The translations under genes were made by a program, and so were the position numbers. Positions 1-64,000 of a DNA stretch of 64,000 nt are shown piece after piece (the first letter of the stretch is position 1; every line of letters starts with the position of its first letter). Source of the stretch: Desulfosporosinus acidiphilus SJ4 (GTDB lineage: Bacteria; Bacillota; Desulfitobacteriia; Desulfitobacteriales; Desulfitobacteriaceae); assembly GCF_000255115.2 (NCBI RefSeq), contig NC_018068.1, forward strand, positions 1,116,001-1,180,000. The letters are read 5' to 3'. The notes under the pieces are model-generated. The model worked only from the letters and a program-made list of their open reading frames with translations, had not been told where the DNA came from and searched no databases.

Positions 1-6
1 ATAAAT

Positions 7-48
7 TTCTTCAAAGTAAAGCTAAGATTGAAGCTGTACTTTGAAGAA
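7..48. terminator. hairpin, possible terminator
   Basis: TTCTTCAAAGTA pairs with TACTTTGAAGAA across an 18-nt loop and is followed by an A-rich stretch. It could end transcription of a gene lying left of the window on the minus strand or of the minus-strand operon that ends at 243. Only the dyad is visible. Confidence 0.4.
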
Positions 49-149
49 AAACGAAAAAAGAGGAACCCACGACCGAGTGCGTTTCCCCTTTTGAGCTATG
101 AGTATAATTATTAGGCTAAGTTTGATAGGTCTGCTCGCGAAGGCATGTT

Positions 150-247
150 AAATAGCATTTGTTGGCTAGGCTCTTTTGGCGAAACGGCCCACAGGACGGT
201 TTCGTCACTGAAGCCCCGATGTTCAGCTTTAGCTGAACTTGTTCACT
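150..247 (+). repeat. dispersed repeat A, copy 1 (partial)
   Basis: This holds the right-hand part of repeat A. It shares the run from the AATAGCATTTGTTGGCTAGG region, through the GAAACGGCCC...GGACGGTTTC hairpin and the GTTCAGCTTTAGCTGAAC hairpin, to the terminal GTTCACT. The left third of the consensus is missing. The last bases supply the TGA stop (read on the minus strand) of the gene at 243-920. Confidence 0.75.
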
Positions 248-920
248 GTTCCTTAGGAACGTCAGAGATTGTTTTTTGGGCTTTCTTAGCTTTGAAAATT
301 AAGTAGATACCTGTCAGGATTAGCACAATTGGAATCAGACTGCTCTTTATCATATAGTAAAAATCCCAACTTCTAAACAAGTCACTGAAGACTGAATATC
401 TGTCCATCACTTGCATTAGGCTGAGAAAACCAAGAACCGAAATAATAATCCCGAGAATGCGGCGGTTCTTAAACAGCAAGGAATAATCAAAGAGTTGCTG
501 ATCGAAGAGATTCCGATCCTCTAGTAATTGGCCTTCTGCCTTTCTCCTTCTTAGGCTGTAGCTTTCAAAGAAACTAAAAAACCAAGTAGGGATTAGGGCC
601 AAGGGAATAATAAGATCTAAACCAATATAAGTAGCGATGACGATGACGCCCAAGGCAAGAATCATTAACTGTAAACCGCGCCGCATAAGGCCCATTTTCA
701 TATGAGCAGCACCGGGAACTAAACTTGTACAGAGGAAAAGAAACTTATCTATAAAGGATGGCTTAGACTCTTGAGGCAAATCAGAAAAGAACGTCGTTTG
801 AATACAGTGATGACAGATGTTTCTGCCATCGATCTGAAGAGTACATTCCGAACAGATTGGATTTTTGCATTTCTCACAGAGAGCCAAAGCTTCTTCATTG
901 GGATGATATTTGCATTGCAT
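243..920 (-). CDS. B-box zinc-finger membrane protein
   Basis: A 225-residue protein. Residues 1-40 carry a B-box-like zinc-binding pattern (CKYH, CEKC, CSEC, CHHC pairs). The rest has about four hydrophobic segments, with a basic loop (SYSLRRRKAEG) between the middle ones. B-box/membrane proteins of this build are often found beside ECF sigma/anti-sigma pairs in Firmicutes. The start has a perfect AAGGAGG 9 nt upstream. It lies about 35 bp downstream of the anti-sigma gene and is probably co-transcribed with it. The TGA stop lies inside repeat A copy 1. The molecular role is unknown; membrane stress sensing is only an inference. Confidence 0.8.
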   Translation of the reverse strand: MQCKYHPNEEALALCEKCKNPICSECTLQIDGRNICHHCIQTTFFSDLPQESKPSFIDKFLFLCTSLVPGAAHMKMGLMRRGLQLMILALGVIVIATYIGLDLIIPLALIPTWFFSFFESYSLRRRKAEGQLLEDRNLFDQQLFDYSLLFKNRRILGIIISVLGFLSLMQVMDRYSVFSDLFRSWDFYYMIKSSLIPIVLILTGIYLIFKAKKAQKTISDVPKEQ

Positions 921-954
921 AATTAAACCTCCTTAAAATTGGTTCTCAGAATTA

Positions 955-1500
955 CTAGGGGGCTAAAGAATCGATTTTTGTAATGAGAGTGTGGGTTAGT
1001 TGATTTATTCGATTCAAAGGAAGTGCTATTTGCTTATTTAACTCATTATTTAATAGGGCGACCTGGGTGTTTGTTAAATAATGAGTTAAAGGCGATAGAT
1101 TAAGAGTGAAAAGGAGAAAGCCTGCAGCCACCATGCTGAAACCCCAATTTCTAAGCTCAAAGAGAGGAGAGTTTGCCGTTTTATGAGGATGGCCATCATC
1201 ATAAGTATCTAAGTTCCTGTGAGCAGTCGACGGTTGTTGCTCGCATTTTTCAATGGAGGAGGGCTTAATTTGATATTTGTGCTTGTCGATTGCTTTCATT
1301 ATGTTGAGCTTGAGGTCTTCCGGAGGGGTGAGAGCAGTCCTTCCTGCTGCCAAGACATTGGCTGTTTCTTGGATTTGCAGAAGATTATTTCGGCATTCAA
1401 GACAAAGAGCCAGGTGATTGCTCATCTCTTCGAGTTTGCTCTTACTCAAACTTTTCTTGTAATAACTGTGCCAATCATCTTTGCTCAGATAACAGGTCAT
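955..1500 (-). CDS. anti-sigma factor with zinc-finger (ZAS/zf-HC2) domain
   Basis: The N-terminal 45 residues contain the H-x3-C-x2-C motif (HLALCLEC) of zinc-binding anti-sigma factors. A single hydrophobic segment (WGFSMVAAGFLLFTLNLSPL) follows a polar linker, leaving a short outer C-terminus. The expected role is to hold the adjacent ECF sigma factor inactive at the membrane. The start chosen is the ATG at 1500, with AGGAGG 8 nt upstream; a GTG three codons earlier overlaps that ribosome site. The gene start overlaps the sigma gene end by 26 bp, which suggests translational coupling. Confidence 0.85.
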   Translation of the reverse strand: MTCYLSKDDWHSYYKKSLSKSKLEEMSNHLALCLECRNNLLQIQETANVLAAGRTALTPPEDLKLNIMKAIDKHKYQIKPSSIEKCEQQPSTAHRNLDTYDDGHPHKTANSPLFELRNWGFSMVAAGFLLFTLNLSPLTHYLTNTQVALLNNELNKQIALPLNRINQLTHTLITKIDSLAP

Positions 1501-2047
1501 GACAGTCACCTCCTGATAGTATAAATTGAAGTTCCTCTTTCAATAGTTTTCGACCTCGGAACAAGCGGGTTTCTATAGTTCTTTTAGAAGTGCCCAATAT
1601 ATCTGCGATCTGCTGAGGAGTGAAGTCTTCAAAGTAGTAAAGAATAAGAACAGTACGGTAGATTTCATGTAAACTTCCAATTGCGTCTTGAATTTCAGCA
1701 GATACTTCTTGACGGAGAAGATTTTCTTCCGGACCAACTCTTTTATCAAAGTGACTATCTAAACAAGCAGGTTCCACAAAGAGCGGCTTTTTCCTGCGGG
1801 ACCAATCAAGACAATGGTTGACGGCAATTCTGTAAAGCCAGGTAGAAAAAGCGGAACCTTGTTTGAATCCGGCAAGTTTGTTATAGACTTTGATAAAAAT
1901 TTCCTGTGTGATATCCCGAGCATCCTCTACATTTTGAGTGTAGTAATAGGCAGTTCTGTAAACTCCTGTTTGATAACGTTCAATAATTTCTTCATATAAC
2001 TTTGCATTACCGTTAAGGATACCGGTAATTAATTCAGTATCGTGCAA
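1475..2047 (-). CDS. ECF-type RNA polymerase sigma factor
   Basis: A 190-residue sigma-70 family protein. Region 2 is seen at residues 20-90 (DITQEIFIKVYNKL, then FSTWLYRIAVNHCLDWSRRKK). Region 4 is near residues 125-175 (LHEIYRTVLILYYFEDFTPQQIA, then a helix-turn-helix ending TIETRLFRGRKLLKEEL). It starts at a TTG with GGTGA about 8 nt upstream; no better ATG is available that keeps region 2 intact. It heads an operon with its anti-sigma factor and the B-box membrane protein. The signal it responds to cannot be read from the sequence. Confidence 0.9.
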   Translation of the reverse strand: MHDTELITGILNGNAKLYEEIIERYQTGVYRTAYYYTQNVEDARDITQEIFIKVYNKLAGFKQGSAFSTWLYRIAVNHCLDWSRRKKPLFVEPACLDSHFDKRVGPEENLLRQEVSAEIQDAIGSLHEIYRTVLILYYFEDFTPQQIADILGTSKRTIETRLFRGRKLLKEELQFILSGGDCHDLLSEQR

Positions 2048-2254
2048 ATATTTATCACCGCCTTACTACTGGTTAGACGTATCTAACTTAAGATTATACG
2101 TCAAAGATTTTTAATTTCTCGTGAGGAAATTTAAAAGAAAATCTGTGTACGGATTCTATACTGGATAATGATCTTTAGAGTTAGAATTTGTTTCAATTCC
2201 ATACGGTCATAGATACGCCTATTTTTTCGTATGCGAAGAAATAGGCATATTCGT

Positions 2255-2432
2255 CATCCGAACGAGAGACTTCCACTTCTATAGTGGGAGGGGTCCAGGT
2301 TCTCTGTTTCGGTGTAGTTGAGTCTACCTTTCAGCGATAGCACTTTTAATTGGCTTGGAGCTTTTGGGGAACCTGTGCACAGGATACTTTCGTTACCAAA
2401 GCCCCGGTGTTAAGCTTTAGCTGAAGGAGTTC
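2255..2432 (+). repeat. dispersed repeat A, copy 2 (diverged)
   Basis: It keeps the repeat A order: GAGACTTCCACTTC/GTGGGAGGGGTCC hairpin, TTCTCTG...AGTC segment, TTCAGCGATAG, then a GTGCACAGGA hairpin and TTAAGCTTTAGCTGAA. It has many substitutions and small indels compared with copies 3-5. It sits in the intergenic region between the sigma-factor operon and the sigma-54 promoter at 2511. Confidence 0.7.
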
Positions 2433-2510
2433 CCTGGGTATACTCCTGAAGTGCAGATTGGCCGAATGTGGAGATCAGGATTTACAGAGAACTTAAGAGT
2501 ATTGTAGAGT

Positions 2511-2526
2511 TGGCATGATTTTTGTA
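2511..2526 (+). promoter_or_regulatory. candidate sigma-54 promoter (-24/-12)
   Basis: The sequence TGGCATGATTTTTGTA matches the TGGCAYR-N4-TTGCW pattern except for T in place of C in the -12 element. Spacing is exact. It lies about 140 bp before the 3-hydroxyacyl-CoA dehydrogenase start at 2668. It is one of four such sites in the cluster around the sigma-54 activator at 14087-15487. Confidence 0.6.
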
Positions 2527-2667
2527 ATAACAAGGATTGCCAGGTAAAAGATTTGCCCCGCTAAGCCGGCCTGCCTATTTGGATTCTTGGTATTACTTTA
2601 GTTTGGTTCAGGCTGATTGTAAGATTATTAATTGAAATACAAAATAATAATTTTGGAGGAGTTTAGA

Positions 2668-3534
2668 GTGAGAATTGAAGATATCCAGAAGATTTGTGTG
2701 ATTGGTGCCGGGAGTATGGGCTGCCAGATTGCATGGAGTGCAGCTTTGGCAGGATATCGGGTAAGCTGTACCGATGTTAGTTTAGAAATGCTATACCATG
2801 CGAAGGCCTTCGCTGAGAGTTATTTCCCGGCGAGAGTTACTAAAGGAAAGTTAACCCAAGAACAAGTTAATGCAGCAAAGGAGAATATTTCCTTTACTCA
2901 AAATTTAGAGGAAGCCGCAGCAGACTCGGATTTTGCCATTGAGTCAGTTATAGAAAAAATTGATATCAAACGTAAAATATTTGCTGAACTGGACCGTATT
3001 ACTCAACCTCATGCAATTTTAGTGACTAACAGCTCGTTTATTGTTAGTTCTAAAATTGCCAGTGCAACGAAAAGGCCTGAAAAGATATGTAACATGCACT
3101 TTTTCAATCCTGTTTTGAAAATGAATATTGTTGAGGTAGTTCAAGGACCGCATACTTCCGCTGAGACGGCAGAGCTTACCTTAGGGGTATGCGAAAAAAT
3201 GGGTAAACAAGGCATTTTGCTAAAAAAAGAAATCTATGGTTTTTTAGTCAATAGGTTCATAAGGGCACTTAATCATGAAGCGTTGTATCTTGCTGAGATG
3301 GGAGTTGCCAGCCCGGAAGAAATTGATTTAGCTGTCACAAATGCCCTAGGACATCCCATTGGGCCATTTAGGCTAATGGACTTTACCGGCAATGACCTTA
3401 GTTACATTATAGAGATGGAACGCTATCAAGAAACAGGGGATCCAAAGGACAAACCGTCGCCCCTGATAACGGAAAAATATTTCAAAGGTGAATGGGGGAG
3501 GAAGACAAAGAAAGGCTTTTATTCCTATGAATAA
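2668..3534 (+). CDS. 3-hydroxyacyl-CoA (3-hydroxybutyryl-CoA) dehydrogenase, copy 1
   Basis: It oxidises 3-hydroxyacyl-CoA to 3-oxoacyl-CoA with NAD(P)+, or works in reverse. The protein has 288 residues, normal for the short bacterial form. It has a Rossmann motif GAGSMG near residue 14, the active-site region CNMHFFNP, and the C-terminal LMDFTGNDL and KKGFYSYE blocks. The start is a GTG at 2668 with GGAGGA 8 nt upstream; the paralogue at 21408 starts at the equivalent position (MNINDIKTICVIGAG). It stands alone between a sigma-54-like promoter and a strong terminator. The two copies are highly similar throughout. Confidence 0.93.
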   Translation: MRIEDIQKICVIGAGSMGCQIAWSAALAGYRVSCTDVSLEMLYHAKAFAESYFPARVTKGKLTQEQVNAAKENISFTQNLEEAAADSDFAIESVIEKIDIKRKIFAELDRITQPHAILVTNSSFIVSSKIASATKRPEKICNMHFFNPVLKMNIVEVVQGPHTSAETAELTLGVCEKMGKQGILLKKEIYGFLVNRFIRALNHEALYLAEMGVASPEEIDLAVTNALGHPIGPFRLMDFTGNDLSYIIEMERYQETGDPKDKPSPLITEKYFKGEWGRKTKKGFYSYE

Positions 3535-3557
3535 AGGCCTCAATAGGTGTAGGGCCG

Positions 3558-3602
3558 ACCGCTCAGCTCAGATTCATCAATGAGGTGAGCGGTTTGTTTT
3601 TT
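3558..3602 (+). terminator. rho-independent terminator
   Basis: Stem ACCGCTCA(GC)TCA / TGA(GG)TGAGCGGT is followed by TTGTTTTTT. It ends the dehydrogenase transcript. Confidence 0.85.
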
Positions 3603-3860
3603 GATGGTACCGCCAGTGGCATGGGGCAGGCTATGTCTTCGAGGGGAAAGAAAGAGTTTCTTTATGTATAGCAAGTAAACATTGTGTACCTGATTGAGAC
3701 AGAGATTATAGCGAGTTAGCTTGATTTTCTTAAACAACGGGGGATTATGGGCCCTTGGCAAACGAATGAGTATTGGCATAAAAATTGCTTTATTAATGGC
3801 TATCCTTAACTGTCTGTCGATAAAAATGATTGTCAAGAGGAGGAACTGAGTCGATTTAAG
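3603..3860. other. intergenic stretch, no gene seen
   Basis: No convincing coding sequence is present; a minus-strand open frame here lacks a ribosome site and family features. GAGGAGGA at 3836-3843 is probably the ribosome site of the PHP gene, although the spacing to ATG 3861 is long (about 17 nt). Confidence 0.5.
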
Positions 3861-4532
3861 ATGGAGTTTGATCTACATACTCATACCAGTCAGGGTTCAG
3901 CGTGCAGCCGTATGGTTATTGAGGATTTGGTTCAGGCTGCTTGTGAAAAGAAATTAGATGGGGTTTGCATTACAGATCATGATTATTGCTGGGACGAGAG
4001 GGAATTGGCCAAATTAATGCGGGCCAGTGGCATTCAAGTTTATGGAGGGGTTGAGTTAAGTACAGCTTTTGGCGAGATTCTTATTTACGGTGTACATCAA
4101 TCTTTGCTTCATCTGAGGGATAATTTGCCGAAGTTAGTTCAACTAGTAAGGGACCTTGGGGGAGTCATGATCGCTGCTCATCCCTTGAGAAGTGATTTTC
4201 TCTTCTCGACCTTGACAAGGGAAGAACGCGGACTTGATCCCATTAATTTGGAGGAAATAGGCAGAAGACCTTTGTTTAGTTTTGTTCATACATTTGAAGT
4301 CTGTAATGGGCGCAGTAGTTGGCAGGAAATCCGGGCAGCCCGACAACTTTCATTACTGCTTAATAAAAAGGGAACAGGCGGCAGTGATGCTCACAGCAAA
4401 TTAAGTGTTGGTTCTTGCGTCACTATCTTTGAGGAGCCGGTTCAGAACGAGGCCCACTTAATAACTCAGTTACGTCAGGGATGTTTTAAAGCCAAGAAAA
4501 AGGAGGAATCTAGAAATGTGCTGGGTATGTGA
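3861..4532 (+). CDS. PHP-domain metal-dependent phosphoesterase
   Basis: A 223-residue PHP-fold protein. It starts with the metal-binding MEFDLHTHTSQGS, then ITDHDY near residue 38, GGVELS near residue 61, MIAAHPLR near residue 98 and GGSDAHS near residue 172. These His/Asp motifs bind the metal cluster of PHP phosphoesterases such as nucleoside 3',5'-bisphosphate phosphatases. Its end overlaps the start of the next Fe-S gene by 17 bp, so it probably leads that operon. The substrate is unknown. Confidence 0.85.
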   Translation: MEFDLHTHTSQGSACSRMVIEDLVQAACEKKLDGVCITDHDYCWDERELAKLMRASGIQVYGGVELSTAFGEILIYGVHQSLLHLRDNLPKLVQLVRDLGGVMIAAHPLRSDFLFSTLTREERGLDPINLEEIGRRPLFSFVHTFEVCNGRSSWQEIRAARQLSLLLNKKGTGGSDAHSKLSVGSCVTIFEEPVQNEAHLITQLRQGCFKAKKKEESRNVLGM

Positions 4533-5349
4533 AAAATATGGTAATGGCCAGAAATGGTATCTCAATCCGGAAAATTATGCCCGTCGCCTTTATAAAGTGC
4601 GCAAAGAGGGCAAAGAGGCAGCGGGAGCAGATGCTGATCCCCAATCCGCAGGTATGGGCGCCGGGGTGGTGGCAGAGCTAGTAAAAGCGCGTATCAGCGG
4701 GGACAAGGAATGGGAAGAGGAGATCAAACGAGATGCCTTACAGCAAGCTTATCAAACCCATTTCGGACAGGTAGTCACCTTGGACGAGTATTTGCAGATT
4801 TTAGACACGGCCTATCCCTTGGCCAAAATGACCTGTGGCTGTCGCCGCGTCCAACGAGGGATGCCTGACGAAGAGAATTTCACCTGCATGGGTATTGGTC
4901 CTGGGATGTATAAGTGGGAACGGTGGCCTGAAACTTATCGAGGAGGAGTGGAGTTTGTAACTCCTGAGGAAGCTAAAGAATGGGCAATGATGAACCACAA
5001 AGAGGGGCGCGTCCAAACCGTTGATGTCTTTGGCACTCCTTATATCGGAGGATTATGTCAATGTGAATATCCGGGGTGCGTAGCTGTCCGCAATCGAATA
5101 GATTATGATTTTAAGTTTTTATTAAAAGGACATTCTGTCGCCAAGGTTGACCGAGAAAAATGTACAGGCTGCAAAAGCTGTTTGGGGCGCTGCCAGTTTA
5201 AAGCGCTTAACTTGGAAGTGTATACCAATAAGGCCTATATTGACCTTGACCAATGTTTTGGCTGCGGGCTTTGTGTAACCGCATGTCCTAGCGGGTCGAT
5301 TCAATTGTATGATCGCCAAGGTATGCCAGGATTAGCCGAAAACTGGTAA
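4516..5349 (+). CDS. 4Fe-4S dicluster protein with a Cys-rich N-terminal domain
   Basis: A 277-residue cytoplasmic protein. The last 80 residues hold two ferredoxin motifs, CTGCKSCLGRC and CFGCGLCVTACP. Before them lies a domain of about 190 residues that I do not recognise, with further cysteines arranged as MCWVCE, TCGCR, FTCMG and GLCQCEYPGC. This leaves room for another metal centre. AAAGGAGG lies 9 nt before the ATG. It is translationally coupled to the PHP gene and followed by a second ferredoxin. Electron transfer for the acyl-CoA cluster is an inference from position only. Confidence 0.8.
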   Translation: MCWVCEKYGNGQKWYLNPENYARRLYKVRKEGKEAAGADADPQSAGMGAGVVAELVKARISGDKEWEEEIKRDALQQAYQTHFGQVVTLDEYLQILDTAYPLAKMTCGCRRVQRGMPDEENFTCMGIGPGMYKWERWPETYRGGVEFVTPEEAKEWAMMNHKEGRVQTVDVFGTPYIGGLCQCEYPGCVAVRNRIDYDFKFLLKGHSVAKVDREKCTGCKSCLGRCQFKALNLEVYTNKAYIDLDQCFGCGLCVTACPSGSIQLYDRQGMPGLAENW

Positions 5350-5362
5350 AGGAGGGAAGAAA

Positions 5363-5665
5363 ATGATTGCTCAAATAACTATCGATTATGCATTATGTCA
5401 AGATCCTTTAAATTGTCGCAAATGTCTAAGCATATGTCCTTCTGTTGTATTTGTGTGCGGTCCCACGAAAGTATGGAAAGGCCGGGAGAGCGATTCTCGG
5501 GAGTATAAGATTATCGGCCGTTATTATGATAAATGTTCCGGCTGCGGTGATTGTGAAGAGGTTTGCCCCACAAATGCCCTAAAAGTAACCTTTATACCAC
5601 GTGAACAATTAGCCCAAAAGTTTCGAGAAGAACGGGCAGCTCAATTAAAAGAACGCCAGTTGTAA
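5363..5665 (+). CDS. ferredoxin-like 4Fe-4S protein
   Basis: A 100-residue protein with C-x5-C-x2-C-x3-C near the N-terminus (CQDPLNCRKCLSICP) and a classical CSGCGDCEEVCP near residue 57. Between them is a charged insertion (VWKGRESDSREYK). AAAGGAGGG lies just upstream of the ATG, 13 bp after the preceding Fe-S gene. It probably shuttles electrons with that protein. Confidence 0.85.
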   Translation: MIAQITIDYALCQDPLNCRKCLSICPSVVFVCGPTKVWKGRESDSREYKIIGRYYDKCSGCGDCEEVCPTNALKVTFIPREQLAQKFREERAAQLKERQL

Positions 5666-5697
5666 ATCGGATGAATTTGAGATGGAGGGAGCAGGTA

Positions 5698-6285
5698 ATG
5701 GCTTTAGATTTTAAGGTCTTACAAAAAGTTAAGGGTAATCCAAGTTTTGAGGTTGCCCCCAATCGACGCCTGAAGATAAACCCGGGTCAAGATTATGTCT
5801 ATGATATGCCTAAGGAACTTATATACAAAGTCAACTCGGAATTTCCTGCGGAGAGTTTATTAAAGCAACTTTCTGGGGCAAGCGAAGATTTCTTGGCCGA
5901 ACAGGGAACGAAATTCATGACTATATTAATTCGTGAAGCGGACTCTGACACGTATAAAGACCGAACTGCTGAGATGATTGAAAAGGTTGCCCAACAAACG
6001 GGGATACGATTTCCTCATGTGTTTGAGAGGTATATAGAACTGGGAATCCTGACCCTGCGTCCCCGAGATGCCTGGACGGTCACTGAGGCAACAACCAGGA
6101 CTTTGAAAGTGCGCAGTTATAATTGCAGTCTAAGTAAACGTTTTGCGGAAAAAGGGATTAATAATTGTGAAATTTTCTGTTTAGCTGCCGCAAAAACTGC
6201 TGCTAAAAAAGTTGAAATGACTTTAGAAATAACTTGCGGCAAAGATGGAAATGGGGCCTGCGAACTTGCTTATCGCCCGCAATAA
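5698..6285 (+). CDS. uncharacterised Cys-containing protein in Fe-S operon
   Basis: A 195-residue soluble protein without a motif I can name securely. The C-terminal third is Cys-rich (YNCSL, NNCEIFC, ITCGKDGNGAC) after an alpha-helical first part. That resembles small proteins whose C-terminal cysteines bind a metal or cluster, but the family is not recognised. The chosen ATG at 5698 has GGAGGG 8 nt upstream; an in-frame start 27 bp earlier lacks a site. It belongs to the operon with the two Fe-S proteins. Confidence 0.7.
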   Translation: MALDFKVLQKVKGNPSFEVAPNRRLKINPGQDYVYDMPKELIYKVNSEFPAESLLKQLSGASEDFLAEQGTKFMTILIREADSDTYKDRTAEMIEKVAQQTGIRFPHVFERYIELGILTLRPRDAWTVTEATTRTLKVRSYNCSLSKRFAEKGINNCEIFCLAAAKTAAKKVEMTLEITCGKDGNGACELAYRPQ

Positions 6286-6297
6286 GGGGGGGTCAAA

Positions 6298-6495
6298 TTG
6301 CACATTGGACATAATCATGATGACATCGATCATGAGAGCTTAGCCTTGAGGCATTATGGAGAGGGAATTTACCAAGAATCTTTGGGGAATTTGGCCGAGG
6401 CCTTAAATGAATATATGATGGCAAATGTTTTAGATCCTAAGTTAGTTGTCGTTCAGAACAAATTGGATAGCCTGAGAGAAAAGCTATGTTTGTAA
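6298..6495 (+). CDS. small TPR-like protein
   Basis: A 65-residue protein with a His-rich N-terminus (HIGHNHDDIDH) and one tetratricopeptide-like helical hairpin (HYGEGIYQESLGNLAEALNE, then ANVLDPKLVVVQNKL). It starts at TTG 6298, with AAGGGGGG about 6 nt upstream. It is the last gene of the PHP/Fe-S operon. It may be a scaffold or chaperone for the neighbours, but nothing in the sequence proves this. Confidence 0.7.
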   Translation: MHIGHNHDDIDHESLALRHYGEGIYQESLGNLAEALNEYMMANVLDPKLVVVQNKLDSLREKLCL

Positions 6496-6581
6496 AGAGA
6501 ACTCGTTCAGCTCCCATTTATAGAAATGGGGGTTTTCGATGGGGATAAAGGGGATCGATCTAAGAAGGAAGGGAATGGCCT

Positions 6582-6980
6582 ATGATTGGAAGAGAGTTGA
6601 TTGGCAAAGAGAGTGAGTCGATTGTAGTCAAGATTAAACCCGAAGAAGTACGCCGGTTTGCTGAGGCTACGGGAGTTCCTTATAATGATCGAGTTCCTCC
6701 TACATTTGTTGGTACATTATTGCATGCCTCGATAAAAGGCGTAGAACTGCCTGTTGCCGGGATGATTCATGGTGAACAAAAAATTACCTATCACCGCCAA
6801 CTGCGAATCGGGGACTGTATTTCGTACAAAAGGCGAGTTAAAGATGTTTATGATCGAAGCGGCAAACTTGGAAAGATGACCTTTGTGGTGTTAGAGACTG
6901 TTGGAAATGATTTAACCGGTGAATTGGTATTTTCCAGCACTTCCATTATCATTGCTCCTGGAAGGGAGGAAGGTTCATGA
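6582..6980 (+). CDS. MaoC-like dehydratase, N-terminal-type subunit
   Basis: A 132-residue hot-dog-fold protein of the type found as the first half of FAS1-type or MaoC hydratases: IGRELIGKES at the start, RFAEATGVPY near residue 25, then GEQKITYHRQLRIGD. It lacks the catalytic D-x4-H of the partner. Its ATGA overlap with the next gene shows coupling and suggests a heterodimer like mycobacterial HadAB. The expected reaction is reversible hydration of trans-2-enoyl-CoA. Confidence 0.85.
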   Translation: MIGRELIGKESESIVVKIKPEEVRRFAEATGVPYNDRVPPTFVGTLLHASIKGVELPVAGMIHGEQKITYHRQLRIGDCISYKRRVKDVYDRSGKLGKMTFVVLETVGNDLTGELVFSSTSIIIAPGREEGS

Positions 6981-7402
6981 AAAGCTTGTCTGATTATCAA
7001 GTAGCCGAAAAGCTTCCTATCCGCAAATGGATACCCACTCCGATGCAAATTCGTCAGTATGCTGAAGCATCAGGGGATTTTAATCCAATTCATCTCGATG
7101 ATAATTACGCGCGGCAAGCAGGTCTTGGCGGAGTCATTGCTCACGGAATGCTGTCTATGGCTCAAATGGCAGCAATGCTGACAGATTGGATTGGAGATGG
7201 AGGCGCAATTACTAAACTGGATGTTCGTTTTGAGCATATGGTTCGTCCAGGAGATACTATTCTATTTTCCGGTTTTGTAAGGGCTCGATCGGAAAATATC
7301 TTAGTCTGTGATTTAGCTGCCTGCAATGATCGTGACAAAAGAGTATTGTCTGGTTTAGCCTATATAGCCATTAGCCCTAACAAAGCCTGCAGCGCAGAGT
7401 AA
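6977..7402 (+). CDS. MaoC-like (R)-specific enoyl-CoA hydratase subunit
   Basis: A 141-residue hot-dog-fold protein with the hydratase-2 motif near residue 34 (ASGDFNPIHLDDNYARQAGL), including the catalytic Asp and His, followed by GGVIAHGMLSM. It overlaps the upstream subunit by 4 bp. GGGAGGAAGG lies just before the ATG. Because its product would be the (R)-3-hydroxyacyl-CoA, it offers a stereochemical alternative to the crotonases in the same cluster. Confidence 0.88.
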   Translation: MKSLSDYQVAEKLPIRKWIPTPMQIRQYAEASGDFNPIHLDDNYARQAGLGGVIAHGMLSMAQMAAMLTDWIGDGGAITKLDVRFEHMVRPGDTILFSGFVRARSENILVCDLAACNDRDKRVLSGLAYIAISPNKACSAE

Positions 7403-7580
7403 ATATCCGTTCAGGATTGAAAAATAATTTGACTATACATTTTTATGATTGTCGTCTGGTGTATGAATTCCATACATGTTGTATACCCCCTAGCAGTGGA
7501 AACGGCCTTAGGGGGGTTTTTTTACTCGCAGAAAGTATATCTTTTGGTCTGGAGCCAAACAAGTGCGAGACTCTCCGCTT

Positions 7581-7722
7581 TTGTTCTACTATCTGAAAGT
7601 ATAACCTTTGGCTGTAACTGCAAGAAGAGCTAATTCGTGCGAAGACAGTGTCTTCGTCATCTGGCATAAGTGCAACTAACCTGCCGCTTCGCCGGAGGCT
7701 TAGCGCCAGCTAAGTTTTCTTT
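7581..7722 (+). repeat. dispersed repeat B, copy 1
   Basis: It shares nearly all of its length with copies at 21004 and 50414: the GAAAGTATAACCTTTGG hairpin, GCGAAGACAGTGTCTTCG hairpin, and a terminal long stem closing on AGCTAAG followed by TTTTCTTTA. A partial extra copy of the first segment (CAGAAAGTATATCTTTTGGT) lies just before it at about 7530. Its end is 8 bp before the sigma-54 site at 7730. Confidence 0.85.
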
Positions 7723-7729
7723 AAATGAT

Positions 7730-7745
7730 TGGCATATATTTTGCA
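7730..7745 (+). promoter_or_regulatory. sigma-54 promoter (-24/-12)
   Basis: TGGCATATATTTTGCA fits TGGCAYR-N4-TTGCW at every fixed position, with a further T before and AA after. It lies 44 bp upstream of the crotonase ATG at 7789 and probably drives the crotonase and the 4-hydroxybutyryl-CoA dehydratase-like gene. Confidence 0.8.
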
Positions 7746-7788
7746 AATAGAAAGAGAAGTAAAATATATGCAAATAGGGGGATGAAGA

Positions 7789-8568
7789 ATGGCATATGAA
7801 ACGATCTTAGTAAACATTGAGGAAGGCATTGCGACAATTACTCTAAATCGTCCTGAAGTGTTAAATGCACTGAATAGTCAAGTTTTTGAAGATCTGGCTG
7901 ACGCAGCACAAACCTTAGGATCAGATGATTCTGTTCGGGCAGTCATTATCACAGGCGGCAATAAGGTGTTTGCCGCAGGGGCAGATATCGGTCAAATGGC
8001 ATCTGCCACAGCCGTTGAAATTTCTACCGGAGACCGCCCTTCGCAGCGGGCATTAAATTTGCTTGAGAATATACCCAAACCTGTTATTGCAGCAATTTGC
8101 GGCTATGCTTTAGGAGGCGGATGTGAACTTGCCTTGGCAGCTGATGTGCGTATTGCCGCAGATAATGCGCAACTGGGCTTGCCGGAAATCAAGCTGGGAA
8201 TTTTACCCGGTGGTGGAGGGACTCAGCGCTTGCCCCGCTTAATCGGTTCGGGAAGGGCAAAGGAATTGATTTTTAGCGGAGATTTTATTAGTGCTCAGGA
8301 AGCTTGGCGGATTGGCCTCGTAAATAAAGTGGTTTCGCCAGATCAATTGTTTGAAGAAGCTTATAAAATGGCGAAACGATTCGCTTCTCGAGGTGCAGTA
8401 GCCTTAGCTATGGCAAAATCAGCAGTAAATGAAGGGTTGAGAATGGATTTAGAGGCAGGTCTGGAATACGAGCATAAATGCTTTAGCCTTCTCTTCGCTA
8501 CAGAGGATCAAAAGGAAGGCATGAAAGCCTTTCTGGAAAAGAGACCGGCCAAGTTTCAAGGAAAGTGA
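7789..8568 (+). CDS. enoyl-CoA hydratase (crotonase)
   Basis: A 259-residue crotonase. Oxyanion-hole segment FAAGADIGQM is near residue 63 and GGGCELALAADVR is near residue 108. Both catalytic glutamates of true hydratases are present, in CELA and in LPEIKLGILPGGGGTQRLPR. The expected reaction is crotonyl-CoA or longer enoyl-CoA to (S)-3-hydroxyacyl-CoA. GGGGGA lies 7 nt before the ATG. It is first in a two-gene unit with the vinylacetyl/4-hydroxybutyryl-CoA dehydratase homologue, whose product would be its substrate. Confidence 0.93.
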   Translation: MAYETILVNIEEGIATITLNRPEVLNALNSQVFEDLADAAQTLGSDDSVRAVIITGGNKVFAAGADIGQMASATAVEISTGDRPSQRALNLLENIPKPVIAAICGYALGGGCELALAADVRIAADNAQLGLPEIKLGILPGGGGTQRLPRLIGSGRAKELIFSGDFISAQEAWRIGLVNKVVSPDQLFEEAYKMAKRFASRGAVALAMAKSAVNEGLRMDLEAGLEYEHKCFSLLFATEDQKEGMKAFLEKRPAKFQGK

Positions 8569-8631
8569 ACCGTTCAGGTAAAGCTGAAAACCTTAAAATT
8601 CTAGGATCAAAAATAGAGGAGGAAAATAAAA

Positions 8632-10104
8632 ATGCGAACAAGAGCTCAATATTTAGAAAGACTAAGTAAAATGAACCGAAATCTCTATGCGAACGGGGAA
8701 AAGATTGACAGGCTCGATCCGCGCCAAGAAGGTGCTTTGAATATAATGGGGCTGACCTTTGACGCGGCTTGGGATCCTGCCAGCAAGGACCTTTGCACGG
8801 CGACCTCTCATCTAACAGGGCAAACCATCAATCGCTTCAATCACATCCATCAAAGCCCTGAGGACTTGCATAAAAAGCAAGACATGACCCGGCTTCTATG
8901 CAATAAAGTTGGGGGGTGCATTCAACGCTGCATGGGAATTGATGCCGCTAACGCGATTAATGCGGTTTCTTATGAGGCTCAAAAATCGTCTAAAGCGAAA
9001 ACGGCTTATCACGATAATTTTCTCAGGTGGCTGGAACGGTTTCAAACAGAAGATCTTGTGGCAAGCTGCGCTCAAACCGATGTCAAAGGGGAGCGACTGA
9101 AGCGGCCCGCTGAACAGACAGATCCCGATATGTATGTTCATGTTGTCGAAGAACGCAGTGACGGTATTGTAGTTCGTGGCTCAAAAGTCCATATTTCAGA
9201 AGCCTCTATTTCAGACGAAATCTTAGTTGTACCAAACCGCGCTTTACAAAAAGGTGAAGAAGCTTATGCTGTTAGTTTCGCTGTTCCTTCAGATTATGAG
9301 GGGATTAAGCAAGTAGTCCATTATCATCAAAATCGTAAGAGAGATTTCTATCAAAGAGGAATTGAAACCGGATACACCGATTCCTACATAATCTTTGAGG
9401 ATTGTTTTATTCCCTGGGAGCGAGTTTTTTTGTGCGGGGAGATCCAGCACGGCGGCCTAGCAGCTTTGCTTTTTGCCCTGTTTCATCGTCATTCCTATTC
9501 AGGATGTAAACCGGCTTCTCTCGATTATGTCATCGGGTTGGCGAGCCTGGCAGCCGAAATAAATGGTATCGGTAAGACTCATAATGTGCGTGAAATGCTT
9601 TCAGAATTAATCATGACGGGTGAACTGGGATATGCCGCCGGTTTCACGGCTTCAGCTTTGGCTAAACCTGAAGTCTATATGCCCGGTATGGGAATGGTCC
9701 CCTATGGCCCTGGGAGTTTCATCCCGAATTCTATTTACGCCAATGTGGGCAGATGTCTGACCGGTGAGGCAGTTTTTCAGGAACAGGAAATCTTATGCAA
9801 TATCGCAGGTGGAATGCCGGCGACGTTCCCCTTTGAAAGGGATTTAATGAATCCGGAGACGAAACAGCTTCTGGAAAAATATCTAAACCGCAATCCCCAA
9901 ATTCCGATTGAGGATCAAATAAAATTCTGGTTAAATTTTATCGATTTTGGTCTTTCCGGTTATGCAGGCACTTCCCAATATGGCGCCTATCACGGCGGAG
10001 GGTCACCAATTATGGAGCAAATTGCTATTACTTCTCAGTATGATATAGAGTCCAAGAAAGACATCGTTCGGGAGATTGCCGGAATGACACCGAGGAAAAA
10101 GTAA
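8632..10104 (+). CDS. abfD: 4-hydroxybutyryl-CoA dehydratase / vinylacetyl-CoA isomerase family protein
   Basis: A 490-residue protein of the AbfD/4-hydroxyphenylacetate 3-hydroxylase (HpaB) superfamily. In the Clostridium aminobutyricum AbfD the [4Fe-4S] ligands are three Cys and one His, spaced C-x3-C and H-x6-C. The same spacing is present here: C96 and C100 in GGCIQRC, H285 and C292 in FHRHSYSGC. This argues for the radical Fe-S/FAD dehydratase rather than the monooxygenase branch. The reaction would be 4-hydroxybutyryl-CoA to crotonyl-CoA via vinylacetyl-CoA. AGAGGAGG precedes the ATG. The real substrate may be a longer or substituted 4-hydroxyacyl-CoA. Confidence 0.88.
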   Translation: MRTRAQYLERLSKMNRNLYANGEKIDRLDPRQEGALNIMGLTFDAAWDPASKDLCTATSHLTGQTINRFNHIHQSPEDLHKKQDMTRLLCNKVGGCIQRCMGIDAANAINAVSYEAQKSSKAKTAYHDNFLRWLERFQTEDLVASCAQTDVKGERLKRPAEQTDPDMYVHVVEERSDGIVVRGSKVHISEASISDEILVVPNRALQKGEEAYAVSFAVPSDYEGIKQVVHYHQNRKRDFYQRGIETGYTDSYIIFEDCFIPWERVFLCGEIQHGGLAALLFALFHRHSYSGCKPASLDYVIGLASLAAEINGIGKTHNVREMLSELIMTGELGYAAGFTASALAKPEVYMPGMGMVPYGPGSFIPNSIYANVGRCLTGEAVFQEQEILCNIAGGMPATFPFERDLMNPETKQLLEKYLNRNPQIPIEDQIKFWLNFIDFGLSGYAGTSQYGAYHGGGSPIMEQIAITSQYDIESKKDIVREIAGMTPRKK

Positions 10105-10168
10105 TGTAAAGATATATACGAGTAACTCGAAGATCGGCAGCTGTAAATAAAACACGATGGACAGAAAC

Positions 10169-10194
10169 TCCCCTAGCTGAAGAGTTAGGGGAGA
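10169..10194. terminator. hairpin after the dehydratase gene
   Basis: CTCCCCTA pairs with TAGGGGAG around a 10-nt loop. No T-run follows, so it may be a processing or weak termination hairpin. The rest of 10105-10374 shows no gene. Confidence 0.45.
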
Positions 10195-10374
10195 ATCACT
10201 GCCTAATAGAAATTAACAGATAGCGGAGAAAAAATGAAATTATATATCTTAATATTCAGAAATTAACGATATATAATATAGCTTAGATTAAGTAACTTCA
10301 GAACAGTTTGACGTAAGTGAAATACTAAAAAGGTCTGTGGGGAAAGAAATCTGGAAAGTTTGAGGAGGGACAAC

Positions 10375-12021
10375 ATGGAAAGAGTAGGTAAAGGTTGGCC
10401 TGCCGAATTAGCTTCGGATCTATTCTATCGTCGCAGTCAAAAGCCTTTGTTTGAGTATTTACGCGACTATGCTGGGATTACTCCTGAGAAGACAGCAATT
10501 GTTTGGTATGGACGAGAGCTGAGCTATCGAGAGATAAATGATCTTAGTGATCGATTTGCGTCTTATTTGAGAAACTCAGGGTTGAAAAAAGGGGAGAGAG
10601 TTGCTCTCTTTCTCTCAAATTGCCCGCAGTATTTTATTGCGCATTATGGAATTCAAAAATGCGGGGGAGTCGTCTGCCCCTGCAGTCCCTTGTTCAAGGA
10701 GTGGGAACTCGAATACCAATTAAAGGATTCAGAGGCCAAGATAATTGTTACCGCTGACAAGTTGTACGACATCGTCCTTAATGTTCTGCCTCAAACCAGC
10801 CTGGAACAGATTATCCTTACTAGTTATGGAGACCTGCTTCCCCTTGAGCCTACGATCAATGTTCCGGAAGATCTATGCCAACCTAAGCCATCTTTCGCCG
10901 ATAGTATTGATTTATTGACCGTTATCAATCGCACAGAAGCAACAGGGCAAATAGACGATGTGAATGTGGATGACTTAGCTCTGCTGGTATATACCTCCGG
11001 AACAACGGGTAAACCGAAAGGTGCTATGCTCACTCATCGCAATGCGCTCTTTAAGTCTGCTGCAGTTGTTCAAAGCAACCAAATTGGCACCGCGGAAACG
11101 ATATTATCCGTTGCCCCACTCTACCATATAGCTGGGATGTTGATGGGGCTTAATTGTGCGATTTATGCCAACGCAACGACAGTTCTTCTTTATCGTTTCG
11201 ACCCGCTTGCTGTTCTTCAGGCGATTGAGCGCTACAAATGTACTTGGTGGTACAGTATGGTTCCAATGAACATTCATGTGATGCAAGTACCTAATGCCGG
11301 ACTGTACGATCTCACATCCTTAAAAATTAATCCCTGTACAAGTTTTGGAATTAATCTCACCCAGGAACTGGCAGAAGGATGGGCGAAGTTTACGGGAGGG
11401 TGTAAGCTGTTTGAGGGCGCTTATGGCCTTAGTGAAAGCCATACAGGGGATACTTTCATGCCTGTTAACGCTATAAAATATGGAACCCAGGGGATTCCAA
11501 CTTATGAAACAAGTCTTCGTATTCTTGATCCCCAAACCGGTGAGGAAAAGCCAACTGGAGAAATGGGCGAAATAGTACTTAAGAATCCAGGGGTATTTAA
11601 GGGGTACTGGAACCGTGTTGAGGAAACTGCCCAGACGCTGCGTAATGGCTGGGTTCACACCGGGGATATAGGTTTTTTGGATGAAGAGGGTTATTTGACG
11701 TTCAGCGGACGATTGAAAGAAATGATCAAAGTATCAGGTTACAGTGTTTTCCCAGAGGAAGTGGAAGCTATGTTGATTCGTCATGAAGCAATCGCTCAAG
11801 TTGCGGTTATCGGCATAAAAGATTCTCATAAAGGCGAGGTTGTCAAAGCCTTTGTAGTACTAAAGTCGGAGCATAAAGCACACCTCACTCCTCAAACTAT
11901 TATTGACTGGGCTAGACTACGAATGTCCCCCTACAAATCTCCCCGTTTTGTGGAGTTTCGCGACACTCTTCCGTCTACCGGTGCCGGAAAAGTTTTGCGT
12001 CGCCTTTTGCAAGAGCAATAA
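10375..12021 (+). CDS. acyl-CoA synthetase (AMP-forming)
   Basis: A 548-residue ANL-superfamily ligase. The P-loop is VYTSGTTGKPKGAMLTH near residue 205. The acyl-adenylate motif YGLSES is near residue 350, GWVHTGDIGFLDEEGYLTF near 425, the hinge GRLKEMIKVSGYSVFPEEVE near 445, and the C-terminal catalytic lysine is in GAGKVLRR. It activates a carboxylic acid to its CoA thioester. The ATG at 10375 has GAGGAGGG 5-6 nt upstream; an in-frame TTG at 10360 overlaps that site. It is clearly diverged from the two close paralogues at 16868 and 22840, so a different acid is likely. Confidence 0.92.
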   Translation: MERVGKGWPAELASDLFYRRSQKPLFEYLRDYAGITPEKTAIVWYGRELSYREINDLSDRFASYLRNSGLKKGERVALFLSNCPQYFIAHYGIQKCGGVVCPCSPLFKEWELEYQLKDSEAKIIVTADKLYDIVLNVLPQTSLEQIILTSYGDLLPLEPTINVPEDLCQPKPSFADSIDLLTVINRTEATGQIDDVNVDDLALLVYTSGTTGKPKGAMLTHRNALFKSAAVVQSNQIGTAETILSVAPLYHIAGMLMGLNCAIYANATTVLLYRFDPLAVLQAIERYKCTWWYSMVPMNIHVMQVPNAGLYDLTSLKINPCTSFGINLTQELAEGWAKFTGGCKLFEGAYGLSESHTGDTFMPVNAIKYGTQGIPTYETSLRILDPQTGEEKPTGEMGEIVLKNPGVFKGYWNRVEETAQTLRNGWVHTGDIGFLDEEGYLTFSGRLKEMIKVSGYSVFPEEVEAMLIRHEAIAQVAVIGIKDSHKGEVVKAFVVLKSEHKAHLTPQTIIDWARLRMSPYKSPRFVEFRDTLPSTGAGKVLRRLLQEQ

Positions 12022-12050
12022 ACGGTCATTGACGAAAGGAGTTCGTATAA

Positions 12051-12803
12051 ATGCCTTATGTATCAGTCGGGGGAATAGATATTTTCTTTGAGCGCTCTGA
12101 CGGAGATTCCCTGCCCCTCATTTTTATTCACGGGGCAGGAGGATCGAGTCAGCGCTGGGCAAAGCAATTATCAGGTTTGCAAAATCAATTAACTATGATT
12201 GCTGTGGATTTGCCTGGGCATGGCAATTCCGGCGGAAATTTGCTTTCAGACATCCCAGCCATGGCTGAGTTTCTAAATCAATTTGTCCGTGCCCTAGCAG
12301 TTGAGAAATTCTTCTTAGCAGGGCATTCCATGGGGGGAGCTATTGCCCAGGAATTCACCTTGCGGTATCCAAACAAAGTAGAAGGGCTCATTCTCATTGG
12401 GACCGGAGCCAGGCTAAAAGTGGGTCAAACTATCCTTGATGCCTTTGCCATAGGACAGCTGCCTTTTAAAGATGTCAATCATTTATATGGCTCTTCAATT
12501 TCAGAGGAACAAAAAACTAAAGAACTGCGGGAATTGCAGAAGATTCCTACTAAAGTATTGGGGGCGGATTTTCAGGCTTGCAGCATGTTTGACCGAATTA
12601 ATGATGTCGAAAAAATTAAGGTCCCTGCGTTGATTTTAGTAGGAGAGGAAGATGTCATGACTCCAGTGAAGTACTCCCGATTCTTGACGGAAAAATTACC
12701 CGATTCGAATTTAAGAATGATTGAGGCCGCAGGGCATATGTGCATGGAGGAAAAAGCGACCGAAGTGAATGAGGCATTACTATATTTTTTTAAAAAACTT
12801 TGA
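12051..12803 (+). CDS. alpha/beta hydrolase (lactonase/esterase-like)
   Basis: A 250-residue alpha/beta hydrolase. It has the oxyanion HGAGGSSQRW near residue 27, nucleophile elbow GHSMGG near residue 94, the acid in VGEEDVMTP near residue 205 and the catalytic His in AAGHMCMEE near residue 228. It resembles 3-oxoadipate enol-lactonase-type hydrolases. AAAGGAG lies 10 nt before the ATG and it starts 29 bp after the synthetase, suggesting one operon. It could release an acid for the synthetase from an ester or lactone; that is inferred from position. Confidence 0.85.
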   Translation: MPYVSVGGIDIFFERSDGDSLPLIFIHGAGGSSQRWAKQLSGLQNQLTMIAVDLPGHGNSGGNLLSDIPAMAEFLNQFVRALAVEKFFLAGHSMGGAIAQEFTLRYPNKVEGLILIGTGARLKVGQTILDAFAIGQLPFKDVNHLYGSSISEEQKTKELRELQKIPTKVLGADFQACSMFDRINDVEKIKVPALILVGEEDVMTPVKYSRFLTEKLPDSNLRMIEAAGHMCMEEKATEVNEALLYFFKKL

Positions 12804-12873
12804 CGGATTTCTAAGATAATTTATATCTAAGTACCATTAGTTTTATAGAAACTATGATACTTTGCAAAAGAAA

Positions 12874-12908
12874 GGGGGGAGTCTGGTTTCAAACCAGACG
12901 ATATTATG
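12874..12908 (+). promoter_or_regulatory. ribosome site separated from start by a perfect hairpin
   Basis: GGGGGGA at 12874-12880 is too far (about 25 nt) from ATG 12906 in linear sequence. Between them 12881-12899 forms GTCTGGTTT-C-AAACCAGAC, a perfect inverted repeat. If folded, the site comes to about 6-7 nt from the start. Confidence 0.6.
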
Positions 12909-13694
12909 GAAACCAAATATGGAGATGTCATTAAATTTGAAAAGCAGGATTATTGTGGGGCAATTATTTTGGACAATGTCGAGAAAATGAACGTGGTAGG
13001 GGACGCCTTTCTAAAGGAACTGGGAGCCCTGCAACAGGATATTCTCGGTATGGAGGATTTGAGGGCTTTAGCCATTGTTGCCAATGGTGACAATTTTTCA
13101 GCGGGAATCGACCTTAAATTTCTTCATGAAGTCAGTTCAGAGAAAGTGAAGGCTAGTTTAACGCATTTACAGGGACTTTATAGTTTTTGGCAAACCCTTT
13201 CAATACCCGTAGTCATCGGTGTTCAAGGATTTTGTTTTGGTTCGGCCGTTGAATTAATGTTAGGGTGTGACATTAGAATCGCTGCAGAAAATCTGAGACT
13301 GAGCCTGCCGGAAGTTAAGTTGGGGCTATCCCCTGATATGGGCGGGACAACACGCTTAACGAAACTTGTTGGAACAGGGCAAGCCAAGAGACTTATTATG
13401 GCCTGTGAGGAGATTGGTGCGCAGGAAGCTCTTCAAATCGGGCTTGTGGAAAAAATTGTTTCTGTCGAGAAATTACGGGAGTCCACAATCCGACTCGCTC
13501 AAAAAATGGCGACATATCCTCCGTCAAGTGTCGCTTTCGCCAAAAAGGGTATTAATCTTGCCGAAGAAAGCAGTGTAGCGGCTGGCCTATTGTTTGAACA
13601 GGCCCAATCAACCTATTGTTGCGGTACCGAGGATATAAAGGAAGCTATTTCAGCTTTTTTTGAGAAAAGAAAACCCAGTTTTAAAGGGCGTTAA
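12906..13694 (+). CDS. crotonase-family protein, possibly dienoyl-CoA isomerase-like
   Basis: A 262-residue crotonase. The oxyanion segment FSAGIDLKFL is near residue 67 and the helix FCFGSAVELMLGCDIR near residue 112. After it comes LPEVKLGLSPDMGGTTRL. Besides the two hydratase-position glutamates it has Asp 8 residues after the second Glu, the position of the catalytic Asp in delta3,5-delta2,4-dienoyl-CoA isomerase; the crotonase at 7789 has Gly there. Hydratase, isomerase or thioester hydrolase remain possible. The start relies on the hairpin-bridged ribosome site upstream. Confidence 0.88.
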   Translation: METKYGDVIKFEKQDYCGAIILDNVEKMNVVGDAFLKELGALQQDILGMEDLRALAIVANGDNFSAGIDLKFLHEVSSEKVKASLTHLQGLYSFWQTLSIPVVIGVQGFCFGSAVELMLGCDIRIAAENLRLSLPEVKLGLSPDMGGTTRLTKLVGTGQAKRLIMACEEIGAQEALQIGLVEKIVSVEKLRESTIRLAQKMATYPPSSVAFAKKGINLAEESSVAAGLLFEQAQSTYCCGTEDIKEAISAFFEKRKPSFKGR

Positions 13695-13711
13695 AACAAT
13701 TGGGTAATTCC

Positions 13712-13736
13712 TTTACTAATATTGGTAAAGGTTTTA
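13712..13736 (+). terminator. rho-independent terminator
   Basis: CCTTTAC / GTAAAGG stem around TAATATTG, followed by TTTTACTT. It ends the unit 10375-13694. Confidence 0.7.
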
Positions 13737-13798
13737 CTTGGGGATATTGTTGATTGATTGGCAAATATCAAATTCCAATAATATGAATAAGTAATAGT

Positions 13799-13849
13799 AA
13801 TATAGAAAGAATCTAGGAATATCGTCTGTCTTAGATTCTTTCTATATTA
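13799..13849. terminator. long bidirectional hairpin
   Basis: AATATAGAAAGAATCTA pairs with TAGATTCTTTCTATATT across a 16-nt loop. It lies in the gap before the sigma-54 activator and would isolate it from upstream transcription. No gene is seen in 13695-14086; a TATAAT at about 14050 may be the activator's -10 box. Confidence 0.6.
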
Positions 13850-14086
13850 TTAAGCAGAAGATTAACTGATGTCGTAAGTTTTGCCATCGCGTAGAGTTTG
13901 GCATTTTGATAAAAAGTCTTTATTTACTGATTCTAACGGCCCTTTAGCAGGGAGATTACGGAAGTCTTGGATAGAATTTGGCTAGAAATAATAGTTAGAA
14001 TGTTTAAAATATTTGGCCATTAACCTTTCTTCTTTTGGATTCCTTTAGTATAATGTTTACAAATGATACAAAAACGGGGGGATTTC

Positions 14087-15487
14087 ATGAGTGTCGGAGT
14101 TCATGCTGTCACTACAACCGATTTTCCACGTTGGGACCAAGAACTACTCTTTAAAATCCTCGATAATATTCATGACGTGGTATTGGTAATTGATTCCCAT
14201 ACAACAATTGTTTATGTTAATAAAGCTTATGCTACAATCTTAGGAGTCCCGGTGGAAAAAGTATTGGGCCGGAGATTAGATAAGATTGAACCAGATGCCG
14301 CCGCAATTAAAGTTTTACGAACCGGAACAGCAAGGAATGGTGCAGATCATTTAAAGTCTTTAGACATCGACGTTGTGGGAAGCACCTTTCCCTTGTATAA
14401 AGGGAAACATATTATTGGTTGTATCTCTACCTTTAAAAATGTAACAGAGGAGCTTGAGCTCAATCGTGAACTGCAGCAAACTAAAGGTGTCGCTGATTAT
14501 CTGAAAGAGCAATTAGAACAATGGGAACAACTGCCCCTGTCTTTTAAGGAATACGTAGGGCAAAACCGGAATGTAAAGGAAACCCTTATTTTAGCGGCGA
14601 AGGTTGCCCGAACTGACAGCACCGTATTGATTCGCGGAGAGAGTGGTGTTGGTAAAGAAGTCCTGGCAAGGGCGGTTCATAAGGCCAGTCGGCGCAAAGA
14701 CAAACCTCTGATAAAGGTCAATTGTGCTGCAATACCGGAGAGTTTAATTGAAAGTGAACTTTTCGGTTATGAAGAAGGAGCCTATACGGGTGCTAAAAAG
14801 GGAGGGAAACTGGGAAAATTCGAATTGGCCCATGGTGGGACAATTTTCTTAGATGAGATTGGCGACATGAGTTTAACGATGCAAGCAAAATTATTGCGAG
14901 TATTACAGGAAAGAGAATTTGAAAGAGTCGGAGGATCTGTGGTGGTCAAGGTTGATATCCGAGTCATTGCTGCGACAAACCGTGACTTAGAAACGATGAT
15001 TGTCGAGGGGACCTTTCGGAGGGACCTTTATTATCGTTTGAACATTGTCCCATTGGCTCTTACACCGCTTCGTGAACGCAAAGATGACTTGATGGCTTTG
15101 ACCAAAACATTTCTGGATCAATTTTCTCGTGAAGTTGGTCAAGAGTTGAGCCTTTCCCCTCAAGTCATTAAGCTATTCCAACACTATGATTGGCCAGGTA
15201 ATATTCGCGAACTGCAAAATGTCCTTGAACATGCCAGCATAGTTTGTTCCGGTTCTAGTATTGAGATACAGCACTTACCTGCCAACATAATTCCCACAAA
15301 CAATCAAACTATCAATGTAAAAGATAAAACCTACGATCTTAAGGAAATTGTGGCCAGGGTCGAAAGAGAACTTATTTTATCCGCTTTAGCAAGTAATAAC
15401 AATAATCGAACGAAGACGATGAAAGTCCTAGGAATTTCGAGGCGGGCCTTTTATGATAAATTGCGCAGGTACGGTATCGAAGAATAG
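14087..15487 (+). CDS. PAS-domain sigma-54-dependent transcriptional activator
   Basis: A 466-residue RocR/NtrC-type enhancer-binding protein. The PAS domain spans about residues 15-120 and a short coiled linker runs to 150. In the AAA+ domain, Walker A is GESGVGKE at 184-191, the sigma-54 contact loop GAYTGA at 231-236 (Tyr variant of GAFTGA), and Walker B IFLDEIGD at 253-260. A Fis-type helix-turn-helix ends the protein ([20 protein letters not shown]). No receiver domain is present, so a small ligand bound by PAS is the likely signal. ATG 14087 follows CGGGGGG; an ATG 24 bp earlier lacks a site. Four sigma-54-type promoters in this cluster are its obvious targets. Confidence 0.95.
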
Positions 15488-15654
15488 AATTTAGGTCGGG
15501 TTATTAATACTGTTTTGTTTAACTATCCGGATTGACAAGACGAACTATAGGGATGTGCGCATTATATACGCGTGAAGCTTCTAAAAATGTATGAAATCAA
15601 TACACAATCCAAATTTAATTGAGTGGCCGGCATTGGTTTTCGCCTAAGAGTGAC

Positions 15655-15670
15655 TGGCATGAATTTTGCA
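15655..15670 (+). promoter_or_regulatory. sigma-54 promoter (-24/-12)
   Basis: TGGCATGAATTTTGCA matches TGGCAYR-N4-TTGCW at every fixed position. It lies between the activator gene and the MBL-fold hydrolase and would drive the hydrolase and possibly the genes after it. Confidence 0.8.
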
Positions 15671-15796
15671 TGTTAATATTGGGACTCTATGTTGTAACAG
15701 AGATGACCAATGATAATCTTAAGGGGGATCAGTGGGTTCTCCCCGGTAGAGAACCTTAAAAGGGATGTTTTACCGCCTAGGAGAACTGCGATTAGA

Positions 15797-16690
15797 ATGA
15801 GTGAAGCAATGATCGTCAATTTGCTGCCACAGTTATTTTTTGTCTCAGGGGAACAGGGAGGACGGTTTCCATACAGCAATGGACTTTTGATTGAAAGTGG
15901 AAAAAGGGTTCTCATTGATACAGGTTTTGGTCCCAGTCGGAGGAAAAAGCTTCTGGAAAGAGGATCAATTGATGTGATCATTAATACTCATTTCCATTTA
16001 GACCATGCCTATGGAAATAAATATTTTCCTGAGGCTGAGATTTGGGCTCATGCCTTCGACGCACCTCCCATACGTTCAGTAGATAATTTTATGGCTTATA
16101 CAGGATTCCGTGAACTTTCTGATTTTCCCGATCCTGAGCACTTCCCCGGTGGGCCATCGAATCAAAAGGTTGACCGAGAGCTTATCGACGGCGATGTCTT
16201 AGACTTTGGCCAAATCGTTCTTAAGGTTATCCATACGCCAGGGCATACTCGCGGGCATATTGCACTTTATGAGCCGCAGGCGAGCCTCTTATTTTCGGGG
16301 GACATTGACCTTTCACCTTTTGGGCCTTGGTATGGTAACGTACGCTCTGATCTTGAGGAGTTCGTAAACTCTATTAACCGGCTAATCGAGTTAAAACCTA
16401 AAATTTTGGTTACCAGCCATGAAGGAATAATTTCGGATAATATTTCGGAAAGATTAAAAAGCTATGCTGAAAAGATTGATCAGCGAGATGAACAAATCCT
16501 TAGGTATTTGCAGGTCCCAAGGAAGGCGGCTGACCTGCTCGATAAAAAAATTATTTTCAAACGTTATCCTGAACCTCAAAAGGCCTATCGCTTTTTTGAA
16601 CTGACAATGTTGGAAAAGCATTTGCAGCGTCTCGCAAAGCAAGGAAAGATCGTTCTGAGACCAAATGGTAAATATAAGGCATATGCCTAA
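15797..16690 (+). CDS. MBL-fold metallo-hydrolase
   Basis: A metallo-beta-lactamase-fold hydrolase of about 297 residues. The zinc motif is NTHFHLDHAYG near residue 66; further ligands are in IHTPGHTRGHIALY near residue 147 and LFSGDIDL near residue 169, with LVTSHEGI later. The C-terminal 80 residues look like a helical, winged-helix-like extension seen in some MBL thioesterases and lactonases. Two in-frame upstream starts exist (15710 and a few others); 15797 is preferred because TAGGAGA lies 12 nt upstream and family similarity begins there. It may cleave a thioester or lactone. The start is uncertain. Confidence 0.85.
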   Translation: MSEAMIVNLLPQLFFVSGEQGGRFPYSNGLLIESGKRVLIDTGFGPSRRKKLLERGSIDVIINTHFHLDHAYGNKYFPEAEIWAHAFDAPPIRSVDNFMAYTGFRELSDFPDPEHFPGGPSNQKVDRELIDGDVLDFGQIVLKVIHTPGHTRGHIALYEPQASLLFSGDIDLSPFGPWYGNVRSDLEEFVNSINRLIELKPKILVTSHEGIISDNISERLKSYAEKIDQRDEQILRYLQVPRKAADLLDKKIIFKRYPEPQKAYRFFELTMLEKHLQRLAKQGKIVLRPNGKYKAYA

Positions 16691-16867
16691 GAACTTCGAC
16701 TCTAATTATCAGTAAATTATGAAAAGAATGACTAATAAACCAATGGTCTCATTTTAAATGTTCCAGGCAGTTTGAAAGGAGTGTGATGCTAAGGCAGAAG
16801 GGCATTATTCATCAAATCGGAAATGGCAGGTATCAATGAGGAACCAGTTTTTGGGAGGTTGAAAACA

Positions 16868-18520
16868 ATGTCAGATAACATGAAACCTTGGTTAAAAAAC
16901 TATCCCTCGAACGTTAGATACCAACTTGATTATCCCAACAAAACGCTTGGGCAGCTATTTGATGAAACCGTAAGTAAAATGCCGGATAGTCTTGCCTTGA
17001 TTTTTGCAGATCAAAGGATCACTTATCGACAGTTTGGGGAGCAAGTTGATCGTTTTGCCAGTGCTCTAGCCAACTTGGGTATTGAAAAGGGTGAACGTGT
17101 GGGACTCATGGGTCCGAATTGTCCCCAGTGGGAAATAGCCTTCTTTGCCTTGCTCAAATTAGGGGCAATCGTCGTCCAGACTAACCCAATGTATGTAGAA
17201 CGAGAAATTGCCTATCAGATGAATGATTCCGGGGCAACAACCCTCATAGTATTTGAGTTATTATATCCGCGAGTCAAGAATATTCTCAAAGAGACCTCTT
17301 TAAAGCGGGTGATCGCCTTTAATTATCTAAACCCCGTTGAGGCGAGCCAAGATCTTTATTCCTTTGATAACTTAATCCAATGTGAAATTGCTGTTCCTGA
17401 AGTTAAAATTAATTCCTCTGAAGATCTCGCTGTTTTACAGTATACAGGAGGTACGACAGGGGTTTCTAAAGGGGTAATGCTGACTCATCGGAATTTAATT
17501 TGTAATACTTTTCAGGTTATGGAGCTGGCGGTCAATATTGAATATGGTAAAGAACGCATTCTCACCATTTTGCCGGTATTCCATGTCTATGGTATGACCG
17601 ATTGTGTTAATTTTGCTGTGGCGATTGCAGCAGCACAAGTAATTTTACCTCGCTTTGAAATTGAAAAGGTTTTGGAAACAATTCAAAAACATCGTCCAAC
17701 TCTTTTCCCTGGTGCTCCAACGATGTATATGGCTATTAACAACCATCCTAACATTAGGCATTTTCGGGAGAGCTTAGCCGCTATTAAAGTCTGCAATAGT
17801 GGTTCGGCACCTTTGCCATTGGAAGTCGCTCAAAAGTTTGCTGAAGTCACTCAGGGAGAAGGTAATCTTGTCGAGGGATACGGCTTATCAGAGGCTTCCC
17901 CTGTAACTCACAGTAATCCTTTAGACCGGCCAACACGTCCCGGTTCCATTGGCCTTCCTCTGCCCGATACGGATTGTGTCATTATGGACTTGGAAACGGG
18001 AGATAGGGTGCTGCCGCCAGGTGAAATCGGAGAATTATGTATTCGTGGTCCCCAAGTTATGAAAGGTTATTGGAATAAAGCAAAGGAGACCGCTGAAACC
18101 TTACGGAACGGATGGTTATATACCGGAGATATCGCCAAAATGGATGACGACGGTTATTTCTATATTATCGACCGTAAGAAGGATATTATCATTGCCGGCG
18201 GTTTTAATATTTACCCGCGTGATATTGAGGAAGTACTCTATGAACACCCTAAGGTAAAAGAAGTGGTAGTGGCAGGAATTCCGGACCAATACCGTGGGGA
18301 AACCGTCAAGGCCTATATAGTCCTGCAGCCTGATAAGGAAGGAACAGAAGCAGAATTTACAGCCTTCTGCAAAGATAAGATGGCTGCCTACAAAGTTCCG
18401 CGTCAAGTGGAGTTTCGCAGTGAATTGCCAAGGACCATCGTTGGCAAAGTTCTTCGCCGCCAGTTAGTGGAAGAAGAAAAGGCCAAACTTCAAACGGCAG
18501 TTGCTTGTGAAAAAGAGTAA
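16868..18520 (+). CDS. long-chain-type acyl-CoA synthetase, paralogue 1
   Basis: A 550-residue AMP-forming ligase. The P-loop is QYTGGTTGVSKGVMLTH near residue 195. It has EGYGLSEASPVTHSNP, GWLYTGDIAKMDDDGYFYII, the hinge DRKKDIIIAGGFNIYPRDIE, and catalytic Lys in IVGKVLRRQL. ATG 16868 has GGGAGGT 9 nt upstream, and its first residues match the start of the paralogue at 22840; an upstream in-frame ATG is rejected for lack of both. The two paralogues are nearly identical in layout and motifs. The DUF362 gene follows 47 bp later. Confidence 0.93.
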   Translation: MSDNMKPWLKNYPSNVRYQLDYPNKTLGQLFDETVSKMPDSLALIFADQRITYRQFGEQVDRFASALANLGIEKGERVGLMGPNCPQWEIAFFALLKLGAIVVQTNPMYVEREIAYQMNDSGATTLIVFELLYPRVKNILKETSLKRVIAFNYLNPVEASQDLYSFDNLIQCEIAVPEVKINSSEDLAVLQYTGGTTGVSKGVMLTHRNLICNTFQVMELAVNIEYGKERILTILPVFHVYGMTDCVNFAVAIAAAQVILPRFEIEKVLETIQKHRPTLFPGAPTMYMAINNHPNIRHFRESLAAIKVCNSGSAPLPLEVAQKFAEVTQGEGNLVEGYGLSEASPVTHSNPLDRPTRPGSIGLPLPDTDCVIMDLETGDRVLPPGEIGELCIRGPQVMKGYWNKAKETAETLRNGWLYTGDIAKMDDDGYFYIIDRKKDIIIAGGFNIYPRDIEEVLYEHPKVKEVVVAGIPDQYRGETVKAYIVLQPDKEGTEAEFTAFCKDKMAAYKVPRQVEFRSELPRTIVGKVLRRQLVEEEKAKLQTAVACEKE

Positions 18521-18567
18521 GCGAGAATAGCTCAAGCCACTCAATACTAAGAATCGAGGGAGTTTTA

Positions 18568-19869
18568 ATGGATAAACCGTCCGTATCAATTGTAAAAGTA
18601 AATGATGTTTATGAATCCCTGCAAGAGAGCTTAAAATTATGTGACGGATTAGCTGGGTTAAACACAAATGACCAAATTTTAATTAAACCTAATATAGTCA
18701 GTTGGGATTTTGATCTGCCATTCCCACCCTTCGGTGTGGTGACTACGAGCATTGTCATAGAAGCTCTGGTACGTATCTTGGCTGAGCATGGGTTTAAAAA
18801 ACTGACGATTGGTGAAGGGGCTTTGCCTGTATTTAATCCCAAAGGCGAAGCTGTTTATGAAGCCTTAGGATATAATAAGTTGGTGCAGCGCTATGGCGTA
18901 AAACTTGCAGATTTCAACCAAGAGGCTTTCATAGCCGTTGACTATGGAGAAGGTTTAACACTTGATATTGCCAAGCAAGCTCTGGAAGCAGATAAAATCA
19001 TTAATGTACCGGTTCTGAAGACACATAATCAAGCGAAAGTCTCTTTGGGTATTAAAAACTTAAAAGGGTGTCTTAATAAAAGGTCCAAACAATTATGTCA
19101 TGGCGTGGGCAATGGAGAACTTAGCCTAATGTTTCCGCATATCATTGAAAAACTTCCCGTTGCCTTGACCATTATTGACGGCCTATACACCCTTGAAAAG
19201 GGGCCGGGTCCAACGGGCAGGTCCTTCCGCAAAAATTTGCTTATCTCCTCCCGAGATCCTTTTGCCTGCGATTTAGTGGGTGCCGCGATTCTTGGTTATC
19301 CTTTAGACGATGTTGAACATCTTAGTATTTATGCTGAACGTCATGGGTACAGCAGAGATTTAGCTGATTATGAGATAAAAGGTGAAACTATCGAAGATCA
19401 TAAGGAATATGTAGAGTATGATTGGGAGTGGTCAGAAGAGGATACTGGACCCTCAGGATTTGCCAAAAGAGGTATTACGGGTTTAGCAATTCGCAAGTAT
19501 GACAGCAGCCTGTGCACAGGTTGTTCCGTTCAATACAATCCAATGTTAATTCTTCTTGCTTCCGCCTATAAAGGCCAGCCTTTTCCTAATGTTGAGGTGG
19601 TGAGCGGCAAGAAACGTTTAGCATCTCCGGGGTTTGAGCACTCAGTACTCTTTGGTAAATGTGCTTGTCACCTAAATAAAGATAATCAGGACATCAATAA
19701 AGCTATTTCGCTTTGGGGTTGCCCTCCTGATCTGAAGAAATTTGTTGATACCTTAGCTAAAGAGGGAATTGAATGTGACTATAAGGAGTATATTCGCTTT
19801 CGTCACTATTTAATGGATCGCTATAAAAAGGATGCGAATTTTAAGCTTTCCGATTGGTCTGTTGAATAG
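18568..19869 (+). CDS. DUF362 domain protein
   Basis: A 433-residue protein with the DUF362 core: ILIKPNIVSWD near residue 41, IIEALVRILAEHGFKKLTIGEG near 60-85, and VPVLKTHNQAKVSLGIKNLKGCL near 148-170. The usual ferredoxin tail is replaced by scattered cysteines (CTGCS near residue 311, CACH near 360, WGCPPD near 382), which might bind a metal. DUF362 proteins are common in anaerobes near Fe-S enzymes but their activity is not established. GAGGGAG lies 8 nt before the ATG. Probably co-transcribed with the synthetase. Confidence 0.85.
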   Translation: MDKPSVSIVKVNDVYESLQESLKLCDGLAGLNTNDQILIKPNIVSWDFDLPFPPFGVVTTSIVIEALVRILAEHGFKKLTIGEGALPVFNPKGEAVYEALGYNKLVQRYGVKLADFNQEAFIAVDYGEGLTLDIAKQALEADKIINVPVLKTHNQAKVSLGIKNLKGCLNKRSKQLCHGVGNGELSLMFPHIIEKLPVALTIIDGLYTLEKGPGPTGRSFRKNLLISSRDPFACDLVGAAILGYPLDDVEHLSIYAERHGYSRDLADYEIKGETIEDHKEYVEYDWEWSEEDTGPSGFAKRGITGLAIRKYDSSLCTGCSVQYNPMLILLASAYKGQPFPNVEVVSGKKRLASPGFEHSVLFGKCACHLNKDNQDINKAISLWGCPPDLKKFVDTLAKEGIECDYKEYIRFRHYLMDRYKKDANFKLSDWSVE

Positions 19870-20007
19870 ATCACAACACTATAAAACATCAATTAACGTT
19901 AAGTTTGGATGAATTAATATTCATTTTAAAACCAATAAAAAATAGTTATTTGTTTGAAAATCGTGAAGAGGCGCTCAGAACGTAGAAGTAAATAATTAGG
20001 GAATGCA

Positions 20008-20047
20008 AAAAACGGGTTATGCCTGAAACTGGGCAAACCCGTTCACC
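20008..20047 (-). terminator. rho-independent terminator of the membrane-protein gene
   Basis: Read on the minus strand: ACGGGTT...AACCCGT stem with inner GCC/GGC pairs, then TTTTTTG. It lies just after the minus-strand gene ending at 20062; on the plus strand it faces the DUF362 gene. Confidence 0.8.
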
Positions 20048-20061
20048 TCTTTATCCTGATT

Positions 20062-20760
20062 TTAAGCTTTGATGGTATGTTCTGAAGCGGAGCTTACTGC
20101 AATTTTTGTTACAAGCTTATTTATGCCGTAAATACAAATGATGAATATTGTGCCAACGATAAGCTCAATGGCAATCCACTGGTATATATTAGTGACTGGA
20201 ACTGTTGCAGCTATAGCTTTATCTGTGGCGCCTTTCATTGCCGCTATTGCAGCAGAATTACCTCCTGCAGCAGCGACAGCATTTGCATAGCCTGCAACAG
20301 TTTTGGCCGCTATAGCGGCGGCAGTATTCCCGCTCGAAACGGCAGCGGCGACAGTAAAGCACATAAAAGCATAGTTATTGAATATCCAAGGTATTACATC
20401 TTTTAAGAAAACAATAGCTGCGACAAATATGCAAATATAGATCAATGTCGCATGAAACACAGCATCAACTGTGTGGGGGGCTGTGAATTGGGACATGTCT
20501 CCTCCCAGAAGCGGAACAGTTGCATTAAACCAATAGACTATCAGGTCAAGGTTTAGAATTCCAAAAGCACTTCCTAATAAAATTGCAGGAGCTTCTTTAA
20601 TATTCATATGAGCCATAAAGTAAAAAATCATGATCATAAATGCTGGCCACGCTGCTAAGTGCATCGGTTCTAAGACGAGTTCGCCGGCCATAATAAGGGC
20701 TAGCAAGAGCACGAGAAAAACAAGATTAGCCTTACTAAAAATACTTGAGAGTTTTGCCAT
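20062..20760 (-). CDS. uncharacterised polytopic membrane protein
   Basis: A 232-residue protein with five to six predicted membrane segments: residues 12-32, 37-55, 58-78, about 100-120, 125-145 and 200-220. A very Ala-rich segment at about 145-190 (SGNTAAAIAAKTVAGYANAV and onwards) lies before the last segment. I do not recognise the family. It is the only gene on the opposite strand within the acyl-CoA cluster, with its own AGAGGAGG site and terminator. A substrate or proton channel is possible but not supported directly. Confidence 0.75.
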   Translation of the reverse strand: MAKLSSIFSKANLVFLVLLLALIMAGELVLEPMHLAAWPAFMIMIFYFMAHMNIKEAPAILLGSAFGILNLDLIVYWFNATVPLLGGDMSQFTAPHTVDAVFHATLIYICIFVAAIVFLKDVIPWIFNNYAFMCFTVAAAVSSGNTAAAIAAKTVAGYANAVAAAGGNSAAIAAMKGATDKAIAATVPVTNIYQWIAIELIVGTIFIICIYGINKLVTKIAVSSASEHTIKA

Positions 20761-20804
20761 TACTCCAACCTCCTCTTAAAAATATATGACGTGGATTCGG
20801 ATAG

Positions 20805-20837
20805 GAACAAGTTCTCTTCAAAGGATAGAACAAGTTC
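20805..20837. promoter_or_regulatory. paired GAACAAGTTC dyads upstream of the membrane-protein gene
   Basis: GAACAAGTTC occurs at 20805-20814 and again at 20828-20837, within a direct repeat GGATA(G)GAACAAGTTC. The 23-bp spacing is about two helical turns. It lies 45-77 bp before the minus-strand start at 20760, in operator position. Confidence 0.45.
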
Positions 20838-21003
20838 CCTTTGGCCTACTATCCCTCCCTTCCGGCGCCACAGTGGTTATTGGAAGATGCTAATAAAGTG
20901 TTTTGCAATATTTGTGCCACTATTCAAAAGATTCAAAAAACATCAAGTAAACTCTTGTTATCTCTCGATTTGTCGCTTTGATTTTCGGAGATTTTAGCAA
21001 AGT

Positions 21004-21149
21004 TTTGTTCTACTATCAGAAAGTATAACCTTTGGTTGTATACTGCAAGAAGAGTTAATTCGTGCGAAGACAGTGTCTTCGTCTTCTAGCACAAGTGCAA
21101 CTTAGCTGCCGCTTTCGCCGGAGGGTAAGCGCCAGTTAAGTTTTCTTTA
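21004..21149 (+). repeat. dispersed repeat B, copy 2
   Basis: It is near identical to copy 3 at 50414 over about 145 bp, with differences mainly in the last stem (GGAGGGTAAGCGCCAGTTAAG), which keeps base pairing with CTTAGCTG only partly. It lies in the long leader of the second dehydrogenase gene. The rest of 20838-21407 shows no gene. Confidence 0.85.
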
Positions 21150-21407
21150 TATATGTAAGCGCTGTTTAGGAAATATACACATAGACTTTTCACTGTATAC
21201 TTTTAGGCAAAAGATTTCCATTTATCCATGACTTGAATTAGAATTGAGATCTAAATTCACTTACAGATAGGATCTTGTTCGGATGAGCTTTTGTATAAAA
21301 TATATACGCTTGTAATTAAGCGGGATCTATTGAAAAGAACAATAAGAGGCAAGGCACTTTTTAAGCGGGGATTAATAAGAACAATAAAAGATTTCGGAGG
21401 TGCAGTT

Positions 21408-22274
21408 ATGAACATTAATGATATTAAAACGATTTGCGTCATAGGGGCAGGAAATATGGGACATCAGATTTCCCTTTGTGCTGCTTTAGCCGGGTATAAA
21501 GTGATTTGTACGGATATTAATCAAGAGATGTTAAATAAAGCTGAGAATTTTGCCCGCAATTATCTTCCTGAGCGTGTGTCTAAAGGAAAATTAACGCAAG
21601 AACAAGCTGATAGGGCCTTAGAAAATTTAAGCTTTAAACGAAGTTTAGAGGAAGCAGCGGTCGATGCTGATTTTGTGATAGAAGCCGCCGTAGAAAAATT
21701 AGATATTAAGCGAAAGCTCTTTGCTGATATAGACAGAATTGCTCCTCCCCATGCTATATTGGCAACCAATAGCTCCTTTATAGTTAGTTCTAAAATTGCA
21801 GATGCCACAAATCGCCCACAAAAGGTCTGCAACATGCATTTCTTTAATCCTGCCCTTGTCATGAAACTTGTCGAAGTCGTTCAAGGTCCGCATACTTCCC
21901 AGGAAACCGCTCAGGTTACTATGGATTTGACAGCAAACTTTGGCAAAACAGGGGTTTGGCTGAAAAAGGAAATCTATGGTTTTTTAGTGAACAGGATTGT
22001 GGCTGCTATTAATCAAGAGGCATTGTTTCTAGCAGATATGGGTATTGCTGCTCCCGAAGAGATAGATATGGCTGTTACAAATGCTTTAGGTCATCCAATG
22101 GGCCCTTTCCGTTTATTGGACTTCACAGGAATAGATTTAGCTTATTATATAGGCATGGAACGCTATCAAGATACCCGCGATCCTAAAGATAAACCTTCGC
22201 CCCTTTTAGTTGAAAAATTTTCCAAAGGGGAATATGGTGTAAAAGCGAAAAAAGGTTTTTATTCTTACGAGTGA
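21408..22274 (+). CDS. 3-hydroxyacyl-CoA (3-hydroxybutyryl-CoA) dehydrogenase, copy 2
   Basis: A 288-residue paralogue of the product of 2668-3534, collinear with it. It has GAGNMG near residue 14, CNMHFFNP near residue 136, LLDFTGIDLAYYIGMERYQ and KKGFYSYE at the C-terminus. ATG 21408 has CGGAGGT 7 nt upstream; 39 extra in-frame codons upstream have no site and no homology. It is followed, after a 565-bp gap with its own sigma-54-like site, by the second synthetase paralogue. The reaction is the same as for copy 1. Confidence 0.93.
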   Translation: MNINDIKTICVIGAGNMGHQISLCAALAGYKVICTDINQEMLNKAENFARNYLPERVSKGKLTQEQADRALENLSFKRSLEEAAVDADFVIEAAVEKLDIKRKLFADIDRIAPPHAILATNSSFIVSSKIADATNRPQKVCNMHFFNPALVMKLVEVVQGPHTSQETAQVTMDLTANFGKTGVWLKKEIYGFLVNRIVAAINQEALFLADMGIAAPEEIDMAVTNALGHPMGPFRLLDFTGIDLAYYIGMERYQDTRDPKDKPSPLLVEKFSKGEYGVKAKKGFYSYE

Positions 22275-22275
22275 A

Positions 22276-22330
22276 TACTATAACCTAAACCTGAACCTAA
22301 ACCTGAACCTGAACCTGAACCTGAATTTGA
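22276..22330. repeat. hexanucleotide tandem repeat
   Basis: A run of about nine degenerate 6-bp units based on AACCTG/AACCTA starts right after the dehydrogenase stop and decays into TTGACCTTGAACTTGGGC. It is outside any credible gene; the minus-strand frame through it gives only a Gly/Ser repeat. Confidence 0.75.
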
Positions 22331-22681
22331 CCTTGAACTTGGGCTTGGGCTTCGGTGGGAAAGGCAACCTATTCCGAAGCAACTTACTTGGGAGAGCATA
22401 TCCGCAAATGATCTTTGTGGATTTGCTCTTAATTTTTTTGTACTAACAGATAACAAGTGAAGACTGTGACCTAATGGTATGAAGAGCTGAGCGCGAGCGG
22501 GCATCTGTATATGATGTATACACTTGCCGAAGGTTTAGTCGCAATATTGTAACAATTATATACATGTGTAAGAGTTTCTCTTAATGTTTTATGGTTGCTC
22601 CAATTATTTTGTATAAATATATCCCACCACAGCAATGGATTAAGGATAAGACATAGCAAGTATAATAAATTTTTATAATAT

Positions 22682-22697
22682 TGGTACAATTCTTGCA
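22682..22697 (+). promoter_or_regulatory. candidate sigma-54 promoter (-24/-12)
   Basis: TGGTACAATTCTTGCA has the GG and GC pairs at the right spacing, with T for C at one position of the -24 element. It lies about 145 bp upstream of the synthetase at 22840. Nothing else coding is seen in 22331-22839. Confidence 0.6.
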
Positions 22698-22839
22698 AAT
22701 GTAAACAAGGTGAATAATTATGAATATTTAGAAAAAGGTGGTGATAATTTTATTGCTGCAACGCAGCTATTTGGGCATGGCGGCCGTTTGTTTGTTAAAC
22801 GGTCTTTGGGATTGGTGAAATTAAGGAGGTTAAGTAATC

Positions 22840-24489
22840 ATGCCACAAACTGAAAAACCTTGGTTAAAAAGCTATCCGTCCAAAATAAAGCCAAACTTGG
22901 ATTATCCTGCAATGACTCTTGGACAATTGCTGGATGATGCAGTAAGTAAGAGACCAGATACAGTGGCCATGATTTTTGAGGATCAAAAGGTTACGTATAG
23001 GGAGTTTGGAGATCAGGTGAATCGCTTTGCCAAAGGGTTATTGGACATAGGTGTAAAAAAAGGAGATCGAGTTGGGCTAATGGGGCCTAATTGCCCCCAA
23101 TGGGTTGTTAGTTTTTACGCCTTGCTTAAGATCGGTGCCATCGTTGTACAAACTAACCCGATGTATGTGGAACGCGAAATAGCCCATCAAATGAACGATT
23201 CCGGTGCCACAACAATTATTGTGTTGGAAGCGTTGTATCCCAGAGTTAAAAATGTTCTTCACGAAACCTCCCTGCAGCGCGTCATAGCTTTTAGTTTTTT
23301 TGCTCCTGTTGAGCCCGCAAAGGACTTATATTCCTATGATGAATTGATAAAGAATGATTCGATTTTACCACCGGTTGAGCTAAATCCTGCTGCTGACTTA
23401 GCGGTTTTACAATATACGGGCGGTACGACGGGTGTGTCCAAGGGTGTCATGCTTACACACCGTAACTTAATATGTAATGCTCTGCAGAGTATTACATGGT
23501 CTCTGGATTTAAATTACGGGGAAGAACGAATCCTGACAATATTGCCGGTGTTTCATGTTTATGGAATGACTAACTGTGTAAACTATGCCGTGGCTAGTGC
23601 ATCAACCCAAATAATCTTGCCTCGCTTTGAAATAGATAAAGTCTTAGCTGCTATTAAAAAATATAGGCCAACCCTATTCCCTGGTGCGCCCACGATTTTT
23701 ATGGCTATTAACAACCATCCTCGAATTGCGGATTATCGGGAATGTTTAGCAGCTATCAAAGTTTGCAATAGCGGTTCAGCGCCTCTTCCTTTGGAAGTTG
23801 CCCAAAAGTTCAAGAAAGTAACGCAGGGAGAAGGAAATTTGGCCGAGGGATATGGACTGTCCGAAGCTTCACCGGTTACTCATAGCAATCCATTGGATCG
23901 TCCTACCCGTGAAGGTTCTATAGGTATCCCCTTCCCAGATACAGACTGTGTTATCATGGACCTGGAAACAGGAACAAGGCCTCTCCCGGCAGGAGGGATC
24001 GGAGAATTGTGTATTAGGGGCCCTCAGGTTATGAGCGGGTACTGGAATAGGCCCGAGGAAACAAAAGCGACCTTACGGGATGGCTGGCTGCATACAGGTG
24101 ACATTGCCAAAATGGATGACGATGGTTATTTTTATATCATCGACCGAAAGAAAGATATGATTATCGCTGGAGGCTATAATATTTATCCCCGTGACATTGA
24201 AGAAGTTCTTTATGAACATCCTAAGGTGAAAGAAGTCGTTGTTGCCGGAGTACCAGACCAGTATCGCGGGGAAACCGCGAAAGCCTATATTGTGCTGCAT
24301 GATGACATAGAAGGAACTGAACAGGAATTTATTTTATTTTGCAGAAGCAAAATGGCAGCCTTCAAAGTTCCGCGTCTCGTTGAGTTTAGAAAAGAGTTGC
24401 CGAGAAGTATTGTAGGAAAAGTTTTACGACGTCAGCTAGTGGATGAGGAAAAGGCAAAACTTCAGGCTGCCGTTGCGAGCCAGGCTTAG
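22840..24489 (+). CDS. long-chain-type acyl-CoA synthetase, paralogue 2
   Basis: A 549-residue AMP-forming ligase, collinear with the product of 16868-18520. It has QYTGGTTGVSKGVMLTH, EGYGLSEASPVTHSNP, GWLHTGDIAKMDDDGYFYII, the hinge DRKKDMIIAGGYNIYPRDIE and SIVGKVLRRQL. AAGGAGGT lies 10 nt before the ATG. It has its own sigma-54-like promoter and ends at the bidirectional terminator at 24540. With the dehydrogenase at 21408 it looks like a duplicated module. Confidence 0.93.
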   Translation: MPQTEKPWLKSYPSKIKPNLDYPAMTLGQLLDDAVSKRPDTVAMIFEDQKVTYREFGDQVNRFAKGLLDIGVKKGDRVGLMGPNCPQWVVSFYALLKIGAIVVQTNPMYVEREIAHQMNDSGATTIIVLEALYPRVKNVLHETSLQRVIAFSFFAPVEPAKDLYSYDELIKNDSILPPVELNPAADLAVLQYTGGTTGVSKGVMLTHRNLICNALQSITWSLDLNYGEERILTILPVFHVYGMTNCVNYAVASASTQIILPRFEIDKVLAAIKKYRPTLFPGAPTIFMAINNHPRIADYRECLAAIKVCNSGSAPLPLEVAQKFKKVTQGEGNLAEGYGLSEASPVTHSNPLDRPTREGSIGIPFPDTDCVIMDLETGTRPLPAGGIGELCIRGPQVMSGYWNRPEETKATLRDGWLHTGDIAKMDDDGYFYIIDRKKDMIIAGGYNIYPRDIEEVLYEHPKVKEVVVAGVPDQYRGETAKAYIVLHDDIEGTEQEFILFCRSKMAAFKVPRLVEFRKELPRSIVGKVLRRQLVDEEKAKLQAAVASQA

Positions 24490-24539
24490 TTTTTCTATAC
24501 CATTTCCGATTCCAATAGATAAATCAAGCGTTGAGAACA

Positions 24540-24575
24540 ATGGACGAAACATCTTTTAAATGAGGTTTCGTCCAT
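24540..24575. terminator. bidirectional terminator
   Basis: ATGGACGAAAC pairs with GTTTCGTCCAT around a 14-nt loop, between convergent genes ending at 24489 (plus) and 24638 (minus). Confidence 0.75.
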
Positions 24576-24637
24576 TTCCTGTTCAGGAGTTAAATAATAT
24601 TCAAAGTATGAGCGCATGCAGTTGTGTTTAGGTTGGG

Positions 24638-25897
24638 CTATTCTTCGGAGTAAATTCGTTTTTCTCCTCGGAGGCTCTGATATTTTTGAATATCTTGGGT
24701 GACCTCAATTGTACCTCGGTACGTCCCGTTTTCATCCCGTAACGCGAAATATTGGATATAAACATACTGATTGTCCATATGTAGCCAGAAATCAGCTGTA
24801 TCACGCTGCCCGCTTTTAAAGTCTTGAACGATCTTGTTAACAATATGAACGCTGTCAGGAGGGTGGCAGTCTTTGACATTACGGCCGATAATTGCCTTAC
24901 TGCGCTGAAAGATACGTTCTTTACCAAAAGAGAAATAGCGAACGATATCGAATTCATCCACAAAGGTTATATCCACCGGCAGGTGATTAAAGATAAGACT
25001 TATTTGTTCTAAGGAAAGAGCGCCGGTTGAAAAAGGAAGAAGTTGATGAGGCAGACTGCTTGGTGATTGAGTCTGGGAAAAGGCCTTTTGATCAACCGGT
25101 GGTTCGGGAGGAACGGATGGAATCCATCCATGATCAGGCTGAACTAACGCATATCCGATCTCACCGCTCTGTTCGGCCACTGCCGCCCATTCTGCTTCAG
25201 TTAAGGTTTCCATGCTCATTGGGAATAAGATATTTTCCTCTTTGTAAATCATATCTTCAATAGCTTTTAGTACCGGTAAAGCCGTAGTTTGAATCATTTC
25301 TTGAAAAACATGGGTTTCGGAGGTCGGGTGCGAAAGTTCTTGAGAAATCTGCTTTAGTTGGGCTCTGATTTCATCATGTATCCCCCACATCACTTTGGGG
25401 GGACCGCTTACTCCGTGCTTTTCCAAGTAAGCAAAGAGAATATTCTCTTTGCGGCTGTAATGCTTTTCTATTTCAATCAATTGCCGGTGGAGGGCTTGCC
25501 ATTCATTGAGAATTTTACCTGGAATAGCTGATTGAGCGGAATCGAGAAGCTGTTCCAGAAGGGGACGCAGCTCCTTAATTAAGCTTTCAATGGCCTGATT
25601 TTCTTTGCGAAATGTCTGAATGGGGTGCCCGCCTTGCTCTTGTGATTTGGGCTGTTGGTCAAGACTATCCTGGAATACGGAAACATGAACATCACAAAGA
25701 CTTTGGATTTCCTTTTCCGGCAAACCTTCTTGAATAAGTTCCTGCTCCAAAGCGGCGATTTCTGTTGCCCCGACATCGGATAAGAGCTCACGAAATCTTT
25801 CTTTCAATTCCTGAGGATTTTTATTTTGATGAATGTCGCGAATAATTTGCTTGAGAGTTTCTCGCCGCTGGTTATGATGCCCCATGAGTTCACTCAT
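24638..25897 (-). CDS. DUF438/hemerythrin-like/PAS sensor protein
   Basis: A 419-residue soluble protein. A DUF438 domain covers about residues 8-80. A hemerythrin-like four-helix domain follows (about 95-235), with HRQLIEIEKHYSRKENILF and EDMIYKEENILFPM blocks. A C-terminal PAS domain (about 305-410) begins at NHLPVDITFVDEFDIVRYFS. This is the standard layout of DUF438 proteins, thought to sense oxygen, NO or iron through the hemerythrin part; no output domain is seen. AAAGGAG precedes the ATG at good spacing. It stands alone between two terminators/repeats. Confidence 0.9.
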   Translation of the reverse strand: MSELMGHHNQRRETLKQIIRDIHQNKNPQELKERFRELLSDVGATEIAALEQELIQEGLPEKEIQSLCDVHVSVFQDSLDQQPKSQEQGGHPIQTFRKENQAIESLIKELRPLLEQLLDSAQSAIPGKILNEWQALHRQLIEIEKHYSRKENILFAYLEKHGVSGPPKVMWGIHDEIRAQLKQISQELSHPTSETHVFQEMIQTTALPVLKAIEDMIYKEENILFPMSMETLTEAEWAAVAEQSGEIGYALVQPDHGWIPSVPPEPPVDQKAFSQTQSPSSLPHQLLPFSTGALSLEQISLIFNHLPVDITFVDEFDIVRYFSFGKERIFQRSKAIIGRNVKDCHPPDSVHIVNKIVQDFKSGQRDTADFWLHMDNQYVYIQYFALRDENGTYRGTIEVTQDIQKYQSLRGEKRIYSEE

Positions 25898-25987
25898 AGT
25901 TTTTCTCCTTTCGCCGTTAAGCTTATCTATAAAAGGATGCGACGATTAGGAGCTTTTCATGCATAATGAGCCGCCACCTTTCTTTAT

Positions 25988-26012
25988 GCTGGCGCCAGCT
26001 AAGTTTTCTTTA
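25988..26012 (+). repeat. terminal fragment of repeat B fused to repeat A
   Basis: GCTGGCGCCAGC followed by TAAGTTTTCTTTA equals the last 25 bp of repeat B. The next base starts repeat A copy 3 exactly. Confidence 0.8.
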
Positions 26013-26194
26013 TCCAATCGTGAGACTCCCACTTCTCTAAATGGGAGGGGTCCCGTTCTCTGCTTCAGTGCGGGTAGAGTCCATCCTTCAGCGCGATAGC
26101 ATTTGTTATTGGCTCGGCGCTTTCGGCGAAACTGTCCATAGGACACTTTCGTCACCGTGGCCACGATGTTCAGCTTTAGCCGAACGAGTTCACT
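26013..26194 (+). repeat. dispersed repeat A, copy 3
   Basis: A full copy from TCCAATCGTGAGACTCCCAC to GTTCACT. Hairpins seen are CTCCCAC...GGGAG, GAAACTGTCC/GGACACTTTC and GTTCAGCT/AGCCGAAC. The right end supplies the TGA stop of the minus-strand PAP2-family gene at 26190. Confidence 0.85.
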
Positions 26195-27107
26195 GGGTCA
26201 ATTTCAAATCCCGCAAGGATTTTGAATTAAGAGGTTTATTTTCCTCGCGAAGGGCGATCCTATGAATTAACCAATCGCCCAATTTGACAGTGACGAGTGC
26301 CAAAAGAAGGCCGCCGATGACATCAGTAACCCAATGTATTTCTAGGTAAAGAGTTGAATAGATTATCGAAAGGCAAAAAATTGTCCAAACCCAACGAAAA
26401 AGTTTGTCTTTTTCTCTCCAGGCTAAGAGAAGCATGGCAAAAGAAATTGAAGTATGCATGGAAGGAAAACAATTTACGACAACAACGGCCGCTTGGGCCG
26501 GGGAAAGGTTGCGCGCCATACCATCCGGTTGTCCTAAGACATACCAAACTTCGTTAACATGAATCGTTAAGTAGAAAGGGAAAATTAAAAGAAATTGCAA
26601 GATGTGGGCGGACAAGCTGTAGCGAATCATTTTCAAGGAGTCTTTGGCCCAAAAGGAGCGAAAAATCGGGATTAATACCGGGAGCGTAAAGCCATTGGCA
26701 TAAATCCAACGGAAGTAGGCTGTCAACCAAGGAGTTTTAATGACTCGAAACATCCAGCCGTTATTTCCGGGAATAGATTTAAACAAAGCATCTAAGTCCA
26801 AAAGATGGACACGAGTTCCTAATTGCCAATAGACAATGTCATTCCAAACGGGAGGGAAATATTGCCACATTAGAATAGGAAAAATAACTAAAGGAATACC
26901 AATTTTCAAGAAGCTCTGCCAAGATACAGTTAAACGATCAGGCTCAATATTCCAGAAAGCTCCCACTAAAAGGAGGTAGGAATAGTGGGCAGGCCGATCG
27001 GGAGCTATTAGAACGTAGAGGATTATCGCCACTAAGCACAGACGTAAGAGAGTTGTTTTTGACCCTTTCGGCCAGTGTAATGTTTTTAGAATTACGGAAG
27101 AACTCAT
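26190..27107 (-). CDS. PAP2-family membrane phosphatase / phosphotransferase
   Basis: A 305-residue protein with about six membrane segments. The PAP2 active-site motifs are NCFPSMHTSISFAMLL near residue 210 and LEIHWVTDVIGGLLLA near residue 255, with the two catalytic histidines in SMHTS and HWVTD. The long N-terminal membrane half resembles inositol-phosphoryl transferase (Aur1-like) members more than short PAP2 phosphatases. It starts 6 bp after the upstream acyltransferase-like gene, so the two are probably one operon. The stop codon lies inside repeat A copy 3. Substrate, lipid phosphate or head group, is unknown. Confidence 0.85.
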   Translation of the reverse strand: MSSSVILKTLHWPKGSKTTLLRLCLVAIILYVLIAPDRPAHYSYLLLVGAFWNIEPDRLTVSWQSFLKIGIPLVIFPILMWQYFPPVWNDIVYWQLGTRVHLLDLDALFKSIPGNNGWMFRVIKTPWLTAYFRWIYANGFTLPVLIPIFRSFWAKDSLKMIRYSLSAHILQFLLIFPFYLTIHVNEVWYVLGQPDGMARNLSPAQAAVVVVNCFPSMHTSISFAMLLLAWREKDKLFRWVWTIFCLSIIYSTLYLEIHWVTDVIGGLLLALVTVKLGDWLIHRIALREENKPLNSKSLRDLKLTQ

Positions 27108-27113
27108 TGGTAT

Positions 27114-28367
27114 TTATCTGCCTTTCTCAAACTTTATAATGGAATTGTTAACTTTTCCAGAGTAGCTTGGCTCTAATTGAGGAAGCAGTTTTGGGGTGAA
27201 AAAATGGGTTTTAAGATAAATTCTCCAAGTCTGGTAGCCACTAGAAAGAGGATAAAGGATTAATATCCCCATGAGCCAAATCCCAACTCCCAGTAAAAGA
27301 GAGAGACTATTGAAATGCCCTGTAATTGCAGGTATCGCGGCGTAAAGCCAAAGGTGGGCGTTGTAAAAGAAAAGCGGGGATTGACCAAATTTCTCCAATA
27401 TATTTCCCAACTTCGAAGTTTGAGAGACTTTGAAAAAGATATAGCATAACAAGAATACCACTCCGAGGTAAAGAAGAAAAAAGTCAATACTTGGGGGGTA
27501 TTTGGAAAGTCCGAAGAAACCTTGCAAAGTGCCGTCAGGAACCAGATAATCTCCCACTCCGAGAAAACGTAAGATAAAGAAAAGTGATAAACTGCATAAT
27601 CCGGAGACGGCAAACCTATTTGCCTCATAGGATGGCCCGTGTTTTTCAACATAGGTGTGTCCGTACAGCCAGCCCAGAGCCATAGGCAGAAGCCAAGGGA
27701 TCAAGGGAAAGTTGTTGTTCACGAGTAAGGTTGATGAGAAGGGGACGGGTAAAACCAAAATAGTCTGCAAAGCTTTTATGAAGGATTGCTGGAAAGGAAA
27801 GACTTTTGTGATAGCCGGTAAAAAGAACTGGCTGATAAAATAGAGCAACCCAGATATCCCCAATAGCTTCCAAGGTGAAATTTTACGCCCCAAGATGAGG
27901 GCAATAAAGCCTAGACCAATGGTGGACAGCACACTTAAGGAGAAAAAGGTTCCGGTGGTAACCACAGAAAAAAATGACCGGGACTGAAGAAACAGAGGAA
28001 GGTTGAAAGCAGGAGAGGCAATAAAAATTTGTAAAAATATAAGTAGGAGTCCCCGTTTCAGCAAATACGTATTAATATCCCAATTTGCAGCTCCCAGAGC
28101 CTCACGTTTCTTAACGGACAGGGCTAAAACATACCCGGCAATAAAAAGAAATCCGGGAGCACAGAGGCTGGAAAAAAACATGACGAGCAAGCCAAGAAGG
28201 GTAGTACTTCCTATGGGATTAAAGGTTACAATCCCATTAATTAGGAGGGGCAATCCTTCATTATTTACTCGTCCACTACTCCAAAAATATAAAGCGTGAT
28301 CTAAGGCCATGGTGAGCATAATTAAACCACGGGTGCGATCCAAAAACGATAGTCTCAAAATTATCAT
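27114..28367 (-). CDS. multi-pass membrane protein, DUF1624 / acyltransferase-like
   Basis: A 417-residue protein with about ten hydrophobic segments. The N-terminus, SFLDRTRGLIMLTMALDHAL, carries the D-x-x-RG...LD-H signature of the heparan-alpha-glucosaminide N-acetyltransferase (DUF1624) family. Such proteins move acyl groups across the membrane to sugars or lipids. No signal peptide or soluble domain is present. The ribosome site is weak. Coupling with the PAP2-family gene suggests envelope lipid or glycan modification. Confidence 0.75.
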   Translation of the reverse strand: MIILRLSFLDRTRGLIMLTMALDHALYFWSSGRVNNEGLPLLINGIVTFNPIGSTTLLGLLVMFFSSLCAPGFLFIAGYVLALSVKKREALGAANWDINTYLLKRGLLLIFLQIFIASPAFNLPLFLQSRSFFSVVTTGTFFSLSVLSTIGLGFIALILGRKISPWKLLGISGLLYFISQFFLPAITKVFPFQQSFIKALQTILVLPVPFSSTLLVNNNFPLIPWLLPMALGWLYGHTYVEKHGPSYEANRFAVSGLCSLSLFFILRFLGVGDYLVPDGTLQGFFGLSKYPPSIDFFLLYLGVVFLLCYIFFKVSQTSKLGNILEKFGQSPLFFYNAHLWLYAAIPAITGHFNSLSLLLGVGIWLMGILILYPLSSGYQTWRIYLKTHFFTPKLLPQLEPSYSGKVNNSIIKFEKGR

Positions 28368-28641
28368 CTCATTTCTTATTTCCCTAAATGCCTTCGGCTA
28401 TCAATTATACTCCCCCCTGCGTTTTATATCTGCGTAAAAGATGAACAAGTTGTTAAGAAATGGTGAAGATCTTACGAGAAATAAAAGAAAAATGAGAAAG
28501 AAAATAAGAATGAAAATAGAGAAAAGTTTGAGCCAAACATTAAATAACAGGGCAAATATAAAGTATAATGTCTTTAAGAGATATGTTTGTCCGTTGATTG
28601 GAATATACTGAGGTCTCTGAGGTTACAGATACCTGAATTTG

Positions 28642-28819
28642 TCCAATCGTAAGACTCCCACTTTATGTGGGAGTGGTCCCCATCCCATGCTTCGGTGGGG
28701 TAGAGTCCATCCTTCGGCGTGATAGCATTTGTTATTGGCTAGGTGCTTTCGGCGAAACTGTCCACAGGACCTTTCGTCATTGAAGCCCCGATGTTCGGCT
28801 TTAGCTGAACGAGTTCACT
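28642..28819 (+). repeat. dispersed repeat A, copy 4
   Basis: A full copy, TCCAATCGTAAGACTCCCAC to GTTCACT, in the gap between the divergent genes at 28367 and 28983. It keeps the same hairpin order as copies 3 and 5. No gene lies in the rest of 28368-28982, which is A-rich near 28480-28560. Confidence 0.85.
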
Positions 28820-28982
28820 TTCCGTTAATGAAATATATCGAGGTCACAGGTACCGGAACTTATTGATATGAAGGATTCGCCAAAAGTTACGTCGAATCTT
28901 ATGGGGCAGCGACGGGCCAGGCCTAAGGCTGATAGAAGTTTTGCGGTTTTAGTAATGTTAACTTATTGGAAGGATTGTAAAA

Positions 28983-31361
28983 TTGAAGATTGTAAAAGTA
29001 TCCGTGCGAGATTTAGTGGAATTCGTACTAAAAAGGGGTGACTTGCAGCCAGCCTCGCTGGGGGCTGCTCGCACTCAAGATGGTATAAAAGCCCATCAGT
29101 ACATTCAAAAACATAGCGGTCTGAACTATCTGCCTGAAGTAACACTCTCTTATCTTTATGTCCCAAGGGAGAATCAGTATATAAGTGGACTTGATGAAGA
29201 AATTTGCCTGGAAGTTAAAGGACGAGCGGATGGGATATTTAAAACGGAATCCGGAGTTTGTGTCGATGAGATAAAAACGACGTCCATGGATTTATCCTTA
29301 CTTGAAGAATCCATAAGCGGTATGCACTGGGCCCAAGCCCAGTGTTATGCCTTTATGTATGCAGTTATGGAAAGCTTGGAAAACATGGAAGTTCAGCTCA
29401 CATATTATCAACTTGACACCGCTGAAACGAGAAAATTTAATAAATGGTTTACTTTAGAAGAACTAGCGGAGTTCTTCTTTAATTTAGGGGAACGATATTT
29501 GGCCTGGGCTTGTCGGGTTCAAGAGTGGCTTATTGTCCGCGATGAAAGTATTCATAACCTAAATTTTCCCTTTGAGGCTTATCGGGTGGGGCAAAGGGAT
29601 TTGGCTGTCGGCGTCTACCAGACGATAAAGCACGGCGAGATGCTTTTTGCTCAAGCTCCCACAGGCATCGGCAAGACCATGGGTACTCTATTTCCTGCCC
29701 TGAAGGCTATGTCCGAAGGGTTAACTGTGCAAATTTTTTACCTCACGGCTAAAACCATCACTCGTACCGTTGCGGAAAGGGCTTTGTCTGATTTACAAAA
29801 CAAAGGGTTAAAAATTAAGCGGCTGACCCTAACTGCTAAAAGAAAAGTATGTTTTTTGCCGGAGGTTTCCTGTTTGCCGGAAGAATGTTCCTATGCCAAA
29901 GGTTATTATGACCGCCTCCGAGGCGCTGTTGAGGATATGTTTAATGAAGAATCATGGACTCGCCAGGTTCTTGAAGATCATGCCCGTAAACATTCAATTT
30001 GTCCTTTCGAATTTTCACTGGAAATGGCTCTTTGGGCAGATGTGGTTATTGGAGATTATAACTATGTATTTGACCCTCGTGTCTATTTAAAACGATTTTT
30101 TCTGGACGGAGGGGAATATACTTTTTTGGTCGATGAAGCCCACAATTTAGTGGACCGTGCTCGTGAGATGTTTTCGGCCGAATTAGTGAAGGAAGATTGG
30201 CTCAAGCTTAAACGACTCGCCAAAAGGGATAATCCAAGACTGTCTAAGAGTTTGAACCGGGTCAATACTGCCTTAGGCAAAGAAAAAAACCGTTGTCTGG
30301 CTGCAAATTCCCAGGGAGAATTTGTTGAAAAAGGGCTTCCCGGCAGCCTTATTAAGGTTTTGAGACAATTTGTTAAAGAAGTTGAAGTTTTTTTAAAATC
30401 AAAAGCGGAAACGTATCCTTGGCAGGAACAGCTTTTAGATCTTTACTTTCAGACCTTAACGTTTCTTAGAACAGCGGAAAGTTATGATACACGTTATGTG
30501 ACCTGTCTGCAATTTCGGGAAGAATTTAGGGTCAAACTGTTTTGTCTCGACCCTGCTATCCGGCTTAGAGAAGCGTTTGAGAAAGGGAAAGCATCAATAC
30601 TGTTTTCTGCAACCTTAAGTCCTATGGATTATTTTATGAATGTTTTGGGCGGAGAAGAGACGTCGTTTAAATTAAGATTATCTTCCCCCTTTCCCGCAGG
30701 AAACTTACATGTTATGATTCACAAAAGCATTCCTACTAAATATAAGCAACGAGCTTTGAGCTATGAGCAGATTGCCGAAACAATCGCCGCCGTTATTCAG
30801 CCTAAAGTAGGGAACTATCTCGTTTTCTTCCCTTCTTACGAATATTTGCAGGAAGTTATTCTCAGGTTTCGAGTGCAAAATCCTTCAGTTAAGGTTATTC
30901 AGCAAACTTTAGGCATGCTTGAAGAGGAACGGGAGAATTTCTTGGCGGATTTTATGAAGCATCCTGAGCAAACATTAGTAGGTTTCGCTTTAATGGGCGG
31001 CATCTTTGGCGAAGGAATTGATTTATTAGGTGATCGCCTCTCAGGGGCTATTATTGTTGGAGTGGGCTTGCCTCAGATTGGATTTGAACGAGAGATAATA
31101 CGTGCTTATTACGAAAAAGTAAGTCATGAAGGGTTTGAATTTGCCTACATGTACCCGGGAATTAACAAGGTTTTGCAGGCAGTGGGACGAGTCATCCGAA
31201 CAGAGAACGATAGGGGCATTGTTTTACTGATTGATGAACGCTTCGCTCAATGGAAGTACAAAAAATTGCTTCCCCCTGAATGGAAGAACATTCATTACAT
31301 GACTAATACTAAGGCTGTTCGAGAATCAGTTGGAAAATTTTGGACAGAGACAGTTCACTAA
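28983..31361 (+). CDS. PD-(D/E)XK nuclease fused to an XPD/DinG-type Fe-S helicase
   Basis: A 792-residue protein. The N-terminus has a PD-(D/E)XK nuclease core: D83 in GRADGIF, then E96 and K98 in DEIK. The helicase part has Walker A APTGIGKT near residue 225-232 and DEAH at 384-387. Four cysteines between them (C290, C297, C302, C340) are spaced as in the Rad3/XPD Fe-S domain. The C-terminal helicase motif VGRVIRTENDRG is near residue 735. It should unwind DNA 5' to 3' and cut or process ends, probably in repair. Start TTG 28983 follows GGAAGGATT. It stands alone. Confidence 0.9.
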   Translation: MKIVKVSVRDLVEFVLKRGDLQPASLGAARTQDGIKAHQYIQKHSGLNYLPEVTLSYLYVPRENQYISGLDEEICLEVKGRADGIFKTESGVCVDEIKTTSMDLSLLEESISGMHWAQAQCYAFMYAVMESLENMEVQLTYYQLDTAETRKFNKWFTLEELAEFFFNLGERYLAWACRVQEWLIVRDESIHNLNFPFEAYRVGQRDLAVGVYQTIKHGEMLFAQAPTGIGKTMGTLFPALKAMSEGLTVQIFYLTAKTITRTVAERALSDLQNKGLKIKRLTLTAKRKVCFLPEVSCLPEECSYAKGYYDRLRGAVEDMFNEESWTRQVLEDHARKHSICPFEFSLEMALWADVVIGDYNYVFDPRVYLKRFFLDGGEYTFLVDEAHNLVDRAREMFSAELVKEDWLKLKRLAKRDNPRLSKSLNRVNTALGKEKNRCLAANSQGEFVEKGLPGSLIKVLRQFVKEVEVFLKSKAETYPWQEQLLDLYFQTLTFLRTAESYDTRYVTCLQFREEFRVKLFCLDPAIRLREAFEKGKASILFSATLSPMDYFMNVLGGEETSFKLRLSSPFPAGNLHVMIHKSIPTKYKQRALSYEQIAETIAAVIQPKVGNYLVFFPSYEYLQEVILRFRVQNPSVKVIQQTLGMLEEERENFLADFMKHPEQTLVGFALMGGIFGEGIDLLGDRLSGAIIVGVGLPQIGFEREIIRAYYEKVSHEGFEFAYMYPGINKVLQAVGRVIRTENDRGIVLLIDERFAQWKYKKLLPPEWKNIHYMTNTKAVRESVGKFWTETVH

Positions 31362-31471
31362 CGTGATGACTATATTAACATCTGAAATGGCCTGAAATCA
31401 TTATATCTTAAGTTTAAGAGAGTGATTGGCAAAAAAAGACCCGAACAATTAAGTGCGAATGGGGTTTGAAT

Positions 31472-31897
31472 ATGCTGGAATATGTGTTTCCTATAGTTCT
31501 TATTGTCATATCAAATATTGCTTATAATATCTGTCAAAAGACGACTCCTCAAGATGTCAATCCTTTCTCTGCTCTGCTGATAACCTATACGACTGCGGCT
31601 GTATTAACTGTTTTAGCGGGCTTTTTATATAAAACTGACAAAAGCTTTTTACATTCTTTTGCCAAGTTGAATTGGACGAGCTTTGTCTTGGGATTGGCAA
31701 TTGTAGGACTTGAGGTGGGTTACTTAATGGCTTACCGAGTAGGCTGGAATATTGGGGTCGGTTCGTTGGTTGCTAACATTATTCTGGCTGTAATGCTTAT
31801 TCCTATCGGGATATTGTTTTTTAATGAAGGTTTTACGTTTTATCAAATTTTTGGAGCACTTATGTGTATCTGCGGTTTGATCCTGATTAATAAATAG
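31472..31897 (+). CDS. half-size EamA-type transporter protein
   Basis: A protein of about 141 residues with four to five membrane segments, matching one EamA repeat. It ends in GALMCICGLILINK, typical of DMT/EamA proteins. Full DMT carriers have ten segments, so this would work as a dimer. Start ATG 31472 is preferred over TTG 31466, with GGGGT 7 nt upstream. It precedes mutY by 11 bp. The substrate is unknown. Confidence 0.8.
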   Translation: MLEYVFPIVLIVISNIAYNICQKTTPQDVNPFSALLITYTTAAVLTVLAGFLYKTDKSFLHSFAKLNWTSFVLGLAIVGLEVGYLMAYRVGWNIGVGSLVANIILAVMLIPIGILFFNEGFTFYQIFGALMCICGLILINK

Positions 31898-31908
31898 GAG
31901 ATAAAGGT

Positions 31909-33165
31909 ATGGGAGCTCAAAAAAAGATGATTCAAGACGATTCAACAAACTCTGACATAGCTGATCTGTTGTTGTCTTGGTATCAAGTGAAAAAAAGAGA
32001 TTTGCCTTGGCGAAAGACGAAGGATCCTTATACAATCTGGGTGTCTGAAGTAATGCTGCAGCAAACTCAGGTAAAAACGGTAATTCCATACTATGAACGA
32101 TTTCTCCAACGCTTTCCTAACATAAAAAAACTGGGTGAGTCAAGCATTGAAGAGGTATTAACCGAATGGAGAGGTCTGGGTTATTATGTAAGAGCCCGAC
32201 GAATGTGGGAGGGGGCACAATATCTTCTCGCCCAAAGGGCAGGCAAAATGCCCGGCAATTATGATCAACTTCTCAAAGTACCGGGCATTGGAAAGTACAC
32301 TGCCGGAGCTATCGCCAGTATTGCTTTTAAAGAGAAGGTTTCGGCAATTGACGGCAACGTGTTGAGAGTCATGTCCCGTCTCTTGGCCTGGGTAGAGCCT
32401 ATTGAGTCTATTAAAAGTTACCGTTACTTTGATCAACGCATAGCTGCTTGGCAGTCAGTCTTTGATCCGGGTGATTTTAACCAAGCTTTAATGGAATTGG
32501 GAGCTATAATATGTACTCCCCAGAAGCCTAATTGTCTTGAATGCCCTTTGCTTGAAGTCTGCCGCGGTAAAAAGCAAGGAAACGTTCTTCTTTATCCTGT
32601 AAAAAGGATCAAATCACAACGTCAAGAGGTGACTCGATTAACGTTTGTCCTACGGCAAAGAAATGAAATCTATTTGCAAAAACGACCGGCAGATGGTTTA
32701 CTGGCAAGTCTCTGGGAACTACCCGGTGTGGAAATTTTGCCGGAAGACAGCCGCGAAGATGATTTTTCAACCTTTTCGCAGGCGGATTGGTTTCGATTGT
32801 TTCAAGAAGCAGTTGCCGACCGATCCTATGACGGAGTTGTTCAGAAGCAGTTGGCCCAAGTTGTCCCTTTGCAGGGTCCTATATGGTACAATTTCAGCCA
32901 TCGGCGCTGGAAGATTCTATGGGTATGTTTGGATGTTGGGAATTATCCCGGGACTCAGAAAGGCGCTTTTGAGTCCAATTTAAATATGGTTAAAGACGAT
33001 GCCAATACTTATACGGCAGACGAACAAAAAGAACACCTGGTCGAGTGTGACAGGTGTTGGGTTACTTCGGAAAATTTTCGCGAAATTCCTCTTCCGGTTG
33101 CTTTTCGAGGGATTTTCAGCGAAGTATTTAAGGAGATGGCTCATACAGAAAATAAATCATTCTAA
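31909..33165 (+). CDS. mutY: A/G-specific adenine DNA glycosylase
   Basis: MutY removes adenine mispaired with 8-oxoguanine. The 418-residue protein has catalytic E47 in SEVMLQQTQV, helix-hairpin-helix VPGIGKYTAGA at 124-134, catalytic D148 in AIDGNVLRVMSR, and Fe-S ligands C202, C209, C212 and C218 (C-x6-C-x2-C-x5-C). The C-terminal part is NUDIX-like (LWELPGVEI). The C-terminus has an acidic stretch near residue 365 (KDDANTYTADEQKE). Its last 4 bp overlap the convergent small gene at 33162. Confidence 0.95.
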   Translation: MGAQKKMIQDDSTNSDIADLLLSWYQVKKRDLPWRKTKDPYTIWVSEVMLQQTQVKTVIPYYERFLQRFPNIKKLGESSIEEVLTEWRGLGYYVRARRMWEGAQYLLAQRAGKMPGNYDQLLKVPGIGKYTAGAIASIAFKEKVSAIDGNVLRVMSRLLAWVEPIESIKSYRYFDQRIAAWQSVFDPGDFNQALMELGAIICTPQKPNCLECPLLEVCRGKKQGNVLLYPVKRIKSQRQEVTRLTFVLRQRNEIYLQKRPADGLLASLWELPGVEILPEDSREDDFSTFSQADWFRLFQEAVADRSYDGVVQKQLAQVVPLQGPIWYNFSHRRWKILWVCLDVGNYPGTQKGAFESNLNMVKDDANTYTADEQKEHLVECDRCWVTSENFREIPLPVAFRGIFSEVFKEMAHTENKSF

Positions 33166-33359
33166 ATCATCGACGCTGAGTACTTATCGTCATTTTGAGA
33201 ATCCTGGGATAATGGAGATAGTGAATTGCTTCCTACCTGTGCTCGTTCAAGCCATTTTTTTGAAACCTTGCATTTAACAATATTTCCTTTTTCATCAGGG
33301 CCTTGAAGTACTATTTTTTCTCCAAAGAGTGAATCTAATAAACCTAGCGAAAAACGCAT
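33162..33359 (-). CDS. small conserved-looking hypothetical protein
   Basis: A 65-residue protein beginning MRFSLGLLDSLFGEKIVLQG, with a basic middle (KCKVSKKWLERA) and a Ser/Asp-rich tail. AAAGGAGT lies 8 nt before the ATG, which is the best evidence that it is real. It is convergent with mutY. Function unknown. Confidence 0.6.
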   Translation of the reverse strand: MRFSLGLLDSLFGEKIVLQGPDEKGNIVKCKVSKKWLERAQVGSNSLSPLSQDSQNDDKYSASMI

Positions 33360-33720
33360 TTATAAAAACTCCTTTCCAATAACTGTATCTAATATCTGTG
33401 AAAGGGATTTACATATACTATAACCATAAATGAGGAACCTTAAGATATCCTTAAAATATCCTTTATGATTTCTATATTTTTTCCTATCAGTGATAATGCT
33501 ATTCAAGGGTTTAAAAGTACGATATTTGATGCTTCGCACCGCTTTGCGGCTTCGTCCTTGACACGTAGAACATTTTAGAGGTTGTGGGGCAGTTAAGATG
33601 GTTAAGGAAAGGAACGATAAGAAGATTTGCAAGCCTAACTTCCACTTCTAAGTGTGGTAGGGGTGGAAATAACTTTTACAATTGAGGATAAAGATATAAT
33701 AGGCTGTTTCTAATATATAT
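33360..33720. other. intergenic stretch with no supported gene
   Basis: A minus-strand open frame of 90 codons (33360-33632) has no ribosome site and no recognised family. Around 33640 TTCCACTTCTAAGTGTGG resembles the first hairpin of repeat A, perhaps a fragment. Confidence 0.4.
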
Positions 33721-33722
33721 AG

Positions 33723-33750
33723 TTGACAAATTCCCTCCTTCTGTTATAAT
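33723..33750 (+). promoter_or_regulatory. sigma-A promoter of the aro transcript
   Basis: TTGACA (33723-33728), a 16-bp spacer and TATAAT (33745-33750), about 30 bp before the first T-box stem. Confidence 0.8.
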
Positions 33751-33780
33751 ACTATTAATTTAATCTTACTTTAAAAGCAA

Positions 33781-34042
33781 AGACGGAGAAAAGTAGGCTA
33801 TATAGTACCTTTCAGGGAGGAAGAGTCATGACTGAAAACTCTTCTATGTGTGGTAGTAGCTGAAGTTCCCTCCCGAGCTTCCGGCTGAACGAAAAAGTAG
33901 GCTTGGACGGTTCTTCCCCGTTAATTGGAAGGGGGTATCGGATATCATTCCCGTACCTTGTGGAGTGGCCAGTAAGGCTAAAAGTTGGGTGGTAACACGA
34001 GATAAAGTTTCTCGTCCCGTCAGGGATGAGGAACTTTTTGGT
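33781..34042 (+). promoter_or_regulatory. T-box riboswitch (tRNA-Phe type)
   Basis: Stem I begins near 33781. The specifier is read as UUC at 33866-33868 by aligning GAA...CCGAG with the Leu T-box at 39715. AAAGTAGGCTTGGACGG at 33893 onward is the usual post-stem-I segment. TGGGTGGTAACACG at 33986-33999 is the T-box sequence that pairs with the tRNA acceptor end. Terminator AAGTTTCTCGTCCC / GGGATGAGGAACTT then TTT ends it. Uncharged tRNA-Phe would allow readthrough into DAHP synthase. The specifier call is an alignment inference. Confidence 0.85.
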
Positions 34043-34068
34043 TTTGTTATCTTCCATAGCTCAACAAA

Positions 34069-34178
34069 GACGAGTTTGAAGACAGTACCTTTTTAGAGAG
34101 GACCAGATTTGGTCAAATTGGGTGGTAACGCGGAAGTCCACGGCTTTCGTCCCTGGTGGGATGAGCCGTGGACTTTTT
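34069..34178 (+). promoter_or_regulatory. second, shortened T-box with own terminator
   Basis: Starts with GACGAG...AGTACCTTTTTAGAGAGGACC like the base of a T-box stem I, then passes directly to a short GACC/GGTC stem, TGGGTGGTAACGCGG (34119-34133) and terminator AGTCCACGGCT / AGCCGTGGACT followed by TTTTTT. The apical stem I with a specifier loop is missing. Confidence 0.8.
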
Positions 34179-34204
34179 TATATCAATTGAAGGGGGAATA
34201 GTTT

Positions 34205-35341
34205 ATGAAAGACTTAAAATTAGCCGGGGGTAAGTCTCCAAAAAGTATGATTGAAATTGGCGAAGCAACTATAGGGGGGAAAGAAATCATCCTTATTGGC
34301 GGGCCGTGTGCTGTAGAGTCAAGTATCCAAATGCGAAAGGCTGCTGCCTCGGTAAAACGTTCAGGAGGTAAAATTTTGCGCGGAGGAGTATTTAAGCCAC
34401 GCACATCTCCCTATAGTTTTCAAGGGTTGGGGCTTGAAGGGGTTAACTATTTGGCAGAGGCTGCAAGAGAAGAAGGGCTTCTGTGTGTTACCGAAGTGAT
34501 TGATGCCAAGAGTTTGGATTTAGTCGTCGATAGAGTTGATTTGCTGCAAATAGGAGCCCGCAACATGCAAAATTTTGAACTGCTCAAGTTAGCAGGAAAG
34601 GTGAATAAACCGGTTATTCTCAAACGTGGGTTGTCAGCGACAATCGAAGAGTGGTTGTTAGCCGCGGAATATATTATGGCGGCGGGGAATCCTCAAGTTA
34701 TTTTGTGTGAGCGGGGAATCCGGACGTTTGAACCCAGTACTCGAAATACGTTAGATTTGAGTGCAGTAGGAGTTGCTAAAGAACTGTCTCATCTGCCGGT
34801 CATTGTCGATCCAAGTCATGCAGCAGGAAGACGTGATCTAATCTCTTCTCTGTCTAAGGCGGCCGTGGCTGCCGGGGCTGATGGTTTACTCATCGAAATG
34901 CATCCCAATCCTGAGGAAGCCTTGAGTGACGGACCTCAGTCTCTGACACCGGAACAAATGATGACTGTAGCTCAAGAATTGGAGCAAGTCGCTCAATCAG
35001 TGGGGAGAATCTTTGTAAGAGGAAAAACAGAGGAAACTTTGGAAGCTTTGCGCTCAGAAATTGATCAAATTGATCATACAATTGTGAAGCGTTTGTCTGA
35101 TCGTATGGAAATTGCCAAAAAAATTGGCAATAAAAAGCGATTAGATCGAGTCAAGGACACGGCCAGAGAAAGAGACATTTTGCAACGTTTAGTTCCTTTG
35201 GCAGAAGAGTTGCAGCTCTCGCCCGAGTTCGTAAAAAGGATATATTCCTGTGTGTTTGAGTTTTCCGTACAATCGCAAATTAAGAGTAAACTAATGGAGG
35301 AAAATGAGCTGGAATCCTACTGCCCAATCGGAGGTAAGTAA
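34205..35341 (+). CDS. aroF: bifunctional DAHP synthase / chorismate mutase
   Basis: Residues 1-270 are a type I-beta DAHP synthase, joining phosphoenolpyruvate and erythrose 4-phosphate: GGPCAVES near residue 32, KPRTSPYSFQGLG near 61, and VDPSHAAGRRD near 200. Residues 280-375 are an AroQ chorismate mutase (LEALRSEIDQIDHTIVKRL, then KKIGNKKR). The mutase domain often confers feedback control on the synthase. AAGGGGG lies 9 nt before the ATG. A Phe-type T-box and a shortened second T-box lie upstream. It ends at a hairpin at 35340-35372. Confidence 0.93.
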   Translation: MKDLKLAGGKSPKSMIEIGEATIGGKEIILIGGPCAVESSIQMRKAAASVKRSGGKILRGGVFKPRTSPYSFQGLGLEGVNYLAEAAREEGLLCVTEVIDAKSLDLVVDRVDLLQIGARNMQNFELLKLAGKVNKPVILKRGLSATIEEWLLAAEYIMAAGNPQVILCERGIRTFEPSTRNTLDLSAVGVAKELSHLPVIVDPSHAAGRRDLISSLSKAAVAAGADGLLIEMHPNPEEALSDGPQSLTPEQMMTVAQELEQVAQSVGRIFVRGKTEETLEALRSEIDQIDHTIVKRLSDRMEIAKKIGNKKRLDRVKDTARERDILQRLVPLAEELQLSPEFVKRIYSCVFEFSVQSQIKSKLMEENELESYCPIGGK

Positions 35342-35375
35342 ACTTCTTACCCCTTGTGCCGGTGAGAAGTTTCTT
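35340..35375 (+). terminator. terminator of aroF
   Basis: AAACTTCT pairs with AGAAGTTT around a 16-nt loop, followed by CTTTTC. Confidence 0.65.
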
Positions 35376-35468
35376 TTCTGCGTATTATTATTTGATTTTA
35401 TGCCCTTTTTAAGGGTATTCTTTAAGTAAAGTTTATTGAATTATTTTAATGAGAAAGGAGGGATAAGG

Positions 35469-36002
35469 TTGTTAGATTTATTATATAAGCGGCGAAGCAT
35501 TAGAAAATATACAGCAACGAAGATTAATCCGGGAACAGTTCAAATCCTACTAAAGGCGGCTTTGCTAAGCCCGTCGTCCCATGGGTTAAAGCCTTGCCGG
35601 TTTTTAGTTGTGGACGACCCTGAGATATTATCACTTTTATCGTCTTCCAAAAAGGGGGCCGGGCATTTAAAGAGTGCAGCATTGGCCATGGTGATCTTGG
35701 CTGATCCTGGGGTAAGTGATGTCTGGGTGGAAGATGCTTCTATTGCCGGCACAATTCTTCATCTAACTGCAGAATCTTTGGGGTTAGGATCATGTTGGAT
35801 CCAAATTAGGAATCGGCAGCATACGGAAAATGAGACAGCAGAGGAATATGTGAGGAAGATATTAGCAATTCCTGAGACATTGAACGTTGCGTCGATTATG
35901 GCTCTTGGATATCCGGCGGAGTCCAAATCTCCATATTCGGAGAAAGATCTCGATTTTGCTAAGGTCGACATCAATAAGTACGGAACAAAGTTTAATGGTT
36001 AA
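35469..36002 (+). CDS. nitroreductase-family protein
   Basis: A 177-residue FMN-dependent oxidoreductase of the nitroreductase family. It opens with LLYKRRSIRKYTATKI (FMN phosphate contacts). LLSPSSHGLKPCRFLVV is near residue 30, and AESLGLGSCWIQIRNRQHT near 100. Start TTG 35469 has AAAGGAGGG 6 nt upstream; an earlier in-frame TTG has none. The natural substrate is unknown. Followed by a HIT gene 56 bp later. Confidence 0.88.
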   Translation: MLDLLYKRRSIRKYTATKINPGTVQILLKAALLSPSSHGLKPCRFLVVDDPEILSLLSSSKKGAGHLKSAALAMVILADPGVSDVWVEDASIAGTILHLTAESLGLGSCWIQIRNRQHTENETAEEYVRKILAIPETLNVASIMALGYPAESKSPYSEKDLDFAKVDINKYGTKFNG

Positions 36003-36058
36003 ATCTGTAATCATCAAAGCCAACAAGGCCCGACCAATATAAAGAAAGGAAGAAGGTT

Positions 36059-36403
36059 ATGGGGGATTGCGTATTCTGTGGACTGCCTCAGGAAGCCACA
36101 TTTGCTGAAAACGATCTCTTTCGAGCTATTTACGATCGGAATCCGGTGAGTAAAGGTCATGCTTTAATTATTTCAAAGCGCCATGTGACTAATATCTTTG
36201 AAGCTAAGCCGGAGGAAATGGCAGCCATAGGGGAACTATTAAAGCAGGTAAAGGGTATGCTTGATGAGGAATATCATCCAGATGGTTACAACGTAGTTGC
36301 GAATGTAGGGACTGTAGCTGGTCAGACGGTTTTTCATCTGCATCTTCATGTCATTCCTCGTTATCAAGGGGATAAAGATATTCTGAAATGGGATGTTCAG
36401 TAA
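36059..36403 (+). CDS. HIT-family nucleotide hydrolase
   Basis: A 114-residue histidine-triad protein. It has CVFCGLPQE at the N-terminus (zinc-type Cys pair), GHALIISKRHVTNIFE near residue 33 and the catalytic triad HLHLHVIPRY near residue 93. It probably hydrolyses nucleoside phosphoramidates or dinucleoside polyphosphates. GAAAGGAAGAAGG precedes the ATG. It ends at a strong terminator. Confidence 0.92.
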   Translation: MGDCVFCGLPQEATFAENDLFRAIYDRNPVSKGHALIISKRHVTNIFEAKPEEMAAIGELLKQVKGMLDEEYHPDGYNVVANVGTVAGQTVFHLHLHVIPRYQGDKDILKWDVQ

Positions 36404-36427
36404 ACTATTTCATGCGGGCAAATAAAG

Positions 36428-36466
36428 AAAGGCAAACTTCACAATTTTATGGAAGTTTGCCTTTTT
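36428..36466 (+). terminator. rho-independent terminator
   Basis: AAAGGCAAACTTC pairs with GAAGTTTGCCTTT around 11 nt, followed by TTG. Confidence 0.85.
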
Positions 36467-36522
36467 GTGCTATCTGCCTCCTGTGTCGCCTAAAACGGCA
36501 CCACGAATGATGAAAATAGATG

Positions 36523-36597
36523 GTCTCATACTCCTACAGTGGGATTGACCAAGAGTCTCTGAATCAAACAAGTGTGATACACCCCACTGGAGACTAT
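36523..36597. repeat. imperfect inverted repeat in the intergenic region
   Basis: GTCTC...CAGTGGG on the left pairs with CCCACTG-GAGAC on the right, with a 9-nt bulge on the left arm and a loop of about 38 nt. No T-run follows. Possible structured RNA; nothing else is seen in 36467-36785. Confidence 0.4.
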
Positions 36598-36785
36598 CGG
36601 GATGGCGGGAGGGATTGCCATTTCTATATAATGAAGTTTGCAAATCTTATTGCGGAACTGTTGATTCGGATCTTTACATAAGAAAACTTTTTTATGGTTT
36701 TTATAAAATTTTTATAATTGCTTAAAGGAGAATTTAGAGCCACCCATTATAATGACCACTGTAGTTATTAAACAAGGAGGTCATT

Positions 36786-37478
36786 ATGATGAGTGGAGTT
36801 AAACTTTTGTATGATGTAATCAATACTATGAAAGATAAGGAGGTCATTAGCGGGACATTAAAAGTCGAAGGGACAAAAGATCAATCAAAAATTATCGGTT
36901 TCCAAAATGAGTTTGTAAAAAACTTAACTAGCGGAGAGACTAAAGTGAAAATTAGCTCGGAACTGGATTATGACGGCAAGAAGATTAAACATGAAAGCCA
37001 AACTGAGTTTACTCTCCCGGGTTGCCGTAGGCATATGCATCACGGCTTTATGAAACATCATCACCATTTTTATCACCATGGCGAATGTGGTATTGAAGGT
37101 CATGAGAATCTGAGAAACATAGGGATTCGCGGAAAGTTAGCAAAGTTAGCCTTTGTTCTCAATGTTATTAATCAAATCAAGATGGAAGAACAAGAAGATC
37201 AATCGGTTAAACTTTCTCTAAATCTGAAGGAAATACCTGAAGAAATGAAAAAGGCCATCCAAGAAAAAATGAGTCAGCGAAGAATGCCTGAGCATCAGCA
37301 ACATCATTTTTTGCTGAAAGAATTTTTTACGATGCAAGAGCCCAATATTCAGTGTAATCTTTGGGTCAGCAAGACCAAAGAAATAGAAAGAATCTTGTTG
37401 ACTGCGGAAGGAAAACAAAATCAGGAAGCGGATGAAATTCATAAGTTACAGCTTACAGCAGAATTGCAGCTGTCTTGA
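36786..37478 (+). CDS. His-rich protein upstream of a two-component system
   Basis: A 230-residue soluble protein I do not recognise. The middle has a His cluster at about residues 81-108 (MHHGFMKHHHHFYHH and a following CG...EGHE). The remainder is predicted helix/strand and strongly charged. Metal binding is likely from the composition alone. AGGAGGT lies 5 nt before ATG 36786 (8 nt before the next codon, also ATG). It is followed by a hairpin and then by a histidine kinase whose N-terminus is also His-rich, which suggests a shared signal such as metal ions. Confidence 0.7.
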   Translation: MMSGVKLLYDVINTMKDKEVISGTLKVEGTKDQSKIIGFQNEFVKNLTSGETKVKISSELDYDGKKIKHESQTEFTLPGCRRHMHHGFMKHHHHFYHHGECGIEGHENLRNIGIRGKLAKLAFVLNVINQIKMEEQEDQSVKLSLNLKEIPEEMKKAIQEKMSQRRMPEHQQHHFLLKEFFTMQEPNIQCNLWVSKTKEIERILLTAEGKQNQEADEIHKLQLTAELQLS

Positions 37479-37505
37479 CGGATAATCGATTCGCAAATTA
37501 AGTTT

Positions 37506-37540
37506 AAGGGCACAGAACAATCGAATTGTTTTGCGCCCTT
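37506..37540 (+). terminator. hairpin between the His-rich gene and the kinase
   Basis: AAGGGC...AACAAT / ATTGTT...GCCCTT. It could attenuate the kinase transcript. An upstream in-frame TTG of the kinase frame lies inside it and is not used as start. Confidence 0.6.
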
Positions 37541-37593
37541 ATTCTCAGTATAATGAACACAAATCTTCTGCAGTTAAGGAAAAGGTTAAGAAA

Positions 37594-38841
37594 ATGGTGA
37601 TCAAATTGCTTAAGAGCTTATTTAAACGCCTATATATAAAGATTGAACACCATAAGAGAGTTCATATCAGAAAACATCAGGAATTTCGCCGGCGACATCG
37701 GGAATTCCATAAGCAGCAGCACCAACTTTACCGACAATCGGAGTTTTGGGTAAAACACAGACAATTTAAACGAGATCATAGGTCACTGCGCTTTCTTCGC
37801 CCCATGAGCATTATCTTCAATTTAATCATTCTCGGTCTGCTCTTCAAGTGGGTAGGAATTCGCTCAATCAGCATATTCTTTGCAATATTTATTATAATTA
37901 AGGAAATTTTGCAATTTATTTTTTTGTGGAGATTAGAAAAGAGAATATTTAAGCCTATTCTTAAACTTCAAAACGGAGTAGAAGAAATCGCTCAAGGAAA
38001 TTATTATGTTCAAATCGAAAGTGATGAGAGTTGTGATCTCGGGTTTATCGGATTATTGGTGGATTCTTTTAATGAAATGGCTCTAAAATTACAAGTCGGT
38101 GAGAAGATGAAATTAGAGTATGAAGAAAATCGCAAGACTTTAATTGCTAATATTTCCCATGATCTTAAAACTCCTATATCGTCGGTTCAAGGCTATTTGG
38201 AGGCAATATTAGACGGAGTTGTCAGTTCCCCTGAGAAAGTTAACAAGTATCTTAAGACAATTTATCAAAATACTGTTTATATAGATAAGCTAATTGATGA
38301 TCTTTTCCTGTTTTCAAAGTTAGATATGCAAAAGTTGGAGTTTAAATTTGAAATTATTTGTATACGAGCTTTTATGGAAGATCTTATGGAGGAATTTAAA
38401 TTCGAATTGGAGGAACGAAATATCAAATTTGATTATCACAATAAAATGGCAGGTGACTGCGAACTTTTTATCGACAGAAAACGGATAAATCAAGCCTTTA
38501 AAAACATTATTGGAAATGCCGTCAAATACGGTGTAGATAAGGAATTAATGATTAACATTACCCTTAAGCGAAAGGATAATGTTATTGTTATTGATGTTGA
38601 GGACAATGGACCGGGAATTCCAGCAGATAAACTTCCCTATATATTTAACAGGTTTTATAGGATAGACAGCGAACGTACAAAAGACTTAATGAGTACCGGA
38701 CTTGGCCTCGCGATTGCAAAGGAACTCGTTCAAGCCCATGGGGGTACTCTGTCAGTTTCCAGCATTGAGCAGGAAGGTACATGTTTTTCGATAAAACTTC
38801 CGATTATGGAGAACAATCGGAATGAAAGAGGCCTTGAATGA
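37594..38841 (+). CDS. sensor histidine kinase
   Basis: A kinase of about 415 residues. The first 60 residues are cytoplasmic and unusually rich in His, Arg and Lys (HHKRVHIRKHQEFRRRHREF and onward). Two membrane segments follow (about 72-90 and 93-112) with almost no outer loop. Then come a HAMP-like segment and the H-box NISHDLKTPISS near residue 190. N-box NAVKYG, G1 DNGPGIP and G2 TGLGLAIAKEL make the ATPase. The sensor input must lie in the membrane or cytoplasm. It overlaps the response regulator by 4 bp. Confidence 0.9.
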   Translation: MVIKLLKSLFKRLYIKIEHHKRVHIRKHQEFRRRHREFHKQQHQLYRQSEFWVKHRQFKRDHRSLRFLRPMSIIFNLIILGLLFKWVGIRSISIFFAIFIIIKEILQFIFLWRLEKRIFKPILKLQNGVEEIAQGNYYVQIESDESCDLGFIGLLVDSFNEMALKLQVGEKMKLEYEENRKTLIANISHDLKTPISSVQGYLEAILDGVVSSPEKVNKYLKTIYQNTVYIDKLIDDLFLFSKLDMQKLEFKFEIICIRAFMEDLMEEFKFELEERNIKFDYHNKMAGDCELFIDRKRINQAFKNIIGNAVKYGVDKELMINITLKRKDNVIVIDVEDNGPGIPADKLPYIFNRFYRIDSERTKDLMSTGLGLAIAKELVQAHGGTLSVSSIEQEGTCFSIKLPIMENNRNERGLE

Positions 38842-39524
38842 AGCGGATTTTAATTATTGAAGATGATTTGAATATTGCTGAATTAGAGCGGGACTATCTC
38901 TGCTTAAACGGGTATGATACAGAAATTGTCCAAGATGGGATTCAAGGCTTAAAAAAAGCCTTAACCGGTCGTTACGACGTAATTATCGTTGACCTAATGC
39001 TGCCTGGCAAAGATGGATACCAAATCACGAAAGAAATACGTGAAAAATTTGAAATTCCAGTCATTATCGTTTCTGCCAAAAATGAAGACATCGATAAGAT
39101 TAGGGGGTTGGGGTTTGGAGCCGATGATTACTTGACAAAACCTTTTAGTCCCGCCGAGCTGACTGCAAGGGTTAAATCACATATCACCAGGTATGAACGA
39201 CTCAAAGGCAGAGCCGTTGCTCTTGAAGTGATCAACCATCGGGGATTGGAAATTAATACAGCATCTCGTAAAGTTTTTGTCAATGGCAAGGAGGTTCTAT
39301 TGACAACCACTGAATATGAGCTTCTAGTTTTCTTTGCCACAAATCCTAATATTGTTTTCAGCAAAGAACATCTTCTTGCTACGATCTGGGGAGATGAGTA
39401 CTTCGGAGATACCGCAACAGTTTCTGTCCATGTTCAGAAGATCAGAAAAAAGATTGAAAGAGATCCATCGAATCCGGAATATATAGAAACATTGTGGGGT
39501 GCGGGTTATCGGTTTAATGCCTAG
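38838..39524 (+). CDS. OmpR/PhoB-family response regulator
   Basis: A 228-residue regulator. The receiver domain has the acidic pair in IIEDDLN, the phosphorylated Asp near residue 51 in VDLMLPGKDG, and Lys in YLTKPFSP. A winged-helix DNA-binding domain starts at about residue 130, with VSVHVQKIRKKIERDP and ETLWGAGYRF at its end. ATGA overlap with the kinase gene shows they form one pair. Confidence 0.95.
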   Translation: MKRILIIEDDLNIAELERDYLCLNGYDTEIVQDGIQGLKKALTGRYDVIIVDLMLPGKDGYQITKEIREKFEIPVIIVSAKNEDIDKIRGLGFGADDYLTKPFSPAELTARVKSHITRYERLKGRAVALEVINHRGLEINTASRKVFVNGKEVLLTTTEYELLVFFATNPNIVFSKEHLLATIWGDEYFGDTATVSVHVQKIRKKIERDPSNPEYIETLWGAGYRFNA

Positions 39525-39583
39525 GTCTTAGGGAATTGTTATAGATCAGAGGGTATTCCTTGGGGTAAAATTATAAAATATAC

Positions 39584-39612
39584 TTGACAATTATATGAAG
39601 AAGTGTCAATAT
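39584..39612 (+). promoter_or_regulatory. likely promoter of leuA
   Basis: TTGACA at 39584, then CAATAT 17 bp later as a weak -10. The -35 is mirrored by TGTCAA downstream. It lies just before the leader that holds the Leu T-box. Confidence 0.55.
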
Positions 39613-39639
39613 AGTTAAAAATGCTAAAATGACGATGAG

Positions 39640-39926
39640 AGGAACTATTACAATTCAGATTCCGTGTTAGAGAGCTGGCGGTTGGTGCAAGGCAGTCATG
39701 GGATAGAATTAGAACTCTTCCTCGAGTAGCCGACCGAAATTCAATTTATTAAAGTAGGCTCGGACGGATCTTCCACCGTTAAAAGGAAGAGGATATCGGA
39801 TCATTGTGTTGAACCATCAACATCTAAGAGATCCCGTATCTGGCCGAGAAGACAACTTTAGTTGTCAATTTGAGTGGTACCGCGAATTAACCCTTCGTCT
39901 CAAGCAGAGACGAAGGGTTTGATTAT
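39640..39926 (+). promoter_or_regulatory. leuA leader: T-box riboswitch (tRNA-Leu type)
   Basis: Stem I with AGAGAGCTGGC and GGTTGGTGCAAGGCAG. The specifier is read as CUC at 39715-39717 after GAA, Leu. AAAGTAGGCTCGGACGG follows. The T-box sequence TGAGTGGTACCGCG lies at 39871-39884, and terminator AACCCTTCGTCTC / GAGACGAAGGGTT at 39889-39920. Uncharged tRNA-Leu would turn on leuA, which fits the product. Confidence 0.92.
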
Positions 39927-39944
39927 TTTAAGGAGGTTTCTATC

Positions 39945-41468
39945 ATGGAAAAGTTATATGTTTTTGATACAACGCTTCGCGATGGAGAGCAATCTCTAGG
40001 GATAACTCTTAATGTTAAGGAAAAACTGGAAATTGGCCATCAGTTGGTCAAGCTCGGTGTTGATATTATCGAAGCTGGTTTTCCGGCTTCCTCGCCAGGG
40101 GATTTCGAATCTGTTCAAACCATGGCTAAGGAGATAAAAGGTGTTACTATTTGCGGTTTAACACGCGCAGTAGCAAATGATATTGATCTATGTGCTGATG
40201 CCTTACGCAAAGCAGAATATCCGAGAATTCATACCGGAATTGGAGTATCACCAATTCATATGGCCAAAAAGCTTAACTTAACTCCTGATAGACTTATCGA
40301 GCAGGCGGTTTTTGCAGTAAAGTATGCGAAGAAGTATGTCAGTGATGTCGAATTTTATGCGGAAGATGCTTTTCGTGGAGAACCGAAATTTCTAGCAAAA
40401 GTTATTGAAGCAGTTATTTCGGCAGGGGCCACGGTCGTGAATTTGCCGGATACAGTAGGATATGCAAGTCCCTGGGAATACGGTGATCTTATTAGTTTTA
40501 TCATCAAAAACGTCAAGAATATTGATCAAGCAATTGTCAGTGTCCATTGCCATAATGATTTGGGGATGGCCACGGCGAATTCTCTTGCTGGAATTAAAGC
40601 GGGTGCCCGCCAAGTGGAAGGAACGATTAATGGAATTGGCGAGAGGGCAGGAAATACATCTCTTGAAGAAGTCATTATGGCTATCTTTACCCGGCGCGAC
40701 GGATACGGAGTTGAAAGCAGCATAAATCATCGTGAAATTTCAGCGACAAGCCGACTGGTTTCTCGCATTACCGGAGTTACTATTCCGGATCATAAAGCAA
40801 TTGTAGGGGCTAACGCATTTAATCATGCTTCAGGGATACATCAAGACGGAGTCTTGAAAGATAGGGAGACTTACGAGATTATCCAACCGGAGACCATCGG
40901 TGTTCCCAAGAATAATATTAATCTTACTGCCCGCTCAGGAAGACATGCTTTGCAATTTCGTCTTGAGGAATTGGGATATAAGATTGAAGGGACCCATTTG
41001 GATGACGTTTATCAGAGGTTCTTACTTTTGGCAGATCAGAAAAAAGAGGTCTTTGATCAGGATCTCTATGTTTTGATGGGTGATTCAGATGACACGGGGA
41101 ACAGCATAGTATTCCAAAGTATGTCTATTGCCACCTCTGGAGTCGGAATGGCTACAGCTACAGTAACCTTGGAATTCGAAGGAAAAACAATAACTGATGC
41201 TGCCTGCGGCAATGGTCCGGTAAATGCGCTGTTTAATACCATCGACAGAATAACAGGCAATAAAGCAACTTTAGAACACTATACTCTCAATTCCGTAACG
41301 CGAAGCAGTGAGGCGCTTGGAGAGGCTACTGTTAAGATGCGTTACGAGGATGGTCAGTTAGTGGTCGGCAAAGGATATTCTACAGATGTGATAGAAGCCA
41401 GTGCCAAAGCTTATATTAATGCTCTGACTAAGAAAACCCCTAAAGCCGAGTCTACCATAGCGATCTAG
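39945..41468 (+). CDS. leuA: 2-isopropylmalate synthase
   Basis: It condenses acetyl-CoA with 2-oxoisovalerate, the first step of leucine synthesis. 507 residues, normal length. The catalytic barrel opens FDTTLRDGEQSLG, with the metal motif VHCHNDLGMATANSL near residue 200 and NGIGERAGN near 227. The C-terminal regulatory LeuA dimer domain is at about 390-500. AAGGAGG lies 8 nt before the ATG. The Leu T-box leader upstream supports leucine rather than a citramalate or homocitrate role. No other leu genes are in the window. Confidence 0.94.
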   Translation: MEKLYVFDTTLRDGEQSLGITLNVKEKLEIGHQLVKLGVDIIEAGFPASSPGDFESVQTMAKEIKGVTICGLTRAVANDIDLCADALRKAEYPRIHTGIGVSPIHMAKKLNLTPDRLIEQAVFAVKYAKKYVSDVEFYAEDAFRGEPKFLAKVIEAVISAGATVVNLPDTVGYASPWEYGDLISFIIKNVKNIDQAIVSVHCHNDLGMATANSLAGIKAGARQVEGTINGIGERAGNTSLEEVIMAIFTRRDGYGVESSINHREISATSRLVSRITGVTIPDHKAIVGANAFNHASGIHQDGVLKDRETYEIIQPETIGVPKNNINLTARSGRHALQFRLEELGYKIEGTHLDDVYQRFLLLADQKKEVFDQDLYVLMGDSDDTGNSIVFQSMSIATSGVGMATATVTLEFEGKTITDAACGNGPVNALFNTIDRITGNKATLEHYTLNSVTRSSEALGEATVKMRYEDGQLVVGKGYSTDVIEASAKAYINALTKKTPKAESTIAI

Positions 41469-41480
41469 ATCAGCGTAGAA

Positions 41481-41650
41481 AAGGGGTTGTGTAAAAACTT
41501 AACTTGGAAAACCCAAAGGGGGGGGGCAAATGGCCAAAGGCGTTATCATTCCACTACTATAGTGGAGTGACAACGCCTTTCTTTAGCGATTAGAGAAGCA
41601 AAAGTGGGAATGCAATGCGGAGGCCAACAAGTTTTGGTTACAGCCCTTTT
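41481..41650 (+). repeat. repeat C, copy 1 (MITE-like)
   Basis: The left end AAGGGGTTGTGTAAAAACTT and the reverse complement of the right end AAGGGCTGTAACCAAAACTT are similar, as terminal inverted repeats. Inside, AAAGGCGTTATCATTCCACT / AGTGGAGTGACAACGCCTTT forms a long stem that may also terminate leuA. The second copy is at 59031. Confidence 0.75.
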
Positions 41651-41767
41651 TTTAGTTAAAAGATATTTCCTTCCAATATTTCGCGCCAGAGGGAAGGAAA
41701 AATAGGGAGTTTCAGCGAAATGAAATGATATAATGAACTCGGGAAGCATGAAGGGAGATACTGCACC

Positions 41768-42730
41768 ATGGAACAACACTTTCTTGTCTTTAAAGAAGTG
41801 GCCGAAACCAAAAATATAACACTATCCTCCAAAAACCTTCATATGAGTCAACCAAGTATAAGTTTGCAGATTCAAAATTTGGAAAATCATTATGGTGCCC
41901 GCTTTTTTGACAGGACTAATAAAGGGGTCACCCTAACAAAAGAGGGTGAAATATTTTATAAACACGTTCGCAGTGTTTTGGGGATTCTGGCTAATGCCAA
42001 GGAACAAATATGCGCTTTGGCTAAAGATCAGCGGAGATTAATAACTCTCGGTGCTACTTTAACTATCGGAGAGTATATCCTCCCCAATATTTTAGCCTTT
42101 TTATTTAGAACCCACCCTGGGGTTGATTTTAAAGTTAAGATTGCCAATACCGGCTCGATTACGCAAGATGTTCTGGAGAAGAAAATTCATATAGGCCTAA
42201 TTGAAGGCCCTGTACCGCATCACAAAGATTTGAATGTGGAGAGTTTTTGGGAAGATGAGTTAGTAGTTGTCCTGCCATATTTTCATCCCTGGGCTACAAG
42301 AAAAAGCATTGCTCTCTCTGAACTCCCCTATGAGCGCTTAGTTGCCAGAGAGGTTGGGTCAGGGACACGTAAAGTCATGGAAAACGCTATTAAAGAGAGA
42401 GGGCTCGATCCCTCGCAATTAAATGTTACAATGGAGTTAGGAAGTACCCAGGCTATTAAACAAGTGGTTGCGGCAGGATTAGGCATAACGATCATTTCGT
42501 CATTGACTGTTCGGAAAGATTATGATCAAAAAATATTTAAAACCTTAAAAATCCAAGATGCCCCGGTTTATCGTCCTTTAAGTATTTTAACCAATGCTCA
42601 TTCTACTCAAACAAAAGATGAACGTCGTTTAACCGATTTACTTCATGATCGCGAGTTGCTTTCGGAAATATTAAGTAAAGATTATAATGAATTAGAAGAT
42701 CACAGCAACTTAAGTGTTAATGCCAAGTAA
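41768..42730 (+). CDS. LysR-family transcriptional regulator
   Basis: A 320-residue LysR protein. The helix-turn-helix is residues 1-60, with ITLSSKNLHMSQPSISLQIQ and FFDRTNKGVTLTKEGEIF. The substrate-binding domain follows from about 90 (LGATLTIGEYILPNILA). CysB/CbbR-like effector region GSGTRKVMENAI is near 200. The target is not clear: no divergent gene is adjacent, and leuA is upstream on the same strand beyond repeat C. Confidence 0.92.
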   Translation: MEQHFLVFKEVAETKNITLSSKNLHMSQPSISLQIQNLENHYGARFFDRTNKGVTLTKEGEIFYKHVRSVLGILANAKEQICALAKDQRRLITLGATLTIGEYILPNILAFLFRTHPGVDFKVKIANTGSITQDVLEKKIHIGLIEGPVPHHKDLNVESFWEDELVVVLPYFHPWATRKSIALSELPYERLVAREVGSGTRKVMENAIKERGLDPSQLNVTMELGSTQAIKQVVAAGLGITIISSLTVRKDYDQKIFKTLKIQDAPVYRPLSILTNAHSTQTKDERRLTDLLHDRELLSEILSKDYNELEDHSNLSVNAK

Positions 42731-42833
42731 ATGAATCCTGTTGCTTTAGGTTATCTATGACAAGAGAATCGTTTTAGTATAAGGAAACAATAATGCCTAA
42801 TTTGAAATAGGATAATATCTATATACCAGGGAC

Positions 42834-42925
42834 TGTTGCAAAATGCATAAGCTCCCCCAATTAAACAAAATCCTGCATAAATTGTGGTTTAATCATCCAC
42901 TTATATGCAGGGTTTTATTTATTAA
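42834..42925 (+). terminator. terminator after the LysR gene, with transposon-end-like flank
   Basis: CCTGCATA pairs with TATGCAGG around a long loop and is followed by GTTTTATTT. Just upstream GGGACTGTTGCAAAATGC at about 42832 looks like an insertion-sequence end, and its complement resembles the right end of repeat C. Confidence 0.6.
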
Positions 42926-42966
42926 AACGTGTAAATACTCATTATGCAAAGGATCCATTATATTGA

Positions 42967-43139
42967 TCCAATCGTGAGACTTCCACTTCTTGTAAGTGGG
43001 AGTGGTCCCGGTTCTTTACTTCGGTGGGGGAAGAGTCCATTCTTCAGCGCGATAGCATTAGCTATTCCCTAGGCAGCGGTCCACAGGACACTTTCGTCAC
43101 CGAAGCACCGATGTTCAGGTTTAGTTGAACGAGTTCACT
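42967..43139 (+). repeat. dispersed repeat A, copy 5
   Basis: A near-full copy from TCCAATCGTGAGACTTCCAC to GTTCACT, with a short deletion in the middle (TAGCTATTCCCTAGGCAGCGG). The right end lies 20 bp beyond the stop of the minus-strand CoA-transferase gene. Confidence 0.85.
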
Positions 43140-43159
43140 CAGTTTATTTCCTTTTTTGG

Positions 43160-45388
43160 TTATTTAGCATGGAGTTGTTTGTTGTTATTCATTGGATACT
43201 TTGAAAGTCTGTTGGAATCTGGGATACTATTCCTCAAGGCATAAATTATTGCTTTTCTTAAGAGTCTCTCCTTTATTGAGGCAGGGGCGGAGAGTTCCAT
43301 TCGTTTTATATGACTTTCGACCGATTTCGGAATCGGCCTAAACAATTCTAGAAGTATTCCTTTTGCCATTTTTATTCGATGTTCTTTAGCAAGGTTTTTT
43401 AATGTTTTAAGGGAACCGCCTAAAATGATATCATCTTCCGTTAAGTCCGTCCCAAAAGGGAAGGGTTTAAATACACCTTGTGCTTGGTAGGGTTTGAGTA
43501 ACGAAGCAATTTTAGCAGGAGTATTATTGCGATATTCCATCGGAATTTCATAATCGAGAGGTATTTTACCGGCTTTTTTTGCCTGAGCCAGCAATTGTCC
43601 TTGGAATCGCGAATCAGCAATATTAATCAATTCAGCAATCACTTCTTTTTCGGGTTTGCTTCGGATATCTGCAATGCCATACTCGGTAACAATAATATCT
43701 TTCATGTGCTTGGGAATGGAGCAATGACCATAACTAAATACAATATTAGATTTGAGGTTTTTCCCGGAACCTTTTGTGCTTTTTATCATCATGATGACCC
43801 GGGCATCGGGGAGCGCATGTCCCATAGCTACAAAGTTATATTGCCCCCCAATGCCGCTGACAACACGGCCGTCCTGAAGTTGATCAGAAGCGATGGCTCC
43901 CAGGATACTTGCAATCATGCCTGTATTAATGAAACGTGCATCCTTACGCTGCAGGCTCCTCAACTCTTCATCACCGTAAAGCTGATTAACTTTTTCCACC
44001 CCGGACATGCCAAAAAGCTGCCTTTCATCTTCACTCATCTCATTTAATGCATTATAAAATGCTTTAGGTCCAACAAAGAAAGCTCCGAGAATAACCTGTC
44101 CGCCCAGTAACTTATTGCCGAGTAATCTTCGTATCTCCGAACGGTTATGTTCTTCATTGAGATCCGTCGAATAGGCAGTCTCTTTATCCATTATGACGTC
44201 ATTGTTTAAAACGAGTCCTTTTTTTAGTATTCCGAACTTTATTAAAAAGTTAAAGTCATTTTCATTAAGCTTTGTATTGATAGCCTTCATGGCAATTAAT
44301 TGATCAATGATATCTGATGGGATATTTTCCGGTGAAAGTTTTCCGGCGTTGATGAGTTTCATGAGTGGGATGTTTTCAAAGACCTGGCGTTTTAAAATCT
44401 TGCTTTTGTACATTTGCAGGAAGGCGTCTACAAACATCTCTGAAGAACCGTAGAGTCCCTTCTCAAAAACACCCGTATCTCCCCAGTTTTGAATCAGCTT
44501 ACTATATCGCTTTTTAATTCCGGTTTTTTCGAGAATTTCTTGATATAATTCATTTTGTTCATTGCGCAGGATAAGGCCTGAAACAATGGCATCACCAAGG
44601 GCCCCAATACCAACTTGAATGGTCCCGCCGTCTTTGATTAAGGTACTGACATTGATTCCAATCATATGGTCAGACAAAGAAACAGAATCTTTTGGCGGGG
44701 CAAAAAGTTCATAATTAAAATCAGGTCCTTGAAGAATCATGTCGTAGCTGCTTCCTTCAACGACGGCATCTCCATACATAAAAGGCATGTTTTTATTTGC
44801 TTCGCCAATCAGGACGACCTTCTCTCCCTTGGCTCTTCGTTCTTGGAAGGTTCTTAGAGCTTCTAAAGAAATGTCAGTATTGCACCCCATGGAATACATT
44901 GTTTTGCCGTCAATTTCCCGATAACCCAGAAGCTGCCCGAATACGTTGACCCCAAGGGCCATAGCGTCTCGGCAGGCATGGGTATAATGAGTGGACATAT
45001 GGTTCTGCTGTGCTTGCGGGTTATTTAAATATCCGCCTGCCTTACTGAAAAACTCATAGGCTTCAACATTAGCAGGGAGTTTTCCGGCTCGGAAATCGAG
45101 CATATACTCTATATCCGGTACGCCTGCAAAAATTCTGTTAACTAACGATTTCAAATATCTATTTTCAAGTTCATTGCTGCCTCGTGGCTTTTCAAGAGGA
45201 AGTGCCGTTAAAATTTTAAGTTTAATTTCGGGATCTTGCTTTGCTCTCCTATAAAGCTCATTTATAAAGAGAATGGGTTTCCCTAGAGCAAGGGTCATAG
45301 AAAAAACGATATCTTTGCCTATGTAATCAATTACTTCATCGACGCACTTTTTAACATCTTCAAAGATCATTCCGGAATTTTCTTGCAT
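43160..45388 (-). CDS. long-form acetyl-CoA hydrolase/CoA-transferase family protein
   Basis: A protein of about 742 residues in the acetyl-CoA hydrolase / 4-hydroxybutyrate CoA-transferase family (usual length about 430-500). The C-terminal transferase block is seen: GIGALGDAIVSGL near 260, VVSGIGGQYNFVAMGHALPDA near 500, IVTEYGIADIRSKPEKEVIAELINIAD near 570. A region between these blocks and a C-terminal tail of about 110 residues are extra, as in the long form. The start is taken as ATG 45388; TTG 45409 is possible. It would move CoA between carboxylates. A link to the 4-hydroxybutyryl-CoA dehydratase-like gene 33 kb away is only inferred. Confidence 0.85.
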   Translation of the reverse strand: MQENSGMIFEDVKKCVDEVIDYIGKDIVFSMTLALGKPILFINELYRRAKQDPEIKLKILTALPLEKPRGSNELENRYLKSLVNRIFAGVPDIEYMLDFRAGKLPANVEAYEFFSKAGGYLNNPQAQQNHMSTHYTHACRDAMALGVNVFGQLLGYREIDGKTMYSMGCNTDISLEALRTFQERRAKGEKVVLIGEANKNMPFMYGDAVVEGSSYDMILQGPDFNYELFAPPKDSVSLSDHMIGINVSTLIKDGGTIQVGIGALGDAIVSGLILRNEQNELYQEILEKTGIKKRYSKLIQNWGDTGVFEKGLYGSSEMFVDAFLQMYKSKILKRQVFENIPLMKLINAGKLSPENIPSDIIDQLIAMKAINTKLNENDFNFLIKFGILKKGLVLNNDVIMDKETAYSTDLNEEHNRSEIRRLLGNKLLGGQVILGAFFVGPKAFYNALNEMSEDERQLFGMSGVEKVNQLYGDEELRSLQRKDARFINTGMIASILGAIASDQLQDGRVVSGIGGQYNFVAMGHALPDARVIMMIKSTKGSGKNLKSNIVFSYGHCSIPKHMKDIIVTEYGIADIRSKPEKEVIAELINIADSRFQGQLLAQAKKAGKIPLDYEIPMEYRNNTPAKIASLLKPYQAQGVFKPFPFGTDLTEDDIILGGSLKTLKNLAKEHRIKMAKGILLELFRPIPKSVESHIKRMELSAPASIKERLLRKAIIYALRNSIPDSNRLSKYPMNNNKQLHAK

Positions 45389-45487
45389 TATAGTCGCCTG
45401 CCATTTCAAATAATTTCTTTTAAAATAAGAGCATACCTATAACGTTTATGCCTGAATAGACTGAGAAGTTAAAGTAGCACGGGTTTA

Positions 45488-45501
45488 TGAATGAACATTC
45501 A
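45488..45501. promoter_or_regulatory. operator-like dyad TGAATG-AA-CATTCA
   Basis: An inverted repeat about 100 bp upstream of the CoA-transferase start. It resembles sites of TetR-type fatty-acid regulators (FadR of Bacillus, TGAATGA...TCATTCA). No regulator gene is adjacent. The rest of 45502-45797 is AT-rich without a gene. Confidence 0.45.
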
Positions 45502-45797
45502 TTTAGTAAAGTTTAGCACATTTTCACAAATAATGAAATGAGTTATCAAAATTATTTACCTAATTTCGATAACTCAAATTTATTAAATATAAATTAATAA
45601 TCAGTATATTCTATTAACAACTTCTGATCCCGTTTTAATAATCCTAGGTATTTATGACTAACTATTTATTCGTTTTCCTCCGGATTGGCGCCCTGAACAT
45701 CCCCATATTCTCCCGGAATTTTGCGGAATAATTGTAAATTTCATAACGCTATTCTTTGAAATTTAGCCGGGAAATCGATAACGTAATTGAAAATCAG

Positions 45798-45830
45798 AAT
45801 CCCTCCGGAAAGCAAACCAGAGGGATTTTT
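45798..45830. terminator. terminator-like hairpin downstream of the NapC-type gene
   Basis: AATCCCTC pairs with GAGGGATT around 14 nt; a T-run follows on the plus strand only. Confidence 0.5.
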
Positions 45831-45861
45831 GTCCTATTAGGCCCCTATGCTCCTGTGCAAA

Positions 45862-46377
45862 TTACTGAGTAGTGGTTGATGTTGATGCATGACCCACATT
45901 ACCATGACAAGAGATACAGTTAACATTACCGGAAATCATGGGTTGGTGGCTGATAGGCGGGGCATTTGGAGCAGAACCGGGGGCAAGGGTAATATTTTTA
46001 GCATTTGGGTAAGCACTGTCTTTGCCGCTATGGCAATACAAACAAGCATCGATATGAGGGGTCCATGCTATTTGAGCCGGAACTTGATGAGTGAAATGCA
46101 GGTAAAGTTCTTTATAACTGCTTACTTTACGCACTATGTAGCCGATGTTCCCAGGCGCAGCATGACAATTTAGGCACTCTACTGTTTTGTGAGGGCCTTT
46201 TTCCCAAGAGGCCACTTGGGGGGCAATTTCATGACAAGACGTACAGAATTGTGGACGAGAAGTGTAGTGCATTCCTGCGTAAGCTCCAACGAGCAATACT
46301 ACAAGTACAATTAATCCAATTAGCACGGTTTTTTGAGTTTTACTGGCTTTGGCGGGCTGTCCTTCATTTGGTGCCAT
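45862..46377 (-). CDS. NapC/NirT (NrfH-like) membrane-anchored tetrahaem cytochrome c
   Basis: A 171-residue protein. One N-terminal membrane anchor (residues 17-35) is followed by four CxxCH haem sites: CTSCH, CLNCH, CLYCH and CISCH. Proteins of this type take electrons from menaquinol and pass them to an outer reductase. ATG 46377 has AGAGG 9 nt upstream and is preferred to the ATG at 46386. It is divergent from the hexahaem lipoprotein at 46575, its possible redox partner. Confidence 0.9.
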   Translation of the reverse strand: MAPNEGQPAKASKTQKTVLIGLIVLVVLLVGAYAGMHYTSRPQFCTSCHEIAPQVASWEKGPHKTVECLNCHAAPGNIGYIVRKVSSYKELYLHFTHQVPAQIAWTPHIDACLYCHSGKDSAYPNAKNITLAPGSAPNAPPISHQPMISGNVNCISCHGNVGHASTSTTTQ

Positions 46378-46574
46378 TGTCATCATCCTCTTTATGAAAC
46401 ATATTGTCTTCTTCTACTGACTTATTGTTGCATGAACTTGCAAAAAATATGTAAATAACTCTTTTAAATAACTCTTGGAAACATCGCCATTGTTAATCTT
46501 AAAAGAAAGTATAAAAGGATCTATTTTCGGTAAACTATGGATGATTAAGGAACCAGTGAAGGAGGTAATTTTTA

Positions 46575-47642
46575 GTGCGTCGTCTTAAAATTCTTGTTTT
46601 TTCGATCTTGACTTTAGTTATAATCACCCTCATTGCAGCCTGTAATAATCAGACTCCTGCACCTGCACCAACTTCGCCCCAAACGACACCCAATGTAACG
46701 CAGACTTCTAACACCAATCCAACTTACGTAGGAGAACAAACTTGTCTATCTTGTCATAAGAAAACCAACTATGATAAAACAGCTCATTTTCAGTCCTTTA
46801 AACCATTATCGGCTTATAAATTTGACAAAACCTATAGTACAGTTACCGTCTATGATGGAGCTGCTAATGACGCTAAATCTACAACAGTTGATTTGAGTAA
46901 AGCACTTGGAGTTCAAATGGACACATATGTTATTGCTCAAATTCCTAAGACAGCCGGTTTTGCCAAACAATATTACAGGGTAGGAAAGGTCAGCAAAAAC
47001 CCAGACGGAACTTACAAGATCCAAAGTGCAGGTCTTGTCAAAGGAACTCAAAACTGGTCTGCGGAAGATTATTCCTGTCTCGAATGCCATAGCCCTAGTA
47101 TGGGAAAAGCAGGTTCACCAGATTTAACGATTACCTGCGAATCATGTCACGGACCTGGCAGCGCGCATGTTGCAGCAACCTCGGACGATCAAAAGAAAGC
47201 GACTATGCCTTTGCCCACTTCAGATACTTGCTTAAAGTGCCACAATAGTGATCCTACGAAAGATCCGAAGACTGGTGCAATTATAACCACAAACCACTAC
47301 GGAACACGCGACTTTACGTTCAGTAAGCATAATACAACGGGTATGATTAACGGATGCTTGACCTGTCACCAATATCATGCTCCTGATGCTAACGGCGGAT
47401 TACTGAGGAAAACCAATCCAAATGATATTTGTGCCACTTGTCATGCAGGGAAAAACTACGATGTAAAAACAATCATGTGGGATAATAAGTCTGATCCCTA
47501 TAACCACATCACTGCCGACCATAGTTTCACAGCTGTTCCAGAGTCTGCAACAAAAGTTAATCCAACGACTAAAAATGTCGAAATCACAGACCCAACGGTG
47601 TTGGATATGATTAAAAAGGCGTTGCCTAATTTAGCTAAGTAA
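46575..47642 (+). CDS. multihaem c-type cytochrome lipoprotein
   Basis: A 355-residue exported protein. The lipoprotein signal peptide ends at the lipobox LIAAC (Cys 22 or so), followed by a Pro/Thr-rich linker. Six CxxCH sites are visible: CLSCH, CLECH, CESCH, CLKCH, CLTCH and CATCH. The spacing of the middle ones recalls cytochrome c554-type folds. Start GTG with GAAGGAGGT 8 nt upstream. It probably receives electrons from the divergent NapC-like protein, on the outer face of the membrane; the final acceptor is unknown. Confidence 0.9.
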   Translation: MRRLKILVFSILTLVIITLIAACNNQTPAPAPTSPQTTPNVTQTSNTNPTYVGEQTCLSCHKKTNYDKTAHFQSFKPLSAYKFDKTYSTVTVYDGAANDAKSTTVDLSKALGVQMDTYVIAQIPKTAGFAKQYYRVGKVSKNPDGTYKIQSAGLVKGTQNWSAEDYSCLECHSPSMGKAGSPDLTITCESCHGPGSAHVAATSDDQKKATMPLPTSDTCLKCHNSDPTKDPKTGAIITTNHYGTRDFTFSKHNTTGMINGCLTCHQYHAPDANGGLLRKTNPNDICATCHAGKNYDVKTIMWDNKSDPYNHITADHSFTAVPESATKVNPTTKNVEITDPTVLDMIKKALPNLAK

Positions 47643-47661
47643 ACTATATAACTCGAGTGAA

Positions 47662-47695
47662 AGGGCCGTGTTGAAACTTTGTTTCTCACGGCCCT
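47662..47695 (+). terminator. terminator-like hairpin after the cytochrome gene
   Basis: AGGGCCGTG pairs with CACGGCCCT around 16 nt. T-run is absent. Confidence 0.55.
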
Positions 47696-47786
47696 GTAAT
47701 AGGTTTTGGAATGGGGAAAGGCTGACCTTCAGAGCGTGAAAAGGCGAAAGGGGGCCGGGCGTGGGTGTGAGCGTGAAGAGGTGAAA

Positions 47787-47834
47787 GCGTGAAAGGGTCC
47801 TTTTGACACATGTGTCAAAAGGACCCTTTCACGC
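47787..47834. repeat. perfect 48-bp palindrome
   Basis: Two 24-bp arms with no spacer, from GCGTGAAAGGGTCC through TTTTGACACA at the centre and back. Degenerate GCGTGAA(A/G)GG units precede it at 47735-47790. Its core GGTCCTT-TGACACA is shared with the palindrome at 48912. Confidence 0.95.
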
Positions 47835-47922
47835 CTTGTGAGCTTCCATTATCAGGTTTAGTGTGATAATTTATTAAGAGTAAATTGATTGATAGACGAT
47901 TGTATTTCAAGGAGGGACATTT

Positions 47923-48879
47923 GTGAAGGTTTTGGTAATCGGTCTGGGTGCGTTAGGAACAGCATATTCCTGTTTTTTAAGTTTGGCGGGGCACGAAGTG
48001 ACAGGAGTAGGTAGACCCGCTATTTTAGATAAGATTAGAAACAATGGTGTTAAAGTTACAGGTATTTGGGGAGAACATAGCGCTAAACTTAGTGGAATGG
48101 TATCTGAGGTCGCAGAACTCGATCGTGATCAATTCGAAATGATTATTGTCACCGTAAAAACCTTTGCAACTGAAGAAATCGCCAAAAATATTTCCCATCT
48201 CGTTGGAGATAATACTCATGTGTTTCTCCTGCAAAATGGCTATGGAAATTTTGAATCGGCAGCGAACTATATTTCCGAAGATAGAATTATACTAGGGAGA
48301 GTAATTTTTGGAGCAGAGCTGGTTGCTCCGGGGGAGTCAATCGTTACAGTAATAGCAGATGATGTAGTTTTAGGGTCACCCAAAAATCTTATACCTCATG
48401 AGTTTCTTGATGAGTATGCAGGGATTTTTACTAAAGCAGGCATTCCCACAAAGTCTTCCCTTGAAATCATGAAATATATTTGGGGAAAAATCATTTATAA
48501 CTCAGCGCTTAACTCCCTTGGTGCGATCTTTGAAGTGAGTTATGGTCAACTGGCTGAAGAACCCATTACCAGGGATCTCATGAATAAGATTATTGAAGAA
48601 ATTTTTAACTTGTTTAAAGCGAGGGGAATCGTAACATTTTGGTCTGATGCTCAAAGTTATCTGGAAAACTTCTATCAGAACTTGATCCCTCCGACATCCG
48701 CCCATCACGCTTCAATGCTTCAAGATATTCAGAGTGGCCGCCGTACAGAAATTGAATCTCTCAATGGTGCCGTGGTTAAACTAGCTCATGAATCAGGAGT
48801 GTCCGTCCCCACGAATGAAATTATCGTGTCTATGGTAAAGGCCAAAGAACATTTTAATTATCGCCAACGCACATGTTGA
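47923..48879 (+). CDS. ketopantoate reductase family protein (PanE/ApbA)
   Basis: A 318-residue NADPH-dependent reductase. The Rossmann motif GLGALGTAYSCFL starts at residue 7. VTVKTFATEE is near residue 69, LLQNGYGNFE near 102, and the C-terminal helix bundle has the catalytic Lys in MKYIWGKIIYNSALN near 186-198. It would reduce 2-dehydropantoate for CoA synthesis, or a related 2-oxoacid. Start GTG 47923 has AAGGAGGG 7 nt upstream. It lies between two related palindromes. Confidence 0.88.
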   Translation: MKVLVIGLGALGTAYSCFLSLAGHEVTGVGRPAILDKIRNNGVKVTGIWGEHSAKLSGMVSEVAELDRDQFEMIIVTVKTFATEEIAKNISHLVGDNTHVFLLQNGYGNFESAANYISEDRIILGRVIFGAELVAPGESIVTVIADDVVLGSPKNLIPHEFLDEYAGIFTKAGIPTKSSLEIMKYIWGKIIYNSALNSLGAIFEVSYGQLAEEPITRDLMNKIIEEIFNLFKARGIVTFWSDAQSYLENFYQNLIPPTSAHHASMLQDIQSGRRTEIESLNGAVVKLAHESGVSVPTNEIIVSMVKAKEHFNYRQRTC

Positions 48880-48911
48880 AATAGAAAATGCGGAGAGGGT
48901 GAATGCGGAGA

Positions 48912-48956
48912 GGGGACGGTCCTTCTGACACATTTTGTGTCAGAAGGACCGTCCCC
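48912..48956. repeat. 45-bp palindrome related to 47787-47834
   Basis: 21-bp arms (GGGGACGGTCCTTCTGACACA and its complement) around TTT. It is preceded by a direct duplication of TGCGGAGAGGG at 48888-48914. It lies between convergent genes and may act as terminator. Confidence 0.9.
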
Positions 48957-48965
48957 CTTACACGC

Positions 48966-49541
48966 TTAACGAACTTGCTTTAGAAGCTTTGCCATATTTT
49001 GGCCGAGGACCTGGAAAGTCTGAATTCCTTCCTCATCCTTTTGGACGTCTCCCGGGTCACGCGATAGGGTCATATTCCAATAGCTTGAAGAGCAAATTGT
49101 CATTTCGGCGATACCAAAAAAGAAGTTAATAGCCGAATATGTAAAGGTTGAACCTGCTCTGCGCACGGAAACCACAGCTGTTCCAACTTTTCCTCTGAGT
49201 AAAGAGCCTCCGTTGGATTTTGCAACATATCCACATCGATCGATTAAAGCTTTTACTTCAGTACTGACATTACTAAAGTAGGTGGGGGAACCAATGATAA
49301 TGCCATCAGCTTTTTCTATCTTTTCAATGAAGGTATTCATTTCATCGTCCTTGCGTGCACAGCGGTTATCTTTGTTTTTTCCACATTGACCGCAAGCCAA
49401 ACAACCAAAGACTTTACGCCCTCCCAATTGGACGATTTCTGTCTCGATGCCTTCCTTCTCTAATTCAGCCAAGACCATTTTAAGGCTTTGGGCAGTATTT
49501 CCATTGGCTCGAGGGCTGCCATTAAATGCAACAACTTTCAT
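48966..49541 (-). CDS. NADPH-dependent FMN reductase / iron-sulfur flavoprotein family
   Basis: A 191-residue flavodoxin-fold protein. FMN-binding FNGSPRANGNTAQ begins at residue 5; GSPTYFSNVSTEVKALIDR is near residue 83. A Cys cluster CLACGQCGKNKDNRC (about 47-61) is the pattern that binds 4Fe-4S in iron-sulfur flavoproteins. It is divergent from the HxlR regulator gene, a common arrangement in which the regulator controls the flavoprotein. A GAGGAGCG site precedes the ATG. Confidence 0.9.
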   Translation of the reverse strand: MKVVAFNGSPRANGNTAQSLKMVLAELEKEGIETEIVQLGGRKVFGCLACGQCGKNKDNRCARKDDEMNTFIEKIEKADGIIIGSPTYFSNVSTEVKALIDRCGYVAKSNGGSLLRGKVGTAVVSVRRAGSTFTYSAINFFFGIAEMTICSSSYWNMTLSRDPGDVQKDEEGIQTFQVLGQNMAKLLKQVR

Positions 49542-49583
49542 AATTTGAACGCTCCTCTTCTATATTTTTGAATAGTTGCTTGG

Positions 49584-49655
49584 TATAATATTAAACAATA
49601 TACTCTAAATTGACAAGTACGTACTTTTGAGTGCTATAGTATTAAACTATATACT
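49584..49655. promoter_or_regulatory. duplicated 21-bp operator-like sites with a central palindrome
   Basis: TATARTATTAAACWATATACT occurs at 49584-49604 and 49635-49655, 51 bp apart (about five helical turns). The second holds TATAGT-N5-ACTATA. Midway lies the palindrome AAGTACGTACTT (49615-49626). They occupy the intergenic region of the flavoprotein and HxlR genes. Confidence 0.7.
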
Positions 49656-49741
49656 AAGTATCTTATTGCCATGTCTTTTAAGTCGAGTATCAACTTTACA
49701 CCCTCATTCTGCAAAATTTAACGTTTAAGGAGAGTTCGAAG

Positions 49742-50098
49742 ATGATTAAGTTTAAGAATAATGAATACCAGTGTTCAATGGAATTAACGTTAGCTTTGAT
49801 AGGTGGAAAGTGGAAAGCCCTAATACTCTGGCATTTAGGCGATAAAACCTTAAGATATAATGAGATGAGAAAGGTTTTGCCTAGTATTACTCCTAAAATG
49901 CTGACTCAGCAGTTAAGAGAATTAGAAGATAGTGGACTGGTCAAGCGATTGATCTATACGCAAATCCCCCCCAAGGTCGAATATTCCCTAACTGATGCCG
50001 GAAAAAGTCTCTTGCCAATCCTAGATACTCTCTGTAAATGGGGGTTAAGCTATGCAAGTGAATTTGAACATGCGGAACAAAACAAAGAAGTTGAGTGA
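49742..50098 (+). CDS. HxlR-family transcriptional regulator 1
   Basis: A 118-residue winged helix-turn-helix protein of the HxlR type. It opens with YQCSMELTLALIGGKWKALI (Cys 11 or so is the redox-active position of several family members), followed by LRYNEMRKVLPSITPKMLTQ as recognition region and VEYSLTDAG wing. AAGGAGA lies 9 nt before the ATG. It is divergent from the flavoprotein gene, with repeated operator-like sites between. Confidence 0.92.
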   Translation: MIKFKNNEYQCSMELTLALIGGKWKALILWHLGDKTLRYNEMRKVLPSITPKMLTQQLRELEDSGLVKRLIYTQIPPKVEYSLTDAGKSLLPILDTLCKWGLSYASEFEHAEQNKEVE

Positions 50099-50256
50099 AT
50101 GGAGTAAAGAACTTAGAATTGTTAACTTAATTAACAACCGATAATAGATTTTGGATTTAGGTAATCGAAGAAGAATTGGATATAAATAGACTTTTATGTA
50201 TGGAAAAATGTTCTGTTAGTAATACTATGGTAAATGTAGGATAGGAGGTGGTCGAA

Positions 50257-50346
50257 ATGGGTGATAAAAGTCCGAAAAATAAGGCGAAAATGAAGAAACG
50301 ATCAGAGAAGAAAGATAATGGTACCCCCCCTTTTGTTCTTCCTTAA
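50257..50346 (+). CDS. very small basic protein
   Basis: A 29-residue product, MGDKSPKNKAKMKKRSEKKD then NGTPPFVLP. Small Lys-rich proteins with a MGDKSPK-like start occur widely in bacteria without known function. TAGGAGGTGG lies 9 nt upstream and a terminator follows at 50391, so it has a complete expression signal set. Confidence 0.65.
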   Translation: MGDKSPKNKAKMKKRSEKKDNGTPPFVLP

Positions 50347-50390
50347 AAGAATGTATTATTCAAGGTATCAATTTTGTTAGTTAATTAATG

Positions 50391-50415
50391 ATCCGGCTTA
50401 AAGCCGGATTTTTCT
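50391..50415 (+). terminator. rho-independent terminator
   Basis: ATCCGGCTT / AAGCCGGAT followed by TTTTC. It ends the small basic-protein gene. Confidence 0.8.
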
Positions 50416-50556
50416 TGTACTATCAGAAAGTATAACCTTTGGTTGTATACTGCAAGAAGAGCTAATTCGTGCGAAGACAGTGTCTTCGTCTTCTGGCATA
50501 AGTGCAACTTAGCTGCCGCTTTCGCCGGAGGCTCAGCGCCAGCTAAGTTTTCTTTA
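50414..50556 (+). repeat. dispersed repeat B, copy 3
   Basis: The best-preserved copy. It has three hairpins: AGTATAACC/GGTTGTATACT, CGAAGAC/GTCTTCG, and a long terminal stem CTTAGCT...AGCTAAG followed by TTTTCTTTA. The last would act as a rho-independent terminator if transcribed. The rest of 50557-50738 shows no gene. Confidence 0.88.
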
Positions 50557-50738
50557 CAATATCCCCCCCCATGTCCTAAGTGGTACCACCGACGAATGTA
50601 AATGGGGAAAACACCTAGTTTATAGGATACTTAGTAAAGTTGTCTTAGAAATCATGTGAATATTATCGTTTTATTGTATAATATGCATATCAGTGCTATA
50701 GTTTGAAAATATTTTAATTTACGAAAGGATTGAGATCA

Positions 50739-51128
50739 TTGTTAGTCTGGAAAGAGGAATATTCAATAGGAGTAGAACATATTGACGAACAACATAAGCA
50801 CCTTTTTGAAATAGGAAATAGAATATACGACTTATTAGAAAATTATTTGTATGTTGACAAGTATGATAAAATCATAGCGATCATCCACGAACTGAGTGAT
50901 TATACAAAGTATCATTTTAAAGCTGAGGAAGATTATATGCTGGAAATAAAATATCCTCGGTATTTTAGCCAAAAAGTTGAACATGATGACTTCATTCAAA
51001 AAATTGAACAAATAGATTTTGAAGAAATTGATCAAGACCAGGACAAACATATCCGCGAAATTTTAACCTTTGTGTTTGATTGGGTACTAGAACATATTTT
51101 GAAAAAGGATATGCTTATCGGAGCTTAA
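50739..51128 (+). CDS. bacteriohemerythrin
   Basis: A 129-residue O2-binding diiron protein. Residues follow the family order: LVWKEEYSIGVEHIDEQHKHLFE, then YHFKAEEDYM, VEHDDF and WVLEHILKKD, which carry the His and Glu/Asp iron ligands. Start is TTG 50739, with AAAGGA about 11 nt upstream; an earlier TTG at 50730 is too close to that site. It may carry O2 or protect oxygen-sensitive enzymes. Confidence 0.92.
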   Translation: MLVWKEEYSIGVEHIDEQHKHLFEIGNRIYDLLENYLYVDKYDKIIAIIHELSDYTKYHFKAEEDYMLEIKYPRYFSQKVEHDDFIQKIEQIDFEEIDQDQDKHIREILTFVFDWVLEHILKKDMLIGA

Positions 51129-51202
51129 GGTAATGGGAATCGCTCCTGCTTGGAGTAGAAGTCACACGGATAATTTATTGCAAAGAGTTTCTACATCAAA
51201 AG

Positions 51203-51234
51203 AGCCTTCCACCTATATAATTATGTGGAAGGCT
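51203..51234. terminator. bidirectional terminator
   Basis: AGCCTTCCAC pairs with GTGGAAGGCT around 12 nt, between the convergent hemerythrin and DUF1858 genes. Confidence 0.8.
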
Positions 51235-51268
51235 TGGAAATTTTATGGCTTAGGTAAAAGGTTTGTAG

Positions 51269-51463
51269 TTAATGAGTGATAGCATCGTTAAGATCTTTGA
51301 GTAAATGAGGAACATCAATCCCGTGGGCCAAAGCTCCTTGCTCCAAATTTTCAAAACGTGCGGCCATACATCCGAAACAATGCATTCCGTAGCTAAGCAG
51401 GATATCTGCTGCTTTAGGATACTTTTCAACAACTTCAGTGATTGACATATCTCCTGTTATCAT
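51269..51463 (-). CDS. DUF1858 domain protein
   Basis: A 64-residue protein made of one DUF1858 domain: DMSITEVVEKYPKAADILLS, then GMHCFGCMAARFENLEQGA. The C-x2-C pair is the typical feature, often found next to hemerythrin or hybrid-cluster proteins. Its neighbour here is indeed the bacteriohemerythrin. GAGGAGT precedes the ATG. The role is unknown. Confidence 0.88.
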   Translation of the reverse strand: MITGDMSITEVVEKYPKAADILLSYGMHCFGCMAARFENLEQGALAHGIDVPHLLKDLNDAITH

Positions 51464-51690
51464 GAAACAATCAACTCCTCTTTATTCTTTATAAATAAGG
51501 TTCTCAGCTTAATATGTCTGTATTTTATTAAAAAAATTTCCTTTTCTAAACGGTAAATTAATCTATACCTAACAAAAACAGATAATATTTTGCTGAAGCT
51601 TACTCGGGTTGAAAGTTAAACTAAAGTTTACCGCATCTCACCTGCATAGGGTATTTTGCCGATCAATTTTAGAGAAATATCCCCAAAGTT

Positions 51691-51726
51691 AGTTACCTTA
51701 TGTAAGTATCATACTATAAGATAACT
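51691..51726. promoter_or_regulatory. operator-like inverted repeat upstream of HxlR regulator 2
   Basis: AGTTAcCTTAT pairs with ATAAGaTAACT across 14 nt. Located 63-98 bp before the ATG. Nothing else is seen in 51464-51788. Confidence 0.5.
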
Positions 51727-51788
51727 ACTGTCGTCAAGTGAGTAAATGTGATACACTGTTAGTATAGTAGAAACGGAAGGTGTCTACG

Positions 51789-52142
51789 ATGGAAGACTAT
51801 CATCTCTGTCCGAAATTTGAATCTGCCTTTGAATTAATTGGTAAACGATGGACGGGCTTAATAATTCGAGTCTTACAAACAGGGCCGAAGCGCTTCAAGG
51901 AATTGACAGAAACAATACCTAGTGTCAGCGGTAAAGTATTGACCGAGCGTTTAAAGGAATTGGAGTGTGAGGGGATTATAAGTCGACAGGTTTATCCGGA
52001 AATGCCTGTTCGTATCGAATACAGCTTAAGTCCTAAAGGGGAAGACCTTATTCCTGTTTTTGACGAATTGCAAAACTGGGCTATGAAATGGGTTGGACTG
52101 CATAGAGATCTGAAAATACAAGCTGAAATAGATAAAAAATAG
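51789..52142 (+). CDS. HxlR-family transcriptional regulator 2
   Basis: A 117-residue winged helix protein. YHLCPKFESAFELIGKRWTG opens the domain, with the conserved N-terminal Cys; then PKRFKELTETIPSVSGKVLT and VRIEYSLSPKG. ATG 51789 has GGAAGG 9 nt upstream and is preferred to GTG 51780. It is upstream of an HD-domain gene, with no divergent partner. Target unknown. Confidence 0.92.
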   Translation: MEDYHLCPKFESAFELIGKRWTGLIIRVLQTGPKRFKELTETIPSVSGKVLTERLKELECEGIISRQVYPEMPVRIEYSLSPKGEDLIPVFDELQNWAMKWVGLHRDLKIQAEIDKK

Positions 52143-52237
52143 CAGCAGTGTCGGAGTAGACCTGTCTGCAAGGGGATTGCAAACGGGCCAACCAAACTGA
52201 CTTAGGATATAGAAGTTTTTAACGAGGAGTATTTATC

Positions 52238-53044
52238 ATGACCAAGAATGATGTTCTTTTCTTAAACGCTTGGTTTGAACAATTTACCAACTGTTTTACT
52301 TCTGAGGACCCCGAAGTGGCGGCTAATATAAGGTATAAAAGAGAGCATTCCTTTAGAGTTAGGGATTACATGCTAATGATTGGCCGGGACCTTCAGTTAC
52401 CTAAGAACCAAATGATATTGGCCGAGGTAATAGGGTTATTGCATGATGTTGGCCGTTTTGAACAATACTCAAAATATCATACGTTTAAGGATCATTTAAG
52501 TGAAGATCATGCCATGTTGGGCTTATTGACATTAGAACGAGAAAAGATTCTTAATGACCGTACCAACGAATCGGAAAAGGAAATCATTAGCTCAGCAATT
52601 AGAAATCACAACCAGCGTGTGATCGAAGAGAACCTTAGTGATGTTACCTTAATGTTTTGCAGATTGATACGAGATGCCGATAAATTAGATATCTTTGAGC
52701 AAATTATTAGTTTTTATGAGAATCCTTCTAAAACTCCATACCTGGCGGTAGAGACCAACAGCGAGGATACACGTTATTCTACAAATATCATCGAGAGTAT
52801 TTTAAACGGAAAACAGATTTCCTACACGACTGTCAAAAATCCATTAGATATTAAATTAATCAGATTGTCCTGGCTGCTAGATTTATCTTTCCCGATTTCC
52901 TTGAAAATTGCTCAAAGCAAACAATACTTTGAAAGATTTAAGGTCTTTATTCCGACTACGGAGGATACTCGACAGGTTTTTAATTATATAGAGCAGCGTG
53001 TTTTTCAAAAGTTAAGTGTTCTTTCGGAAAAGGTTAAACCTTAA
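52238..53044 (+). CDS. HD-domain phosphohydrolase
   Basis: A 268-residue protein with the HD metal site: KREHSFRVRDYML near residue 32, LLHDVGRFEQYSKYHTFKD near residue 70 and IRDADKLDIFE near residue 150. Such proteins hydrolyse nucleotides or other phosphoesters. AACGAGGAGT precedes the ATG. Substrate unknown. Confidence 0.88.
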   Translation: MTKNDVLFLNAWFEQFTNCFTSEDPEVAANIRYKREHSFRVRDYMLMIGRDLQLPKNQMILAEVIGLLHDVGRFEQYSKYHTFKDHLSEDHAMLGLLTLEREKILNDRTNESEKEIISSAIRNHNQRVIEENLSDVTLMFCRLIRDADKLDIFEQIISFYENPSKTPYLAVETNSEDTRYSTNIIESILNGKQISYTTVKNPLDIKLIRLSWLLDLSFPISLKIAQSKQYFERFKVFIPTTEDTRQVFNYIEQRVFQKLSVLSEKVKP

Positions 53045-53119
53045 AATCTATGTATCTTGTTTCGCTTGTTAGGGCAACCTAAATGAACAAGACTGAGATG
53101 TGGAAAGGAGAAATGTGTT

Positions 53120-53248
53120 TTGGGCAATAAAAAGACTGATAAGTCGAGAACTCATGCTGCTAATCTCGATGACAATCGTCCTAATTCTGATAACGATAAA
53201 AAGAAAGTCCCAACAAGTGCCACCAATAATTCTTGGAAAAAAGTTTAA
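53120..53248 (+). CDS. small hydrophilic protein
   Basis: A 42-residue product starting at TTG: MGNKKTDKSRTHAANLDDNR, then a Asp/Asn/Lys-rich stretch and NSWKKV. AAAGGAG lies about 9 nt upstream. A hairpin at 53325 with T-run may terminate it. It resembles the 29-residue protein at 50257 in its MG(D/N)K opening and composition. Function unknown. Confidence 0.5.
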   Translation: MGNKKTDKSRTHAANLDDNRPNSDNDKKKVPTSATNNSWKKV

Positions 53249-53324
53249 TCTTTTGTATTTTCTTCACACAAATAACTAGCAAAAGATTTTATCAGGTTCC
53301 TTAGCAGGAACTTAATAGTTAATT

Positions 53325-53358
53325 ACCCGTCCGCGTTAGAGTTGTGGCGGGTATTTTT
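53325..53358 (+). terminator. terminator hairpin
   Basis: ACCCGTC...GCGGGT stem followed by ATTTTTCT. It overlaps the end of the convergent gene at 53336. Confidence 0.6.
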
Positions 53359-54175
53359 CTAACCAGGCGAATTTCAAGATTTGAGCGCAATCATAGACTA
53401 AATCAATGAGGTGTACACATCCTTGCCCATTCCCTAGAATATTAGCGAGTTCTTTCTTATTTATTTTTTTTAAGGGGATGCCGCAGAGATTGGACAGCAT
53501 TGCTGAGGACTCGCGGCAAACCAAATCCGGAGATCTTAAAAGAACTCCATCCGCCTCTTCAACAGTAAAACCATTTAACGTTAGCTGTACGTTAACCTCG
53601 TGGAAAGAATCACTTAAATTACCAAGTAATAAATAACGGTTCTCCCCTAGTTCAGAAAGACTTTGTGTTTTGAACCGTATAAATAAATTTCCATTGCGGT
53701 TACTTTCTCCGATATGGTCAAACCAAGTTTTCGTGATTCTGTCTAAATTGCTATAGTAGCGGCAGGAGCCTGAATAGAAGTTAATCCATTGGTGTTCATA
53801 ATCTTCTTCGGAAGCATAGCCTCGTTCCTTGAGGAGAAACGTTTCGGATTGAATAATTCCTTTAATTGTTTCAGCAAAGAGAGACACCGCAAGTGGGTCT
53901 TCGAGAAAAGCAGCTGTTTCTTTCAGGACACCAGAGGAGCTAAAATAAGCTTCTGCACCAAGCAGGGGTATGACTTGGAGTGAGCGAGTACGAATGGGAT
54001 GAGATGATCTTTGCTCCTCCCATAATGCTTCTCTTATTCTGAACGAATTACTATCAACCAGCAGTAGTGCTGCAGCTTCTCGGTGCGTGTCAACATAACT
54101 GGTCTGTGCCTCGAGTAAACTATCACCATTTCTTCGCACTTCAGTATACCAATGGCGATTAAAAAGAGCCTTCAT
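53336..54175 (-). CDS. hypothetical protein, possibly DUF2889
   Basis: A 279-residue soluble protein. The C-terminal 70 residues (LCGIPLKKINKKELANILGN then GCVHLIDLVYDC) fit the CxHLxDL pattern I associate with DUF2889 proteins. The first half is charged with no visible motif. A GGGGGTTG ribosome site is close to the ATG. No neighbour suggests a role. Confidence 0.65.
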   Translation of the reverse strand: MKALFNRHWYTEVRRNGDSLLEAQTSYVDTHREAAALLLVDSNSFRIREALWEEQRSSHPIRTRSLQVIPLLGAEAYFSSSGVLKETAAFLEDPLAVSLFAETIKGIIQSETFLLKERGYASEEDYEHQWINFYSGSCRYYSNLDRITKTWFDHIGESNRNGNLFIRFKTQSLSELGENRYLLLGNLSDSFHEVNVQLTLNGFTVEEADGVLLRSPDLVCRESSAMLSNLCGIPLKKINKKELANILGNGQGCVHLIDLVYDCAQILKFAWLEKYPPQL

Positions 54176-54478
54176 ATTTCAACCCCCCTAAAGAATTTAA
54201 ACCCTTAAAAATTGACTAATCAAAAAATTCTGTACTATTTGCACTAAATCCTTCTTCTTGTTTTACGGAAAAGTAAAAAATTCTCGGTAGCTTGACAAAA
54301 AACAGTTCTTTAGCTGCCCGGTTATTAGGTATAATGTTAACGTAAAGGTCAAATGGCAAGCACAAGCGTAAATTTATGGGGTCTTAAAAAATAGATAAAT
54401 ACAAAGTAGAGGTTAAAAAATTCGAAGGAGCAGAGGGCCACTTTAAAGAGTACGAAGTGCGGGGGAGTATTTTAAAAG
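54176..54478. other. intergenic stretch, no gene seen
   Basis: A TATAAT at about 54331 may be the -10 of the PilZ gene; no well-placed -35 and no riboswitch pattern were seen. Confidence 0.4.
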
Positions 54479-54838
54479 ATGCCGGATAAAGAAGATGCGC
54501 GCAGTGATGTGAGACTAACTTATAATACAATAATTCAGTGTACGAAATGTATTTCGGAAGGAAAGGTAGTTGTTTATGCCCCCCTTTTAGAAATACAGGT
54601 TATGAATATTTCAAGAGAAGGTTTGTGTATTACCACGGAAGTTGAATTTAAGGAAGGGGCTCTCCTTGAATTTGATATAACATTAGGAGATACATTGTAT
54701 AAATCGATCTCGGCAAGAGTTTTATGGTCTATAAAGGATGAAGATAGATATAGATATGGAATGCATATTAATTACATATCCGGAAAATTGAGCAGACATA
54801 TTTATCAAATAGAAAATCGGCTTTTTACGAGTGTTTGA
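54479..54838 (+). CDS. PilZ-domain protein
   Basis: A 119-residue protein consisting of one PilZ domain. It has the c-di-GMP-binding features: an Arg-containing N-terminal stretch (DARSDVRLTYN) and the DxSxxG-type motif NISREGLCI near residue 40, then RVLWSIKDEDRYRYGMHI. The first Arg motif is not a clean RxxxR, so c-di-GMP binding is uncertain. It is convergent with the RluA gene. Confidence 0.85.
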   Translation: MPDKEDARSDVRLTYNTIIQCTKCISEGKVVVYAPLLEIQVMNISREGLCITTEVEFKEGALLEFDITLGDTLYKSISARVLWSIKDEDRYRYGMHINYISGKLSRHIYQIENRLFTSV

Positions 54839-54846
54839 GTATTCGC

Positions 54847-55758
54847 TTAGAGGAGATTAGTGTCATTGAGGATAAGTTTTTCAAGGACACGTAAATAATC
54901 TGCCGGAAACGGCGCTTCTAAGGAAATTATTCTTTGTTCAGAAGGATGGGGAAAGGTCAGGGCAGCCGCATGTAGAGCTTGGCCGGCAATAAGCATTGAA
55001 CCCTTTCCGTACATTCTGTCCCCAACGATCGGGTGACCTAAATGACTCAAATGAACTCGGATTTGATGTGTTCTGCCGGTTTCCAGTGTTAGTTTTAGCA
55101 GAGAGTAACCAGGATAGTTTCGAATTGTCTCGTAATGGGTAACTGCCTGGTCTCCGACAGGGCCTACAGCCCTGCGGTTCGGTTTAGTAGGATGTGGGCC
55201 AATAGGCAGAGTGATTGTTCCGCTTGGAGGATCGACAATTCCACTTACAATAGCCTGGTAAGTTCGTTTTATCCTTCCTTCTTTAAGAAGCGTCTCTAAT
55301 TGGGTTTGAGTATGACTGTCTTTGGCAAATAGGATGCACCCGGAGGTTTCTCTGTCTAAGCGATGGAGTGGGCGAATTGCATGAATTGCTCCTTGCTGCT
55401 GATAATGGCAGGCAAGGTAGTTGCTTAACGTTCCATGGGAAGTTTGCCCTGCAGGATGTACCAAGAGTCCAGAGGGTTTGTTGAGGACAATCAAAAAACT
55501 GTCTTCATACAATATTTCGATGGGTCCTGGCTCCGGTACCACCCCATACGATGTATCCTCAAAGGAGAGGACTTGTAGAATATCTCCGGATTTAACATGC
55601 TTCTGAAGAAAGGTGGTTTTTTTGTTCAGTAAAATTCCCCTTTGCCGAGTCAGTTTCTGAAGGGTTCTTCCCGAGTAACTGAGAACTTGCTTTAAATAAG
55701 CCTCAACCGTCAGGCCCTGATGTTTCTCGGTTACCGCATACGAATAATACGATCTCAT
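54847..55758 (-). CDS. RluA-family pseudouridine synthase
   Basis: A protein of about 303 residues. An S4-like N-terminal domain (SGRTLQKLTRQRGILLN) is followed by the catalytic domain with HRLDRETSGCILFAK, where the Asp of HRLD is catalytic, and LETGRTHQIRVHLSHLGHPIVGD. It converts uridine to pseudouridine in rRNA or tRNA. An in-frame ATG at 55827 would add 23 residues without homology or ribosome site. Confidence 0.92.
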   Translation of the reverse strand: MRSYYSYAVTEKHQGLTVEAYLKQVLSYSGRTLQKLTRQRGILLNKKTTFLQKHVKSGDILQVLSFEDTSYGVVPEPGPIEILYEDSFLIVLNKPSGLLVHPAGQTSHGTLSNYLACHYQQQGAIHAIRPLHRLDRETSGCILFAKDSHTQTQLETLLKEGRIKRTYQAIVSGIVDPPSGTITLPIGPHPTKPNRRAVGPVGDQAVTHYETIRNYPGYSLLKLTLETGRTHQIRVHLSHLGHPIVGDRMYGKGSMLIAGQALHAAALTFPHPSEQRIISLEAPFPADYLRVLEKLILNDTNLL

Positions 55759-56025
55759 ATCACCATTTCCAATCTTAAATAGTCTTTGCAATGATTTGTA
55801 TTTATGGTTTGGATTAACAATGAACATCTTAGAAGGATAAATGCAGGAACTTCGCTATCAATAATACCATATTGTTGATACTGACGTCGGTAAACCTCAC
55901 TGACAACCAGCAACATCAAGCATTTGAATGGTATACTAAACTAATTAATTTATTAAATTATTTCAAAGGTCAAATCTTTGTATAATTGGCCTTCTAAGGG
56001 TTGAATTTCGAAAATTAAGGTATTG

Positions 56026-56367
56026 ATGAAAGCCATCTCCGATCTTGCCGGAGAAAACGGCATGGAGATATATAGCTGTGCAGAAACTGTTGATTTGGAG
56101 TCTTGCAATATCTCACCAGGAAAATGTATCGATGATCAATATATACGAAGTGTATTTGGCGTTAAGGCGGCAAGTGTTAAAGATAAGTCACAACGATTAG
56201 AGTGTGGGTGTATTCCGAGCAAAGATATAGGGGTTTATGACACATGTCTTTATTACTGTGCTTATTGCTATGCCGGAACGTTTAGATCCGGAGAAGATAA
56301 ACGCCATTTTTTGGACTCACCATCCCTGATTGGCAGATACGAAGTACCTACGGGCGAGCACTTTTAG
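56026..56367 (+). pseudogene. C-terminal remnant of a DUF1848 protein
   Basis: 113 residues. The end (CGCIPSKDIGVYDTCLYYCA then YCYA) is the Cys-rich signature of DUF1848 proteins, which normally have about 300 residues. The first 190 or so are absent and the upstream frame contains stops. An AAGG just before ATG 56026 might still allow translation. I read this as a decayed gene; a domain-only protein is the alternative. Confidence 0.6.
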
Positions 56368-56517
56368 ATAAATGTTACAAGTGCCCGCCATTATCATAAT
56401 CTTAAATATCCTTCAGTTCATTAATCGGATATTTAATCTCCGCCTTCATTACATATAGAAATTTGAGAGAGGGAAAGCTAATGTCAGATGACCGAAATAT
56501 GACAAAGGAGCAAACAT

Positions 56518-57594
56518 ATGAAAAGGTATCTGACGTTGCTATTGATAAGTTTCATAATTCTATGTCAGGCTCTCGTGGGTTGTACAGGTTCCAAGGGCCA
56601 ACCTCCGCTGGCAGAGGCCTCACGTAAAGAAGCGTTAAGTTCAGTAGTTTTAGGTTTTTATACAGATTCTCAGAATGCCAAAGAATCTATGCTGAGTAAC
56701 ATTAAAAAGCTCAATGAAGTAGCATTTTTTTGGTACACCTTCGATGGCACCGGCCTAATCAAGCGAGCCGGTAATGTTGATTTAGGTCTTAAGGCTACTG
56801 TCCAAAAAGACGGGGTCAAAGCTTACGCTTTAGTCCATAATATGGGGGCCGGAGGGTTTAACTCTCAATTGGCCCATCAAGTGTTGGCAAATGGAACCAG
56901 TCGTTCTAAGTTTATAAATAATCTGGTTGACTTGAGTATTAAAGAAGATTGGGATGGAATATCAATTGACCTCGAGAAAATCCCTGATAACGATCGGAGT
57001 AATTACTCTGCTTTTTTAGATCAATTACATACCGCACTAAAGGCAAAAAATAAGATTCTTAATGTCTCAATTCCTGCAAAATATCAGGATGATCCAAACG
57101 ATCTTTGGACAGGTGCTTTCGATTATACTGCCGTTGGACAGGCGGCAGATCAGATAGTTTTAATGACCTATGAAGAACATGGTATAGGAACAACGCAAGG
57201 CCCTATTGCTTCCCAAGGCTGGGTCAATAGAGTTATTGATTTCGCAAGCAGTAAAATTCCTAAGGAAAAAATTATTATGGGACTGCCTGTTTATGCCAGT
57301 GATTGGGCTTCGAACAGCCCTACTGTACCCAGTTACCTTACTTATGCCAAAGCTACGAGTATAGCGAGTGGGCATAAAGTGAGTATTCTGTATGATAGGA
57401 CTCAACAGGTTCCGCATTTTGCTTATACAGTTGGCAATGTGCGTCACGAAGTATATTTAGAGGATGTTCGCAGCCTCACAGCAAAACTTAGTCTTGCGAA
57501 GAATACTCACTTGCAAGGTGTTGCCATTTGGCGATTAGGAATCGAGGATCCGGCGTTATGGACGAAGGTGTTAGAAGGGTATGGGAAAGGTTGA
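56518..57594 (+). CDS. GH18-type glycosyl hydrolase lipoprotein
   Basis: A 358-residue exported protein. The lipobox is ALVGC (Cys 22 or so). The catalytic motif DGISIDLEKIP near residue 143 fits DGxxxDxE with the catalytic Glu. LMTYEEHGIG near 218 and AIWRLGIEDPALW near 338 are family blocks. It resembles spore-cortex N-acetylglucosaminidases (YaaH/YdhD type) but lacks LysM repeats. It probably trims peptidoglycan. AAAGGAGC precedes the ATG. Confidence 0.9.
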   Translation: MKRYLTLLLISFIILCQALVGCTGSKGQPPLAEASRKEALSSVVLGFYTDSQNAKESMLSNIKKLNEVAFFWYTFDGTGLIKRAGNVDLGLKATVQKDGVKAYALVHNMGAGGFNSQLAHQVLANGTSRSKFINNLVDLSIKEDWDGISIDLEKIPDNDRSNYSAFLDQLHTALKAKNKILNVSIPAKYQDDPNDLWTGAFDYTAVGQAADQIVLMTYEEHGIGTTQGPIASQGWVNRVIDFASSKIPKEKIIMGLPVYASDWASNSPTVPSYLTYAKATSIASGHKVSILYDRTQQVPHFAYTVGNVRHEVYLEDVRSLTAKLSLAKNTHLQGVAIWRLGIEDPALWTKVLEGYGKG

Positions 57595-57613
57595 AAAGGT
57601 TGAAAAGGTTGGT
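57587..57613. repeat. short tandem repeat GGTTGAAAA x3
   Basis: Three 9-bp units immediately after the GH18 stop. Nothing coding is seen in 57614-57932. Confidence 0.7.
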
Positions 57614-57932
57614 ATTTGCTTGACGCTAAATTTAATTCGGACAATAAGGGCAGTACAACATTAATTTACCGAAAGCAGTTACCGAATGAAAAGAGGGGCT
57701 GGTACTTGCAAACTATAATTCTGTTATAAGTGTATGCAGCCCTTTCCCGCATTTAATCCGATCTAAATAGTATGTATTTTATCCTCCCGGGATAAAAAGA
57801 TTAAGCTTTAGCTCGAAAACTTTATCTAACAGAGATAATTGAGTGTAGAGAAATGGACTCCTATAATTAAATTATCAACCAACAAAAAATGACTTAATTC
57901 GATCTAAAATTCCTTTTAGGGGGTTTATATAA

Positions 57933-58142
57933 GTGGAGGACGCTAAATTAACAGAAATGGAGAGGCTCGTCCTGAAGGAGCTAGTTAATGGAGGTTCTAA
58001 TAAAATTATTGCTCAAAAGCTATTCTTGAGTGAAAAGACTGTTAAAAACCATCTTTCGAGTATTTATAAAAAGTTAAATGTGAAAAATCGCACGAATGCC
58101 GCCGTAAAGTGTATTGAGTCCCCCCTCTTAATGCTTGGTTAA
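57933..58142 (+). CDS. GerE/LuxR-type stand-alone helix-turn-helix regulator
   Basis: A 69-residue protein consisting only of a LuxR-type DNA-binding domain: LTEMERLVLKELVNGGSNKI, then LSEKTVKNHLSSIYKKLNVK. It is like the spore-coat regulator GerE in size and build. Start GTG 57933 with TAGGGGG about 9 nt upstream. Role in sporulation is an inference from the resemblance and the GH18 neighbour. Confidence 0.85.
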   Translation: MEDAKLTEMERLVLKELVNGGSNKIIAQKLFLSEKTVKNHLSSIYKKLNVKNRTNAAVKCIESPLLMLG

Positions 58143-58313
58143 TAAGTATAATAGTTTATACTAAAAGGCTAATTTAACTTATAGGGATTTTAGTAAAACC
58201 TATATGGATAAGAGAACAGCTTAAGGTTAACTATGTCAGGTTCCGGTTCCGTGGTATGATATAATTAACGTTTGTTATATTCGGAAACTTCTTTGTAAAA
58301 TGAAGGTGAGAAT

Positions 58314-59012
58314 TTGGCGGTTATAGGAGGGCGCGCACATATAAATGGGGTTACCTTTGCCACTAACACACATGTTGTTCGCGGAAGGCTAACCCAAGGA
58401 ACTGTCTCCATAAGTGTACGTCAATTACCGGGGATACGACTATTTAAGCTGATGGATAAGGTTCCTTTCCTTCGCGGAGTCTCTTCATTGGCAAGGCTTA
58501 ATCTTAAGCTGTTCCTGGAAATTATCCTCTTCCTTGCTATACCATGGGAGCGGATTTTTCCTGTTAGCGATTTTAGTGGTTTTGACTCAATTTGGGCCTG
58601 TCTCGCTGCCTATATTATGGTCCTTTTAATTTTAGTAGTATTATTGAGACGCCTTTGGCAGTTTCATGGAGCAGAGCACAAAGCCTTTAATAGTTATACT
58701 AACGGAGACGATCTTACAATAATGAGTGTTAGAACAGCCAGCCGGATTTCTAATCGTTGCGGGACAAATATGGCTGTTATTGCAATCCCTCTAGCTATTT
58801 TACTATCGTTTATAACCATGCCATTGCCATTAATAGTAATGGTGTTAGCGATTAGTTATGAGGTTTTCAATCGGAACTTTCAAAGATATCATTTTAAACC
58901 GATAGCATATATTGCTGAATTTATTCAGAAATATATCGTTACTGCGGAACCCACCGAAGAACAGATACTTCTAGCGACAGCTACTCTGTCTCGAGCAATA
59001 GAGTATAGTTAG
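58314..59012 (+). CDS. DUF1385 membrane protein
   Basis: A 232-residue protein with the DUF1385 signature: GGRAHINGVTF at the N-terminus, MDKVPFLRGVSSL near residue 47 and FHGAEHKAFNSY near residue 122. It has four or so membrane segments. Start TTG 58314 has AAGGTGAGAA upstream. The usual family is about 300 residues, so the N-terminal part is short. Function unknown. Confidence 0.88.
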   Translation: MAVIGGRAHINGVTFATNTHVVRGRLTQGTVSISVRQLPGIRLFKLMDKVPFLRGVSSLARLNLKLFLEIILFLAIPWERIFPVSDFSGFDSIWACLAAYIMVLLILVVLLRRLWQFHGAEHKAFNSYTNGDDLTIMSVRTASRISNRCGTNMAVIAIPLAILLSFITMPLPLIVMVLAISYEVFNRNFQRYHFKPIAYIAEFIQKYIVTAEPTEEQILLATATLSRAIEYS

Positions 59013-59030
59013 TCAATGCGGGGTAAAAAC

Positions 59031-59186
59031 AGGTGTTGAGTAAAACTCAACTCGAACAGCCCAAATTGGGTTAAACTAGCCAAGGGCGTTATCATTTCAA
59101 TTGAAGTGACAACGCCCTTTTTAATGATTAGGGAAACAAAGTGGGAATGCAACGAAGGTGCCAACAAGTTTTGTTACAGTCCCTTG
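59031..59186 (+). repeat. repeat C, copy 2 (MITE-like)
   Basis: It shares with copy 1 the inner stem GGGCGTTATCATT...AGTGACAACGCCC, GTGGGAATGCAA, and the right end CCAACAAGTTTTGTTACAGTCCC. The left end is less conserved. Confidence 0.75.
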
Positions 59187-59260
59187 TTTGAGAAATCGAA
59201 GGAGTACCTCCAAATGTGGGTGTACTAATGGAGTAAAACTGAACAGAACTATAGCTGCAA

Positions 59261-59917
59261 CTATATTATGATTCTACCATTTGTCGAGATGGTAATGACA
59301 TTATCGGGAATTGACTTACCACTGTTAGCCAACGCCTTTTTTGCGGCATTGACAAGCCCACCGCAGCAGGGGACTTCCATTTTTAAGATCGTAATACTAC
59401 TTATAGGATGTCGTTTAAAAATTTCGGTTAATTTTTCGGAGTAGTCGACGCTATCTAGTTTCGGACAGGCAATTAAGGTAACTTTGCCCTGCATGAATTC
59501 TTGGTGAATATTTGAATAAGCAAAAGCAGTGCAGTCCGCAGCTAGTAATAAATGAGCGTTATCCAAGTAGGGGGCATCGACGGAAACTAATTTTAGCTGG
59601 CATGGCCAATGTGAAAGCTGAGATGGGAATTCTGTGCTCGGAGAAGCCGATGCTAAAGTGAAATTTTGCTGTGCCATATTTCTATTCAAATGCTCTTTGA
59701 CTGCCTCTTCATCATATTCGACAGTTTCACGTTCTTCTAGGGTAATAGCCCCGGCGGGGCACTCGGGCAGACAGTCACCGAGACCGTCGCAATAGCTTTC
59801 AGAGATAAGTTTTGCTTTACCATCTACTAATTGCAAAGCTCCCTCATGACAGGCATTAATACAGAGTTTACATCCGTTGCAAAGTTCCTGGTTTATCGTA
59901 ATTATTTTTCGTTTCAT
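59261..59917 (-). CDS. 4Fe-4S dicluster protein
   Basis: A protein of about 218 residues. The N-terminal ferredoxin domain has CNGCKLCINACHEGA and CDGLGDCLPECPAGA. It is followed by a domain with a Cys in LLAADCTAFAYS, ACP and EVPCCGG, a pattern common in anaerobe ferredoxin-fusion proteins. ATG 59917 is preferred; a GTG five codons earlier overlaps the AAGGGG site. No operon partner is adjacent. Confidence 0.88.
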   Translation of the reverse strand: MKRKIITINQELCNGCKLCINACHEGALQLVDGKAKLISESYCDGLGDCLPECPAGAITLEERETVEYDEEAVKEHLNRNMAQQNFTLASASPSTEFPSQLSHWPCQLKLVSVDAPYLDNAHLLLAADCTAFAYSNIHQEFMQGKVTLIACPKLDSVDYSEKLTEIFKRHPISSITILKMEVPCCGGLVNAAKKALANSGKSIPDNVITISTNGRIII

Positions 59918-60266
59918 CTTAGGATGACACACCCCTTTAATAATAATCTTTTTAGAAATTTAAAGTTAATGGGAAAAGAAAAGTGGAACGCAGCGAAACA
60001 TCAAGAAAAGAATAATGGTATTAAGATGGTAATTGATTTTGGCCACAAGCTATTATACAAGAGAATTTTCAGGTAAAAAAGACTTTGTTCTAAAAAATCA
60101 AAGATTGTTTCAATTACCTTGTCTTAATTACTCAATCGGTCATGAAGATTAGATCCATAATTGTTTTTAGCATAGAAGCCCAAGTTTGTTAACGCAGTAC
60201 CTAGAAATAACATATTATTTTAATAAGTAGAGAATTAGTATACTTTATAATGAGGTGCATTGCGGT
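59918..60266. other. intergenic stretch, no gene seen
   Basis: An AT-rich divergent promoter region between the ferredoxin gene and the U32 pair; TATAAT at about 60245 is close to the gene and GAGGT at 60252 is the ribosome site. Confidence 0.4.
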
Positions 60267-61178
60267 ATGGAATGGGCTTTATGTGTTCCCAACCTTGAAA
60301 AGGTATATCTAATAAAGGAACCATGGAAAGACAACGATGTTTTTAGCTCCGCAGCCATTAAGAATATTAGTGAGGAAGCATTTGGGGAAATTTGTTTTTC
60401 GAGGATCTATTATGGACAAGGATTTTGCGAACGGGCAATACCTTCTTTACATGAAGTGCTGGAAATATATCATTTAACGCAAGAAAATAGTCAGGAGATG
60501 ACTTTAGTAACGCCCTATGTTACGGATCATGGGTTATTAAAACTTCGTGATTTGTTTCAGGGATTAGCAGAGAAAGGTTTGGAATTAGAAGTAGTTGTTA
60601 ATGATTGGGGAATACTGTATTTGTTAAATCATGAGTTTCCCAGTTTTAAGCCTATTATAGGAAGGCAATTAAATAAAGCCTGGCGTGATCCGCGAATAGG
60701 GAACTCAGCAGGTAAACAAAAGAAGAAATTTCCTAATCTAAAATTAGACTCCCTACCTAGCACGAGCTTTGAAAGTGACATAATAAGAAATTTTTTTAAG
60801 GAATTTGGCACAAGTCATGTCGAATTAGATATTATGCCATGGGGATTTAAGAATTTTAGCAAGGGGAACTACGAAGTTTCCTTGTATTTTCCCTATACTA
60901 TAGTCACAAGCGGCAGAATGTGTCTTCTAAATTCTTGGGGACAAAAGAAGGAAGATAAATTTAAAACATTAGATAATAGCTGCAAACATTTATGCCGAAA
61001 ATACTGGCTGGAGCTCTCAGATAAATCGGGGCAGGTTCTCGAGATTAAGGAGCGGAAGATTATTCAAAAGGGTAACGCCCTATTTTGTGTTTTTAGTGCG
61101 GATTTTCTTAAGGATGTTTTTAATGATATCTCTGAGACAGGAATAAATCGCATGATTTTTCAACCGGAACCTATTTGA
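60267..61178 (+). CDS. UbiV-like Fe-S partner of a U32 protein
   Basis: A protein of about 303 residues resembling the UbiV side of the U32 family. It has VVNDWGILYLL near residue 110 and four Cys placed like a UbiV Fe-S cluster (GQGFCERA near 57, SGRMCLLN near 220, then SCKHLC near 240). The family's well-studied UbiU-UbiV pair hydroxylates ubiquinone without O2 and uses prephenate; the Gram-positive version here must act on another substrate. ATG 60267 is 11 nt after GAGGT; GTG 60255 overlaps it. The U32 gene follows after 15 bp. Confidence 0.75.
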   Translation: MEWALCVPNLEKVYLIKEPWKDNDVFSSAAIKNISEEAFGEICFSRIYYGQGFCERAIPSLHEVLEIYHLTQENSQEMTLVTPYVTDHGLLKLRDLFQGLAEKGLELEVVVNDWGILYLLNHEFPSFKPIIGRQLNKAWRDPRIGNSAGKQKKKFPNLKLDSLPSTSFESDIIRNFFKEFGTSHVELDIMPWGFKNFSKGNYEVSLYFPYTIVTSGRMCLLNSWGQKKEDKFKTLDNSCKHLCRKYWLELSDKSGQVLEIKERKIIQKGNALFCVFSADFLKDVFNDISETGINRMIFQPEPI

Positions 61179-61193
61179 CAGGAGGGTATAGCA

Positions 61194-62195
61194 ATGAAAA
61201 TTCTAGCTCCTGTAACGTCACTTGATGAGGCAAAGACACTGATTTCGGAAGGAGCCGAAGAACTCTATTGTGGTTTGCAACCCTTTAATTGGGGTACTGT
61301 TTTCGGAGATGGATTTTGGTTGAACCGGCGAGGCCCTGGACGAGGGAATTTGACTCAAATTGAAGAACTGTCCGAACTCATTGCCATGGCTCATCTTTGC
61401 AATGTTAAGGTCTTCCTAACGCTCAATCAATTCGTATTTTCAGATGTTCTGTATCAAGAAATTGTAAGATTGGTTCGAGGAGTTTATTCGATTTGCAGCC
61501 CTGATGCCCTGATTATAGGAGACCCTGGGCTGATGAAAATAATCAAGGAGAAAGTCCCGGAAGCTAAACTTCATGCGAGCAGTATGGGCGCAATTTTAAA
61601 TACAGAGGCTGCCAAGTTTTTTCGGGATTCAGGTGCAACAAGAATTATTTTTCCCAGATATATGGATTTGGAGACTATGTCTCGTATCATTCAAGAGATA
61701 GGTCCCGAGATGGAGTATGAAGCTTTTATCCTTAATGATGGTTGTATTTTCGAAGAGGCTTATTGTTTTGTCAATCATGCTTTCGGTGGAGCAATTTGCC
61801 ATAATCCACATTGGTCATATAAAGTCTACGATCAAAATGGGAGGGTGGGAAAGGAAGAGAATCTTTCTTTTTCCGAGCATCTTATGAATTACCGGGAATT
61901 CATTTATATTGGGATCAGAAACATGGGGGAAAGTATGAGTCCTAAAGGAGATCCCATGGGTATGTGTGGCCTTTGCGCTTTACCGGAACTTAAAGCCATG
62001 GGTGTCTGCTCACTTAAGATTGTCGGGAGAGAATCACCTCTCAAAAAGAAAACAGCAAGCGTCAGGTTATTGAAAAGATCATTAGATATCCTCGAAGGTG
62101 AGGAAAATCCGGAAATTCTTAGGCTGTGCTTTCAAATGATGCGTGGTATTCCTAAATTATGTAATTGTAAATATATGTGTTATTATCGTGAGTAA
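61194..62195 (+). CDS. U32-family (UbiU-like) protein
   Basis: A 333-residue protein of the peptidase U32 family. It opens MKILAPVTSLDEAKTLISEGAEELYCG, with HASSMGAILNTEAAKFF near residue 127 and GGAICHNPHW, MCGLCALPE and CNCKYMC as likely Fe-S ligands. Such proteins were called peptidases, but several are O2-independent hydroxylases (UbiU, RlhA, TrhP). GGAGGG precedes the ATG. With the partner before it, it forms a two-gene operon ended by the hairpin at 62211. Confidence 0.88.
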   Translation: MKILAPVTSLDEAKTLISEGAEELYCGLQPFNWGTVFGDGFWLNRRGPGRGNLTQIEELSELIAMAHLCNVKVFLTLNQFVFSDVLYQEIVRLVRGVYSICSPDALIIGDPGLMKIIKEKVPEAKLHASSMGAILNTEAAKFFRDSGATRIIFPRYMDLETMSRIIQEIGPEMEYEAFILNDGCIFEEAYCFVNHAFGGAICHNPHWSYKVYDQNGRVGKEENLSFSEHLMNYREFIYIGIRNMGESMSPKGDPMGMCGLCALPELKAMGVCSLKIVGRESPLKKKTASVRLLKRSLDILEGEENPEILRLCFQMMRGIPKLCNCKYMCYYRE

Positions 62196-62210
62196 ATCTA
62201 AGGAAGAGAG

Positions 62211-62263
62211 TTGCAATGACGCTCTCAACCTGCCTTTCAAGTGATTTAAGAGCATCATTGCAA
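62211..62263 (+). terminator. hairpin after the U32 pair
   Basis: TTGCAATGA(C)GCTC pairs with GAGC(A)TCATTGCAA around 25 nt. T-run is lacking. Confidence 0.5.
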
Positions 62264-62324
62264 GGTAAATGGAGTTAAAGATTTCTTAGTTTTCAAGTAT
62301 TGCTATTTTAATGAAACCATGCAA

Positions 62325-62355
62325 AAGAGTCCCTCACCGAAGGTGAAGGACCCCT
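62325..62355 (-). terminator. terminator of the surface-protein gene
   Basis: Read on the minus strand: GTCCTTCACC / GGTGAGGGAC with a TTC loop, followed by TCTTTTGC. Confidence 0.65.
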
Positions 62356-62423
62356 TTGTTTACCTATTACTTATACATTGACTCTGCCGAATGCCTGTTT
62401 CTATTGGATGAGAGAGTTTGATT

Positions 62424-64000
62424 TTAGTAGTTTTTAACGATCTTGACAGTAGCCACTAAACCGTCTGTGGTTACACCGGACAGAACGACATAATCACCTT
62501 TGTTTGTCAAACTGTTGGTATCAACTTTTCCGTTTGCAATGGTGAACAATGGAGTTGCAGAGGATCCGTTAACTGTTCCGCTGTCTACCACATAAACATT
62601 TGCTAGATTCATACCCTTAGAACCATAAGAATCTGTAGCATAGAAGTAGATATCTTTGCGGCCGGTGTTAGTTTCATCTGTGTTATTGCGTTGTAACAGA
62701 GCGCCATTACTCAGCTCATTCGTCATAGCGGTTGCATTGTCAATATAGATGGTATTTCCATCATCAGACAGGTGCATACCTTTTGTTGTGTCGCTGTGGA
62801 CAGCAATTGTTTTAGCTACCGGATCTACGCTTGAAGAACTGATCGGTGTTGTTACGGTGTGGATTAAACCATCAGCACCTTTAATAGTTACTGTTAAATT
62901 AGCTTTTGCGCTGGATACTGTGGGATCTAATTTTAATCCAACTACTTTTACAGTATCATAGGCATTGGTAGCCGCAGATTTGGAACCTGTTACGTTAGTT
63001 TCAACGGAGAAGTCTTTAGTGTCGTCAACATATGCGCCTTGTACAAAGCCAGGTGCCATCATTACTTTTGCTCCGCCGGATGTCTTTCCATAGACATAAG
63101 GATTAGCTGACCAATCATCTTGTTGTGCGGTAATAGCACTGCCCGCATTGGAGTCAAAAGCGTAGATCGGATTAGCAACGGAATCAATTGAGTAGTCGCT
63201 GATATCGCTGTTTTTCACAACTGAGAAGGTTACAGATTGAGAATCGATGGCTTTGCTTGTATCGCCGCCGAGTACTGCCGATTCATCAGCTTTGTTGATC
63301 AAGTAGAAGTTAACAGTTTGGGTTCTGCTTACAGAATCCGCAAGATTGCTGCCTGCTACTACTTCGATACCTTGTCCGCCGCTTGCTATAGCATTGGCCG
63401 TGGTAGTGGTTTTGTCGGATTCAATGCCGTTTAAGCTCAGAGCACTTCCGGTTGTGGTAGCGACAACTTCATAGTTGCCGGCATTACCTGTGAGACCTGT
63501 CATATCCATGGTACGGCCATATTGATCCTTAACAGCTAAGCCACCATAGTTTTCGCCAAAGTCTAAGCGCTCGTTAGCACCTTCCTGCATTGCAGTAATG
63601 ACTTTTGTGTTGTCTAAGGAGAAGGTATCAGCTTTAGCGGCCGGTTGAATATTCAAGGTGATGGTGCTGAATTTGCCGGTTGAAGTGCTTGCGGTAAGGA
63701 TTTGAGGAACACTTTGATTTGAAGTGCCTGAAACCGTGGTTGCTCTGACAAATAAGCTGGCAGTTCCATCGGGATTACGTTGGAATCCTACTTCAGAGGC
63801 ATCAGAGCCACTGCCGTCGAAACCACTCAAAGTAACGTTGCCTGCCAGATCGGAATATTTGGTGAGTTGTTTTCCATTTTGATCATAGGCGGTAAATGGA
63901 ATCTCTTTAAGTTCGCCGGAAGCAATATTATAGGAAGGAGCCATTAAGTTGAAGGAATCAACAGCGGACTGTTTCTTCAAGGTCAGATTTAAGGTTGAAG
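62424..64000 (-). CDS. large surface-layer-like protein (C-terminal part only)
   Basis: The frame is open to the window edge; the codons beyond 63980 read S-T-L-N-L-T-L-K-K without a stop, so the TTG there is not a start and the protein continues outside. The visible 525 residues are rich in Ala, Gly, Ser, Thr and Asp with few Cys. They show repeated Ig-like beta blocks (such as YDQNGKQLTKYSDLAGNVTL and the similar KDQYGRTMDMTGL). This fits an S-layer or cell-surface protein. The C-terminus, TVKIVKNY, has no LPxTG motif or membrane anchor, so attachment would lie in the missing N-terminal part. Confidence 0.8.
   Translation of the reverse strand, partial: STLNLTLKKQSAVDSFNLMAPSYNIASGELKEIPFTAYDQNGKQLTKYSDLAGNVTLSGFDGSGSDASEVGFQRNPDGTASLFVRATTVSGTSNQSVPQILTASTSTGKFSTITLNIQPAAKADTFSLDNTKVITAMQEGANERLDFGENYGGLAVKDQYGRTMDMTGLTGNAGNYEVVATTTGSALSLNGIESDKTTTTANAIASGGQGIEVVAGSNLADSVSRTQTVNFYLINKADESAVLGGDTSKAIDSQSVTFSVVKNSDISDYSIDSVANPIYAFDSNAGSAITAQQDDWSANPYVYGKTSGGAKVMMAPGFVQGAYVDDTKDFSVETNVTGSKSAATNAYDTVKVVGLKLDPTVSSAKANLTVTIKGADGLIHTVTTPISSSSVDPVAKTIAVHSDTTKGMHLSDDGNTIYIDNATAMTNELSNGALLQRNNTDETNTGRKDIYFYATDSYGSKGMNLANVYVVDSGTVNGSSATPLFTIANGKVDTNSLTNKGDYVVLSGVTTDGLVATVKIVKNY

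Follow-up and report, generated by a model that had tools for sequence, protein, structure and literature searches.

A 4-hydroxybutyryl-CoA dehydratase-like protein lacking Glu455 in a beta-oxidation-type gene cluster of Desulfosporosinus acidiphilus SJ4

Does a protein that keeps the iron-sulfur ligands of 4-hydroxybutyryl-CoA dehydratase (4HBD) also keep the reaction of that enzyme? The question arises from a 64-kb stretch of the Desulfosporosinus acidiphilus SJ4 genome (NC_018068.1, positions 1,116,001 to 1,180,000), here called the window, in which a predicted 4HBD-like [4Fe-4S]/FAD protein of 490 aa is encoded on the plus strand (8632..10104). The host is a sulfate reducer; its genome is of complete quality, with Desulfosporosinus species as nearest relatives. 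A preliminary description of the locus took the intact ligands as the mark of a probably real dehydratase and proposed a route that starts from a lactone or a 4-hydroxy acid and might use a substrate longer than 4-hydroxybutyrate.

In a profile search, the 490-aa protein matches the HpaB_N and HpaB domains. Ranked against the PDB, its first match is AbfD, the 4HBD of C. aminobutyricum (1U8V, E 6e-84), followed by 6VJR from Nitrosopumilus maritimus (2.7e-66) and then by HpaB (6.7e-33). The alignment pairs C96, C100, H285 and C292 with the cluster ligands C99, C103, H292 and C299 of 1U8V, which bears out the AbfD spacing noted in the preliminary description, and Q98, Y289 and K293 with Q101, Y296 and K300. 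The codons lie on the plus strand at 8917..8931 (C96 to C100) and 9484..9507 (H285 to C292, with Y289). Site numbers of 1U8V follow the AbfD literature; when 1U8V was read back from the alignment, the expected residue type stood at 10 of 10 checked positions. An AlphaFold model of the protein (pLDDT 89) superimposes on 1U8V with a TM of 0.91 and an rmsd of 2.7. Length, fold, the four ligands and the equivalents of Q101, Y296 and K300 are common to the 490-aa protein and the solved 4HBDs, at identities of 34% and 29% (about 34-35% for AbfD); it differs from them in an additional segment around 348-358 and in Y453, which replaces M457. Judged from its sequence, it is most likely a [4Fe-4S]/FAD enzyme.

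The Pfam names HpaB_N/HpaB would speak for an HpaB-type flavin-dependent monooxygenase, and the superfamily fold is indeed common to both. However, HpaB and the chlorophenol monooxygenases (2YYG, 3HWC) are without the Fe-S ligands, reach an identity of about 25% or less, and stand on a distant branch. Furthermore, the NCBIfam HpaB equivalog scores 142.7 bits against a cut-off of 480.2, and the hosts are strict anaerobes. The preliminary description had suggested a phylogeny against AbfD and HpaB as a check; in our 51-sequence tree with its root at HpaB, as in the PDB ranking, the protein falls on the 4HBD side and not with the monooxygenases. Monooxygenase function was discarded on the basis of tree and ligands, and we leave it practically no probability.

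Membership on the 4HBD side does not extend to the catalytic site. T190, E257 and E455, kept in both solved 4HBDs, align with S189, D250 (codon at 9379..9381) and G451 (codon at 9982..9984, both on the plus strand) of the 490-aa protein. In AbfD, E455 has reportedly been proposed to deprotonate Y296, and E257 is said to protonate FAD through T190; the variants E455Q and E257Q reportedly have no measurable activity, both glutamates being essential for the dehydratase activity. S and D, which are conservative replacements, could still do the job of T190 and E257, but G cannot replace the function of E455. Since E455 and E257 are essential in AbfD, dehydration by the 490-aa protein would require another base. 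No substitute for E455 could be located on the AlphaFold model because the modelled loop 454-460 is unreliable (pLDDT < 50). Misalignment at this position was considered and rejected, as the exchange lies three residues ahead of the motif HGxGSP, which is invariant in the aligned 4HBD-like rows (TESMHGAGSP against QYGAYHGGGSP), and as the protein has no further acidic residue on the stretch from D438 to E462.

The loss is shared by all aligned members of the group. E455 is present in both solved 4HBDs and in 23 further AbfD-type rows, and it is replaced by G (once by A) in 86 sequences of the protein's own clade. In a sister group that is frequent in Clostridia (43-52% identity), 16 of 16 fetched members carry A, G or S at this position, such that E455 is missing from every aligned member of the group that is 43-100% identical to the 490-aa protein. 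With E455 lost and E257 and T190 changed, the ligands alone are insufficient for calling a 4HBD-type dehydratase, and the step from intact ligands to a real dehydratase is not borne out.

The genome encodes a second homologue, 0.6 Mb from the window (C3:1732762), which carries the full signature CQCTEHYCKE and is 71% identical to 1U8V; upstream of it lie genes for a butyryl-CoA:acetate-type CoA-transferase and for a sigma-54 activator of its own. Because of this separate true 4HBD, a substrate other than 4-hydroxybutyrate is likely for the 490-aa protein, and 4-hydroxybutyrate is its least likely substrate. Of the earlier proposal, the different substrate thus stands as likely, while its greater length is only possible. 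The window-type protein is the only match in three near-complete genomes, which argues that it and the true 4HBD are independent. Fold and Fe-S ligands would fit an ordinary 4HBD, but the clade-wide changes at E455, E257 and T190, the bona fide enzyme with its CoA-transferase elsewhere in the genome, and an identity to AbfD of 34-35% versus 71% for the true one all stand against it. This reading was rejected in view of the E455 loss and the true paralog, and we consider it very improbable.

The tree places the 490-aa protein in a clade of its own (SH-aLRT 100), on a branch separate from both AbfD and HpaB. It lies outside the clade of characterised 4HBDs and branches with E455-less sequences, a wider group that none of the AbfD-type rows joins. 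Between E455-less and AbfD-type sequences, the deep split has moderate SH-aLRT values (85-87), and some branches are long. Among 398 genomes of the phylum, identity to the 490-aa protein falls into bands of 74-100%, about 42-54% and at most 41%. At 63-100% identity, the Fe-S ligands and the equivalents of Y296 and K300 are kept, and that of Q101 nearly so, in Clostridia, Syntrophaceae and Dehalococcoidia. The signature CQCSDHYCKG occurs in 83 aligned sequences, and CQCTEHYCKE in 25 AbfD-type sequences including both solved 4HBDs. As far as alignment and tree tell, the E455-less group is a separate, uncharacterised clade, common in Clostridia, Syntrophaceae and relatives, and the 490-aa protein is not itself a 4HBD but a member of this sister subfamily. 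Our literature search for papers on E455-less homologues, on 4-hydroxyvaleryl-CoA dehydratase and on lactone degradation by sulfate reducers returned nothing relevant. Benzene-activation flavoproteins (PMC13101534) were considered as a parallel and set aside as different flavoproteins. Further divergent 4HBD-like paralogs without Y296 or even H292 were seen at five loci, with signatures such as CYCSTHCCKG, CGCAQYICVG and CHCTQHACKM.

What surrounds the gene is a cluster with the parts of a beta-oxidation (coordinates on the plus strand). Upstream, the order is a 3-hydroxyacyl-CoA dehydrogenase (2632..3534), a PHP protein, a 277-aa protein with a C-terminal 2[4Fe-4S] ferredoxin domain (4516..5349), a 100-aa ferredoxin (5363..5665), a conserved 204-aa protein without confident family match that is syntenic in relatives (5671..6285), a MaoC-type pair, and a crotonase (enoyl-CoA hydratase) of 259 aa in which both catalytic Glu were found by inspection (7789..8568). 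The MaoC pair consists of a HadA-like hydratase half (6582..6980) and a HadB-like (R)-enoyl-CoA hydratase half with the motif DxNPxH (6977..7402). Downstream follow acyl-CoA ligase 1 (10360..12021), an alpha/beta hydrolase with the nucleophile motif GHSMGG (12051..12803), a second crotonase-family protein (12906..13694), a PrdR-like PAS/AAA/HTH sigma-54 activator (14063..15487), a metallo-beta-lactamase-fold (MBL) hydrolase with HxHxDH (15710..16690), acyl-CoA ligase 2 (16823..18520), a DUF362 protein (18568..19869), a second 3-hydroxyacyl-CoA dehydrogenase (21291..22274) and acyl-CoA ligase 3 (22840..24489). The beta-oxidation-type context, the three ligases and the two hydrolases had all been recognised before and are confirmed; so is the lack of thiolase and acyl-CoA dehydrogenase, neither of which was found in the 64-kb window by tblastn with the relatives' proteins. 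The changes at E455, E257 and T190, the MaoC pair, the two 3-hydroxyacyl-CoA dehydrogenases, the activator and the true 4HBD are additions to the preliminary description.

The 277-aa ferredoxin-type protein is found at 83-96% identity in many genomes of the Desulfosporosinus family; most Desulfosporosinus copies reach 90-96%, exceeding the conservation of the surrounding enzymes. Elsewhere in the window (43160-45409, minus strand), a protein ends in an acetyl-CoA hydrolase/transferase domain; at 749 aa, its length is unusual for a CoA-transferase.

The cluster is rich in sigma-54-type sites. Searching for TGGCAC-N5-TTGC with at most one mismatch gave nine sites in the window versus 2.9 expected, a number reached by 0 of the 100 shuffles that served as background. 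Five sites lie ahead of cluster units (3774, 7730, 15655, 22682 and, on the minus strand, 20905), all recognised by consensus match. The -24/-12 site TGGCATAAAAATTGC (3774..3788, plus strand) lies upstream of the PHP-ferredoxin unit, and a similar site is found ahead of PHP or Fer4 in 11 relative loci. The site TGGCATATATTTTGC (7730..7744, plus strand) is situated 45 bp ahead of the crotonase start codon, TGGCATGAATTTTGC (15655..15669, plus strand) precedes the MBL gene, and a weak site precedes acyl-CoA ligase 3 (22682-22696). The preliminary description had let its segment start at 7730, which is the first base of a site conserved in relatives; there, sites lie 61-230 bp ahead of the 490-aa-type gene or its crotonase. 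Among the relative loci L033-L059, such sites occur in about 18: 17 sites directly precede a 4HBD-like gene and 2 its crotonase, where in three cases (L044, L046, L047) the counted site belongs to either the 4HBD-like gene or an AbfD-type paralog. Solitary 4HBD-like copies in Desulfotruncus are among the genes so preceded. With the -24/-12 site at 7730, the activator gene at 14063-15487 and the conserved sites in relatives, the features of a sigma-54-dependent operon are present, and the activator encoded in the cluster would switch its units on. The perfect consensus site on the minus strand (20905-20919) lies upstream of a gene for a 232-aa membrane protein of no confident family (20062-20760, minus strand), for which the ORFs of the loci used in the comparison held no homologue. 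A survey reports sigma-54 regulation of COG2368, for the most part in Clostridia (PMC12316311); these genes share the COG and the predicted sigma-54 control with ours, but in the passages concerned the E455-less clade is not split from true 4HBD.

The enzymes missing from the window are encoded in a sister module of the same genome, 0.4 Mb away (C3:712-731 kb), with acyl-CoA dehydrogenases, a FadB-like fusion and thiolases. It has activators of its own, 74-77% identical to the single one of the window, and a crotonase at 78%. Within C3:700001-740000, this sigma-54 module also shows succinyl-CoA-ligase-like genes and three long acyl-CoA dehydrogenases. In D. hippei and others, a single cluster comprises PHP, Fer4, ferredoxin, the MaoC pair, activator, crotonase, the 490-aa-type gene, acyl-CoA dehydrogenase, dehydrogenase, DUF362, FadB-like protein, thiolase and ligase. 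When the paralogous modules are compared, the crotonase is followed by an acyl-CoA dehydrogenase in one and by the 490-aa-type gene in the other. This suggests that the 490-aa protein, standing directly after the crotonase in the slot of the acyl-CoA dehydrogenase, occupies the enoyl-forming slot and supplies enoyl-CoA.

The pairing with a crotonase, described earlier, is real at this locus (7789-8568) but not obligatory: a crotonase beside the 4HBD-like gene is frequent, not universal, in relatives, and no copy was found between MaoC and the 4HBD-like gene in L033 and L034. In many deep relatives, the 4HBD-like gene is solitary or lies near amidase, TPP enzyme, SDR, TetR or unrelated genes, so that no single substrate is indicated. 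Amidase neighbours were seen at two loci. At three, the 4HBD-like gene follows a TPP-enzyme gene (acetolactate synthase / 2-hydroxyacyl-CoA lyase-like) immediately or almost so.

Frequent solitary genes are expected of an auxiliary enzyme, and the 490-aa protein might be a delta3-to-delta2 enoyl-CoA isomerase only, which lost dehydratase activity with E455 and handles beta,gamma-unsaturated intermediates in the oxidation of unsaturated or branched fatty acids. AbfD is also known as vinylacetyl-CoA isomerase, the isomerisation of vinylacetyl-CoA being its second activity. Dehydration should suffer from the loss of E455, and in relatives the gene adjoins those of acyl-CoA dehydrogenase, FadB and thiolase. 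Against this stand the cluster ligands, invariant across great distances, although in AbfD the isomerase activity partly outlasts the loss of dehydratase activity in air; in addition, a crotonase-fold isomerase could do the same step. We regard pure isomerisation as possible, if on the unlikely side.

A further link concerns DUF362. DUF362 proteins that share 59% identity or more with the one in the window occur in 16 of the 398 genomes (one being a fragment), and homologues in the E455-less identity bands occur in 32. Both are found together in 14 of the 16, where 1.3 would be expected (hypergeometric P about 2e-15, with relatedness left out of account). The two genes lie within 9 kb of each other in 10 of these 14 genomes (six families). 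For fetched members, the sequence itself showed that E455 is absent; for the rest of the DUF362 set this was deduced from identity.

Tentatively, we favour the reading that the 490-aa protein takes a C4 substituent off some CoA thioester, though not off 4-hydroxybutyryl-CoA, and that the resulting 2-enoyl-CoA feeds a sigma-54-controlled beta-oxidation. Superfamily and ligases point to a CoA thioester as substrate, and the invariant ligands to an Fe-S-dependent elimination. An acid would first be released by a hydrolase and then activated by a co-regulated ligase. The gamma (C4) group removed would most plausibly be water, and the substrate a 4-hydroxyacyl-CoA that is longer or substituted; the Fe-S cluster would act as Lewis acid, and FAD/Tyr would take one-electron steps. 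The enoyl-CoA would be hydrated by the crotonase or the MaoC pair and oxidised by the 3-hydroxyacyl-CoA dehydrogenases, and the final cleavage would fall to the thiolases of the sister module. A lactone or a longer 4-hydroxy acid as starting compound fits the alpha/beta and MBL hydrolases and a phosphotriesterase-family gene close to the 4HBD-like gene in three relatives; this part of the preliminary description we retain only as a hypothesis.

The group at C4 might also be an amine, a quaternary amine or a thiol, or another radical reaction might take place on the CoA ester. Changed acid/base positions, the hydrolase genes and the two ferredoxin-type proteins of the cluster would suit this. 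BbuA (gamma-butyrobetainyl-CoA:TMA lyase) follows a like logic, a flavin enzyme taking trimethylamine off gamma-butyrobetainyl-CoA to leave an enoyl-CoA, and proves that C4 eliminations of such kind exist (PMC8364193). However, BbuA belongs to another family, at about 10% identity to 4HBD (PMC8364193), and the cluster showed no gene for the handling of amines, so that we hold elimination of such a group, or another radical reaction, to be distinctly unlikely.

Beyond this locus, and returning to the favoured elimination from a different CoA thioester, it is quite conceivable, though short of probable, that the E455-less clade as a whole represents a distinct enzyme type, which starts its flavin/[4Fe-4S] chemistry in another way than by E455-Tyr deprotonation and acts on another, environmentally common acyl-CoA, possibly helped by DUF362. 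If true, many genes annotated as 4-hydroxybutyryl-CoA dehydratase or HpaB carry the wrong name. The presence of 4HBD is taken to indicate 4-hydroxybutyrate fermentation or either of two autotrophic CO2-fixation cycles; ligand- or COG-based annotation would count the large E455-less sister clade as 4HBD and lead to false pathway calls. The clade would also provide a natural test of the role of E455, as its members have evolved without this residue and yet retain cluster and Tyr.
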